This document shows, piece after piece, positions 1 to 64,000 of a stretch of 64,000 nucleotides of DNA. The first letter of the stretch is position 1. Every line of letters begins with the position of its first letter. Under the pieces are notes generated by a model that saw only the letters and a list, made by a program, of their open reading frames with translations, ran no database searches and was not told the origin of the DNA. The DNA comes from Siphonodentalium dalli (taxonomy: Eukaryota > Mollusca > Scaphopoda > Gadilida > Siphonodentaliidae), in the NCBI GenBank assembly GCA_032622095.1, contig CP136062.1:5518001-5582000 (forward strand), given 5' to 3'. The translations under genes were made by a program, and so were the position numbers.

Positions 1-1120
1 TAAATGTTTTCTCGATCTATGCATTACCGGTCAATACTCAATTCGGATCAAAAAGTACTCCAATATCTCTATTCTGCAAAATGGTATACCAGATGACAAT
101 ACTGTTACAGAAGAGACATAATTTCCAGACATCCACCATTCATAGCAACATAAAATATCAGACCTGTATGTTTAAGCTCGAACTTCAGTCGTTTCTTCCA
201 GTTCAATAGCTATATATCTCGAAATGATAACAACTTTCCCCATTATCGGAACTAAAAAAATGCCATGTGGCATATCTGTAATTTTTACCAAAATTGATAT
301 TGACTCTATATGAGTAAGGCTCCCTGTGTGAGACTCGCGTAATGACGCATATGTCTAAGAGAATACACCGACCGACACATGATCTCTAACCCTACACCAG
401 CGCAGCTACCATTATGAAAGGGATAACTAAATACATGTATCAATTAACTAATTCGCATGGTATGTATTGACTATATGTTTAGTAACAGTTAATATGCTTA
501 AAATATTCCTGCCAGCGAGCAACTTTCGGAAATTTGATTATCCCCTCACTGGTCTCATATCAGCGACATGCCCACACCCAAATGTGGACAATACATCGAC
601 AGAAACGGAAATGTCATGCTTGTCATGGTTTTGTGGCTACTGACTATTTTGGATAAATATTGTAATGGAAAAAATAATAAAAGAAATTATGCGCCACTCG
701 AGCCGAGATCAATTTGCCTACATCCGTACATGGGTTCAGTTGGGCACGAGCAATGATAGACGCTTGTAAGTTGTAGATCTAACCAAAGACAAAATGTAAA
801 GCGAACTCAATTGCAATTAAATTAAATACAATAAAAACATATAGGTAGCTCAAATTTTTCAAGAAACGCGAACGCGACGTATATGTAATCGAGCATATAA
901 ATATGTGTTACTAGTCAATTCGACTAAGGAAGTATGAATAACTTTGTGCGGAACCACATAACAATCAATTAATTTGACTTAACAACTGACGGAAGCACTT
1001 TGTGCATTAATCTGATTAATGCACATCGGGAAACTTGAGTGTCAATTAGAGATGAATGTGTCTATTTATTGAAAATGAAACCGAAATAAAACCGAGAATT
1101 TGGTAAACCGAACATCACTA
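1..1120. other. Intergenic, nothing recognised
   Basis: AT-rich sequence without a recognisable exon, RNA gene or mobile-element terminus. The only ATG-initiated frame of note (568-756) has no splice context or family motif that I can see. Confidence 0.6.
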
Positions 1121-1860
1121 GTGACGATCGGATGAGAGATGTTGCCTGTATGGGGTGCCAAAGGATTTACAATAGTCTTAGTGTAAAATCCAAGCCATAT
1201 TTAATTTTTTACAAAATTCGGATACAATGGCAAGCCCTCATCTAGAGGTCACTCCGAGGATACATTTGAAATGTTGTGATGATTGGATGAGAGATGTGGC
1301 CTGCATGGTGTGCCAAATAATTTAGTGATGCAAAGAGTAAACCACAAGACGGCTGCCAGTGGCCATGTTTTTCATCGAATATCGTTCAACTTCAATAGCT
1401 CCCATCTAGAGTTTATCCCAAACATGCATGTACATGTACATTTTCAAAACAGCTCACTAATAGTTGTGGGCTGCATGGTGTGCCAATTGATTCAAATTTG
1501 AAATTTAATATGGTTAGATCCCATAATGATGTCACCCGACGATCCATAAGAAGTTTGCTGACTATTGGATGAGAGGTGTTATATGTAGGGTGTGCTAAAA
1601 GATTTAGTCGTACATAGAGTAAAATCCAGGATGGCCGTTAGAAGCTATGTTTTTTAACAGAATAACAAAAAAATGTAAAGCCACCGCGATGATCTATATG
1701 AAGTTTGGTGACGATCGGATAAGAGATGTGGCCTGTGGGTGTGATAAAGCAATTGTGAAAGCCCTCCTGGTGCCAAACCTCCAACAAAATTTCGACAGAG
1801 TCCAATAACCCTTGTTGAGATATATGAGCGGACGGACGGAATTCCAACATGTTCAGATAT
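1121..1860 (-). repeat. Degenerate ~150-180 bp tandem repeat, minus orientation
   Basis: About four diverged copies are seen, marked by GATCGGATGAGAGATGTGGCC, ATGGTGTGCCAAA, TTTAGT.ATGCAAAGAGTAAA and GGCC/GCC...CATGTTTT near 1130, 1280, 1560 and 1710. The reverse complement of the repeat at 24.66-25.99 kb contains the same order of words (GCCAAACAATTTAGTCATGC, AAAGAGTAAAAT, GGTGGCCATGTTTT, CTCGTTCCCATCTACATG). The two blocks are therefore members of one dispersed family in opposite orientations. No coding role is visible. Confidence 0.6.
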
Positions 1861-4240
1861 ACAAAGAGTGAACAATGTCAATGTACCCTCTTTTGAAAGC
1901 CCCCCCCCTGATAACAAACCTGCATACCTAATTTCAACTAAATCCGATGTCCCCAAGGCACGGACAGATTCATGTAGTCCAATATACCCCCATCTTGTGG
2001 GAGGGTATAAAAATACTTTTGTAGAATTATGGGGGCATGCCCAGTTATGCGACTAGCTGATTTATTTGAAAGCATTGGTAATATGTAAGCCTATAATAGG
2101 CCCGGCCCAAACTGACATGGAACAATTATCAGATATGTAGTAAACATGAGGTACCCCACCCCAGGGGTCAACTAAAATATCATAAATAAGATACTAATAT
2201 TGCAAACTTGTTATAGCAAGGGTTATCAATTACAACATTTAAGAAGTGTTGACATTATATTTTCCAAATAAAAGTCTGAAGAAACCAGGAAGTTTAATGA
2301 TGAAACTTACACATTAATACAATTTATGTTCAATTTTAAGGGTGCAAAAAAATGGACATTTTATTTGTCTGTACCCTTTTATTTTAACAGTAGCATTAGA
2401 ACTTATGAAAGTTAAATGTGTATGAACAAAACAAGTACACAATAAAGTTATGTGCATGTTGGAAAATCAAATATTTAAGCTTAATTTTGCTCAGCTCTTT
2501 ATTCAAGACAGGCAGCATTAAATTTTCTTTCTAGGAGAACAGGCAGCATTACATTTTCTTTATAGGATAACTGCAGGTTCCTAGTGATTCCTCAATAGGC
2601 TAGTGGATTGATAGCCCATTCTCTTGCATGATTGGCTTTTACAATTAAATTTTTGGTTCCGTTTTCTCTCCTCTCAGCTTTCATTCTCATTACCGGTAGT
2701 CACATGTCGCTGTAAAGAGAGAATACAATTGTGTTAATATTGAACAAAATTATATGCCCAGAACAATAACTTCATATTAACTTGATATAAATTTTAAGAT
2801 AACCCCCAATGTGATAATGGATACATGTCATGACTACATTTGTTAACTATGGAATATTCAGCCCTTTTCAAGATTATTTGTCTCACACAAAGATCCCATT
2901 TGTTCACTATGTGTAGACATATCTGTGGTTGTCACTACCCCCCCCCCCCTACACCATGAATCATGAATACCAGTTGATGGATTGTGGTGGTTTATGCACA
3001 CCGGTTAAGAAAATATATAATTATTTGCAATATGTGCAAATTTCTTCAGTCATGATATTGAAGAAAAAACACCAAAATGAGTCAGCATGGTTAAGAAATA
3101 ATAAAATTGTTACAGTTTGATGCTATAACAGCTGTTTGCCAGTCGTTTTTGAGTCATGAACATATGTTAAAACCTAAAATGAATATGAATCCCATTTACC
3201 AGTTTTCAGAGGGGGTATGAATTATATGAATTATAGGTACCGTAGGTAGTAGGCTCTTACTGATGTAATAGTTTGTCCCCCACCCATATCATTTCTTTTC
3301 TCACTCATCTTATATTATTCTGGCCTGAAAAGTGTCTTCTCATTTCATAACACACTACAGTCAAATAAGTGGGGAAAACATAGCACAGGGGATATACTCA
3401 TGGCGGGGAATATTCCCCAGGGCCCGGGGAGGTATCATTGTACACCAGTATCACTTTAAAATCCCCTTTGTCATATCATGCATGCCATTTATAAGTGGGA
3501 GTGTCAAGCCTCATATCTCAACTATGCAGCAGGGTAGCATTACTAAGTTTACCCTCTGGGGAGTTCATTCTGCAAATGAAAGACACACTATTTCAAGGCG
3601 TGTTCATTCAACATGGAGCACAATGTTGCATGATAAACTGTCATTTTGTTTAGAAGTTGCAACTAATTCAATTTGATGATTGCAATTCCAATACTACCTG
3701 CCAGAGGAAGATATACTGGAATTGGGAATGAAGAAACTGTTAAATATCACAGGGGCTGTATAGTTTTGCGCTCTGTTGTACTTTCCACCCCATCCCAATC
3801 GCATTGTCATTGTGCATGGTCCCTATATACATGAACGCTACGCGCATATATCGGGTGGTGTGTAAAGGATATTAAGGGCGAGTGGGGGTCCGGGACAGGC
3901 AATTGGGGGGCTGTAGCAGAGAGCACCACAATCCCCTGTGTTGAATATCAACAAGGAATATTGAGACATTAAATGCACCGAGTTTTGGTATAGAAGGAAA
4001 CTAGCATTTCTAGAGCACAGTTTCCCAAAGTTTAGAGCAAAATGGAGTGTCACAGATTAGCATACACGTGTATGCACGCTTTTTAATAACGTAGTTCTAA
4101 AATAGTAAAATCACCACAAAAGCATAAAACGCCAACCAACACGTTGTTTAATACAAATGTTACAACTATTATGATACACATCTTAGGGTGAAATAAGGAT
4201 ATCCCATATTCATGCAAGGCCATTTTCACATATATTCCTT
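1861..4240. other. Intergenic, nothing recognised
   Basis: No exon or RNA gene is supported. It holds short poly-C tracts (around 1903-1911 and 2938-2949) and AT-rich DNA. The frame at 3332-3676 has no recognisable motif and is best treated as chance. Confidence 0.5.
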
Positions 4241-4242
4241 AT

Positions 4243-4462
4243 TAGCGCTTAAACGGAAATAAATTAAATTATTTGAGCTTAAGCGCAAATGATCGTTAAG
4301 CGCAAATAATTATTAGTAGTTTCTGATGGGTTGCGCTTAAGTGCAAATACATGTAGGTTTCCATATTTGGGTAAATCCCATCGTATCAATGGGTTGAGCC
4401 ATTTAGTCATGTGGTGATGGGAATATCGAATTAGCCAATTCTATTTGCGATTAAGCGCAATT
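4243..4462. repeat. Cluster of TTTGCGCTTAAGCGCAAA-type palindromes
   Basis: Three 16-20 bp near-perfect palindromes lie at 4271-4290, 4331-4346 and 4443-4462, with further half-sites such as GTTAAGCGCAAAT at 4294-4306. The core TTGCGNTTAANCGCAA is shared with the palindromes at 17.9-19.1 kb, including the perfect TTGCGATTAATCGCAA at 18978. Function unknown; a relic of a palindromic repeat family is the simplest reading. Confidence 0.6.
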
Positions 4463-4780
4463 AATTATCTACACTTATTTATCCGAAAATAATTAAAAAT
4501 TAGGTCAAATAAATACAAAATCTGTATTCTCGGGCACCTCCCTCGTCACTGACATTTTCCTTTAAATAGCATCGTCGAACATTTTTTTCAATATTTTCTG
4601 TTAAAAATATTGGATTGGAACAAGGAAAATTTAAACATTTTCTGAAGTTTGTTTTCCAAATTTTGAGAAAAAAAATACAGCCTCCCTCCCTCTTCTAAAA
4701 AATGAGATATATTTGCTGAGAAGTGAGAACACATATAATGTATATGTATTTTAATCGTCCATAATTTTAATCGTCCATAA

Positions 4781-5207
4781 TTAGTGCTGAAAGGGTCACT
4801 ATCATCACGCGTTGTGTGGTTGAGTACCCTGCTTAATATTGTGTGCGGTCAAGAACCTCGCTTAACAAATCAGTCCGGTTGAGTACCTTGCTTTACAAAA
4901 TATCAAGATTCCCGATACCGTCTGCTAAATTGCTTTTATTTTTGGATAATTCCAATGTCCAAAACAAAATGAAAATGCAAGCTGGTGTGACATAAAGTCT
5001 AAAGACGCACCGTATCCTTACAATTAAATTGTTCTATGGTAGGCCTATATAAAATATCCCAGTAGTAGTGATCCCAGTAAGATATTTCTTAAAGTGCTGT
5101 ACTCAACTGCACTGATTCGTCAAGTGAGGTACTCGACCACACTTATTGTTACGCTGGGTACTCAACCGCAACTCGCGTGTTGATATTGACCCCTTCAGCA
5201 TTAGTAA
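4781..5207. mobile_element. MITE-like inverted-repeat element
   Basis: Left arm 4781-4896 and right arm 5091-5207 are imperfect reverse complements about 116 bp long, with about 195 bp between them. The outer ends match as GCTGAAAGGGTCA.TATCA.CACGCG against GCTGAAGGGGTCAATATCAACACGCG read on the other strand. Each arm contains about three ~37-bp subrepeats built on GGTTGAGTACC..GCTT. There is no coding capacity. The size and long terminal inverted repeats suit a non-autonomous DNA transposon or foldback element. A target duplication is not clear. Confidence 0.65.
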
Positions 5208-5421
5208 TATTATATAAGGAGAGGGCCACACCCTCCCAAATGGTAGTACCGGGGTTCAGGTGATTTATAAAGACATGGGAGGCCTTCGCGATGATATTGC
5301 CGCTAAAATAGTCATATCCGTTAAAACCGACAAAAACAGAAAGAATATTATAATATAGACATACTTTGTTCGTACGCTGTAATATGTAAACAGAAGCCAC
5401 ATCATGTTACAGTACATAAAA

Positions 5422-5638
5422 TAAAGAGTGTGCGATAACTCAACACCGGGGAGACCCAATATAGTCAACTTTGGTTAAAACTGCCTGTTTCTGACACCAT
5501 GTTGTTTACAACACACCGTATAGCGATTGCTAATTAATCCTCGCCACTCAAGATTTTGTTGTTGATTGGGTCAACGTGAATCACTCACCCAAAGAAATAG
5601 CCACAACGTTGAGTGTTTTGATTATCGCACACTCTTTA
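5422..5638. mobile_element. Short TIR element (possible TA-target MITE)
   Basis: A perfect 17-bp inverted repeat TAAAGAGTGTGCGATAA (5422-5438) faces its complement at 5622-5638, and a further partial inverted match (ACTCAAC/GTTGAGT) lies just inside. If the outer TA is the target duplication, the element is TA-AAGAGTGTGCGATAA...-TA. The interior (183 bp) has no coding signal. The TA call is ambiguous because the repeat itself ends in TA. Confidence 0.5.
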
Positions 5639-5870
5639 CGTGCTGAATTTACACAAAGTGTGTATTGTGTATCGTATTCATACTATCATTTTACTATATG
5701 TTAGTACCACATGTGATTAGTACGTCTATATTTTTAAGGACATTTTCATAATTTGTTAACTTTTATTTATAAATTAGAACCCACAACCAAGGCCACCTGT
5801 GCCTTTAAGAGGTACATGTATGCACAATTCACAAGTTTACCCACCGCATCCATGCCCCTGTTAATATGGT

Positions 5871-6179
5871 TATATGACGCCATGTGCGGCACGCTTTAAG
5901 GTGACTGTAAATGTTGTTTCAACGTTGGATTGAGGATTGCAGTATTTGCTCCTGCAATTCAGAAAGTGGGTGCAAATTATCATCATAAGTTGGGGTTGTT
6001 CTCAAACAAAATGTCCATGTGGATAGACTTACCGGTACTGTATGTCCAGTTAAACTTTATTCACATGCCCATATTAATGGAATGGAGATGGGACAGGATC
6101 TAAGTAAACTATCTGATTGTTCCAACATTTAAACAACAATTACAGTCACATTAAAGCGTGCCGCACATGGCGTCATATA
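5871..6179. mobile_element. MITE-like element with 49-bp TIRs
   Basis: Arms 5871-5919 and 6131-6179 are reverse complements over 49 bp with two mismatches, around a ~211-bp interior. The arms start TATATGACGCCATGTGCGGC and contain CACGCTTTAA. TATA flanks both ends outside TGACGCC/GGCGTCA, which would fit insertion at TA. It is about 310 bp with no ORF of interest. This is a non-autonomous DNA transposon candidate from structure only. Confidence 0.65.
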
Positions 6180-6420
6180 TGTCGCACGATATTAGACGCA
6201 GACCCTAAAGATCGGTGTGCGCACATGGGGTTACTACCATCGGACCTTAAGCACATGATGCGATCGGATCGTTCGATCTGGTTGTTTGTGTTCTCGTGAA
6301 TGCAGTGGATTATTTTTAAGGTGGTATACACGTAGGTCTACATTTGTGCATTTGTCGGAGGAAATGTAATAAGAATTTCCAATAACTACTAATATTATAA
6401 GTTTTCTACAGTCAACTTAC

Positions 6421-6490
6421 CTGATGTCCACATTGTTTTGTTGTTGTATTCAGCTGTAGCTACTTGAACTTGAAGCACGCTGGACGCCAT
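6421..6490 (-). CDS. Candidate first coding exon of an unidentified gene
   Basis: On the minus strand an ATG at 6490-6488 has a strong Kozak context (A at -3, G at +4) and opens a frame beginning MASSVLQVQVATAEY and ending KTMWTS plus one base. The exon ends exactly at CAG|GTAAGTTGAC, a perfect animal 5' splice donor (GT at 6420-6419). That gives 23 codons plus one nucleotide, so the next exon should start in phase 1. An in-frame upstream ATG exists 7 codons earlier in a poorer context, after in-frame TGA codons. I do not recognise the protein. A hydrophobic strand followed by Y-N-N...W is faintly like the start of an EVH1/WH1 domain, which is weak. No matching downstream exon was identified at lower coordinates; it may lie beyond position 1. 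Confidence 0.45.
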
Positions 6491-7590
6491 GATGTTTTTG
6501 AAATAAAACATGTGATCGCATCATGATCATATCATTAGTTGAATCTGATTGGCTACTGGATTCCAGTTCGCATCAATCGAATGTAATCTAAATTATTTGA
6601 TGTAGTCAGTCCGATAGCACGTATTACACTCATCCCTCCTATTTCATATGAACGGGCTCGAGAATGAGACCTGGATCCAGATCCTGGTAATTTTAGGTGT
6701 AAATCCAGCAGTCCATTGGCGTCTATCTCTTCGACATATCGACGATTGAATCATTTGTGTAATAGTGTAACATGATTACCTCAATGATTAATTATGTATC
6801 ACCTAAACTAATTAGAAAACAAAATAGAGACAGCACGTCTGGATATGTGCATTTTAGAAGTATGAAAGGCATTCCAAATATCCATTCCATTCGTACATAC
6901 AGCACAATGTTCTCTAGTCTACTCCGATTAAATTTGTCACAAGTTTGCGGATCAATAATGATGTTGGGCACGTGATTTGAAACCTATTATTTTTGTGTGT
7001 GGTTTATATTCAATTCGCGTGGACTTCTAGAACTAGCAGCATGGACAAGGCAATAATGACCCCCATCCAGAAAGGGAGAACACGGTTAACATGATATTGC
7101 GTAACTGGCGCACGATATCTTGACTGATTGTCTGTCGTGTATAAATTAAAGCGGAGCTCAAAGGTTATCGTTTCCGAAACGATATGCAACAAGTAGTCAG
7201 TTGTACAAATTCTTCATTCGTCGATTTCACTTTACCGTCGAACACCAGGTTCACCAATTAAAACGTACAATGCTAATACAAATCAGAATGTTTAATTAAG
7301 TAAGATGTCCATGCGTGACACCATTTTGGCAAACCCGCCATTGTGCAATTGTGACAGTATATGAATTATGTTTCATCGTCTTGCTGAACGTTTCAAGTTG
7401 CGTCCAATGTTGTGCAAATTTCTTTTGACAAATGGCCACTAGGCTCTATTCAAAATATAAACTGATGTTTCGCGCTATGGAAAATAATGTATCATTTGAA
7501 GGCGTGTTCAATAGCATGACAACGCACACACCCAAAACTAATCAGTATAATTCCACGGTCGCGTCACTATAGTTAGTTGATACACCCTCA
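6491..7590. other. Upstream/intergenic region, nothing firm
   Basis: It lies between two candidate exons on opposite strands (6421-6490 minus and 7634 plus), so it would be a shared 5' region if both are real. I see no clear TATA or initiator arrangement. Confidence 0.4.
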
Positions 7591-7633
7591 TGTTCAGGTT
7601 CAGTAAAAATGTAAAGCGATAGTCGAATGCGTC

Positions 7634-7798
7634 ATGGCTGAAGCACTACACAATGTACTTGAGCCACACATTAACAAGTCTCCAGATCGTGTACTATTCT
7701 GTGTTATGTTAAACGATATTAAGAATAACGACTCTAATTTATTAGGCCGGTACGGATTTAGTTTTCTAGATACTCCGCATGACCCAGCCGTCGAGTAA
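7634..7798 (+). CDS. Small ORF, weak GADD45/L7Ae-fold resemblance
   Basis: A 54-codon frame starts at an ATG with G at -3 and +4 and begins MAEALHNVLEPHINKSPD. The stretch N-K-S-P-D-R-V-L-F-C-V-M, followed by an acidic D-I-K-N-N-D loop, resembles the GADD45 core, where N-x-D-P-D-x-V-x-x-C-L-L leads into an acidic loop. It lacks the rest of the domain in this frame. A second piece in another frame (next entry) carries the expected following motifs, which would need an intron or a frameshift near 7790-7850. Seen: frame, Kozak and word order. Inferred: family. It could be a decayed copy or chance similarity. Confidence 0.25.
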   Translation: MAEALHNVLEPHINKSPDRVLFCVMLNDIKNNDSNLLGRYGFSFLDTPHDPAVE

Positions 7799-7970
7799 AC
7801 GTGTTTCAGTGGATAAAGGGGTCATTCCCATGTATGTAAGACTAGGCTGGATGCAGTTTTCCCTGAATTCTCACGTAGCAAGAAACGATCTTATTTGTGT
7901 AAAAGTCTCCACATTTCAGTCTTTCCACTGTATTATCGTTGGTTGGCAAACAAAACATGACGTGATATGA
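7779..7970 (+). CDS. Possible continuation of the GADD45-like candidate
   Basis: This open frame (another phase from the preceding ORF) reads Q-F-S-L-N-S-H-V-A-R-N-D-L-I-C-V-K-V, then F-H-C-I-I-V-G-W-Q. In GADD45 proteins the corresponding order is H-F-T-L-I-x-A-F-C-x-E-N-D-I...V, then a loop and L-H-C-V-L-V. The loop is missing here and the C-terminal half ends early at TGA 7968-7970. The 5' part of the frame may be intron. A further frame-0 piece ending V-N-D-E-N-L-S-K-L-L-Q-S (stop at 8187-8189) follows an ATTTTCTCCAG acceptor-like site and could be a third fragment. All family statements are inference from short motifs; random similarity is a real possibility. Confidence 0.2.
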   Translation: MTQPSSKRVSVDKGVIPMYVRLGWMQFSLNSHVARNDLICVKVSTFQSFHCIIVGWQTKHDVI

Positions 7971-8199
7971 ATTTATTTGTACCATTTGAGAGTTATGTGG
8001 CGACCCAAAACGAATAAGACAATAAAATCAAATTATATTATGCTTTTTCAACTGAAAATTGTAAACATTACGACAAAACCGAGTTGTTTTCAATTTCTTA
8101 CGGAAACTCAAATAACATTTTCTCCAGACACACGTGAGCATCTACTTCCAGTTAATGATGAAAATTTGTCAAAGTTATTGCAGAGTTAAACAAATATTT

Positions 8200-9160
8200 A
8201 CCAGCCACGACAAACGTCTTAATCAGCTGTCAGTAATGTTTTCTTAATCGTTGCCACCAAATATGCTAAATTTCAGTATTTGAACCATTCTAGGTGCATG
8301 TAATGCAAATCCTAGACAACATAAATTCGATTGGTATTATTAAAGAACTAAATATAGGACACCTATGTCACGTAGCCTAGTGGTGAACGTATAGTTGGCC
8401 GTATACAGGAACAAATGAAGAGTCCAGAAGATTTGATAACTTCTATATTTTATAAGCCTCTGCCGCCCGGTAAGCACAGTAGGTGGACGAACAGAGGAGT
8501 TGGTTGTTCGGTGGTCTAAGCGGGAGTGTCTCTGTATTTCTCGACACGAGTAGTTAATCCAACGTGTCCAAATAAGGTCTGAAATACCATGATACCCTTG
8601 TTTGTGATGTGTACCATACTATTGTTTACTATAGAATGATACTGGTTTGATCCGTCCTCACTTATACAATGGTTGATACCAGTCATAACCAATTAAGAAT
8701 ATGATCTTGTTAATTATGATTGTGTGTTCTTATACTATATCATTCACATCTCGACGTAATGTGCTTATCTATACAATTAACCCCAACATTACAATCACTG
8801 GAGAAAGGAAGTTTATCCTAGATCCGGAACACATGTAACAATAACTATACTATCGTATGTACTATCGGACAGACTCCCCCATTCAGAAGTTTGCAAGTAT
8901 GGGAAACTAAAGTTTGGGTAAATCCGAGCGTACAGAAGGTAGTTGGATCTAGGATCTATAATCGCAAAACCGAACCTGAAAAATCAACACATGGATATTC
9001 ATACACAAACAATCAACATTAAACGAAAATAGAGTTATTTATCCATGGCGAGTCTGGTAAACATTATGCCACAAGGTCACTGGAGTATCAGCGAACAGTT
9101 AGTTAATTATCCAAGAGGATGAGAATGAAGGCAAGTCCGGCAGGCGAATAGAAAGTGAGA
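8200..9160. other. Intergenic, nothing recognised
   Basis: No gene is supported. A lone tRNA A-box-like word (TAGCCTAGTGG, 8373-8383) has no matching B box at the right distance. Confidence 0.5.
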
Positions 9161-9168
9161 TAAATGTC

Positions 9169-9940
9169 CTATGTAGAATCATCAAACGAGTGTATCCATG
9201 GTCGGGTAATGAAAACAACATGTAACATCAGAATGTGCCAACTAGAGAAACACACATGAAGTACAGTTAATATCGACAGCAGCAACCAAGGAAGATAAAT
9301 GTCAGTGTCCATGCGGCGTGAGTGTATGCAGCAAACGATAGACAACATAGCTGGCAAGTTATCAGCGTCCATCGAGAGAGCAAGTATACATAGTAGGTCA
9401 TCGTACATAAATATAGAACTGTATGACGAGTGGAAAATGCACATGTTTGTATAGATATATTGTCAAAAACAGCACCAGAGATCGTTGGTACCTGGTCGCC
9501 AGCAGCAAGAGACGTTGAATCAATACGTAACTTGTAATGAGCTATGCAATTGTAATCAAGGTGCATGTGCGATCAAATTTAGTAACATCAACATCAGCGA
9601 TACTGGGAAACGATCCGGCAGCATATGCGTTATGTAGGTAACCATCTGCAGGAGCTATGTCGATGGCAGCGATGAGACGACTATGTGCGAGACATCGAGC
9701 GATGAAATGCAGTAACGAGTGTTCATTTTGTTCAGTCGGTGGAGTAGCTATGTCCGACATGATAGCGAGGACAGTGTCATGAACGGCCAAAGATGATGAG
9801 TATCGGTGGCGCTAGATGCGGTTGAAACACCAATGTCTGGTCGGGTCTGCGTGCCTGGTGTGTCAGCAAAGTGCACATTGGATTGTCCGTCCCGTGTGAC
9901 GTCATTAGATTGACTTACAGTACCAACCATTGATCGTGTT
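9169..9940 (-). pseudogene. Possible decayed coding region, unrecognised
   Basis: Three successive minus-strand open stretches overlap across 760 bp: 9930-9748, 9790-9542 and 9566-9267. The sequence is visibly richer in CG-containing codons than its AT-rich flanks, and the frame switches near 9790 and 9560, as expected of a frameshifted relic. Translated words include H-F-A-D-T-P-G-T-Q-T-R-P-D and L-L-H-F-I-A-R-C-L-A-H-S. I cannot assign a family, and no catalytic motif of a reverse transcriptase, integrase or transposase is visible. Chance open frames remain a fair alternative. Confidence 0.2.
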
Positions 9941-10600
9941 TGATGAACCCAAATTGTTCGAACCTAATGTCTGAATAATTTGTTTGTGACAATAACACAA
10001 TAAACCCACGATAGCTAATAAGCATCTGTAACCAAAACATGCGAGTCATGAAACGAAATCATTGACTCGTCGATGCAATTTGCATTTTCAAAAATGTGAA
10101 CGTGTCCGTAGAGCATTCCTGTAATATGTATGGAAGAATGGTCATGCAATAAATGATGGATATGCACATTAGGGAGGGTGGGTATATGATCAATAACATG
10201 TGACCATAGGCTTTAAAAATATATGTCTTGAATCATGACATTAAGGAAACCGCTATATACATATCACGCCATAGAATTCCCCAAAGTGGAATATTCGCTG
10301 AAGACAATTACTATGCGATAACCAAAAATTCCTGTCGCGACTACATTTATAATAAACTGATCATGTATTTATTTTGGTGTGAATTTATTGTTAAAATCGG
10401 GTGGATATCGTCCACCATTCCAGTAATATAACAATTAAATGTTAAATGTTAAATGTGAAATGTGCCACGCCCTGTTACTGAAAGCATACATGTCATTTGG
10501 ACATATATATATATGAAATGCCCTTTTCAACATCACCACCACAAGTATTAACTATACACATACCACAGCTGGAAATCACCAAAGAGAGATAACTCTATTA
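9941..10600. other. Intergenic, nothing recognised
   Basis: AT-rich sequence with a short (AT) run near 10503-10513 and a GTTAAAT tandem near 10438-10456. No gene evidence. Confidence 0.5.
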
Positions 10601-10604
10601 CACT

Positions 10605-10868
10605 ATCACTAGAAATTTCTATCAACTTGCGTCCCAAAGGGAGGAATTTTGACAGGAAATGTCGCCATTAACCCATGGCTCATTGCCCATTTGGTAGGGT
10701 TCTTTATCATGCACATGTGATTGCCGCTTAATGACACCTCATCAAGGCATACACAGTACAGTTCGGAGCTCCCGACTTGTTTTTGTCGAGAATCGAGATA
10801 AATTGATCCCGGGTCCAAGCGAAGCCTATGGCCGATAGTCGAACACGCTAACCACTTGGCCATCCAAC
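10605..10868 (-). mobile_element. tRNA-derived SINE, minus strand
   Basis: Read on the minus strand from 10868, the head GGATGGCCAAGTGGTTAGCG carries a good pol III A box (TGGCCAAGTGG, plus-strand 10851-10862). Then comes a tRNA-like GTTCGACTATCGGCC arm and a weaker B-box region with GGACCCGGGATC. The body continues TTGATGAGGTGTCATTAAGC...ATAAAGAACCC, and the tail is undefined near 10605. The head resembles a Ser/Leu-type tRNA-derived invertebrate SINE. The degenerate B box and lack of a folded acceptor stem argue against a functional tRNA. Confidence 0.6.
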
Positions 10869-11437
10869 TCCAGCAACGCTTTCACTTTCACCGCTTTCAC
10901 TTTCAAATTATATAATTAAAAATACAAAATTTAATAGCAATGCATGGCAATATTTCTCAATAACTTGAATAATTTCACATTACTAGCATCTCTTTCCTTT
11001 TGTCAAAATCAAGACAAGAGACGAGTTATGTTACTTTAACAAAACTAGCACTAGAAGTATTTACATTCACGTTAACCTAAGGTGAATGTATCTATAATCC
11101 TTGAATTCACGATGTGTAAATGTGATCACGGTAATACGGCATTCACCGGCAATCTAGTAATTATAATCAGATAAGTTTGAACTAAGTAACGGTAAACACC
11201 CGTTGAACAGACGATGTCAGAATAATTCCTCGCTTACGAGATGAAGCCTAATTTAGTAATTACCGCTATACTACTTTCTTAGTAGTAGTACTACTAAAAA
11301 GTTCCACTGTTGTTGAATCATAAAGTCATACACATGCTGCCTACACGATAATCATTCTCTTTTCATTTCAATTTCAATGATTTTCTTCATTTTTGTTTTG
11401 AGAATTGTCCCGACCTTGGAGGTACAACCGGAAATGT
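10869..11437. other. Left flank of the satellite
   Basis: AT-rich DNA with a small palindrome built on TTAGTAGTAGTACTACTAA near 11279-11297. No gene evidence. Confidence 0.5.
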
Positions 11438-14400
11438 GCTTTGATATATTTGTTTCGGTCTTCGCTAATGACAACTGTTGTTAAGCGTTGATATATTTGT
11501 TTCGGTCTTCGCTAATGACAACTGTTGTTAAGCGTTGATATATTTGTTTCGGTCTTCGCTAATGACATGTTGTTAAGCTTTGATATATTTGTTTCGGTCT
11601 TCGCTAATGACAACTGTTGTTAAGCTTTGATATATTTGTTTCGGTCTTCGCTAATGACGACTGTTGTTAAGCTTTGATATATTTGTTTCGGTCTTCGCTA
11701 ATGACAACTGTTGTTAAGCTTTGATATATTTGTTTCGGTCTTCGCTAATGACGACTGTTGTTAAGCTTTGATATATTTGTTTCGGTCTTCGCTAATGACG
11801 ACTGTTGTTAAGCTTTGATATATTTGTTTCGGTCTTCGCTAATGACGACTGTTGTTAAGCTTTGATATATTTGTTTCGGTCTTCGCTAATGACATGTTGT
11901 TAAGCTTTGATATATTTGTTTCGGTCTTCGCTAATGACGACTGTTGTTAAGCTTTGATATATTTGTTTCGGTCTTCGCTAATGACATGTTGTTAAGCTTT
12001 GATATATTTGTTTCGGTCTTCGCTAATGACAACTGTTGTTAAGCTTTGATATATTTGTTTCGGTCTTCGCTAATGACGACTGTTGTTAAGCTTTGATATA
12101 TTTGTTTCGGTCTTCGCTAATGACGACTGTTGTTAAGCTTTGATATATTTGTTTCGGTCTTCGCTAATGACGACTGTTGTTAAGCTTTGATATATTTGTT
12201 TCGGTCTTCGCTAATGACATGTTGTTAAGCTTTGATATATTTGTTTCGGTCTTCGCTAATGACAACTGTTGTTAAGCTTTGATATATTTGTTTCGGTCTT
12301 CGCTAATGACGACTGTTGTTAAGCTTTGATATATTTGTTTCGGTCTTCGCTAATGACGACTGTTGTTAAGCTTTGATATATTTGTTTCGGTCTTCGCTAA
12401 TGACGACTGTTGTTAAGCTTTGATATATTTGTTTCGGTCTTCGCTAATGACATGTTGTTAAGCTTTGATATATTTGTTTCGGTCTTCGCTAATGACAACT
12501 GTTGTTAAGCTTTGATATATTTGTTTCGGTCTTCGCTAATGACGACTGTTGTTAAGCTTTGATATATTTGTTTCGGTCTTCGCTAATGACGACTGTTGTT
12601 AAGCTTTGATATATTTGTTTCGGTCTTCGCTAATGACGACTGTTGTTAAGCTTTGATATATTTGTTTCGGTCTTCGCTAATGACGACTGTTGTTAAGCTT
12701 TGATATATTTGTTTCGGTCTTCGCTAATGACGACTGTTGTTAAGCTTTGATATATTTGTTTCGGTCTTCGCTAATGACGACTGTTGTTAAGCTTTGATAT
12801 ATTTGTTTCGGTCTTCGCTAATGACAACTGTTGTTAAGCTTTGATATATTTGTTTCGGTCTTCGCTAATGACGACTGTTGTTAAGCTTTGATATATTTGT
12901 TTCGGTCTTCGCTAATGACGACTGTTGTTAAGCTTTGATATATTTGTTTCGGTCTTCGCTAATGACGACTGTTGTTAAGCTTTGATATATTTGTTTCGGT
13001 CTTCGCTAATGACGACTGTTGTTAAGCGTTGATATATTTGTTTCGGTCTTCGCTAATGACGACTGTTGTTAAGCTTTGATATATATGTTTCGGTCTTCGC
13101 TAATGACAATTGTTGTTAAGCTTTGATATATTTGTTTCGGTCTTCGCTAATGACGACTGTTGTTAAGCTTTGATATATTTGTTTCGGTCTTCGCTAATGA
13201 CGACTGTTGTTAAGCTTTGATATATTTGTTTCGGTCTTCGCTAATGACGACTGTTGTTAAGCTTTGATATATATGTTTCGGTCTTCGCTAATGACGACTG
13301 TTGTTAAGCTTTGATATATATGTTTCGGTCTTCGCTAATGACGACTGTTGTTAAGCTTTGATATATATGTTTCGGTCTTCGCTAATGACGACTGTTGTTA
13401 AGCTTTGATATATATGTTTCGGTCTTCGCTAATGACGACTGTTGTTAAGCTTTGATATATTTGTTTCGGTCTTCGCTAATGACGACTGTTGTTAAGCTTT
13501 GATATATTTGTTTCGGTCTTCGCTAATGACGACTGTTGTTAAGCTTTGATATATATGTTTCGGTCTTCGCTAATGACGACTGTTGTTAAGCTTTGATATA
13601 TATGTTTCGGTCTTCGCTAATGACGACTGTTGTTAAGCTTTGATATATTTGTTTCGGTCTTCGCTAATGACGACTGTTGTTAAGCTTTGATATATTTGTT
13701 TCGGTCTTCGCTAATGACGACTGTTGTTAAGCTTTGATATATTTGTTTCGGTCTTCGCTAATGACGACTGTTGTTAAGCTTTGATATATTTGTTTCGGTC
13801 TTCGCTAATGACGACTGTTGTTAAGCTTTGATATATATGTTTCGGTCTTCGCTAATGACGACTGTTGTTAAGCTTTGATATATATGTTTCGGTCTTCGCT
13901 AATGACGACTGTTGTTAAGCTTTGATATATATGTTTCGGTCTTCGCTAATGACGACTGTTGTTAAGCTTTGATATATATGTTTCGGTCTTCGCTAATGAC
14001 GACTGTTGTTAAGCTTTGATATATATGTTTCGGTCTTCGCTAATGACGACTGTTGTTAAGCTTTGATATATTTGTTTCGGTCTTCGCTAATGACGACTGT
14101 TGTTAAGCTTTGATATATTTGTTTCGGTCTTCGCTAATGACATGTTGTTAAGCTTTGATATATTTGTTTCGGTCTTCGCTAATGACGACTGTTGTTAAGC
14201 TTTGATATATATGTTTCGGTCTTCGCTAATGACGACTGTTGTTAAGCTTTGATATATATGTTTCGGTCTTCGCTAATGACGACTGTTGTTAAGCTTTGAT
14301 ATATATGTTTCGGTCTTCGCTAATGACGACTGTTGTTAAGCTTTGATATATATGTTTCGGTCTTCGCTAATGACGACTGTTGTTAAGCTTTGATATATAT

Positions 14401-14892
14401 GTTTCGGTCTTCGCTAATGACGACTGTTGTTAAGCTTTGATATATTTGTTTCGGTCTTCGCTAATGACGACTGTTGTTAAGCTTTGATATATTTGTTTCG
14501 GTCTTCGCTAATGACGACTGTTGTTAAGCTTTGATATATATGTTTCGGTCTTCGCTAATGTTGTTAAGCTTTGATATATATGTTTCGGTCTTCGCTAATG
14601 TTGTTAAGCTTTGATATATATGTTTCGGTCTTCGCTAATGACGACTGTTGTTAAGCTTTGATATATTTGTTTCGGTCTTCGCTAATGACGACTGTTGTTA
14701 AGCTTTGATATATATGTTTCGGTCTTCGCTAATGACGACTGTTGTTAAGCTTTGATATATATGTTTCGGTCTTCGCTAATGACGACTGTTGTTAAGCTTT
14801 GATATATATGTTTCGGTCTTCGCTAATGACGACTGTTGTTAAGCTTTGATATATATGTTTCGGTCTTCGCTAATGACGACTGTTGTTAAGCG
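11438..14892 (+). repeat. ~47-bp satellite array, HindIII type, about 73 copies
   Basis: The head-to-tail unit runs GCTTTGATATATTTG, TTTCGGTCTTCGC, TAATGACGACTGTTGTTAA. Most junctions create AAGCTT (HindIII). The first junctions and the last (14890) read AAGCG instead, so edge monomers differ from core monomers. Length variants are 45 bp (GACATG for GACGACTG) and 40 bp (two monomers near 14560-14610, where TAATG joins TTGTTAA). GACAACTG variants cluster in the left half and GATATATATG variants in the right half (from about 13075). Between about 11.98 and 12.6 kb a five-monomer pattern (one 45-bp ATG-type, one AAC-type, three GAC-type) repeats at 233 bp. Confidence 0.95.
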
Positions 14893-15073
14893 TTGGAGTG
14901 GGAACAGAGACTGTGGATACTTGATAAATTGGACTCTTTTTGCGATTTAATTCATTCAGCTGATGTGCCAAGTCAAATAACGGAAGCCTCAAATCACAGT
15001 AAAAGAAGTGTTTTGGTGACATTTTTCCGTCCGAAACAAGATGTGAAGTTCTATGTTTAGTTAGATCACTCAT
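14893..15073 (-). CDS. Candidate exon abutting the satellite, unrecognised
   Basis: A minus-strand frame starts at 15073 (A at -3) and reads about 60 codons before entering the satellite, where it stops at 14870. Words include M-S-P-K-H-F-F-Y-C-D-L-R-L-P-L-F-D-L and L-N-E-L-N-R-K-K-S-P-I-Y-Q, which look more protein-like than most chance frames here. A TATATATA run lies 8 bp before the ATG, too close to be its own TATA box. GT donors (for example within CAAGTATCC) are weak. No family is recognised. Confidence 0.2.
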
Positions 15074-15880
15074 CGTCTATGTATATATAGCTTTCATCTC
15101 ATCCGTTTGTTGTGTGGTAATGGGTAATTTGTGGAAATACTAACGATGATGTGGTGGTTTCTGTATTTGAACTACAAGGCGTAGCAACAACCATGTCAAT
15201 GCAACGTCAAATCTGATTGGTTAAGATACACAATCTGACCAATATGTAAAAGGTTTGTATTGCGCCTTTTCCTAACGAGAGTGCCACTTTACGTTACGTT
15301 AAGCGCGTGCTCTAATATTATTTTTAGGTAACGAACTATATACAGGACACAATAATACAGCTTCATATGTATACGGATATCATGCGAGTTACCTTCATGA
15401 AAACTTTCATTTTTCGCTTGGCGAAATCTGATTAAGTTTTCTATTATTATTGCAAAGTTAACTTATCGCGTGATACTTTCAATTAACTACCAGCACTAGA
15501 GCGAACAAACAAACCATTTGAACGGTTGTTGAACACTTCTGGCACTTCAACAACGCATCCAGCGCAAAGCATCATAAAAGGACGTCTCTTCTCTGGCTGC
15601 TGTACATCGCAAAATTTAAATGACAGTCATATTATGGGATGTGGTCACATAATTATGTCGCACAAAATGGTATCTACAACCGTGCATGTGTTGTTTTGTT
15701 CTTGGTTACGATTCTCAGAGGTACCTTTGCGCTTTGTACACAACGTTATCTATATATATATAACGCGTCGTCTGTGTCTGTGTGTATGTCTCTCTGTGTA
15801 TAACTCGGTCACGCATTTGGCGCGTTTATAACTTTTCAACCATGCGTGTAATGCACACTTATAAATAATAAGCCATATAG
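15074..15880. other. Intergenic with a short simple-repeat patch
   Basis: There is a TATATATATA run followed by CGTCGTCTGTGTCTGTGTG near 15752-15800. Two CCAAT-like words flank 15225-15240. No gene is supported. Confidence 0.5.
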
Positions 15881-15884
15881 GTAC

Positions 15885-16110
15885 TAAGGTAGTGCCAATA
15901 TGTCTGATAGTACCAGACCAACAGGTATTGAGAAGAATTTGGTTCTAAAAATTGATATAGTACCACACCATGTTGGTACTATCCACTCTCGGAACCTGAA
16001 TAGTAGCCACGTGATGGCATCACGTGATAATTCATTTGGCACTAGCGCGATCTCGGTACCCAAGTGTTACCCACGTGATGGCATCACGTGGTAATTCATT
16101 TGGTACTAGG
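15885..16110. repeat. GGTACT/AGTACC palindromic repeats plus paired CACGTG palindromes
   Basis: Several GGTACT/AGTACC half-sites occur between 15885 and 16110. Two identical 19-bp perfect palindromes (CACGTGATG, G, CATCACGTG) lie at 16008-16026 and 16072-16090. They sit in a 64-bp direct repeat that also holds TAATTCATTTGG.ACTAG.CGATCTCG. Each contains two E-box words (CACGTG). The pair ends 34 bp upstream of an AAAATGGCGGCG start context at 16124. Confidence 0.7.
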
Positions 16111-16123
16111 CGATCTCGATAAA

Positions 16124-16269
16124 ATGGCGGCGTCCAGCCACTTCAAGTTGATACGATTGAGATTTTTTACAGTATATAAACATGGACGAAGAGACAAACA
16201 AACATCAGACTTAGACATTTTATGTTGGGATCGGACGGGGCTTACATGTTGTAGTATATGCCGGTTTAG
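16124..16269 (+). CDS. Candidate 5' exon with strong Kozak ATG
   Basis: AAAATGGCGGCG is a textbook animal start context. The frame reads MAASSHFKLIRLRFFTVYKHG and stays open to 16351. A donor-like TTTAG|GTACGT lies at 16269/16270. The region just upstream holds two CACGTG palindromes. I recognise no family, and ATGGCGGC also occurs in non-coding repeats of this window (25.1 kb), so the start context alone is weak evidence. Confidence 0.2.
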
Positions 16270-16351
16270 GTACGTTGTTCGCTCGCTGGGTCGATTTAAG
16301 ATTAGGGAAGTAACTTCTCTGAAATTCATCAACATATTTTTGTGTGTGTGA

Positions 16352-17930
16352 AATTGGACCTAACTGGCTTCTCAATAACCTGGAATATTGTCAGCACTGT
16401 GTGGATTATGGTTGTACATGGACGGGACAAGATGATATATAACCTCCGAAAAAATAACGGGCGTTTACATTATTTTCGGTGAACTGAGCTAGACCATTGA
16501 AAAGTCATTGAGTGCAGTATGGTTTAATACATGCACGACACAAAAGTATTGTGAATTACTAAAGACAGATACTTAAGTTTCACAACATTATAAACCGCTC
16601 AATTAACTCACAAGAGTCAACCACTGGTGACTATGATTACGAGACATCCAATTCTGTAGAAATTAATCAGAGTTATGACGTCACAGATCAGTCATGACTC
16701 CTGAGTCAGTAACAAGTTTTATGGCTACAACGTACAAGTACCTGTGCAAAGGACGACGGATCATATTCTTCAATTTTCATCGAAACGTGATTTAAGAACC
16801 ATGTCGCGATGACATGTCGCCCAGTTACTGTTTCTGCTATTCTTTTGATCGAAACGCCTGTGATGCTATTATATTGTTCTGATATATTTATGGAATGGTG
16901 GATAATCTCGGAGATATGGATCCAATTCAGGGACACACGTTATAACTGAATCAATCGCAAGCTTTTAGTAACGTACTACAGCTATGCTCTAATTAATCAC
17001 CCCCTTTAACAAGGTTGTAGGGCGTTAATGACAGTCAGACACCGGTTATACCATACCGCCGTTCAACCATGGTCAAGTGGTTGATACCGTATGTGGCAAC
17101 CGCAGATAATCTTTATACAGTCTTATTAATAATATTTTGCGACCACTGTACGTCGCACTACTTTTTTACATGGACACCTTGTAAACACCCAGTCCAGCTT
17201 TTCATCAGCGCCATGCACCATATTAACTATACACAAAACAATATTTCAATTAATAATTTGTTTACGGTTTAATTAACATTCAAAGTTGGTCACTGACCGA
17301 CATTCGCAACTACTCGTAATATCGATGGCCATATGTCATTAAGGGGGAGGGGTCAATTAGAGCTTAGCTGTATACATACACGAACATGTAGACCATTCCA
17401 ATGTCCAGATGCTTCATGTTCTTATCAAAACATGTCTGGCTACATGTGTGGTTATCAATCTGAGCGATTCGGCCATTTCCGCTTTGCTAGGAAATAACCT
17501 CATCCATAACTGGAAACCATATTAGCGAAATTCTACATTATATGGCTCTGGTGATCAGGCAATGCCACTGACTTGTTGACGCATAGATGCGAATGGAGAA
17601 TAATTTATTACCTATGGCTTTACCAAACTTTATCATATATTAAATACATTAAACTCTTTTTGTGTTACATGTATCTTAGTATTTGTTCATTTACTGATAC
17701 AGCGCATTGTAAGTGTACGATAAGCAAAACACTGAACACCGTGGCAATTTTTTTGGGAGAGTGATAATAATTCTGGTAACCCATTCAACACCTCTTGTAG
17801 CGAGGACTAGTGAGCGCTATAGCGGTATTTTTCAAACAACAGTTTTAATTAACCAAAGTTAATGGTCTCCCGATTTTTGAGTATTTTGCACACTATTTAC
17901 AAAGGTTTGGGAGTTATCGCAAAGATTTGC
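16352..17930. other. Intergenic, nothing recognised
   Basis: AT-rich DNA without repeats, inverted termini or RNA motifs that I can support. Confidence 0.5.
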
Positions 17931-17934
17931 TCCC

Positions 17935-19130
17935 TTGGCTGTGAATGTCCGGGCAATTATAGATTTATAGGTTGGTCACTCAGACATGTTTAATATGTCT
18001 GATTTATAATGTTCACAGAAGCCCATTATCGGCAAAAAGCCTTTGCGACAAATCTCAAACATCTTTGTGATAAATCGCAAAAATATAATCGCCCAGTACG
18101 TAGTCTGAGAGTTATCATAAAGATGTTTGAGATTTATCGTAATGGTTTGTGTGTTATCGCAAAGGTTTGCTCCCTCATCACTCATGCATCTGGCTGTGAA
18201 TGACTGATCGGTCTATTTTAGTCCGACCGGGCATAGATTGATAGGTTGTTCACTCAGACCTGTTTAAGATGTCTGATTTATAATATTCACAGAAGCCCAT
18301 TAGTGCAAAAAAAACCTTTGCGACAAATCTCAAACATCTTTGCGATAGATAAATTTTTTTATTAACACAGTACGCAGTCTGAGATTTATCGTAAAGATGT
18401 TTGAGATGTATCGTAATGGTTTGCGTGTTATCGCGAAAGTTTTTGTGATTTTTCGCAAAGTTTTCCTCCTCTCAACATTCTTGCATCTGGCCGTGAATGA
18501 CTGATCGGTCTATTTTAGCCCGACCGTTCAATTATAAATTAATAGGTTGTTCACTGAGACATGTTCAAGATGGCTGATTTATAATATTTACACACAAATT
18601 AAGAAATATTTAGCACCAAAAAAGTTTGCCACAAATCTCAAACATGTTTGCGATAATTCACAAAATTTAATCACCCACTACGCAGTTTGAGAGTCCTCGT
18701 AAAGATGTTTGAGATTTGTCGTAAAGGTTTGTGAGTTATCGCAAAGGTGTTTGTAATTTTTCGCAAAGTGTTTTGTGATTTATCGCGAAGGTTTGCTCGC
18801 CTTAGCCCACATACATGCTTGCTGCCAAAGAACGATCGGTCTATTTTAGCCCAACCATGCTATTATAGATCGATTGGTGGTTTACCCAGACCTGTTGAAG
18901 ATGTCGGATTATATTTATATGGTTCAAGTCCATTAATGCCAATGCATGGAAATATATCTGCGATAAATCACAAACCATTGCGATTAATCGCAAACCTTTT
19001 GTAATCAATCGAAAACCTTTACACTAAATCGCATATACCGGTACTTATTGCAAAGTTGTTTGCGATTCGCAAAGGTTTGCGATTTATCGCAAGGTAGTTT
19101 TTTATTTATCGGGCTATTCTAGATCGATCG
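17935..19130. repeat. ~300-bp repeat rich in TTTGCGATAAATCGCAAA palindromes, four copies
   Basis: Four diverged copies are delimited by GGTTGTTCACTCAGACCTGTT-like words near 17971, 18243, 18545 and 18872. Each contains facing arms; for example CGACAAATCTCAAACATCTTT at 18047-18067 opposes its near-complement at 18119-18139. Copies end with CTGATCGGTCTATTTTAG. Many TTTGCGAT/ATCGCAAA half-sites occur, with a perfect 16-bp palindrome TTGCGATTAATCGCAA at 18978-18993. The same words return at 29.34-29.64 kb. No protein is encoded. Confidence 0.75.
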
Positions 19131-19489
19131 GTGTTTCATCCAGACCAGTTCCAAGATGTTTGATTTATGTTTACTTAATATTATTGCACACAAATTAAGA
19201 AATTATTTTTGGACATTCAGACCAATTTTACTCCACATGCAGGGAACAGGGAATCCTGAAATCTAGATCTTAAACTTTGATTTAAGTTCAAAATCACGAT
19301 CAAGGTTATTTACTAATAAAAGTAATGCATGTATAATTCGGATTATTTCATTATCACTATGTAATGGAGTGGTTTTGTACTTTATTCAATGTTTAAACGC
19401 CATGGCTTCATTTGGAATCTAAATTGCCACATTGTTAATTTGCCGTCGGCCATGTTTCGTAATTTCGAGTGCTTGGTATCTGGGCAGGT

Positions 19490-19880
19490 TCTCCGCTTAG
19501 TACCTATATGTTTGGTTCTGTTGAGTACCAAATTGCTATGCTAGGTACTATGCATAGTACCTAAATACTTCAGAGTACCTGTCTTTATATTCGGTACTTC
19601 ATATAATATGATGGGTGTGTATTTCTTGGCACTTCATGTCGTGTGCGTCATGACTTCGGTGACATAAAGGCAGGGTGGGTATTATATGCACAATGCCCGG
19701 ATAGAACCTAAATATTTAGTAGGTAATCCAGAGTACCAATCATATTGGTACTCTAGAGTACCTAAACTTTTGGTACTCCAGAGTACCACTTTTGGTACTC
19801 CAGAGTACCAAACAGTTGGTACTCCCCCTGGGACAAAGCTTAGTACCTACGTAGGCACTCTGAAGTACCTATTTTTTAAA
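19490..19880. repeat. Cluster of GTACC/GGTAC palindromes
   Basis: It includes a perfect 22-bp palindrome at 19542-19563 (left half TAGGTACTATG) and a perfect 16-bp palindrome GGTACTCTAGAGTACC at 19747-19762. Two near-perfect ones with centre CA follow at 19772-19787 and 19794-19809, about 22 bp apart. Further half-sites spread through 19490-19880. The family also appears at 15.9-16.1 kb. Confidence 0.8.
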
Positions 19881-20716
19881 GAGTGTGTGGCCCAAATTTG
19901 TACCACGGCCTATATTGTGTCGTAAAAGATGACGCACCAACTTTCAAGTCGATTGGTCAAAGCAAACCTGAGATCTAACATGGTCCCGAAATGCAGTATT
20001 TGCACTCAAGTATATATAGACTATTTCTTATGACGTTTGTTGAAATGACATCATGTGACGTGGCACGCAAACCCACATTAGGTTTGCTATTATCGACGAA
20101 ACTTCCATGCGCGCTAACAGCGTTGTTGGAAATAGGCGCTAAATTAATTTGTCAGTTCAGGTTGAGTGTGAATAGAAGTAACAAATGTTGATTTTGTCAT
20201 GAAAGTGCATGTAGTGGGTGTAGAGTCGAAATTCGAATGCTCTACCATCGTTGGGAATGGGTGCTAATATGGTATTTTAATTTGCCAGTTCGGTGTAAAC
20301 ATACGTAAAGAATGCTGTCTTTGTTATGAAAGTTGTGCGGAAGATGGCGAATGGACACAGTCTGACCTCCTGTCAGTGGGTATACCGTCCAGTAGATTCG
20401 CCGGAACTCGGTTAGAAAAACCACATTCCCGAGCCGGTACTAAAACAGTGTAAACAATACTGCCCACGCTAATTAATGTTTTTTTAATGTTTCAGTTGAG
20501 TGTAAATCTGATGAAAGAATGTTTAAAAGATCAAAATGTGCGCGAAGCGCGCGCTGTTGAAGGTCATATAATGTAAGCGCACAAAGGGGCCGCAGGTCCC
20601 CCCATCGCTAACTAGAGCCTGTTTCAGTTAGGCCCCTCCATCGCTAAATAGAGCCTGATTCAGTTAGTATATGGTAATAAAGTAAAATAGCTTGATTGTT
20701 GCGTTCTGTGTGTGCA

Positions 20717-20718
<2 letters not shown>

Positions 20719-20801
<83 letters not shown>
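20719..20801. repeat. (AT)n microsatellite, about 41 units
   Basis: An uninterrupted alternating A/T tract of about 82 bp. The equivalent place in copy 2 (near 22500) has only GCATGAATATATGTGG, so the expansion is specific to this copy. Confidence 0.95.
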
Positions 20802-20803
<2 letters not shown>

Positions 20804-20867
20804 GTTGGGGAGAGGGGAGGGGAGAAAATAGAGTTTTATGTCAAATAATGTGTTCCCACAAATGGGT

Positions 20868-21314
20868 ATGGAATCCTATTAGGGCCACTTCCTAATGGCG
20901 CTTTCGGCGCGCGCCGAAAGCGACAAAAAGTGCGCCATTAGTAACGCGCCGGAAGCGCCGAAAGCGACAAAATATGCGCCATTACGGCGCACTATTTGTC
21001 TCTTTCGGCGCACTTTTTGTCGCTTTCGGCGCGTTACTAATGGCGCACTTTTTGTCGCTTTCGGCGCGCGCCGAAAGCGCCATTAGACATACTATTAGGT
21101 CCACTCCCTAATGGCGCGCGCCGGAAGCGACAAAAAGTGCGCGATTTGGGTATGTTTCGGCGCGCGCAAAAAGCGCCGAAAGCGCACTTTTTGTCGCTTT
21201 CGGCGCACTTTTTGTCGCTTTCGGCGCTTTCGGCGCGTTACTAATGGCGCACTTTTTGTCGGTTTCGGCGCGCGCCGAAAGCGCTATTAGGAAATGGCCC
21301 TAATATGATTCCAT
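20868..21314. mobile_element. GC-rich foldback (nested palindrome) insertion
   Basis: The outer ends ATGGAATCCTATTAGGGCCA and the complement of GGCCCTAATATGATTCCAT face each other. The match continues inward through CTAATGGCGCTTTCGGCGCG and ACAAAAAGTGCGCCATTAG. The interior is a mosaic of GCGCCGAAAGCGAC, ACTTTTTGTCGCTTTCGGC and CATTAGTAACGCGCC in both orientations, giving nested hairpins. Base composition is far more GC-rich than the flanks. The duplicated segment at 22545-22580 lacks it and runs straight from AAATAAAGTG to ATCCTTATGC, so it behaves as an insertion. No coding capacity is credible. Confidence 0.8.
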
Positions 21315-21671
21315 AAATGGGCCTGTGATCCTTAGGCTGCATGCTGAATTCTGGCCCCTAAGGGGATCCGTTTAAGATCAAAATGTGCGCAAGCCCTCTG
21401 CGTCGCTGAATAAACGCTCCCGAATTGAGTATGTTTCAGTTAGTATTAGTAATATTTAAAGTAATATGCTGATTTTGTTTTGTTCAATAAGTGCATGCGT
21501 ATATGTGGGGTGGGTATGTGTACAAATACAGTTTTAGTGAAATAAAGTGTTTCCTCGCGCTTTCAGTGACAATAAAGAGAAGCATGACCATTGCATTTCT
21601 TATATAGAAATGAGAATTTGTTCATGACCGCGGACACTAGAAAGTAACAAAGAACATATGTATACCCGTCA

Positions 21672-22885
21672 TGTCCCCAAATGCAATATTTGCACTCAAG
21701 TATAGACACTATTTCTTATGACGTTTGTCAAAATGACGTCATTGACGTCGCACGAAAACCGACACTTGCTTTGCTATTGTAGACGAAACTTCCATGGGCT
21801 CTACTGACCAACGCGTTGTTGGAAATAGGCGCTAAATAATTTGTCAGTTAAAGTTCAGTGTGAATATAATTAACAAATGTTGATTTTGTCGTGGAAGTGC
21901 ATGTGCTGGTGTCTAGAGTCGAGACTCGAACGCTCTAACATATTTGGGAATGGGTGCTAAAATATGGTATTTCAATTTGCCAGTTCGGTGTGAACATAAG
22001 TACATAATTCTCTCTTTTATATGAAAGTGTGCATTGAGTGTGGAATCGAAGGAGTACAGGTATATCCGGAAGATGGCGAATGGACATTGTCTGACCTCCC
22101 GCCAGTGGGTACCGTTCAGTAGATTCGCCGGAACTCAGTTAGGAAAACCATTCCCGGACCGGGACTAATAATACAGTGTAAACAACTTTGCCGACGCTAA
22201 TTAATGCTCTTTTAATCTTTCAGTTGAGTGCAAATCTGATAAGAATGTTCAAAAAATAAAAACGTGCACGAAGCGCGCGATGTTTCATATCATATCAAAG
22301 CGATATGGCCATTTTATTGTCGGGTGCCGACCAACATTGGGGTTCGCTGTGTCAGACATGAGATAGAAAAGGATTTCATTTATACACACAAAGGGGCCGC
22401 AGCCCCCCCCCCCGCAAAATAAAGGCCACCCACATAATGGAGCCTGTGTCAGTTAGTATATATTTTAATAAAGTAAAATATCTTGATTGTTGCGTTCCAT
22501 ATATGCATGAATATATGTGGGTTGGGGAGAGATCTGGGGGGGCGTAGAAAATACAGTTTTATTGAAATAAAGTGATCCTTATGCTGCATGCTGAATACAT
22601 ACTCCAAATGGGGTCCGTTTATGGTCAAACTGTGCCGCAAGCTCCCTTCGTCGCCGAATAATGGCTCCCGAATTGATTATGTTTCAGTTAGTATGTAGTA
22701 ATATTTAAAGTAATATGCTGATTTTGTTTCGCTCAATATGTGCATGCGCATATGTGGGCTGGGTGTACACATACAGTTTGTAGTGAAATAAATTGTTCCC
22801 TCGCGCTTTCAGCGACAAAAAAAGAAAAGAAAATATGTTCATGACCGCGGAGACTAGAAGGTAACAAAGACCATTTATATACCCG
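21672..22885 (+). repeat. Segmental tandem duplication, copy 2 (empty site)
   Basis: It starts GTCCCCAAATGCAATATTTGC and follows copy 1 in order, ending with GGTAACAAAGACCATTTATATACCCG (copy 1: AAAGTAACAAAGAACATATGTATACCCG). It lacks the foldback element and the (AT)n expansion. It carries its own ~100-bp segment near 22270-22375 that is not in copy 1. Short AT-rich internal sub-repeats occur at 22449 and 22687. Confidence 0.85.
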
Positions 22886-24430
22886 CCATTTTGTGACGGG
22901 CAACCCCCTAGTAACGTTATAATGACGAATGGCGATTTTTGTGTTTATTATTTCGCAAATTAAAATACATGCTAATGACAGAACTACTATTTCATATGAC
23001 TAATGTGATGAAATTAATGTAATGAATCGCCATAATACATACCACTGGATACGCCATATGTCCTATTTTCCCGTCTTTGTTCACGAACTGTTATAAATTT
23101 GAGACATGATAAAGTTTCCGTCATGCCGCAAACAATAAATTACCATTTAACAATGGAAACACACACTCTAGCAATACATCGCTATAAATAATACCACATG
23201 AGATGTTCGTTGCCCGCATATCGTATTAGTTGTTCACAAATTGCTGACATAAATCTTAACTGCCATGTTGGCCGCCATTGTGGCGCCATAGTGGATGTAA
23301 TTTAAAACTGTTTTGTTTCTTTATCGTAATGAGCACAAACGAATTCAAAAATGTATGCTCAATTCTGTTTTGGCCTGTACTACAATCCTCAGTGGCGCAT
23401 TTGTGTGGAAGTTTGTGACTGTACGGTGGTTCAGTTTTTGTCTATTGTCTATTATTTCATCAAGTGAGAATATGGATTAATGTTGAATCTAATGTTTGAA
23501 ATGAAATATTATATGTAGTCAGTAAAATGATATAATTATATACCACTGGGGACGTTTCTTCTTTGTATTTGTCGTATGTCCTTTTTAAAATTAAAATTGA
23601 CCCGCCTTATTGAACGTTATCTTGGATTATGATACTCTTCTAATAACAAATCTGGATGTCCAATTTTATTGTCAATTCGTATGTGTATTTTACATTAAAT
23701 TATTATGCGATCATTCGCGGTTTCAATTCCAGGCGATAACTTTAGTTCGAATTTTATGACATTTAATCGGCGGAATACATTTTGGCTATTATTTTACCAA
23801 TTGATAAGATGTATTAATGGTGAAACTAATGTTTGATATGAAATGCCGCGAGCCCACCACAGTTCAATTCACACCACTGATACCAGGTTCTCAGCTAATA
23901 TTTTCTGATGTTCAAACTTTAGTCATATGATTGACTGATCATAACCATGATAATTATGTTATATTCATGTACATCAAAGCCCATGTATATATAATCCTAT
24001 AGCAGACTATGCCAATATCAACTAGCCCTTATAAAAATAGATTCTTTGGTGTTTTGTATGAATTCCCTAGTATTTACATTTATGACTAGTAGTGGAATTA
24101 TCCATTTTCAACTTGCGACATGTGGTCGCTCATTGCAAATATATATTCCCACTGCTAGTCATTCATGAAATAACTAGGCTATTTACTCAAGAACCACATA
24201 TATCCTCTACATGTATCTATATTTGGTCTCAAAACAACACATTTCTCCATAAATATTGGTGGCATATCAAACTGAAATATACAAATAATTTGTAACTCAG
24301 GGTTGGTAGTTTGGTGGGGGGGGGGGGGCAGAAGTATTCAGAAATTTAATGCTGGGTTTGAATGGTTCACAAGATGGGCAATGTCACATACTACAGTAGT
24401 AATCCGGCTCTTTCTGACTATATATATACG
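22886..24430. other. Intergenic, nothing recognised
   Basis: AT-rich DNA; a G-run at about 24315-24329. No gene or element boundary is supported. Confidence 0.5.
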
Positions 24431-24431
24431 A

Positions 24432-24526
24432 ATATCTCAATCCACGTTCTGACATGGTATTTTAGTGTGATGATACATATATATCTCAATCCACGTTCTG
24501 ACATGGTATTTTAGTGTGATGATACA
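24432..24526 (+). repeat. 49-bp direct duplication
   Basis: ATATCTCAATCCACGTTCTG and the following TGACATGGTATTTTAGTGTG recur exactly at 24432 and 24481, a two-copy tandem duplication without visible divergence in the core. Confidence 0.9.
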
Positions 24527-24659
24527 GACATCTCTCCGAGTGGTGTAGCACAGGTAGTACGTAACATCCTATAATTATTAGCTAAACTTTACTTTGTGAA
24601 GTTTGAGCTATTGCCATGGCTTGGAATATGTCGTCCAGGTGTGCGTGTGTGCGTGTGTG

Positions 24660-25990
24660 TGTGGTGTGTGATTCGTCAACAATAGTTCCTTTAGCACGGG
24701 CTACTACAGGTCGTACCTTTGGTATGATCAGTATAAAATTTGTCAAAGCTGTTGACATTCACATGTAGATGGGAACAATTCATTTTGGGGTAATTCGCAA
24801 AAAGACATGGCTGCTGGCGGCCATCTTGTATTTCAAAATTCAATCCATTAGCACGGGCTACAGGTTGTACTGTTTGTCAGATCATCATGAAATTTGTCAA
24901 GAATGTTAATATTGACATGTAGATGGACGAGTAATTTTGGGTTCGTTCGGCCAAAAAACATGACCGGCAGCAGTCATCTTGGATTTTACTCTTTGTATGA
25001 CTAAATCATTTGGCACGCACTACAGGTCCTACCTTTGTACTGTTTGTCTGATCATTATGAAATTTGTTGTGGATGTTGACAATGACATGTAGATGGGAAT
25101 CAGTCATGTTTATGTCATCCGGCCAAAACATGGCGGCCAGCTGCCATCTTGGATTTGACTCTTTGCATGACTAAATCCATGGGCGACATGTCGTACCTTT
25201 GGTCGGATCAATAGGAAATTTGTCACGGCTGTTGACATTGTCATGTAGATGGGAACGAGTCATTTTGGGGTCATTCGGCCGCAAAACATGGCCACCGGTA
25301 GCCATCTTTGATTTTACTCTTTGCATGACTAAATTGTTTGGCATGGGCTACACGTCGTACCTTTAGTCGGATCATTATGAAATTTGTCACAGATGTTGAC
25401 AATGGGATGTAGATGGGGTCGATTCATTTTGGGTTCATTTGGCCAATAAACATGGTCGCCAGCAGGCATCTTGGATTTTACTCTTCGCACGACTAAGTTG
25501 TTTGGCATGGTAGTCGGATCATCATGAAATTTGTCAAAGATGTTGACAATGAAATGTAGATGGGAACGAGCCAACAGCGGCCATCTTTTATTTCAAAATT
25601 CAATTCATTAGTTTAAACATATTTTATTTGTTCATAATGAATATGACAAAAGGGATTGGAGGACAAGTGCTATAATTCAATCATTAGCATGGGCTTCAGG
25701 CCGGAGTGTTCGTCTGATCATCATGAAATTTGTCTTGGAAGTTAATATTGACATATAGATGGGAAAGAATCGCTGGACACCATCTTGGAATTTACTCTTT
25801 GTGTGACTAACTCTTTTGACAAAGGTTACAGGTCCTATCTGTTGTCGGATCATCATGAAATTATTCATGGATCTTAACATTGACATGTAATTGGCAACGA
25901 GTCATTATGGGGTCATTCGGCAAAAAAAACATGGCTGCCAGTGGCCATCTTAGATTTTACTCTTTGCATAACTAGACCTTTCAACTTCCC
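24660..25990 (+). repeat. Degenerate ~150-200 bp tandem repeat, about eight copies
   Basis: Each copy runs GGATCATNATGAAATTTGTC, TGTTGACATTGACATGTAGATGGG, GTCATTTTGGGGTCATTCGGCC, ACATGGC.GCC, GCCATCTTGGATTTTACTC, TTTGCATGACTAAAT, GGCACGGGCTACAGGTCGTACC. ATGAAATTTGT-like words sit near 24738, 24890, 25058, 25209, 25378, 25525, 25725 and 25856. A (GT)n-like patch precedes it at 24640-24670. This style of repeat is common in invertebrate (notably mollusc) genomes. It is the same family as 1.12-1.86 kb in the opposite orientation. Confidence 0.85.
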
Positions 25991-26180
25991 ACATCCCTAA
26001 TCACTCCGTTGACTGTAGCACATAAATAATATTGTTCCCTTTCCTATTTGAGCTACACTTTCATTGTATATTGAACTTGATGATCACATTGGTGTTTGCT
26101 CCATTACGTGTCACGAGGGATCATATTATCTCCAATAGGAACGATCAGATGAGTAGTTAATAAGACACTTCAGGATTTTT

Positions 26181-26350
26181 TGGGAAGATTATGGGGTATC
26201 ACGTGACATACGCCCTTGTGTCGTGTTTACCTATTTCCGGAAATGATAGCGGTACTGCGCCGTAGTGCGTGATATAGGTTACTGTGTCGTACCACGTAGT
26301 ATTGCAGGAGGTCGACGCGCAAATGGGAAGATTATGGGGTATCACGTGAC
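26181..26350. repeat. 27-bp direct repeats flanking a dispersed 112-bp sequence
   Basis: The identical 27-bp sequence starting TGGGAAGATTATGGGG and ending TCACGTGAC occurs at 26181-26207 and 26324-26350. The 116 bp between them (26208-26323) match 31217-31328 closely (words CGTTTACCTATTTCCGG, AAATGATAGCGGTACTGCGC, GCGTGATATAGGTTACTG, GAGGTCGACGCGC). The flanking direct repeats look like a long target duplication or a recombination footprint. Confidence 0.8.
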
Positions 26351-27850
26351 TTAATTACTGATTTTTTACGGTTTTTCCGTTAATTATATATTTACGGAAG
26401 ACCATAAAAATTACTGCAGATTCTGTTGGTCCCAAAATTGCCGATACTTTCTGCCATAACATTTTACGGATATTTATAACAGTAATAATATATTATAATA
26501 TTTCATTATCACAGTATTTCAGTTACATGACATTTACAGAAGCTGATAACCTGGTGTGAATCGAACTGTGATGGGGTCTCAATCCTATCTACCCCTCCAC
26601 ATTAGAACAAATGCCAATACATTACAAGTAGCTTGAGAATGGTTGTGAACTATCTTACCACATAAAATTCAACCAGGTCCACGGGTGCTCAATGTCTGCA
26701 ATTACATCTACAATTATAGATCACAAATCAATTTCCATTGCCTAATTGTTATGAAATCGTCCTTTGTCGTACAACATAATTATGGAACAAAGTTACATGC
26801 CTTGAATAATTAGCCTAATTAATGTGGGTACCAACCTGTGCCTTCACCATGCCAACAGATAACAAAGTCAAACTCTGATAATTAACACCCGAACATCAGG
26901 TGATATGCTAGTACAGACAGAGCCCTCAACTACCGGTACATGTATATGCCCCCATCGGACCATCCCCCGTAGGCATAATATGATAATAACATGGGAGGAA
27001 CAGATGAAACACTGACTATACCTACATCTAATTATAATAACATGGGAAGGACAAAGGAAACACGGACTGCCTTCATCTAATTACTAGTATAAATAACATG
27101 AGAATATTAAAAGAGGAAACACATGCTACATGTACCATCATGATGGTCGGTGGTTTACATGCGAGAAGACGGTGCATAAATGACATATATTAATCGAGAG
27201 GCCGATCACGATCGGCAGATGTTAACCCATCCCTTGGCGATACAAATTTACTATGATCGGAATCATAAATGAGAGTTTTGGTGTTGAATTATAGAGTATA
27301 ATGTATGTACTATTATAGACAAATCTACATGACACAAATTATTGGAATTTATGGGTCACTGGCATTTTTATAAGAGAATGCATTGGTACGTGATCTGTAA
27401 TGCTAAACCACCACAGCCTTGGGTTAAATGTGAAAGGTGTGACCTGGACATGGAATACTTGGGTTAAGAGAGTCCAATTTAAGTTTACAATAATAATGTG
27501 TCAAATTCTACCAACAATATAGTATACAGATAAGCCACCTCACTGCTGACCCATTAAGATCAATCATACAGCAGAGCTGTGAACAAATCACAGGAATTGT
27601 TTATGTTGAACACTGACCTCTCTATTAAACCAGTAGCAATTATAATGACATCAGACCATCTGGAGATATAACTCTGCACCACAGATGTCCAAGTCTACTG
27701 CTAATATCATGTGATGTTGATTGTTAAATCTTATTTGAAATTAGATACCATAGCCTTCTTCATCAAATTATTTGCACCTTGGCATAGGAGACATCAGAAA
27801 ATAATATAGCCTTATCAATAGCTAAGTAGTCCAAAGGCATGGCATGGAAT
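26351..27850. other. Intergenic with a small ~61-bp repeat
   Basis: ATAACATGGGA.GAACA.A.GAAACAC is repeated about 2.5 times at 26983-27122. A B-box-like GTGAATCGAACTG at 26557 lacks an A box partner. No gene is supported. Confidence 0.5.
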
Positions 27851-28089
27851 TGGTGAATTGGATTTAATGTTGCTCCAAACAGATCTACCAGTACTTAACA
27901 CAAGATTTTGGACCGATTTAAACAAATCTGGTGGTGATTCGGGGTACCCTTGGCAGAGTTATAATGGTGTTAGTTTTTCAAATGTTTTTAATTATTTAAA
28001 AAAATTAAAGGGACACACTGGGAACCTTTTTATCAACTTGTATCATAATCATCAAAATCTAAATGAAAACAAGTGGTCAATCCGGACAT

Positions 28090-28525
28090 CGACAATATGT
28101 GTACCATATTCACACTCGATCTGTATTTTGAGTTGAGAAACTCACATACAAAATTTGGTTCCTATCAGTTGAAAAATTGTTGATTTATCGAAATATGCAT
28201 TAATTCTATGTCAAAGGATATTAAAAAATATCGGATCAAACCCATATTCGAACTCGATATGTATTTTGGGCGGAGCAACTCGCATACCAAATTCGGTTAC
28301 GATCAGATATTTTTTTTTTAGTTATGGCAGCATGCATGAATTCTAAGTTGAAAAGGGGCCATAACTCCCTAACAAAAACTTGGATCAAACCCATATTCGA
28401 ACTCGATCTGTATTTGGTGCTGAGAAATTCATATACAAAATTTGGTTCCGATAAGATAGAAATTATTTCAGTTATCGCACCATGCGTAAAGTGTCTACAT
28501 GCAGACAGACGGACAGACAGACTAA
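28090..28525 (+). repeat. Degenerate ~145-150 bp tandem repeat ending in a GACA-rich tail
   Basis: Three copies of ATTCGAACTCGATCTGTATTT, GAGAAACTCACATACAAAAT, TTTGGTTCCGATCAG and GGATCAAACCCATATTCG are spaced about 145-150 bp (near 28104, 28248, 28392). The last copy runs into CAGACAGACGGACAGACAG at 28501-28520. That tail type is frequent at ends of invertebrate interspersed repeats. Confidence 0.75.
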
Positions 28526-28959
28526 CGACGAGTGGTAAATCCGGACAACGACACTATGTTTACCATACTATGGTATGTGTAAACATAAAAACATTACTGA
28601 ATTGTACACGACTAAGTGTAGCACACATGGTTTCCTCTACCAGCAATTAATCTGGCTTTGCTGTTATATCAGTTAATTATAGGAAGCGATGTAAAATCCA
28701 AAATATAAAATAAATAAATGATAGGCAGTAGCAACATTGAGTATTTTCTAATACACATTTATGTATTTGCGGTGTTGTGTCGCTTTCCACAACTGCTAGT
28801 TAGGCGATATAACAATGAGGCCAGATCATTTGTTGGTGGTGGAAACCATGTGGTCTAGATATGGTTAGTCACCTACAATAGATAGTCATTATGCACCGTC
28901 TGCACATATCATATGCAAACCACTGGTAATCAGAAAATTTTCTTCAGGCAGAAGTTGGA

Positions 28960-29068
28960 GGATACTAGTAGGTCACCACATAGGATTCGAATCCGTCTGT
29001 CACGAGCTGAGGTCCTACAGTTTGGTGATCGGTGCCGTGCTAATTGGACCACTGACCACCCCTCCCCC
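28960..29068 (-). mobile_element. tRNA-derived SINE head, minus strand
   Basis: On the minus strand an A-box-like TGGTCCAATTAGCACGG is followed by a near-perfect B box GGATTCGAATCC (plus 28983-28994). The sequence between them does not fold as a full tRNA that I can see. It is likely a SINE or tRNA pseudogene fragment. The body beyond the head is not resolved. Confidence 0.45.
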
Positions 29069-29339
29069 GATAATACACAACATACAATGTACATATAGTG
29101 ATATACACTGATATAGCTACTATTTAAACATGAAAATACTTGACATGTATATGTACTAGTACCGGTAACTCCTTATATGTAGTTATGCAGCCATTCTTAT
29201 TGACCCAGAAACTCAAACCTAACAAAGCGCTTCCATTGGTTTAATATTGTTACTATGGACAAAAAGGCAGTTCACCACACCAACACCCCCCCCCCCAAAT
29301 TTGGGTTCAAGTTTTGAAAACCCGCCTGTCGCTTTCCAA

Positions 29340-29640
29340 AGGTGTATGCTGATAAATCGCAAAAAACTTTCGATAAATTGCAAACATCTTTACGATAGAT
29401 CGCAAAATACTTCGCAAAATAAATCGTAAACATCAAAAACATATTCACGATAAATCGCAAACATACTTGCAATCTTATATAATAGATTAAACAAAATTGC
29501 AAACATCTTTGCGATAACTTTTTTAAATACTTTGCGATAATCACAAACAAATTAACATAACCTATACCTTTGCGATCGCAACGGTATGTCACTATGTGTC
29601 GCAAGTATTTTTTTGTGATTCATCGCAGTCAAAGATATCA
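29340..29640. repeat. Second block of TTTGCGATAAATCGCAAA-type repeats
   Basis: It contains GATAAATCGCAAAAAAC, GCAAACATCTTTACGATAG, CGATAAATCGCAAACATAC and TTGCAAACATCTTTGCGATAA. These are the same half-sites and CAAACATCTTT arm as the block at 17.9-19.1 kb. Confidence 0.7.
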
Positions 29641-30170
29641 CAAAGAATGAAAGTTGGTTGTTGAAGTTTTTTGTATCAATCAAGATTTATCAACTTTCCA
29701 ATTTTAAATTAGAATAAGATTTGGATAAAATTTGTCACTAAACCTAATTTTTGGACAGAAACGGTGGCAACTGAGTATGGGTGGGTCGTCTTCGGGCGGG
29801 TATTCCAGTGCTGCTGTTAGTCTGACTTAACATGTTTACTTGAGTTTAAAATTGGGAAAGTCGAAAATCTTGATTAAAACTAAAAACGGCGGTGATTGAA
29901 CACAGAACAGCTGTTGAACAATATATCAATACATTAGCTGATCGATCACTCGAAAAACTTGGAGCAAATTAGTTGTATGCCAAATTGCGATCATATATAA
30001 GTAAACTTACCAGAATACAACCCTTATTAGAAGCGGCTAGACGAGGAATAATATTCATCAAAAATGTCAGCTCTCACAACAATAACGCATGCTGCTAATC
30101 ACGTGACCACCGTAATGGAACATAATCCATCCAGCGCAAAAAAAAAACATCTGTCGTAAATTATGTGCGC

Positions 30171-31076
30171 CTTTCGAATGATGTATAATATGTATTTTTA
30201 CATAGCGTAAAACGCGAGAAATGTGAGCTTATATCTCTGTTCTTGATTCCTGTTAGTCGGATTTTTTCCAGTTTTTAGCTAATTTCTTATTCAACGCTCG
30301 CCGTTCATGGCCAATTGTACGCTTTGTTCGCAACATTGGTGTCTAATTGCTGCAATATTAATGAAGGGAAGATGCTATCCTTTCGAATGATGTATAATAT
30401 GTATTTTTACATAGCGTAAAACGCGAGAAATGTGAGCTTATATCTCTGTTCCTGATTCCTGTTAGTCGGATTTTTTCCAGTTTTTAGCTAATTTCTTATT
30501 CAACACTCGCCGTTCCTGGCCAAATGCACGCTTTGTTCGCAATATTAGTGTCTAAATGGTGCAATATTAATGAAGGGGATATGCTAACCTTTCGAATGAT
30601 GTATAATATGTATCGTTACATAGCGTAAAACGCGAGAAATGTGAGCTTATATCTCTGTTCTTGATTCCTGTTAGTCGGATTTTTTCCAGTTTTTAGCTAA
30701 TTTCTTATTCAACGCTCGCCGTTCCTGGCCAATTGTACGCTTTGTTCACAATATTAGTGTCTAAATGTTGCAATAGTAATGAAGGGGATAGGCTAACCTT
30801 TCGAATGATGTATAATATGTATCGTTACATTGCGCAAAACGCGAGAAATGTGAGCTTATATCTCGGTTCCTGATTCCCGGTACTCGGATTTTTTCGTTTT
30901 TAGCTAATTTCTTATTCAACGCTCGCCGTTCCTGGCCAAGTGTACACTTTGTTCGCAATATTAGTGTCTAAATGTTGCACTATTAATGAAGGGGCTATGC
31001 TAACATTTCGAATGATGTATAATATGTATCGTTACATAGAGCAAAACGCGAGAAATGTGAGCTTATATCTCTGTTC
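30171..31076 (+). repeat. 209-bp tandem repeat, about 4.5 copies
   Basis: CTTTCGAATGATGTATAATA recurs at 30171, 30380, 30589 and 30798, with a fifth start near 31004. The unit also contains TAGCGTAAAACGCGAGAAATG, GAGCTTATATCTC, CCTGTTAGTCGGATTTTTTCC and CAACGCTCGCCGTTC. The last copy breaks into a short degenerate run of GTTCCTGTTACTCGAAATAG (31077-31160). Confidence 0.9.
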
Positions 31077-31216
31077 CTCGTTCCTGTTACTCGAAATAGT
31101 CATTTTGTTACTCGGAACTCGTTCCTGTTCCTCGCTCCGTTCCTGTTACTCGAAATAGTCAATCCCCATTTTACACCAGAAGCTGCTGTATACTTTACGG
31201 ATATTTTTAACAGTGT

Positions 31217-31328
31217 ACGCCATACTGCCGCGTTTACCTATTTCCGGAAATGATAGCGGTACTGCGCCGTAGTGCGTGATATAGGTTACTGGGTCGTACC
31301 CCGTAGTATCGTGGGAGGTCGACGCGCG
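31217..31328. repeat. Second copy of the dispersed 112-bp sequence
   Basis: It matches 26209-26320 at roughly nine positions in ten, including TTTCCGGAAATGATAGCGG and GGTCGACGCGC. Here it is not flanked by the 27-bp direct repeat but by GGATATTTTTAACAGTGTACG; a similar GGATATTTATAACAGTAAT lies at 26470. Downstream are GC-rich and poly-T tracts (31328-31440). Pol III promoter boxes were looked for and not found. Confidence 0.8.
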
Positions 31329-31549
31329 GGGTCGTGCCCCGCCCCTTTCCCCTCAATGGGGAGGGGTTTTTTTTAGTTTTAAAAATGACCAGAGTCGGGG
31401 GCTTTTTTTTTTAAGGAAAACGCTTTTTATTTTTTTTAAGGAATATATCGTCTCTCATTTACCAAAATTTAATAATCTTTGTCCTTAGTATACACCGGCG
31501 ATGACCCCTCGTTTCGTACCGTCAAACCCCGAAGTGGTAAATGGAGTCC

Positions 31550-31835
31550 CCGCGCCCGTATTGAAGCTTCAAATTCGAATTCAAATTTATTATACCCCGT
31601 AGTGTATACAACTTTCTGCTTATCCCAAACACACCACCACGTGACAACTTATAACTACACCTATAGGTTAGGTATCTCTCGCGACTGTCGGACTCAAATT
31701 TCCAAATTCAAGCAAACCCGGTACCGACAATGAAGTTTCAAATTCGGATTAAAATTTATTATACCCCGTAGTGTGTCCAACGTGTTGCTTATCGTAAACA
31801 CGACATCATGTGACACATTGTAACTCCGCGGATAT
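31550..31835 (+). repeat. ~169-bp direct repeat pair
   Basis: GAAGCTTCAAATTCG, AATTTATTATACCCCGTAGTG, CAAC...TTGCTTATC and AACAC.ACA.CA.GTGACA occur at 31563 and again at 31732, in the same order. Function unknown. Confidence 0.75.
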
Positions 31836-31864
31836 ATTTATGTATCTAATCTATAATCACACCT

Positions 31865-33790
31865 GGCATACTATCGAATTAATATCGCATCACTGTGGAA
31901 TGCGGACGTGCCGGAGGTCAATGAGTTTAGATAAGTGGCCGACCAGAAAACGCTACCTACTAATTATATATACAGTGACGGTGAGCGCGATCGCCGACGT
32001 TGAATATACGCGATAGTAGTGAACTTAGCCGGGTGATGAATACAATGCAAACGAAATGTGAAAAATACTGTAATTTCCGCCAGAAATATCATTCAATTTG
32101 TCCGAATTTTACCGAAAATATATAAAAGTTGACCTGATATGTCAGAATTTTGAGCTTTCGTAACGTTTTTGGTGGGCTGACGCTGTAAAACGACTACTTA
32201 TACAATTTCCAAAACACGAATATGAGATCATACCCGTTATATTCGAATAATTGATAAAAAGTGCAAATGGTGGATCGTAATAAAGAGCAGTTACTGGCAT
32301 ACTATCGAATTAATATCGCAGCACTGTGGAAATGCACACGTGTCGGAGTTAGATGAGTTTAGATAAGTGACTGACCGATAAAGCTACGTACTAATTATAT
32401 ATATGGACGGTGGGCGCGGTCATTAGTTGACGATGAATATACACGATCGATAGTGAGGTCATGTAGCCGGGCGATGAATATAATGCAGCAGAAATGTGAA
32501 AAATACTGTAATTTCCATCAGAAATACCATTCAATTTGTCCGAATTTTATCGAAAATATATAAAATATGCCCTAATTTGTCAGAATATTGAGCTTTCGTA
32601 ACGTTTTTGGTTGGCTGAAATAGTAAAATGACAACTTATACATGTTCCAAAACACGAATATTAGATCATAACCGTTACATTCAAATAATTCACAAAGAGT
32701 GGATCATAATAAAGAGCAGTTACGGTCGCATTGTCTATTTCTGGAGAGTAATAAAGAGCGTTCTCACTATATACATGTAATGCTTATATTGTACTATTAA
32801 TATTAAATTTGAATGCTTGAACATTGAACTCAGAATATACGTTAGTCCCGGAACCACTGACGGTGCGTGTAAATGCCCTATGGTTTAAGGTACAATCGGG
32901 ACAGTCGTAATGTGGGTATGGCCTTCGGCTCAACGACCTACGCGTTACACGATAGAGTTACGGCTGTTTTGTCTATTTCTGGAGAATAACAAAGAGCGTT
33001 CTTATTATATACGTTCATACCTAGTGTATGTCGTTGAGCCGATGGTCACACCACGTTAAGACCGTCCTGATTACACATTAAATCACACGACTTCACACAC
33101 ACCATCGGGAGACTCGAAGACTAGCGGACATTCTGTTTCAATGGCCAAGCAATTCAAATTTACTATTACAATACACAATAGGTATAACATAAGAACGCTC
33201 TTTATTATCCAGAAATTGACAAAACAACCGTAACTGTATCGTGTAACACGTAGGTCGTTGAGCCGAAGGTCATATCCCATTACGACTGCTCTAATTACAC
33301 ATTAAATCATACACCATTCAGACACACCATGCATCGGCGCTCGATGACTAACTGGTATTATAATTTCAATTGTTCAAGTGATTCGATTTTAACATAACAA
33401 TACATAATTGACAATGATTTCGTATATATTGAGAAAGCTCTTTATTATTCGCCACATAACTGCTCTTTATTACGATCCACCATCTGCACTTTTTGTCAAT
33501 TATTCGAATATAACGGATATGATCTCATATTCGTATTTTTGGAAAGTGTATAAATAGTCGGTTTACAGTGTAAGCCCACTGAAAACGTTACGGAAGCTCA
33601 AAATTCAGACAATTTCGAGCAAATTTGCTATATAATATATATTCCTTAAAATTTGAACAAATTGAATAGTATTTCAGGCGGAAATTAGGTAATTTTCATA
33701 TTTCATTTGAATTATACATATGTTACATCCTGTGACTCATCTGTGACGACACTGTATTCCGTCATTTTGCAGTCATCGTTTAAATAGTGA
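31865..33790. mobile_element. Large nested inverted-repeat structure (foldback-like)
   Basis: A 431-bp unit starting GGCATACTATCGAATTAATATC is duplicated in tandem (31865-32295 and 32296-32725). Its right half (ending TCGTAATAAAGAGCAGTTA) returns in reverse complement at 33457-33690 (TAACTGCTCTTTATTACGATCC). Between them are inner ~100-bp facing arms: 32907-33006 (GCCTTCGGCTCAACGACCTA...) and 33188-33292 (...TAGGTCGTTGAGCCGAAGG). A third partial copy of that arm sits at 33024-33085. TAATAAAGAGCG-type words mark many arm ends. No ORF of interest was found. It may be a foldback transposon or several nested MITEs. Confidence 0.65.
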
Positions 33791-36700
33791 CTATATGGTC
33801 ACACCATCTGTGGCTGGAAGACTAACGAAATTCTGTTTTCAATGTTCAAGTAATTCGAATGTAATATTACAATACACACACAAACACTTCTTTCGTGACG
33901 GCACGATCCACTCACTCAATGGTATCATATAAATTCAACAAACGACACAAACTGAGACACACCCATCTATTTTATATACTGCCCGTTATTTTCCCAAAGA
34001 AGAACGCGAACTTTCCACTCGCTTTCGAATCTACAAACCTGTCACTCCCTAGATGTTTGACGATTTGTACACTTTTCATATTGAAAAATAGATTCGTGTC
34101 GCTCTCGGTCTGACGAGGCTACTATGTTTGGGTCTCAGCCCACACGGGTCATAACACACCGTAACACTTCCAGCTGTTCGACATGGCGTGAGTAAGGTTA
34201 AACTATAGTATTTCGGGGGTCAGTGTCTGGGATCGGAAGGTTTGCTCTTCACAAGGGAAAGCAAACTCAAGGTTGATAATCTCGCTGTTATTGATCTCGA
34301 GTCGCTAATCTCGCAAACATGGGGGCTATTCTCGTAAATACGAGAGTGTGTGAAGTAGTGTATTGACTCCAACTGACGTTGACCCTTGTGATATATATTC
34401 TGGTCAGAGCTTAGACTCGGAGACTTGTGAATTCTATCTGAGACTTATAGGTAAAGTTATCCACGATGCACGCGTCGTCGTGGTAGCTATAAGTATGTGT
34501 TCACTGTGACTGCCTGGTGTTGAATATTATATACGTCTATTTTATCTTCGTGTATAATAAATGTTTGTCCATGTTCTGAGAGTTCCGACTTAGTGCTAAA
34601 AGAACCTGGGGAGTATTACATCTCCTAAGTGGTGCCCGTGAGCTAGACGCTTCTTGGAATTTTGGGACATGGACGTGCAGGCGATCACAAGGTATGAGCA
34701 ATTTGCAATTAATTGGCTGGTTCACCAGGTTCACAACCCGTATAGCTATTAGGTCATTTACCTTTGGTTTAAAATTGTTGTGCCAATTTTGTCATTTCAG
34801 GTATACTTCTAAACTACTGTTGCGTCAGTATGTTTATTTCGAGTAGTTGTTGTTTCAAAAATCGTTGCGCCGATTTGAAATAAAGGTTTGTTTTTATTTT
34901 CGAGGTATTATTGTTACATGTACGCTCGATGTGAATAGAAATAATAATAGTTACTGGGATAATAGTTTGTGTCCAGGGTTATGGTATCCAAGAATTGGAT
35001 AAGAATTGTTGTCACATTCTACACAAATCAGTCCCAGTGAATTATTAAATTATGCATGATAGAGATATTGTGAAGAAAACAAATTCTCATATCGAGTATT
35101 CTGTCGATCGTATTGGTTTTTTTTTGTATTGAACAAAATGTGGGCAAGGCAAAAAGTTATTAAGGGAATATACAGTTATAGTTGAAATTGTTTTGCAAAT
35201 GTTTCTATAAGGTATGCTTGAAAATTACCGTTTTTCTATGTCGAGTTGTTGTTCAAAATGGTTGCGTAAATTTGTAAAATGTGATCAGCTATAGGAAATA
35301 ATCACTGGAATATAATGTGTGTCTATCGTTATATGGTATCCAATTGGTAAGATTGATTTTACAGTCTACACGTGAAGATTCCAGTGAATTATTCAATGAC
35401 GTATATATACACAGAGGTAGTGAATACGCCGCAGTTGTATGTCTGCTTGTTTTCAAACAAGTTGAGTTTGGTTGAACATTTTCAGGGCGAAGAAATTTGT
35501 TACAAGGTTATGGTTAGATAATTTAAACAGTGTGTTTGATGCCTATTATGATCTATATAGTAGGAGTTTGTCAAAATACAAAAGTAGTCCAGTTTGACAT
35601 AAGTTTTGGTTTTGGAAAAGAACTTTATAGATCATTTAGTTTGCTCTGAGCAAGTTGAAAGCGTTTACATATAGTATTAAAGCACTTTTGGTAAACTTGT
35701 TTAAGGTTGAACAAATTATTTTTGAATAATGTGAGTCACTAAACAAAAATGTTCTAGGAAATTCTGGTTATACAAATCGTCACACCATTATGCAAGTTAT
35801 ATAGGTATGGAACATTTACTGATGATTTTAGGATGTTTTCAAGTTAATCAGTATGATTTTAGTCAGTTCTGGTTTTGAACGAATTGTGGGTTCAAGTGTT
35901 GGTTAAGGCTGTTATGTCGGTCAATAAAGCGTATAATGTAGTTTTATTGTGCCTCGGATGATCGATTGGGAAACAGTAGTTATTTATGACAGTTTGTCAA
36001 GAGACTGGTTGCGTCCAGAAGAATATAGGTTTTAGAAAGCAATTAGTTGAAGTGATTCAAGAAATTTCAGATTAAATAATTTGTGGTCAAGATATAGATA
36101 CTTGAAGTTTGAAGCATTCGGAACCAATGTTTTGGAATGTTCAAGTCAGCCCAATAGGTCAAATGTTTTGCAAGAATATCTACACAGATGGTTAGTAGTA
36201 TTTTGGTTATGACACGCCCGGATTGGGTTAAAATGTCTATTTTAAAAATATATAGATTGCTGTACATGTATCGCCATTGTATGTAGGCGTTATACAAGAA
36301 ATCGAAACGGTTTTAATGTGTTCAAGTTTCGAACAAACCAAAGTTGATCAGAGTTGACAAGTCGGAAAGTCGGAAATGTAACTGAATAATCAATTATGGT
36401 GTGCCCATACAAGAAAATAATGGCTAGAAAATTGATTATGCCATAATTACATCTATTACGTGTATTCTGAGAGTGTCTGTAAGTATTTAATCAGACTAAC
36501 ATGCTATCAAGTATGTATAAATGTTTGTGGACGGCACCGAGTACACGTAATAATATACATGTAGAACATAAAAGAAGAAAAACAAAGAACTTACTTTTAA
36601 GGAATTGTCACAGAAAAGAACATGAATTTATCCAGACAATCCTGATAATTCCATTGAAGAAAATACTAGTTCAAGACACACAATTGGAACAATGATTGGT

Positions 36701-37940
36701 TCACGGCAATGTAATCTGCAAAAACATGCGAACCATGACATCCATAGTTTAATATTTCGTTGGCGGTGCATGCGCCCCATAGAGAGACAAAAGTGAGGCT
36801 TGTCAACAAAGAGAGAAAGGTTATCTAACCTTATCTCATACAGAAAGGTGCTTTCGACGAAGACATCTGTATTATTGAAGTTATGGGCCCAGTTAAGCGA
36901 ACATTCATACATTTAAAAATATGGGGAATTTTGTTGGTAGTGGTCTCAATGGTTTGTGTACACTGGTGCGAAATCACAGACGTAATATCTCTGTTTATAT
37001 TCTAAATATACGAGGAAGCCCCTCTCAATTGTGGACACTCAATTGTTTATTCACTTGAATGGTCAAATAGGACACAATGGAGCGTGGTGGAATACAGTGC
37101 TTATAATTGCTGTGCACGCTACAAAGGACAACAATTCGTCCCCACCTGGAGAAGTCTATCGGAATCATCTGAGTTAATCCATTCACATTCGGTTAAGGTG
37201 AAATGAGAAATTCGTTCTCGCCTGTTGTTTAACAATACATGCAAAATTACCAGCAGTTCTGATAAGACATATTTCATTATCCCTCATGATTGTCCTAAGC
37301 AAACATTCTACACCACTGCAAACGGTTATGTTTGTCCTGTCGGTCGATGAAGTGGTAAATATGTACATTCATCTGGCTGTTAAACTGTGGTCAGTAAATG
37401 AAGACAAGATGCTGAGATGTTATTTGTTTTAAAGGAACCTGTAATCCGGTGGACGGTCAAGTTAGAATATTTAAATAGAAAGCTATACATTCGTTAAATG
37501 TTGTCTGGAGTCATGTGAAAATATCAGCTGTGCTCGGGCAATTGTCCAGCGATCCGTTTCTCGTGCACTTCAGGTGTGAATAAGAAATAAGCTTAAAAAT
37601 TTCGTCAAGAGTTGTCATAAATTAGCAAAATAAAATTCCTATTGTGACCGAACTATTGATTTCAAGTTTAAAGGGACATGTCAGAATGAAAGGGGAGACA
37701 TATCTTATTTTGATAGCGAGCCATATATAATTAGCTATGTGAACCAATAAGTCAAGCAAATTGTCTCAGGGGTTGTACATTTCATTCCGTTGTTTTACAA
37801 GGAATAACTATATATATAATATATGACATTTATATAAAATGTCCGTAATTGGTATGGGTGTTACATGATAGTTGTTATAATTATTAGCTGACAAGTTATA
37901 GGTAACTCGACGGGTATGCCCAAATACAGGGCCCGTGATA
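33791..37940. other. Mostly unique intergenic DNA, nothing recognised
   Basis: No tandem structure, paired termini or exon with good splice context was found. Frames at 33895-34113, 36501-36695 and 36628-36912 lack motifs. This is the longest repeat-poor stretch of the window, so an unrecognised intron or regulatory region is possible. Confidence 0.4.
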
Positions 37941-37943
37941 TTT

Positions 37944-38335
37944 AATTTGGTGTTCCAGGTTTATGGGATCGTGCTTTGACACAAACGACGAGATTTGACA
38001 CGTCAACGCTAATGAGTTTGTAAAATGTTATGGTATAGAGCATTGATGTACATGCTGGTATATATTGTGATGTCTAATTTGGCGTTCCAGGTTAACTTGG
38101 ATACTGATTTGACACGGACGACGTGGTTTGACAAATGATGTTGTAAAAGCTTATGTTATAGAGCATTAAAATACATGCTGGTATATATGGAGATGCTTAG
38201 TTTGGCATTCTATGATAATAGATAGCGATTTTTATGTGACAGGCGTGATTCAACATGCCGTGCCAAGGAGTTTCTAAAATCTCAGTTTATAGAGCATTTG
38301 TACAAGAGCATTTGTACATGCTGGTCATTTGAGCC
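37944..38335 (+). repeat. Degenerate ~125-132 bp tandem repeat, three copies
   Basis: The order AATTTGGCGTTCCAGGTT, TTTGACACGGACGACG.G.TTTGACA, GTTATGGTATAGAGCATT, GTACATGCTGGTATATAT recurs with starts near 37944, 38076 and 38199. The third copy is the most diverged. Confidence 0.75.
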
Positions 38336-38464
38336 AAATTAAAATGTGAATCGGTTAAATTGTAATTTCTTAACACAACGTATGAAGTCCTACACACTAG
38401 ACAGTACTATGTTGATATGTATAAACGTGGTGTTACACGCTGATTTCAAAATCATTAGACTAAT

Positions 38465-38678
38465 TATACTTCCATGGTGTAACCAAGGAAGTATATTGTT
38501 TTTCTACTGCGGCCGTTTTCTGTTTAATTGGAAATACTCAGAAACTAATGGGAGGAGGACCGCGAAATCTCTAGAGAATGAAGGCATCTAAGGTCTACTA
38601 AAAATAATGGTATCCGGATGTTGGTCCAATATCTTTTGACAGAGTTATGGCCCTTTTTCGATTATTTTTCATTATTAT
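38465..38678 (+). repeat. A module, copy A1 (hairpin-headed ~214 bp)
   Basis: It opens with a 31-nt hairpin (38465-38495): outer stem TATACTTCC/GGAAGTATA (9 bp), an A-A mismatch, inner stem TGG/CCA and loop TGTAA. The body contains CTACTGCGGCCGTTTTCTG, AATGGGAGGAGGACCGCG, GGCATCTAAGGTCTACT and GAGTTATGGCCCTTTTTCG, and ends TTCATTATTATTA. It differs from A2 (56410-56623) at about one position. It directly precedes the 1.25-kb array, so it shares its right boundary with the array's left boundary. Confidence 0.85.
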
Positions 38679-41600
38679 TATACTTCCATATTTTAACATG
38701 GATGTATATTGTTATTCAATTTTTTATTTTTATTTTTCATTATTTATTCTACTTCTTCTTAATATATTTTGTAACCCTTATATCTCAGAAAGTTAAAAAG
38801 ATAAATCATTGAAATTTGGTAGGTATATGCAACTTGCCAAGTTACAACTGAATGAAACATTTAGGTTTATGTCCTAACTTGCTTTCCAGAGTTATGGCCC
38901 TTAATCAAAAATTTTGGAAAAAGTTTGTGCCCAGATCTTCTCCTATAAGAAGCCAAGCAGCTGAATTCGGGTTACGTAACCATGTTAACTGACGAAAGGG
39001 TACGAATCGGGGAAATTTTCACCAAGGTCCGAAATCAATTTGTTGAACTGGGGAGGGGTGCAAAATTTGTCAATTTTTTTCTTGTCACCGATTCCAACCA
39101 TTTTTACTGTCGTGTATCTATACGACGTACTGATGCTACTCGTGAAAGAATTTTGTAAATCGGTTGAGAAATGGCCAAGTTATAACACATCGAAAAATGT
39201 ACTAATAAAGTCCATGTGTAGAAAGTGCTTGTGCCCAGATCTTCTCCTAGACGAAGCGCAACAGCTGGATTTGGTCTATGTGAGCGTCTTAAACATAGAC
39301 AGAAGACCAAACCAGGAAATTTTGACAAAGGTCCGCTCAAATTTTTCCGGGCTAGGGGAGGGGCAAAATTTTTCAATTTTGTTTTTGTCGCCGATTTGAA
39401 CCAAAATGGTTGTGAAGTATCTATATGATGTACTGAGTGTCATTGTGAGTGAATTTTATGAATCGGTTGACAAATGTAGAAATTGTGGCCCCTTCCTTTT
39501 GTTCAAGTTTACAGAAAATGCACTATGAATTTAAATTCCTTCAACCGATCGTCACGTGTTTGGTGTCATTCGATGGGGAATTTCTAGTACTTCAAAACGA
39601 TTACCTACTTGCGGTATTATGACGATGGAGGCCGGAGATATTCGAAAAGTATGTACTGAACAACATACATATTGGCCTACATAGTAGAATATCGCCACAA
39701 TACCTTACCAAAACCCTGCTAAATATTAAAGGGGCATCGAATATGAACACAATGACGCAAAAATTATCTCGATATCGCGAAAATTGGCCGAGATATGGCA
39801 AATTTTCTACCCGCGTCACCAAATTTCGAGGCATGGGTGGGGGTCACACCAGAACGTTCCAACTGAACACAGAAATGTCAATAAACTATACTATAGACAT
39901 TCCATTCAATTCCGCGCGATTCCCTTATTATACTTCCATATTTTAATATGGATGTATATTGTTATTCAATTTTTTATTTTTATTTTTCATTATTTATTCT
40001 ACTTCTTCTTAATATATTTTGTAACCCTTATATCTCAGAAAGTTAAAAAGATAAATCATTGAAATTTGGTAGGTATATGCACCTTGCCAAGTTACAACTG
40101 AATGAAACATTTAGGTTTATGTCCTAACTTGCTTTCCAGAGTTATGGCCCTTAATCAAAAAATTTGGAAAAAGTTTGTGCCCAGATCTTCTCCTATAAGA
40201 AGCCAAGCAGCTGAATTCGGGTTACGTAACCGTGTTAACTGACGAAAGGGTACGAATCGGGGAAATTTTCACCAAGGTCCGAAATCAATTTGTTGAACTG
40301 GGGAGGGGTGCAAAATTTGTCAATTTTTTTCTTGTCACCGATTCCAACCATTTTTACTGTCGTGTATCTATACGACGTACTGATGCTACTCGTGAAAGAA
40401 TTTTGTAAATCGGTTGAGAAATGGCCAAGTTATAACACATCGAAAAATGTACTAATAAAGTCCATGTGTAGAAAGTGCTTGTGCCCAGATCTTCTCCTAG
40501 ACGAAGCGCAACAGCTGGATTTGGTCTATATGAGCGTCTTAAACATAGACAGAAGACCAAACCAGGAAATTTTGACAAAGGTCCGCTCAAATTTTTCCGG
40601 GCTAGGGGAGGGGCAAAATTTTTCAATTTTGTTTTTGTCGCCGATTTGAACCAAAATGGTTGTGAAGTATCTATATGATGTACTGAGTGTCATTGTGAGT
40701 GAATTTTATGAATCGGTTGAAAATGTAGAAATTGTGGCCCCTTCCTTTTGTTCAAGTTTACAGAAAATGCACTATGAATTTAAATTCCTTCAACCGATCG
40801 TCACGTGTTTGGTGTCATTCGATGGGGAATTTCTAGTACTTCAAAACGATTACCTACTTGCGGTATTATGACGATGGAGGCCGGAGATATTCGAAAAGTA
40901 TGTACTGAACAACATACATATTGGCCTACATAGTAGAATATCGCCACAATACCTTACCAAAACCCTGCTAAATATTAAAGGGGCATCGAATATGAACACA
41001 ATGACGCAAAAATTATCTCGATATCGCGAAAATTGGCCGAGATATGGCAAATTTTCTACCCGCGTCACCAAATTTCGAGGCATGGGTGGGGGTCACACCA
41101 GAACGTTCCAACTGAACACAGAAATGTCAATAAACTATACTATAGACATTCCAATCAATTCCGCGCGATTCCCTTATTATACTTCCATATTTTAATATGG
41201 ATGTATATTGTTATTCAATTTTTTATTTTTATTTTTCATTATTTATTCTACTTCTTCTTAATATATTTTGTAACCCTTATATCTCAGAAAGTTAAAAAGA
41301 TAAATCATTGAAATTTGGTAGGTATATGCACCTTGCCAAGTTACAACTGAATGAAACATTTAGGTTTATGTCCTAACTTGCTTTCCAGAGTTATGGCCCT
41401 TAATCAAAAATTTTGGAAAAAGTTTGTGCCCAGATCTTCTCCTATAAGAAGCCAAGCAGCTGAATTCGGGTTACGTAACCGTGTTAACTGACGAAAGGGT
41501 ACGAATCGGGGAAATTTTCAACAAGGTCCGAAATCAATTTGTTGAACTGGGGAGGGGTGCAAAATTTGTCAATTTTTTTCTTGTCACCGATTCCAACCAT

Positions 41601-43675
41601 TTTTACTGTCGTATATCTATACGACGTACTGATGCTACTCGTGAAAGAATTTTGTAAATCGGTTGAGAAATGGCCAAGTTATAACACATCGAAAAATGTA
41701 CTAATAAAGTCCATGTGTAGAAAGTGCTTGTGCCCAGATCTTCTCCTAGACGAAGCGCAACAGCTGGATTTGGTCTATGTGAGCGTCTTAAACATAGACA
41801 GAAGACCAAACCAGGAAATTTTGACAAAGGTCCGCTCAAATTTTTCCGGGCTAGGGAGGGGCAAAATCTTTCAATTTTGTTTTTGTCGCCGATTTGAACC
41901 AAAATGGTTGTGAAGTATCTATATGATGTACTGAGTGTCATTGTGAGTGAATTTTATGAATCGGTTGACAAATGTAGAAATTGTGGCCCCTTCCTTTTGT
42001 TTAAGTTTACAGAAAATGCACTATGAATTTAAATTCCTTCAACCGATCGTCACGTGTTTGGTGTCATTCGATGGGGAATTTCTAGTACTTCAAAACGATT
42101 ACCTACTTGCGGTATTATAACGATGGAGGCCGGAGATATTCGAAAAGTATGTACTGAACAACATACATATTGGCCTACATAGTAGAATATCGCCACAATA
42201 CCTTACCAAAACCCTGCTAAATATTAAAGGGGCATCGAATATGAACACAATGACGCAAAAATTATCTCGATATCGCGAAAATTGGCCGAGATATGGCAAA
42301 TTTTCTACCCGCGTCACCAAATTTCGAGGCATGGGTGGGGGTCACACCAGAACGTTCCAACTGAACACAGAAATGTCAATAAACTATACTATAGACATTC
42401 CAATCAATTCCGCGCGATTCCCTTATTATTCTTCCATATTTTAATATGGATGTATATTGTTATTCAATTTTTTATTTTTATTTTTCATTATTTATTCTAC
42501 TTCTTCTTAATATATTTTGTAACCCTTATATCTCAGAAAGTTAAAAAGATAAATCATTGAAATTTGGTAGGTATATGCACCTTGCCAAGTTACAACTGAA
42601 TGAAACATTTAGGTTTATGTCCTAACTTGCTTTCCAGAGTTATGGCCCTTAATCAAAAAATTTGGAAAAAGTTTGTGCCCAGATCTTCTCCTATAAGAAG
42701 CCAAGCAGCTGAATTCGGGTTACGTAACCGTGTTAACTGACGAAAGGGTACGAATCGGTGAAATTTTCAACAAGGTCCGAAATCAATTTGTTGAACTGGG
42801 GAGGGGTGCAAAATTTGTCAATTTTTTTCTTGTCACCGATTCCAACCATTTTTACTGTCGTGTATCTATACGACGTACTGATGCTACTCGTGAAAGAATT
42901 TTGTAAATCGGTTGAGAAATGGCCAAGTTATAACACATCGAAAAATGTACTAATAAAGTCCATGTGTAGAAAGTGCTTGTGCCCAGATCTTCTCCTAGAC
43001 GAAGCGCAACAGCTGGATTTGGTCTATGTGAGCGTCTTAAACATAGACAGAAGACCAAACCAGGAAATTTTGACAAAGGTCCGCTCAAATTTTTCCGGGC
43101 TAGGGAGGGGCAAAATTTTTCAATTTTGTTTTTGTCGCCGATTTGAACCAAAATGGTTGTGAAGTATCTATATGATGTACTGAGTGTCATTGTGAGTGAA
43201 TTTTATGAATCGGTTGACAAATGTAGAAATTGTGGCCCCTTCCTTTTGTTCAAGTTTACAGAAAATGCACTATGAATTTAAATTCCTTCAACCGATCGTC
43301 ACGTGTTTGGTGTCATTCGATGGGGAATTTCTAGTACTTCAAAACGATTACCTACTTGCGGTATTATGACGATGGAGGCCGGAGATATTCGAAAAGTATG
43401 TACTGAACAACATACATATTGGCCTACATAGTAGAATATCGCCACAATACCTTACCAAAACCCTGCTAAATATTAAAGGGGCATCGAATATGAACACAAT
43501 GACGCAAAAATTATCTCGATATCGCGAAAATTGGCCGAGATATGGCAAATTTTCTACCCGCGTCACCAAATTTCGAGGCATGGGTGGGGGTCACACCAGA
43601 ACGTTCCAACTGAACACAGAAATGTCAATAAACTATACTATAGACATTCCAATCAATTCCGCGCGATTCCCTTAT

Positions 43676-46600
43676 TATACTTCCATATTTTAATATGGAT
43701 GTATATTGTTATTCAATTTTTTATTTTTATTTTTCATTATTTATTCTACTTCTTCTTAATATATTTTGTAACCCTTATATCTCAGAAAGTTAAAAAGATA
43801 AATCATTGAAATTTGGTAGGTATATGCATCTTGCCAAGTTACAACTGAATGAAACATTTAGGTTTATGTCCTAACTTGCTTTCCAGAGTTATGGCCCTTA
43901 ATCAAAAAATTTGGAAAAAGTTTGTGCCCAGATCTTCTCCTATAAGAAGCCAAGCAGCTGAATTCGGGTTACGTAACCGTGTTAACTGACGAAAGGGTAC
44001 GAATCGGGGAAATTTTCAACAAGGTCCGAAATCAATTTGTTGAACTGGGGAGGGGTGCAAAATTTGTCAATTTTTTTCTTGTCACCGATTCCAACCATTT
44101 TTACTGTCGTATATCTATACGACGTACTGATGCTAATCGTGAAAGAATTTTGTAAATCGGTTGAGAAATGGCCAAGTTATAACACATCGAAAAATGTACT
44201 AATAAAGTCCATGTGTAGAAAGTGCTTGTGCCCAGATCTTGTCCTAGACGAAGCGCAACAGCTGGATTTGGTCTATGTGAGCGTCTTAAACATAGACAGA
44301 AGACCAAACCAGGAAATTTTGACAAAGGTCCGCTCAAATTTTTCCGGGTTAGGGGAGGGGCAAAATTTTTCAATTTTGTTTTTGTCGCCGATTTGAACCA
44401 AAATGGTTGTGAAGTATCTATATGATGTACTGAGTGTCATTGTGAGTGAATTTTATGAATCGGTTGACAAATGTAGAAATTGTGGCCCCTTCCTTTTGTT
44501 CAAGTTTACAGAAAATGCACTATGAATTTAAATTCCTTCAACCGATCGTCACGTGTTTGGTGTCATTCGATGGGGAATTTCTAGTACTTCAAAACGATTA
44601 CCTACTTGCGGTATTATGACGATGGAGGCCGGAGATATTCGAAAAGTATGTACTGAACAACATACATATTGGCCTACATAGTAGAATATCGCCACAATAC
44701 CTTACCAAAACCCTGCTAAATATTAAAGGGGCATCGAATATGAACACAATGACGCAAAAATTATCTCGATATCGCGAAAATTGGCCGAGATATGGCAAAT
44801 TTTCTACCCGCGTCACCAAATTTCGAGGCATGGGTGGGGGTCACACCAGAACGTTCCAACTGAACACAGAAATGTCAATAAACTATACTATAGACATTCC
44901 AATCAATTCCGCGCGATTCCCTTATTATACTTCCATATTTTAATATGGATGTATATTGTTATTCAATTTTTTATTTTTATTTTTCATTATTTATTCTACT
45001 TCTTCTTAATATATTTTGTAACCCTTATATCTCAGAAAGTTAAAAAGATAAATCATTGAAATTTGGTAGGTATATGCACCTTGCCAAGTTACAACTGAAT
45101 GAAACATTTAGGTTTATGTCCTAACTTGCTTTCCAGAGTTATGGCCCTTAATCAAAATTTTTGGAAAAAGTTTGTGCCCAGATCTTCTCCTATAAGAAGC
45201 CAAGCAGCTGAATTCGGGTTACGTAACCGTGTTAACTGACGAAAGGGTACGAATCGGGGAAATTTTCACCAAGGTCCGAAATCAATTTGTTGAACTGGGG
45301 AGGGGTGCAAAATTTGTCAATTTTTTTCTTGTCACCGATTCCAACCATTTTTACTGTCGTGTATCTATACGACGTACTGATGATACTCGTGAAAGAATTT
45401 TGTAAATCGGTTGAGAAATGGCCAAGTTATAACACATAGAAAAATGTACTAATAAAGTCCATGTGTAGAAAGTGCTTGTGCCCAGATCTTCTCCTAGACG
45501 AAGCGCAACAGCTGGATTTGGTCTATGTGAGCGTCTTAAACATAGACAGAAGACCAAACCAGGAAATTTTGACAAAGGTCCGCTCAAATTTTTCCGGGCT
45601 AGGGGAGGGGCAAAATTTTTCAATTTTGTTTTTGTCGCCGATTTGAACCAAAATGGTTGTGAAGTATCTATATGATGTACTGAGTGTCATTGTGAGTGAA
45701 TTTTATGAATCGGTTGACAAATGTAGAAATTGTGGCCCCTTCCTTTTGTTCAAGTTTACAGAAAATGCACTATGAATTTAAATTCCTTCAACCGATCGTC
45801 ACGTGTTTGGTGTCATTCGATGGGGAATTTCTAGTACTTCAAAACGATTACCTACTTGCGGTATTATGACGATGGAGGCCGGAGATATTCGAAAAGTATG
45901 TACTGAACAACATACATATTGGCCTACATAGTAGAATATCGCCACAATACCTTACCAAAATCCTGCTAAATATTAAAGGGGCATCGAATATGAACACAAT
46001 GACGCAAAAATTATCTCGATATCGCGAAAATTGGCCGAGATATGGCAAATTTTCTACCTGCGTCACCAAATTTCGAGGCATGGGTGGGGGTCACACCAGA
46101 ACGTTCCAACTGAACACAGAAATGTCAATAAACTATACTATAGACATTCCAATCAATTCCGCGCGATTCCCTTATTATACTTCCATATTTTAATATGGAT
46201 GTATATTGTTATTCAATTTTTTATTTTTATTTTTCATTATTTATTCTACTTCTTCTTAATATATTTTGTAACCCTTATATCTCAGAAAGTTAAAAAGATA
46301 AATCATTGAAATTTGGTAGGTATATGCACCTTGCCAAGTTACAACTGAATGAAACATTTAGGTTTATGTCCTAACTTGCTTTCCAGAGTTATGGCCCTTA
46401 ATCAAAATTTTTGGAAAAAGTTTGTGCCCAGATCTTCTCCTATAAGAAGCCAAGCAGCTGAATTCGGGTTACATAACCGTGTTAACTGACGAAAGGGTAC
46501 GAATCGGGGAAATTTTCACCAAGGTCCGAAATCAATTTGTTGAACTGGGGAGGGGTGCACAATTTGTCAATTTTTTTCTTGTCACCGATTCCAACCATTT

Positions 46601-47425
46601 TTACTGTCGTGTATCTATACGACGTACTGATGCTACTCGTGAAAGAATTTTGTAAATCGGTTGAGAAATGGCCAAGTTATAACACATCGAAAAATGTACT
46701 AATAAAGTCCATGTGTAGAAAGTGCTTGTGCCCAGATCTTCTCCTAGACGAAGCGCAACAGCTGGATTTGGTCTATGTGAGCGTCTTAAACATAGACAGA
46801 AGACCAAACCAGGAAATTTTGACAAAGGTCCGCTCAAATTTTTCCGGGCTAGGGGAGGGGCAAAATTTTTCAATTTTGTTTTTGTCGCCGATTTGAACCA
46901 AAATGGTTGTGAAGTATCTATATGATGTACTGAGTGTCATTGTGAGTGAATTTTATGAATCGGTTGACAAATGTAGAAATTGTGGCCCCTTCCTTTTGTT
47001 CAAGTTTACAGAAAATGCACTATGAATTTAAATTCCTTCAACCGATCGTCACGTGTTTGGTGTCATTCGATGGGGAATTTCTAGTACTTCAAAACGATTA
47101 CCTACTTGCGGTATTATGACGATGGAGGCCGGAGATATTCGAAAAGTATGTACTGAACAACATACATATTGGCCTACATAGTAGAATATCGCCACAATAC
47201 CTTACCAAAACCCTGCTAAATATTAAAGGGGCATCGAATATGAACACAATGACGCAAAAATTATCTCGATATCGCGAAAATTGGCCGAGATATGGCAAAT
47301 TTTCTACCCGCGTCACCAAATTTCGAGGCATGGGTGGGGGTCACACCAGAACGTTCCAACTGAACACAGAAATGTCAATAAACTATACTATAGACATTCC
47401 AATCAATTCCGCGCGATTCCCTTAT
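43676..47425 (+). repeat. Higher-order repeat block 1 (copies 5-7)
   Basis: Marker variants of copies 5, 6 and 7 recur in the same order in copies 8, 9 and 10, 3,750 bp later. Copy 5 has GCATCTTGCC, GCTAATCGTG, CTTGTCCTAG and CCGGGTTAGG; copy 6 has GATGATACTCG, AACACATAGA, AAAATCCTGC and CTACCTGCG; copy 7 has GGGTGCACAATTTG. Confidence 0.85.
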
Positions 47426-50400
47426 TATACTTCCATATTTTAATATGGATGTATATTGTTATTCAATTTTTTATTTTTATTTTTCATTATTTATTCTACT
47501 TCTTCTTAATATATTTTGTAACCCTTATATCTCAGAAAGTTAAAAAGATAAATCATTGAAATTTGGTAGGTATATGCATCTTGCCAAGTTACAACTGAAT
47601 GAAACATTTAGGTTTATGTCCTAACTTGCTTTCCAGAGTTATGGCCCTTAATCAAAAAATTTGGAAAAAGTTTGTGCCCAGATCTTCTCCTATAAGAAGC
47701 CAAGCAGCTGAATTCGGGTTACGTAACCGTGTTAACTGACGAAAGGGTACGAATCGGGGAAATTTTCAACAAGGTCCGAAATCAATTTGTTGAACTGGGG
47801 AGGGGTGCAAAATTTGTCAATTTTTTTCTTGTCACCGATTCCAACCATTTTTACTGTCGTATATCTGTACGACGTACTGATGCTAATCGTGAAAGAATTT
47901 TGTAAATCGGTTGAGAAATGGCCAAGTTATAACACATCGAAAAATGTACTAATAAAGTCCATGTGTAGAAAGTGCTTGTGCCCAGATCTTGTCCTAGACG
48001 AAGCGCAACAGCTGGATTTGGTCTATGTGAGCGTCTTAAACATAGACAGAAGACCAAACCAGGAAATTTTGACAAAGGTCCGCTCAAATTTTTCCGGGTT
48101 AGGGGAGGGGCAAAATTTTTCAATTTTGTTTTTGTCGCCGATTTGAACCAAAATGGTTGTGAAGTATCTATATGATGTACTGAGTGTCATTGTGAGTGAA
48201 TTTTATGAATCGGTTGACAAATGTAGAAATTGTGGCCCCTTCCTTTTGTTCAAGTTTACAGAAAATGCACTATGAATTTAAATTCCTTCAACCGATCGTC
48301 ACGTGTTTGGTGTCATTCGATGGGGAATTTCTAGTACTTCAAAACGATTACCTACTTGCGGTATTATGACGATGGAGGCCGGAGATATTCGAAAAGTATG
48401 TACTGAACAACATACATATTGGCCTACATAGTAGAATATCGCCACAATACCTTACCAAAACCCTGCTAAATATTAAAGGGGCATCGAATATGAACACAAT
48501 GACGCAAAAATTATCTCGATATCGCGAAAATTGGCCGAGATATGGCAAATTTTCTACCCGCGTCACCAAATTTCGAGGCATGGGTGGGGGTCACACCAGA
48601 ACGTTCCAACTGAACACAGAAATGTCAATAAACTATACTATAGACATTCCAATCAATTCCGCGCGATTCCCTTATTATACTTCCATATTTTAATATGGAT
48701 GTATATTGTTATTCAATTTTTTATTTTTATTTTTCATTATTTATTCTACTTCTTCTTAATATATGTTGTAACCCTTATATCTCAGAAAGTTAAAAAGATA
48801 AATCATTGAAATTTGGTAGGTATATGCACCTTGCCAAGTTACAACTGAATGAAACATTTAGGTTTATGTCCTAACTTGCTTTCCAGAGTTATGGCCCTTA
48901 ATCAAAATTTTTGGAAAAAGTTTGTGCCCAGATCTTCTCCTATAAGAAGCCAAGCAGCTGAATTCGGGTTACGTAACCGTGTTAACTGACGAAAGGGTAC
49001 GAATCGGGGAAATTTTCACCAAGGTCCGAAATCAATTTGTTGAACTGGGGAGGGGTGCAAAATTTGTCAATTTTTTTCTTGTCACCGATTCCAACCATTT
49101 TTACTGTCGTGTATCTATACGACGTACTGATGATACTCGTGAAAGAATTTTGTAAATCGGTTGAGAAATGGCCAAGTTATAACACATAGAAAAATGTACT
49201 AATAAAGTCCATGTGTAGAAAGTGCTTGTGCCCAGATCTTCTCCTAGACGAAGCGCAACAGCTGGATTTGGTCTATGTGAGCGTCTTAAACATAGACAGA
49301 AGACCAAACCAGGAAATTTTGACAAAGGTCCGCTCAAATTTTTCCGGGCTAGGGGAGGGGCAAAATTTTTCAATTTTGTTTTTGTCGCCGATTTGAACCA
49401 AAATGGTTGTGAAGTATCTATATGATGTACTGAGTGTCATTGTGAGTGAATTTTATGAATCGGTTGACAAATGTAGAAATTGTGGCCCCTTCCTTTTGTT
49501 CAAGTTTACAGAAAATGCACTATGAATTTAAATTCCTTCAACCGATCGTCACATGTTTGGTGTCATTCGATGGGGAATTTCTAGTACTTCAAAACGATTA
49601 CCTACTTGCGGTATTATGACGATGGAGGCCGGAGATATTCGAAAAGTATGTACTGAACAACATACATATTGGCCTACATAGTAGAATATCGTCACAATAC
49701 CTTACCAAAATCCTGCTAAATATTAAAGGGGCATCGAATATGAACACAATGACGCAAAAATTATCTCGATATCGCGAAAATTGGCCGAGATATGGCAAAT
49801 TTTCTACCTGCGTCACCAAATTTCGAGGCATGGGTGGGGGTCACACCAGAACGTTCCAACTGAACACAGAAATGTCAATAAACTATACTATAGACATTCC
49901 AATCAATTCCGCGCGATTCCCTTATTATACTTCCATATTTTAATATGGATGTATATTGTTATTCAATTTTTTATTTTTATTTTTCATTATTTATTCTACT
50001 TCTTCTTAATATATTTTGTAACCCTTATATCTCAGAAAGTTAAAAAGATAAATCATTGAAATTTGGTAGGTATATGCACCTTGCCAAGTTACAACTGAAT
50101 GAAACATTTAGGTTTATGTACTAACTTGCTTTCCAGAGTTATGGCCCTTAATCAAAATTTTTGGAAAAAGTTTGTGCCCAGATCTTCTCCTATAAGAAGC
50201 CAAGCAGCTGAATTCGGGTTACGTAACCGTGTTAACTGACGAAAGGGTACGAATCGGGGAAATTTTCACCAAGGTCCGAAATCAATTTGTTGAACTGGGG
50301 AGGGGTGCACAATTTGTCAATTTTTTTCTTGTCACCGATTCCAACCATTTTTACTGTCGTGTATCTATACGACGTACTGATGCTACTCGTGAAAGAATTT

Positions 50401-51175
50401 TGTAAATCGGTTGAGAAATGGCCAAGTTATAACACATAGAAAAATGTACTAATAAAGTCCATGTGTAGAAAGTGCTTGTGCCCAGATCTTCTCCTAGACG
50501 AAGCGCAACAGCTGGATTTGGTCTATGTGAGCGTCTTAAACATAGACAGAAGACCAAACCAGGAAATTTTGACAAAGGTCCGCTCAAATTTTTCCGGGCT
50601 AGGGGAGGGGCAAAATTTTTCAATTTTGTTTTTGTCGCCGATTTGAACCAAAATGGTTGTGAAGTATCTATATGATGTACTGAGTGTCATTGTGAGTGAA
50701 TTTTATGAATCGGTTGACAAATGTAGAAATTGTGGCCCCTTCCTTTTGTTCAAGTTTACAGAAAATGCACTATGAATTTAAATTCCTTCAACCGATCGTC
50801 ACGTGTTTGGTGTCATTCGATGGGGAATTTCTAGTACTTCAAAACGATTACCTACTTGCGGTATTATGACGATGGAGGCCGGAGATATTCGAAAAGTATG
50901 TACTGAACAACATACATATTGGCCTACATAGTAGAATATCGCAACAATACCTTACCAAAACCCTGCTAAATATTAAAGGGGCATCGAATATGAACACAAT
51001 GACGCAAAAATTATCTCGATATCGCGAAAATTGGCCGAGATATGGCAAATTTTCTACCTGCGTCACCAAATTTCGAGGCATGGGTGGGGGTCACACCAGA
51101 ACGTTCCAACTGAACACAGAAATGTCAATAAACTATACTATAGACATTCCAATCAATTCCGCGCGATTCCCTTAT
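47426..51175 (+). repeat. Higher-order repeat block 2 (copies 8-10)
   Basis: It is the duplicate of 43676-47425 by shared variants (see block 1). Copy 10 is a mosaic: it has the copy-7 marker GGGTGCACAATTTG plus the copy-6/9 markers AACACATAGA and CTACCTGCG, which suggests gene conversion or unequal exchange after the block duplication. Confidence 0.8.
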
Positions 51176-51817
51176 TATACTTCCATATTTTAATATGGAT
51201 GTATATTGTTATTCAATTTTTTATTTTTATTTTTCATTATTTATTCTACTTCTTCTTAATATATTTTGTAACCCTTATATCTCAGAAAGTTAAAAAGATA
51301 AATCATTGAAATTTGGTAGGTATATGCATCTTGCCAAGTTACAACTGAATGAAACATTTAGGTTTATGTCCTAACTTGCTTTCCAGAGTTATGGCCCTTA
51401 ATCAAAAATTTTGGAAAAGGTTTGTGCCCAGATCTTCTCCTATAAGAAGCCAAGCAGCTGAATTCGGGTTACGTAACCGTGTTAACTGACGAAAGGGTAC
51501 GAATCGGGGAAATTTTCACCAAGGTCCGAAATCAATTTGTTGAACTGGGGAGGGGTGCAAAATTTGTCAATTTTTTTCTTGTCACCGATTCCAACCATTT
51601 TTACTGTCGTGTATCTATACGACGTACTGATGCTATTCGTGAAAGAATTTTGCAAATCGGTTGAGAAATGGCCAAGTTATAACACATCGAAAAATGTACT
51701 AATAAAGTCCATGTGTAGAAAGTGATTGTGCCCAGATCTTCTCCTAGACGAAGCGCAACAGCTGGATTTGGTCTATGTGAGCGTCTTAAACATAGACAGA
51801 AGACCAAACCAGGAAAT

Positions 51818-54192
51818 GCGAATGTCAAAAATTACACCAATGACCACTGTCAATATATTTCAACATCCATTCTTTTTTTCGCGCACTGTGTTAATTGTTA
51901 TGTTGGCTAATGGGTAATCACTCAAAACAATGTCGGCTGTCTGTCTTGTCAATCGGCCATGATTCTGCAGTTTTATCATGATGCGGCTTAAAAATGGCAT
52001 ATTTTGAGACCAAAAACGGTCAAAATTTGCTAGTTTTTAAATAGTAGTTCGTTTTGTTTTCACTTATTTTAAAACGCGCATTTACGAAACTGTGGTGTCA
52101 GCCGGATAATGTTATAACACTTCTCCGCATGGACCACGTTTTCCTAAAGCACAATCCGTCTATGCGCGGACTTTCGCTTGCAGTTCTCAATTCAATTGAA
52201 ACTATTTGATATCCGTTCGCGTACCCGTAAACCATTTTTTTTATATTATATTTTTTAATTGAATGAACGGGAGTCAGCGTGTCCCGACCGACGCCCCAAC
52301 CTTGCCACCCCTTAGTCGCTAATTTTGGTATCATAATTTCGGAACGTGACACTTTGCGGTTTGGTATTGGTTTACCATCTGACATAGTGCATACTTTTGT
52401 CGAATTCAGATCTGACCATTTAAAAACTGTCTCTTTATCATCTGTATGTGTCACGAGTGAAAATATATGACTTTATTGTCCGACTGTTAAGACCGCCGAT
52501 TGCATATTTCGCATTAATTGGACGAGACGTAATGTAAAGTCTTATAACTTACGCATAGGCGACAACGTCGACGTCGTACATTCGTCCGCTAATCGGAAAA
52601 TATACCAAAAATGCCTTAAAGCGCCGTCTAATTCACCACCTGCGTGTATTCAAGAATATGAATCACACCAAAATTAAGCGAATTGCATATGGAATGTGTA
52701 GGTATAAGCTGCCATGTATATATCATTTCCAGAATGCTACCATTTCATGACAATCTATTTGTTAAAATAAAACACCTTAAACTGTTGGGAACATCGCGAT
52801 ATAGGCAAGCGAGCAAAGAGAGTTTAATGTCATCGTACCATACGCTATTTCGCTGTTGCGAAATGGGTGGTCGTTCAATGTAGCATAATTACATTGAACG
52901 ACATATATAAGTATGTTTTTGTGTGAATAATGATTGTTAACTTGGTATTATGAATTTATGCATGACTGTGAAGACTTGCAATAACGTATTAAATGGTAAA
53001 ATACGCGCATTCATATCCGTATATTCCCAAGAATGTCCGTCTATTTTACAAGCTCGACATGCTATATTTGTTTATGGTATACTACCGTTTCAACACATCG
53101 GCTATTTATCATTTTGCTGGTGAGAAGGCGTATGTTCAGTTTGGTGCTATTTATGTGCACAGAAAAGGCACCATTACTCGGGAAAGCAACATACCGAAAT
53201 GCATATAGATATACGCGAATCATGTTACGTTCTCACACAATGCAGCTTTCCCAAATCTGTGCTCTTTAAAATAGAATTGGCTGCATGACTGGCCTACTTC
53301 TGATGGCACAGTGTGTTACGCACCTGTCCGATTAAGTCGCTTTGAACCCAAAATGTATACAAAATTCGCACAAGCTGTGGAAAAGTTCGCGATCTTGGAC
53401 AGTCAGTACAATCGGTATAAACGTTTGTAACGACATAACGTGTCTTGACAGCATTACCTGTTATGCTATATTGATATGTTTATAAATTATATTTAATGCT
53501 TGATTCCTGATACACATATATAGTGACATTTCAGTGATCTTCTAGAACGTTCCCGAGCATGATAGAACTTCAAATAAAACATATTCGCCTTTGTCCCATT
53601 CTGGTGATTTGGGCTCTTTCTTAGCATGTTACTAATTTTATAATAAGACGTAATCAAGACATGTGTTATCAGTTGTGTAAGTGATTGCCATTCGCGCATA
53701 ATTATTTCATAAATAAATATATCCGCTGCACGTAGATATAACCGTCACTTATATTACTAGCCGTTGAAATCACTGACCCGACAAACTGATAAACCAAGAC
53801 TTAACAGTCTTGGCAAATTACAGATCGGCATTGATTTAAAACTTCGCACTTCATTGTGGACAGACTATAACTATCCGTATCTTTCACAGAATATACCATC
53901 CCATGGCATTGCAGTTATAATTTTTAACATTTCAAGTCTTTAATTTGGAATATAGGCACAAGAGATAGTGTACACATGTGTGTATGTATACTAATAAAAC
54001 CGAACTGTGTGTGTGTTCATTTGTTTGTCAGTCTGACCTGCTGTTGGTGACCAACCGGTTGGATCATGACAAAAATAAAATTGGAACACACGGTGAATTG
54101 TTACGTGGAGTGTCATGGGATAGGTACATCTGACATCATGTGATTAAATTTGGAATTCATGAATAATTTAAAAACATTTTTACATCTATATC
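51818..54192. other. Intergenic right of the array
   Basis: Unique DNA. It contains one 118-codon minus-strand frame (52454-52098) with an ordinary amino-acid mix but no motif or splice context that I can defend, and a hairpin at 52870-52902. A GT-rich patch lies at 54007-54018. Confidence 0.45.
52870..52902. repeat. Perfect 13-bp hairpin
   Basis: GTCGTTCAATGTA (52870-52882) faces TACATTGAACGAC (52890-52902) around a 7-nt loop GCATAAT. It is too short for a typical miRNA precursor. It could be a cruciform or an element terminus. Confidence 0.7.
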
Positions 54193-54194
54193 TA

Positions 54195-54364
54195 CAGTAT
54201 ACCCTAAGTAATCGACTCCTTAAACATAGCAGAATTATGGGTAACATTTCAGGATTTAGTGGGAAATATAGCCTGTTGACATTCATTCGAAAGCTCTCCT
54301 GAATCCCGAAAAGTTACACATAATTCTGCTGTGTTTAAGGGGTCGATTACATAGGGCATTACTG
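54195..54364. mobile_element. 170-bp MITE with TA target duplication (Tc1/mariner-like)
   Basis: The ends are CAGTATACCCTAAGTAATCG and, on the other strand, CAGTAATGCCCTATGTAATC. The inverted match continues for about 70 bp (GAC.CCTTAAACA.AGCAGAATTATG.GTAAC), leaving a short centre. TA flanks both ends (54193-54194 and 54365-54366), as expected for TA-target elements whose ends begin CAGT. There is no transposase, so it is non-autonomous. The superfamily call is inferred from termini and TA only. Confidence 0.75.
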
Positions 54365-54856
54365 TATATTTCCGAATTTTTGTCTCTCTGCCTGTGTCTG
54401 TCTTCTATAAAAATTACAGGAGACCATCTAGATGATACCAAAGGGGTCTACTAGGGGTCACTTTTTACGAGAAATATAATTTCAAAAGTAGCCTCATTCT
54501 TCATCTTTTATTTTTGCGAACTAATGTGTTTATGATGTTCATGAAGTATGCATGGTTGTAACTAAATAAATACTTCAATAGTTGTGGAACGGATTAATCG
54601 AGATAAACAAAATTACGATCGAAAAGATGAGCCACTACTTATATTCCATGACTTTTTAAAGTTATAGATATAGTTAGAATGATTGTGGTTATGGTTACGC
54701 TAGAGCATGGTTATGCTTATAAAACATTTAGTATTGGGACATGGTACGTGTTGCCGATAGGTATGGTTATGATTAAGGTTTGGGTTATGGGAAAGGTAAT
54801 GATTGAGAGGAGATTTGGATAGGAATATATATGATAATTATATATATGGAAGTATC

Positions 54857-54876
54857 AAACTTCCAATTGGAAGTTT
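54857..54876. repeat. Perfect 20-bp palindrome at the edge of B1
   Basis: AAACTTCCAATTGGAAGTTT is a perfect palindrome, preceded by TATGGAAGTAT, which is the reverse complement of the module hairpin arm ATACTTCCATA. It lies 25 bp before the B1 head and probably marks the module boundary. Confidence 0.8.
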
Positions 54877-54900
54877 AAAACTTCTAGTTATTATTATTAT

Positions 54901-56409
54901 TATACTGGACACTTTTGCAACCCTTATTACTCTAAAAGTAACAGGAGTAGCACACTAAAACTTGGTACGTATCTTGTGATCACAGAGTTGTATGCCATCG
55001 TCGCATAACGAATATTGTCCGCATTTTCCCCGAGGAGTTATCTCCCTTTATCTGAAAAAATGTCATTTGATTATCTCGGAAATTATAAGGAGCAGAGCAT
55101 CGAAAATTGGACTGTATGCACATCTCGATATGCCCTACTGCCCACGGGCATCAGAACATGTGTCCGCGCTTTCCCTGAGGAGTTACCGCCCATAGTTGGC
55201 AAACCTCTATTTGATTGTACTCTGTTGTCCTCTTGTATCATTCCAGATAACTGCATGTGGTTTTCATAGTCGTGTTGACCGTTGTCAGTTTAGTCAGAGA
55301 AGGAAAATTTGACAGGGTCGGACATATATTTTGACACTGGGGTGGGGGGCAAATTTTTTGAAAAATAAAATTTTGATTGACATTCATATATTTAAGTTTA
55401 TGTATTTCCCGAACGAAAACAAACTCAAACCGGAAAGGATTTTTGAAATCCGAGAAGAAATGCAAGAGTTACGGGCCCTCAAAGTTTGCAATTTGGGACC
55501 ATGTGCTTGATAACACATCTCCTCCGAAGATATCGAACATAGGATGTCATCTGATACGCCAATGTGTGCGGACTGAAGAGGGCACGCGGTGGGCTAAATT
55601 TTGCCAGTGTCGGTTCATTATTGTGGGTCTGGGGAGGGGTGGTCCGTGGTACCAATTTTTAATTCTTCTCGGAATCAGATGAAACTTGGAATATAACATT
55701 TGCAACATCAGCCGATCTAGAAAGTGAAAGAATTTCGAAAATCCATCAAAAACTGAAAGAATTGCGGCCCTCAAACTTTGCAATTTTGGGCCCGTGTGCT
55801 TGATAACACATCTCCTCCGAAGATATCGAACATAGTATGTCATCTGATACGAAAATGCGTACGGACTGAAGACGGCACGCGGTGGGCCAAATTTTTCCAG
55901 TGTCGGTTCAGTATTGTGGGTCTGGGGAGGGGCGGTCCGTGGTACCAATTTTTAATTCTTCTCGGAATCGGATTAAACTTGGAATATAACATTTGCAACA
56001 TCAGCCGATCTGGAAGCTGAAAACAGATCGTAAATCCGTTGAAAAATGGCGGAGATTTTGGCCGTCCAAGTTTTAATTTGGGCCCATATGCTTTCCAATA
56101 ATCAAAGTGTTATCCGTCTCCAAATCAGATGAAATTTATACTATGCAATCTATGTTAGCAGCAAATCACAAAACTGGAAACAATTTTAAAATCCGTTGGA
56201 AACTAACGGAGTTACGGGGCCTCAAACTTAGCATTTTGTGCCAGGGGTTGATGTTTTCCCAATCCCGTCACCCAATTTAGAGGCAGGGGTGGGGTCACGT
56301 CCAAACACTTGAGATCAACCTACACATGTTAGGACAACATATAATCACCATACTTTATATTTTACGTCCATAAAGTGCGATTCTTTTCACTCATGATTGT
56401 TCCTATTAT
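54901..56409 (+). repeat. B module, copy B1 (~1.5 kb, two internal subrepeats)
   Basis: Head TATACTGGACACTTTTGCAACCCTTATTACTC, then AAAACTTGGTACGTATCTTG and GAGTTATCTCCCTTTATCTG. The middle has two ~293-bp subrepeats (about 55440-56040) with GAAGATATCGAACATAGGATG, GGGCACGCGGTGGGC and GGGGAGGGG.GGTCCGTGG. The tail is CCCGTCACCCAATTT.GAGGCAG then GGGTCACGTCCAAACAC. Subrepeat length near a multiple of three keeps a minus-strand frame open (55948-55547), which should not be read as a gene. Confidence 0.85.
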
Positions 56410-56623
56410 TATACTTCCATGGTGTAACCAAGGAAGTATATTGTTTTTCTACTGCGGCCGTTTTCTGTTTAATTGGAAATACTCAGAAACTAATGGGAGG
56501 AGGACCGCGAAATCTCTTGAGAATGAAGGCATCTAAGGTCTACTAAAAATAATGGTATCCGGATGTTGGTCCAATATCTTTTGACAGAGTTATGGCCCTT
56601 TTTCGATTATTTTTCATTATTAT
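56410..56623 (+). repeat. A module, copy A2
   Basis: Hairpin head at 56410-56440 as in A1. Essentially the only difference from A1 is TCTCTTGAG for TCTCTAGAG. It ends in TTCATTATTAT. Confidence 0.9.
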
Positions 56624-56843
56624 TATACTTCCATGGTGTAACCAAGGAAGTATATTGTTTTTCTACTGCGGCCGTTTTCAGTTTAATTGGAAATACTCAT
56701 AAACTAATGGGAGGAGGACCGCAAAATCTCTAGCGAATGTAGGCATCTAAGGTCTACTAAAAATAATGGTATCCGGATGTTGGTCCAATATCTTTTGACA
56801 GAGTTATGGCCCTTTTTCGATTATTTTTCATTATTATTATTAT
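56624..56843 (+). repeat. A module, copy A3
   Basis: It is a tandem neighbour of A2 with a handful of substitutions (TTTTCAGTTTAATT, CTCATAAACTAATG, CTCTAGCGAATGTAGG) and a longer (ATT)n end that leads straight into the B2 head. Confidence 0.9.
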
Positions 56844-58938
56844 TATACTGGACACTTTTGCAACCCTTATTACTCGAAAAGTACCAGGATTAGCACACTG
56901 AAACTTGGTACGTATCTTGGGATCAGAGAATTGTATGCCATCGTCGCATAACGAATATTGTCCGCGTTTTCTCCGAGGAGTTATCTCCCTTTATCTGAAA
57001 AAATGTCATTTTATTATCTCGGAAATTATAAGGAGCAGAGCATCGAAAATTGGACTGTATGCACACCTCGATATGTTCTACTTCCCACGGGCATCAGAAC
57101 TTGTGTCCGCGCTTTCCCTGAGGAGTTACCGCCCATAGTTGGCAAACCTCTATTTGATTGTACTCTGTTGTCCTCTTGTATCATTCAAGATAACTGCATG
57201 TGGTTTTCATAGACGTGTTGACCGTTGTCAGTTTAGTCAGAGAAGGAAAATTTGACAGGGTCGGACATATATTTTGACACTGGGGTGGGGGGCAAATTTT
57301 TTGAAAAATAAAATTTTGATTGACATTTATATATTTAAGTTTATTTATTTCCCGAACGAAAACAAACTCATACCGGAAAGGATTTTTGAAATCCGAGAAG
57401 AAATGCAAGAGTTATGGGCCCTCAAAGTTTGCAATTTGGGCCCATGTGCTTGATAACACATCTCCTCCGAAGATATCGAACATAGGATATCATCTGATAC
57501 GCCAACGTGTGCGGACGGAAGAGAGCACGCGGTGGGCCAAATTTTGCCAGTGTCTGTTCATTATTGTGGGTCTGGGGAGGGGTGGTCCGTGGTACCAATT
57601 TTTAATTCTTCTCCGAATCAGATGAAACTTGGAATATAACATCTCCAACATCAGTCGATCTAGAAATTGAAAGAATTTCGAAAATCCATCGAAAACTGAC
57701 ATAATTGCAGGCCCTCAAACTTTGCAATTTTGGACCCATGTGCTTGATAACACATCTCCTCCGAAGATATCGAACATAGGATGTCATCTGATACGAAAAT
57801 ACGTACGGACTGAAGAGGGCACGCGGTGGGCCAAATTTTGCCAGTGTCGGTTCAGTATTGTGGGTCTGGGGAGGGGTGGTCCGTGGTACCAATTTTTAAT
57901 TCTTCTCCGAATCAGATGAAACTTGGAATATAACATCTCCAACATCAGTCGATCTAGAAATTGAAAGAATTTCGAAAATCCATCGAAAACTGACATAATT
58001 GCGGGCCCTCAAACTTTGCAATTTTGGACCCATGTGCTTGATAACACATCTCCTCCGAAGATATCGAACATAGGATGTCATCTGATACGAAATTACGTAC
58101 GGACTGAAGAGGGCACGCGGTGGGCCAAATTTTGCCAGTGTCGGTGCAGTATTGTGGGTCTGGGGAGGGGTGGTCCATGGTACCAATTTTTAATTCTTTT
58201 CCGAATCGGATGAAACTTGGAATATAACATCTGCAACCTCAGCCGATCTAGAAACTGAAAGAATTATGAAAATCCATCGAAAACTGAAAGAATTGCGGGC
58301 CCTCAAACTTTGCAATTTTGGCCCATGTGCTTGATAACACATCTTTTCCGAAGATATCGAACCTAGGATGTAATCTGCTACGATAATCCGTACGGACTGA
58401 AGAGGGCACGCGGTGGGTGTAATTTTTCCAGTGTCGGTTCAGTATTGTGGGTCAAGGGAGGGGTAGTCCGTGGTACCATTTTTGTATTCTTCTCCGAATC
58501 AGATGAAACTTGGAATGTAACATCTACCATATACGTTGATCACGAAGCTGAAAACAGATCGTAAATCCGTGTAAAAATGGCGGAGATTTTAGCCATCCAA
58601 TTTTGAATTTGGGCCCATATGCTTTCCAATAACCAAATTGTTATTCGGGTCCAAATCAGATGAAATTTATACTATGAAATCTAGGTCAGCGGCAGATTGC
58701 AAAACTGAAAACAATTTTTAAATCCGTTGGAAACTAACGGAGTTACGGGCCCTCAAACTTCGCATTTTGTGCCAGGGTTGATGTTTTCCCAATCCCGTCA
58801 CCCAATTTCGAGGTAGGGTGGGGTCACGTCCAAACACTTGAGATCAACCTACACATGTTAGGACAACATATACTCACCATACTTCATATTTTCCGTCCCG
58901 AAACTTCGATTCTTTCCACTCATGATTTTCCCTATTAT
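56844..58938 (+). repeat. B module, copy B2 (~2.1 kb, four internal subrepeats)
   Basis: Same head and tail as B1. The middle contains four ~294-bp subrepeats (starts about 57400, 57695, 57989, 58283) instead of two. The 586-bp length difference from B1 equals two subrepeats. The second and third subrepeats are nearly identical, marking a recent internal duplication. Confidence 0.9.
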
Positions 58939-59160
58939 TATACTTCCATGGTGTAACCAAGGAAGTCGATTGTTTTTGTACTGGTGCCGTTTTTCGTTTA
59001 TATGGAAATACCCAAAAAGTAATTGCACTAGAAAGACGAAACCTGTAGTAAATATGTAGGCATCTGAGGTCTACTAATAATAAAGGTATCCGCATGTCGG
59101 TCCAATGTTTCTTGGCGGAGTTATGGCCCTTTTACGATTATTTTTCACTATTATTATTAT
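58939..59160 (+). repeat. A module, copy A4 (diverged subtype)
   Basis: The hairpin head is damaged on its right arm (GGAAGTCGAT). The body carries TGGAAATACCCAAAAAGTAA, AAGACGAAACCTGTAGTAAA and GGCATCTGAGGTCTACTAAT, a subtype shared only with A5. Confidence 0.85.
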
Positions 59161-60646
59161 TATACTCAACACTTTTGCAACGCCCAAATCTCTGAAAGTA
59201 TTAGGATTAGAAAACTGAAGGTTGGTAAGTATGTTGGGGTAAATGAGTTCTATGCCTTTGGCTCATAACGAATATTGTCCGCGATTACCCCGCGGAGTTA
59301 TCTCCCTTTATATGAAAACATGTCATTTTATTATCTCGGAAATTATAAGGAGCAGAGCATCGAAAATTGGACCGTATGCACAACTCGATATGCCCTACTG
59401 CCCACGGGCATCAAAACTTGTGTCCGCGCTTTACCTGATGAGTTACCGCCCATAAATAGGCAAATCTCTATTTGATTTGCTATGATGTACTCATTCCAGA
59501 TAACTGCATTTGGATTTCATAGTCGTGTTGACCGTTGTCAGTTTAGTCTGAGAAAGAAAATTGAACAGGGTCGGACATATATTTTGACGTTGGGGTGGGG
59601 GCAAAATTTTCGAGAAATAAAGTTTTGATTGACATTCATCTATTTCAGTATGTGGATTCCCCGAACGAAAACAAACCCACACCGGAAAGGAGTTTTGAAA
59701 TCCGAGAAGAAATGCAAGAGTTACGGGCCCTCAAAGTTTGCAATTTGGGCCCATGTGCTTGTGACCACATCTCCTCAGATGTCGAAGTTTGGATGTCAAC
59801 TGATACGCCAACGTGTGCGGACGGAAGAGGGCACGCGGTGGGCCAAATTTTGACAGTGTCGGTTCATTATTGTGGGTCTGGGGAGGGCTGGTCCGTGGTA
59901 CCAATTTTGTATTCTTCTCCGAATCAGATGAAACTTGGAATATAACATCTGCAACATCAGCCGATCTAGAAACTGAAAGAACTTCGAAAATCCATCGAAA
60001 ACTGAAATAATTGCAGGCCGTCAAACTTTGCAATTTTGGGCCCATGTGCTTGTGACCACATCTCCTCCGAAGATATCGAACATACGATGTCATCTGAAAT
60101 GCAAATGTGTGCGGACTGAAGAGGGCACGCGGTGGGCCAAATTTTGACTGTGTCGGTTCATTATTGTGGGTCTGGGGAGGGCTGGTCCGTGGTACCAAAA
60201 TCCGAATCAGATGAAACTTGGAATATAACATCTGCAACATCAGCCGATCTCGAAGCTGAAAACAGATCGTGAATCCGTTGGAAAATGGCGGAGATTTTAG
60301 CAGTCAAGTTTGAATTTGGGCCCATAATTATGCTTTCCAATAGTCAAAGTGTTATCCGTCTCCAAATGAAATTTACACTATGCAATCTATGTCAGCAGCA
60401 AATCACAAAACTGGATACAATTTTAAAATCCGTTGGAAACTAACGGAGTTACAGGGCCTCAAAATTAGCATTTTGTGCCAGGGGTTGATGTTTTCCCAAT
60501 CCCGTCACCCAATTTCGAGGCAGGGGTGTGGTCACGTCCAAACACTTGAGATCAGCTTACACATGTTAGGACAACATATAATCACCATACTTCATATTTT
60601 CCGTCCATAAACTGCGATTCTGTCCACTCATGATTGTTCCTATTAT
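59161..60646 (+). repeat. B module, copy B3 (~1.5 kb, two internal subrepeats)
   Basis: Head TATACTCAACACTTTTGCAACGCCCAAATC, diverged from B1/B2 (ACTTTTGCAACCCTTATTACTC), then GAAGGTTGGTAAGTATGTTGG. Two internal subrepeats with GTGACCACATCTCCTC in place of GATAACACATCTCCTCC. Tail as in B1. A 169-codon minus-strand frame (60240-59731) spans both subrepeats and repeats the same peptide twice; it is a by-product of repeat length. Confidence 0.85.
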
Positions 60647-60855
60647 TATACTTCCATGGTGTAACCAAGGAAGTATATTGTTTTTGTACTGGTGCCTTTT
60701 TCGTTTATTTGGAAATACCCAAAAAGTAATTGCACTAGAAAGACGAAACCTGTAGTGAATATGTAGGCATCTGAGGTCTACTAAAAATAAAGGTATCCAA
60801 TGTTTCTTGGCGGAGTTATGGCCCTTTTACGATTATTTTTCACTATTATTATTAT
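60647..60855 (+). repeat. A module, copy A5
   Basis: Intact hairpin head at 60647-60677; body of the A4 subtype with small deletions (GGTATCCAATGTTTCTTGGC). Confidence 0.85.
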
Positions 60856-61155
60856 TATACTCAACACTTTTGCAACGCCCAAATCTCTGAAAGTATTAGG
60901 ATTAGAAAACTGAAGGTTGGTATGTATGTTGGGGTAAATGAGTGCTATGCCTTTGGCTCATAACGAATATTGTCCGCGATTACCCCGCGAAGTTATCTCC
61001 CTTTATATAAAAACATGTCATTTTATTATCTCGGAAATTATAAGGAGCAGAGCATCGAAAATTGGACCGTATGCACACCTCGATATGCCCTACTGCCCAC
61101 GGGCATCAAAACTTGTGTCCGCGCTTTACCGGATGAGTTACCGCCCATACATAGA
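60856..61155 (+). repeat. B module, copy B4, truncated to about 300 bp
   Basis: It follows B3 from TATACTCAACACTTTTGC through GGATGAGTTACCGCCCATA and then departs near 61150 into unrelated sequence. Only the head region survives. Confidence 0.85.
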
Positions 61156-61334
61156 GACACACTATACACCAGGATGAATAAACCAATTTTCTTTTTTCTT
61201 CTTTTTTTTTAGTACAGAGCTCTACATTTTGTATTGCATATTCCGAATTGGACGAGTGATGCTGCCCGAATATACCGCGTAAAAATCTTTTTTCCCAGGA
61301 CTTTCCGTGTTACAGGGTAAGGAAATATTGCACC

Positions 61335-62235
61335 TATTTTTCCCTCCAAATCCAAACTGGCTTATTAAAGAGCAAGATAATGTCGTAGCAGGTACATTGA
61401 CATACTGTATGTACGTCCCAACAGTTTGACCGCTATACTTTAAATTCAAACATCGAGATAAAAAAATTTTGACAAGTTCATCTGATGGGTAGTATTCACG
61501 CGCATCTACAGTGTGATTTTCTATTTTCCAGATGGAACGGTTTACTCGTGACAACGCTATAAACATAAATATGCATACTTCAGTAGTATATCACTAACAT
61601 ATTTTTAGCCCCAAATCCAAACGGGCTAATGAAGGAGCGAGTTTAATGCAGTGGCATGTAAGCCGGTATACTGTAGGTACGCCTCCAAAATTTGACATCT
61701 CTACTATAAACGCAACCCGCTCAATGGAGTGTTTGTGTCGGGGTGGGTTCAGATTTGGCAAATCCACCGAAAATCAAATGGGGAAAATGACTCCGAAAAT
61801 CAGATATTGAGATAAAAACTTTTCGACGAGTGGATGTCATTAGTAGTATCTAAACGCAAGATTAGTATGTTTTTCAAAGTTTCAGAGTGGACGGTTTAAC
61901 CCTTGTAGCGTGTAACGTTAACGGGTGATATATATTACTCAAATTCAAACCCACTCTTCATGACGCAAATGCAAACGGACTTATCAATGAGCAAGGCAAA
62001 TGCATGAATATGTTCACCGATATACTATAGGAATGTCCGCTCTACTATAAAAGTAACCTGTCCAACGGAGAGGTGGCGTACCCCCCGGGGAGGGTCGAGG
62101 CTTTTGGCAAATTACGCCGAAACTCGTAAACGGGGAAAACATGGAAAATCGCGACACAAGTGTTTTATATTTTGAGCACTGCGTGTATTTGGTAGTATAT
62201 ACGGACAACATTAGTTTTAGAGCAGACGGGTTAGC
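61335..62235 (+). repeat. Strongly degenerate ~270-360 bp tandem repeat, three copies
   Basis: The order CAAATCCAAAC.GGCTTAT.AA.GAGCAAG, GTATACTGTAGGTACG.CC, CCGCTCTACTATAAA, ATTGAGATAAAAA.TTT.GAC.AGT and GGTAGTAT..ACGC occurs near 61348, 61612 and 61965, with TTT.CA.A.TGGA/CGGTTTA at the ends. Function unknown. Confidence 0.55.
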
Positions 62236-62611
62236 ACTCAGCTAGCATAATCGAGTTTGATATAGTTATCTCTCGATTACAGCTAACTCTATTACAAAGA
62301 CGTCAATGACTATTGTGTAGCGATAACGCATTGAATACTAATTAATTAATTAACCAAGCGGTCTTTCCTCCGCCAATAAAAACTAAAAGATTCTGAATCC
62401 GAAACTGAAAGAACTATCCAATAAACGCGAAATAACAGAGTTATGGTACATTAATATGCTTTACGCCGTTTTGATCTACATGTCGATTACGATATAATCA
62501 GACATTCCAAATGACCGTTGAATATGATATGGGCATCCTGGAGAGGGGTTATAATAGCTCTATAATGTATCCCTACCGAATAAAAATGAATTGTTTGGCT
62601 GGGGTGAATGC

Positions 62612-62690
62612 TGGCTCAGTTGGTCACGACCATGATGCAATAGCATGTCATTAATCATCCACGGTGGGTCGAACTAAATGACATAAACCT
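62612..62690 (+). mobile_element. tRNA-derived SINE remnant
   Basis: A perfect A-box word TGGCTCAGTTGG (62612-62623) is followed about 54 bp on by a decayed B box GGGTCGAAC (62666-62674). No intact tRNA fold and no clear tail are visible. Confidence 0.45.
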
Positions 62691-62940
62691 TTGGAATATA
62701 TATCTTATTTATAAATGTCAATGCAAGTCCACCATCAGATCACACAGCACAAATATGAATTCGAATGGAGATGAACACACCTATACGCATAACATTCACA
62801 TGGAATGGGATACCATGGAAGTATATCTGATTCCATGGAATCTGACCTCTAGTTAATTTTAGTTTCTTAACCCAAACACAGCGATATAACCCTCAACAGG
62901 AAGTCATACCCTGGATATTGAACCATACTGACTCTTAATT

Positions 62941-63181
62941 AATCTAGCCAGGATGCCCGGGGATGACCGAGATTACACCGTCATTCCCCAACGTTGGATA
63001 TGGATCAATCATTCATTCGGAATCTAGCCAGGATGCTGGGAATGACCGGGATTGCACCGTCATTCTCCAACGTTGGATATGGACCAATCATTCATTCGGA
63101 ATCTAGCCAGGATGCACGGGAATGACCGGGATTTCACCGTATTTCTCTAACGTTTGATAAGGATCCATCAATCATTCGGAA
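62941..63181 (+). repeat. 79-80 bp minisatellite, three copies
   Basis: AATCTAGCCAGGATGC starts copies at 62941, 63021 and 63100. Each continues GGAATGACCGGGATT.CACCGTCATT and CCAACGTTGGATATGGA, then CAATCATTCATTCGG. Confidence 0.95.
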
Positions 63182-63431
63182 CGTAGGATCAGAACTGACT
63201 CTGCAGAACTAAAAGCGTATTCTCGGATTATGACATTCCTCTGTTCCGGAACAATGTCTTGATTTGATTCGAATCATCGGCACCAGTTTCATTCTTGTTA
63301 CTTCAATGGTTATTATTCCTTTTTCACGAAAACCAATGAAACATCCTAGAAACAACCTCTGTTGTAGACTGAGTTATAGACCATAGACACATTGCAAGAC
63401 TGGTATAACTGATCTAGAAAATTGGGGGGGG

Positions 63432-63700
63432 GCTTCTGGTGGTTCAGTTGGTAGAGTGTCATATGCATTACCCCGTCACAGATCGCCCAGCTCTGACGAA
63501 GCTGGTTCGAACCCCATCATAAATAGGCTGACATAAATCATGTATCTGGGTAAGTTTGTCAGTTGCCTTCCTAGGGTCGGTAGTTTCTACACGCGGTGGG
63601 ACAATTTTTCGGTGACATTAAACCTCTGCGTGGTCTTTGCTCCACCGGTAAAATTGACACCATCGTGTGTGGTGTAGCGGCTAGAACGATGATAAACCCT
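63432..63700 (+). mobile_element. tRNA-derived SINE, best preserved in the window
   Basis: Head GCTTCTGGTGGTTCAGTTGG has A box TGGTTCAGTTGG (63440-63451), and a perfect B box GGTTCGAACCC lies at 63504-63514. The body continues TTTGTCAGTTGCCTTCCTAGG, GTCGGTAGTTTCTAC, TTTGCTCCACCGGTAAAATTG and GTGTAGCGGCTAG. The motif order (CAGTTGCCTTC..GGTCGGT, then CTCCACCRRTAAAA) resembles the body of mollusc SINEs from general knowledge. The 3' end is not exact. Confidence 0.7.
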
Positions 63701-64000
63701 AACAATCCAAACAAATCGTTACCAAGAGACTAATTGATGTTGGTATGGTGACTTACTCGAGTGATATAACTACGTCTTCACTCTTGAAACCAGTCATACC
63801 ACTGATGCAATATTTCGATGAGAGATTCGATTGGCTTGACTGATTTGAATCGAGATTCGATTCGAAATGATATTGCTCGATTCGCATATCCCCAAGCATT
63901 ACATATCGTGTATTATATGGTTTTAACACAGACACGCTCGGATTCGTATTAGGCTTTGAATTAGTGTGAACTAATTCCATAGGTATTTACAGTTGCTTCA
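63701..64000. other. Intergenic edge, nothing firm
   Basis: It contains repeated GATTCGA words (63820-63880). A 75-codon minus-strand frame (63980-63753) has no motif. No gene is supported. Confidence 0.5.

Follow-up and report, generated by a model that had tools for sequence, protein, structure and literature searches.

Two nested, probably Helentron/HINE-like elements with tandem 5' ends in Siphonodentalium dalli

The window analyzed here, a stretch of 64,000 nucleotides from contig CP136062.1 of Siphonodentalium dalli (assembly GCA_032622095.1), contains two related non-coding elements of one family, one nested inside the other. They and all their parts described below lie on the plus strand. 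The outer, AB-type element extends from 38465 to 62852 and is interrupted by the U-type element (38679..54887, 16209 bp), without which it comprises 8179 bp. Both elements have the same anatomy: a 5' hairpin, a T/TTA tract, internal repeats and a non-coding 3' body that leads to a single 3' end. A sequence-only reading had placed one repeat family in two amplification states at 38679-61155. The single modular family stands, whereas the two states turned out to be the 5' arrays of two different, nested elements. The extent was corrected to 38465-62852 and now takes in the sequence separating the two arrays as well as 1.7 kb on the right; the 3' ends at 54887 and 62852, both TCTAG, had been overlooked.

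The U-type element sits in the TTA tract between modules A0 and B1 of the AB-type element. Its array consists of ten full tandem units of 1248-1250 bp (U1-U10, 38679..51175), each with its own 5' hairpin, followed by a partial last unit, U11 (51176..51817), whose 642 bp correspond to U 1-642. The full units differ pairwise at 1-16 positions. U5 and U8 differ at 1 position, U6 and U9 at 3 and U7 and U10 at 5; U6 and U10 also differ at 5, so that the third pair is not distinctive. These differences suggest that U5-U7 and U8-U10 (43676..51175) are probably the product of a fresh trimer duplication. The array is followed by the non-coding 3' body (51818..54843), the 3' subTIR (54844..54855; repeating U bp 2-13 exactly in inverted orientation) and a 20-bp palindrome (54857..54876), which precedes the terminal TCTAG (54883-54887).

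The AB-type element starts behind unique DNA with the front module A0 (38465..38678), which comprises a hairpin (38465-38495, supported by its fold), a core repeat and the TTA tract. A0 agrees with A1 at 213 of 214 positions because the U-type element split the AB-type element inside the (TTA)n tract. When the flanks of the U-type element were rejoined, they restored a native A-(TTA)n-B junction that aligns with A2-B2 across it. The remainder of the tract plus B1 occupy 54888..56409. A1 (56410..56623), A2 (56624..56843), B2 (56844..58938), A3 (58939..59160), B3 (59161..60646), A4 (60647..60855) and a partial B4 (60856..61154) follow. The region 61155..62811 is presumed to be the 3' body because it lies after B4 and before the matching 3' end, which consists of the 3' subTIR (62812..62825; repeating A bp 1-14 exactly in inverted orientation) and a 14-bp palindrome (62829..62842) ahead of TCTAG (62848-62852).

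In the sequence-only reading, the array unit and the B modules were said to have a common head, middle and tail in the same order. This similarity held against shuffled controls. Whole U reached Smith-Waterman scores of 803, 743 and 709 with B1, B2 and B3, compared with maxima of 365, 436 and 403 among 100 dinucleotide shuffles. The head (U 89-235) aligns with B1/B2 13-161 and with B3 over 13-72 only, the middle (262-540) pairs with B1 330-605, the second subrepeat (587-698) with B1/B2 351-462 and the tail (1124-1243) with B1 1355-1483; in all 12 comparisons of these four segments with B1-B3, the score was reached by 0 of 200 shuffles. U 840-1110 has no detectable B partner, as between 21 and 197 of 200 shuffles reached its score. 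With plain blastn at E 1e-5, no match between U and B was found, yet the shuffles were beaten; the similarity is thus real but old. The hairpin segment (U bp 1-35) has its match in the A module and not in B: the score was reached by 0 of 200 shuffles for A and by 31-59 of 200 for B. Hence U is a shortened A+B rather than a counterpart of B alone. A further unit type, V, found elsewhere in the genome, connects U with A+B. The tails of U, V and B are homologous, which indicates that the tandem state is old and that the first origin of the arrays is not visible in the window, a point against the Helentron/HINE-like explanation. The window contains 9 occurrences of the pattern TATTATTATAC, with 0.13 expected.

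These comparisons also bear on whether A and B are two separate families that pile up alternately by way of a common target, TTAT|T. Both start with TATAC after TATTAT, and A1 stands alone directly before A2, an arrangement that would fit separate families and counts against a Helentron/HINE-like explanation. On the other side, a single U or V unit holds the hairpin, the T/TTA tract and a B-like part together, A3-B3 matches A4-B4 in the A half as well as the B half, and the AB 3' end is a copy of the A end while the B modules have no ACTTCC hairpin of their own. We therefore regard two separate families as very improbable.

The boundary hairpin proposed earlier was confirmed by its fold at the unit 5' ends (bp 1-31 of A, about 1-30 of U), and hairpin alleles vary at both partners of stem pairs with the fold retained. 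Ends were counted in the window and in 14 fetched stretches. 5' ends always stand after a T, and the T/TTA tract at the front of relatives is a recurrent site for them: all 85 hairpins, most of them tandem and therefore not independent, begin at T|TATAC-like ends. Of these, 71 lie behind a unit tail, 1 behind a 3' end and 3 behind unique DNA; the other 10, of which 8 were assigned by script and 2 by eye, are located in a front tract. The front tracts set ahead of other 5' ends measure 45-77 bp. Copies had been expected to end at TATAC and TTATTA. The former holds for the 5' ends, whereas TTATTA is a unit tail and the insertion-receiving tract, and the 3' ends are TCTAG. TCTAG|T was present at all five 3' ends found, i. 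e. the two in the window and those in L009, L014 and L019, the 3 of 14 fetched stretches that show the U-end pattern. The U 3' end borders four different downstream sequences. Each 3' end combines a palindrome and TCTAG|T with an exact inverted copy of the 5' end of the same element, 12 bp long in U and 14 bp in AB; in a test devised after the ends were known, the inverted copy plus palindrome was found in 0 of 1000 shuffles for U and likewise for AB. Unit tails were rejected as element ends since they contain no matching subTIR, a lack that had spoken against HINEs until the 3' ends at TCTAG were located and that still weighs somewhat against the assignment.

HINEs are non-autonomous Helentrons, for example HINE-Mo of mites and DINE-1 of Drosophila (PMC4067079). 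Like HINEs, both elements have a subTIR near the 5' end with an adjacent complementary inverted copy (offset 0-1 nt, compared with the published 2-4 nt), the subTIR again, inverted, close to the 3' end (12/12 bp in U, 14/14 bp in AB) and, where 8-35 bp from the 3' end is expected, a palindrome (20 and 14 bp long, 11 and 10 bp away). The 3' ends also agree with canonical Helitrons (CTRR and a palindrome of 16-20 nt about 11 bp before it), with CTAG preceded by a palindrome of 20 bp (U) or 14 bp (AB), 11 or 10 bp before the end. The 5' ends do not: instead of a 5' TC with insertion between A and T, they show TATAC after T, as the sequence-only reading had noted in calling the repeats HINE-like. 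Two observations count against this assignment. The U 5' end has 11 bp in common with the AB 3' end, nearly as good a fit as with its own 3' end (12 bp), and the distance from subTIR to element end (32 bp in U, 27 bp in AB) is slightly below the published 38-60 bp. A DNA transposon of a different type, or a foldback element, with palindromic ends and insertion into TTA tracts would account for the 5'-end hairpin, the T/TTA-rich targets and the fact that no enzyme is known for the elements. The ends are, however, asymmetric as in HINEs, with a 5' hairpin as opposed to a 3' subTIR and separate palindrome, and the nested site shows no target duplication apart from the TTA number and one extra T. 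Such an origin seems most unlikely to us.

No coding partner was found in the scanned regions of the window, which counts against the Helentron/HINE-like reading. Pfam scans, with stops as X, revealed no coding capacity in six frames of 1-11402, 14900-29901, 29880-38467 and 51819-54901 and no match in five of six frames of 61155-64000; of the arrays, two frames of 39929-42677 were covered. A match to HPIP was set aside (20 bits, below its cut-off of 22.1). The L022 flank gave no match in six frames. No known RNAs were found at Rfam gathering scores, exact sequence patterns had 0 matches in viral contigs and in genome contigs, and the letters of the boundary sequences had 0 matches in literature text.

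Elsewhere in the genome, pieces related to the U 3' body (89-98% identical) occur in L009, L010, L014, L018 and L019, and the junction between U 642 and the body is identical in the window, L010 and L018. A 28-kb minus-strand relative is weak by whole-element alignment and is matched by the core-repeat profile. In L012, L020 and L022 the 3' flank is different and no matching end was found in the 1.3-3.9 kb examined, which again counts against the preferred assignment. Could the locus mainly be satellite DNA, with unequal crossing-over and circle reinsertion having made and dispersed the arrays, and with the element-like ends as irrelevant relics? The probable trimer duplication points in this direction, as do the 1247-bp-type units (five places, four contigs; divergence of 0.0-0.3% both inside a place and among places), a foreign insert in L018 that was amplified along with its unit, and arrays that abut assembly gaps. 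A classical satellite is a stand-alone array without element ends, whereas the arrays in the window lie between element 5' and 3' ends. Moreover, unlinked arrays have a common 5' start and then a common junction and body, the flank travels with the array (L020 and L022 have 3.5 kb in common at 99.4%), and a narrow tract of other units repeatedly receives 5' ends. We consider the satellite explanation rather unlikely.

Comparable structures have been described. Like HINE-Mo and DINE-1 as presented in PMC4067079, our elements are non-coding and have a 5' subTIR, a matching subTIR before the 3' end, a 3' palindrome and, as it appears, a T-rich or TT target; some copies of HINE-Mo/DINE-1 also carry tandem repeats or microsatellites. 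Unlike there, the tandem repeat here takes in the 5' end, giving many 5' ends per element. The bivalve Cg_HINE/Pearl elements share the subTIR with inverted copy, a microsatellite-like tract, satellite-like repeats, the 3' subTIR and the palindrome; by their description (the basis on which Pearl was compared), short central repeats lie between two flanks, whereas here units of 1.25-2.3 kb include the left flank (PMC7492417). FoHeli of Fusarium, which is Helitron2-like, has multiple 5' termini, with self-insertion proposed as their source, and one 3' end as here; its repeated 5' pieces are shorter than 200 bp, whereas the units here are long and stand ten or more to an array (PMC5148889). Helitron arrays of plant centromeres (Xiong et al. 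2016, as cited in PMC12628747 and PMC5148889) are likewise tandem and have one 3' end for multiple 5' ends, but are plant Helitrons described as truncated copies. Short Helitrons with multiple 5' ends and self-insertion are thus already published, and the present case is a variant.

Taken together, we think it likely that the locus holds two related non-autonomous Helentron/HINE-like (Helitron2-type) elements, one nested in the other. Every tandem unit in them opens with a full 5' end; the last unit is incomplete, and a 3' body lacking coding capacity leads to the only 3' end. Provided in trans, an enzyme of the rolling-circle type would initiate at any one 5' hairpin and halt where it first meets a 3' end. 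The number of 5' ends would grow by self-insertion into the front tract, as a later round can run from the outer 5' end to the inner 3' end, and unequal exchange or rolling-circle read-through might then extend and homogenise the arrays. A bolder, tentative interpretation is a transposon with many starts and one stop: a usable 5' origin in every tandem unit, one terminator per array and a front T/TTA tract favoured by landing relatives. Self-insertion, re-mobilisation and array growth could then form a cycle that makes satellite DNA while staying mobile. With an origin in every unit and a common terminator, one element could launch copies of any unit number.

The nested elements suggest a route from transposon to satellite DNA, a conversion mostly discussed on the basis of its final products. 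Here the intermediate stages are legible at the level of single bases: nested self-insertions, 5' ends preceded by front tracts, an incomplete last unit with a constant junction, the probable trimer duplication and near-identical dispersed units. Repeat annotation may split one such element into separate satellites and unknown repeats. If the interpretation is true, the unit number of a copy would record the 5' end that was used, a testable prediction on rolling-circle starts.

The array unit U (1.25 kb) and the B modules of the surrounding AB element had been proposed in the sequence-only reading to share head, middle and tail, and this held. Compared segment by segment, each of the three exceeded 200 of 200 shuffles against B1, B2 and B3, and the order was the same in U and the B modules. 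The second subrepeat of U, included in the comparison, likewise beat all 200 shuffles against each of them. Smith-Waterman scores of the whole unit were 803 (B1), 743 (B2) and 709 (B3), the highest scores of 100 dinucleotide shuffles being 365, 436 and 403, respectively; plain blastn gave no match between U and the B modules at E 1e-5. U 840-1110 was without a partner in B1, B2 and B3 in the segment comparison (200 shuffles). The hairpin of U resembled the A module (214 bp) but showed no match to B. With its hairpin fitting A and its head, middle, second subrepeat and tail fitting B, the array unit is the counterpart of A and B together.

A profile pooled from the B head repeats detected the U head at 32.1 bits and two A modules at 14.7 and 10.6 bits, against a maximum of 6.5 bits in 50 shuffled sets. 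Narrower profiles were weaker: from the second head repeats alone U scored 6.1 bits (shuffled maximum 7.7), and from the first alone A1 scored 2.0 bits (shuffled maximum 4.8). Judged by the profile from all B head repeats, a single core repeat of about 150 bp has copies in the bodies of A, the heads of U and the head repeats of B. A profile of A and U also matched the opposite strand at 28.3-28.4 kb (18.4 bits, shuffled maximum 5.1), next to a palindrome and a GTCY run. A Pearl/HINE-like stretch lies on the minus strand at about 28075-28594, with the palindrome TACCATAGTATGGTA and a GTCY microsatellite; its repeats end in GAGTTATGGCCCC, followed by a second left-flank copy.

With U as the query, at least 43 matches were obtained in the genome (2.2 Gb, nine contigs), 40 of 2194 candidates being scored; copy counts are lower bounds, and 14 stretches were fetched. 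One of these, L012, contains units of a further type, called V (1393 bp), with a perfect hairpin and a TTA-like tract. Its head repeats are B-like (66% to B3 over 463 columns) and its second half is U-like (86.8% over 876 columns); V forms a bridge from U to B. The unit tails are homologous in U, V and B, and therefore the tandem state predates the split of the unit types, its first origin thus lying outside what the window shows.

Units of the 1247-bp type occur at five places on four contigs (L013-L015, L017, L019-L022). In a comparison of 52 units in all, they differed by 0.0-0.3%, both inside one place and across places. Arrays in L013, L015 and L021 adjoin runs of N, so that their lengths are minima. 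In the window, U5/U8, U6/U9 and U7/U10 differ at 1, 3 and 5 positions and the remaining full-unit pairs at 5-16; the values of the three named pairs suggest a recent trimer duplication, although that of U7/U10 does not stand out from the rest. Near U 19-31, successive units of L018 contain a foreign insert (about 0.9 kb) that repeats with its unit at a period of 2158 bp and includes a long inverted repeat. A 47-bp satellite (74 copies, 98% matches) occupies 11438-14895 of the window.

Close to its 3' end each element carries a short inverted copy of its own head (subTIR). That of U (54844-54855) is an exact 12-bp copy of U bp 2-13, followed by a 20-bp palindrome and TCTAG|T; that of AB (62812-62825) is an exact 14-bp copy of A bp 1-14, followed by a 14-bp palindrome and TCTAG|T. 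In a shuffle test designed post hoc, with the ends already known, the inverted copy alone arose in 3 of 1000 (U) and 0 of 1000 (AB) shuffles; for neither element did any of the 1000 produce the copy together with the palindrome. The best match of the A head is to the AB 3' end (14 bp), and the U head matches its own 3' end with 12 bp versus 11 bp for that of AB. Two of the 15 perfect palindromes of at least 14 bp in the window (one long AT run excluded) stand at element 3' ends. Past the U 3' end, four kinds of sequence follow in the window, L009, L014 and L019, always with T as the first base. Hairpin alleles, most palindromes being listed once per strand, change on both stem sides with the fold kept (ATAT/ATAT in U and V, ATGT/ACAT in L019, TGGT/ACCA in A); the U hairpin has a single T-T mismatch. 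The G+C-rich palindrome CGCTTTCGGCGCGCGCCGAAAGCG or its core occurs three times (20899-20922, 21056-21079, 21263-21280), near a run of 41 AT.

A0 (38465) and A1 (56410), 18 kb apart, are equal at 213 of 214 positions. With 38679-54887 removed, A0, the TTA tract and B1 align with A2-B2 across the junction, differing by seven additional tract bases, one of them out of phase. Together these results place the U element inside the TTA tract that belongs to an AB element spanning 38465-62852. This nesting does not account for A1 adjoining A2. Comparable layouts occur elsewhere: in L011, a U front tract (the T/TTA run behind the 5' hairpin) is followed by A and B modules; in L010 and L012, older front tracts are followed by young U heads; and in L019, a U 3' end is followed by a V-like remnant that includes a TTA tract. 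A pattern search of the window together with all 14 stretches fetched found 85 hairpins, most of them tandem copies and hence not independent events: 71 stand behind a unit tail, 10 within another unit's front tract (8 assigned by script, 2 by eye, L011:1666 and L012:2476), one behind another element's 3' end and three behind unique DNA. The preceding base is T in all 85, and the preceding four are TTAT in 82.

The non-coding 3' body of U belongs to a dispersed repeat (51819-54900), pieces of which are 89-98% identical in L009, L010, L014, L018 and L019. The array joins it at U 642 in the window, L010 and L018 alike; L009 deviates (U 996 to 51839). Other repeat sequence directly abuts its end in L009, L014 and L019. 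Within the body, 54190-54369 is a 180-bp self-inverted repeat (77.6%). A different 3' flank is common to L012, L020 and L022 (L020 versus L022, 99.4% over 3.5 kb; L020 versus L012, 99.8% over 1.3 kb), and no matching 3' end was seen in the sequence obtained. Aligned with the body in the window, this flank is collinear but only weakly similar (score 70, shuffles at most 45). By its position, 61155-62811 is presumed to be the AB 3' body. Part of it (61642-61882) resembles the post-array flank of L022 (score 124, six shuffles 31-35), possibly as another dispersed repeat or as a sequence connecting one body type with the other.

The structural features found here match those of HINEs (non-autonomous Helentrons) in PMC4067079 and PMC7492417; it is unusual that here the tandem unit includes the 5' end. 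Structure, rather than proof by mechanism, supports HINE membership. No autonomous partner was found in the sequence that was scanned. Long arrays in which many 5' ends share a single 3' end were reportedly described in plants by Xiong et al. in 2016. Fusarium elements (PMC5148889) combine multiple 5' ends with a single 3' end and have short repeated pieces, and self-insertion is proposed there as the source of the multiple 5' ends.

The window may hold such a process caught half-way, with the U element within the AB front tract. If an enzyme, which we infer together with its start and its stop, started at A0 and stopped at the first 3' end, a chimera with two starts could move.
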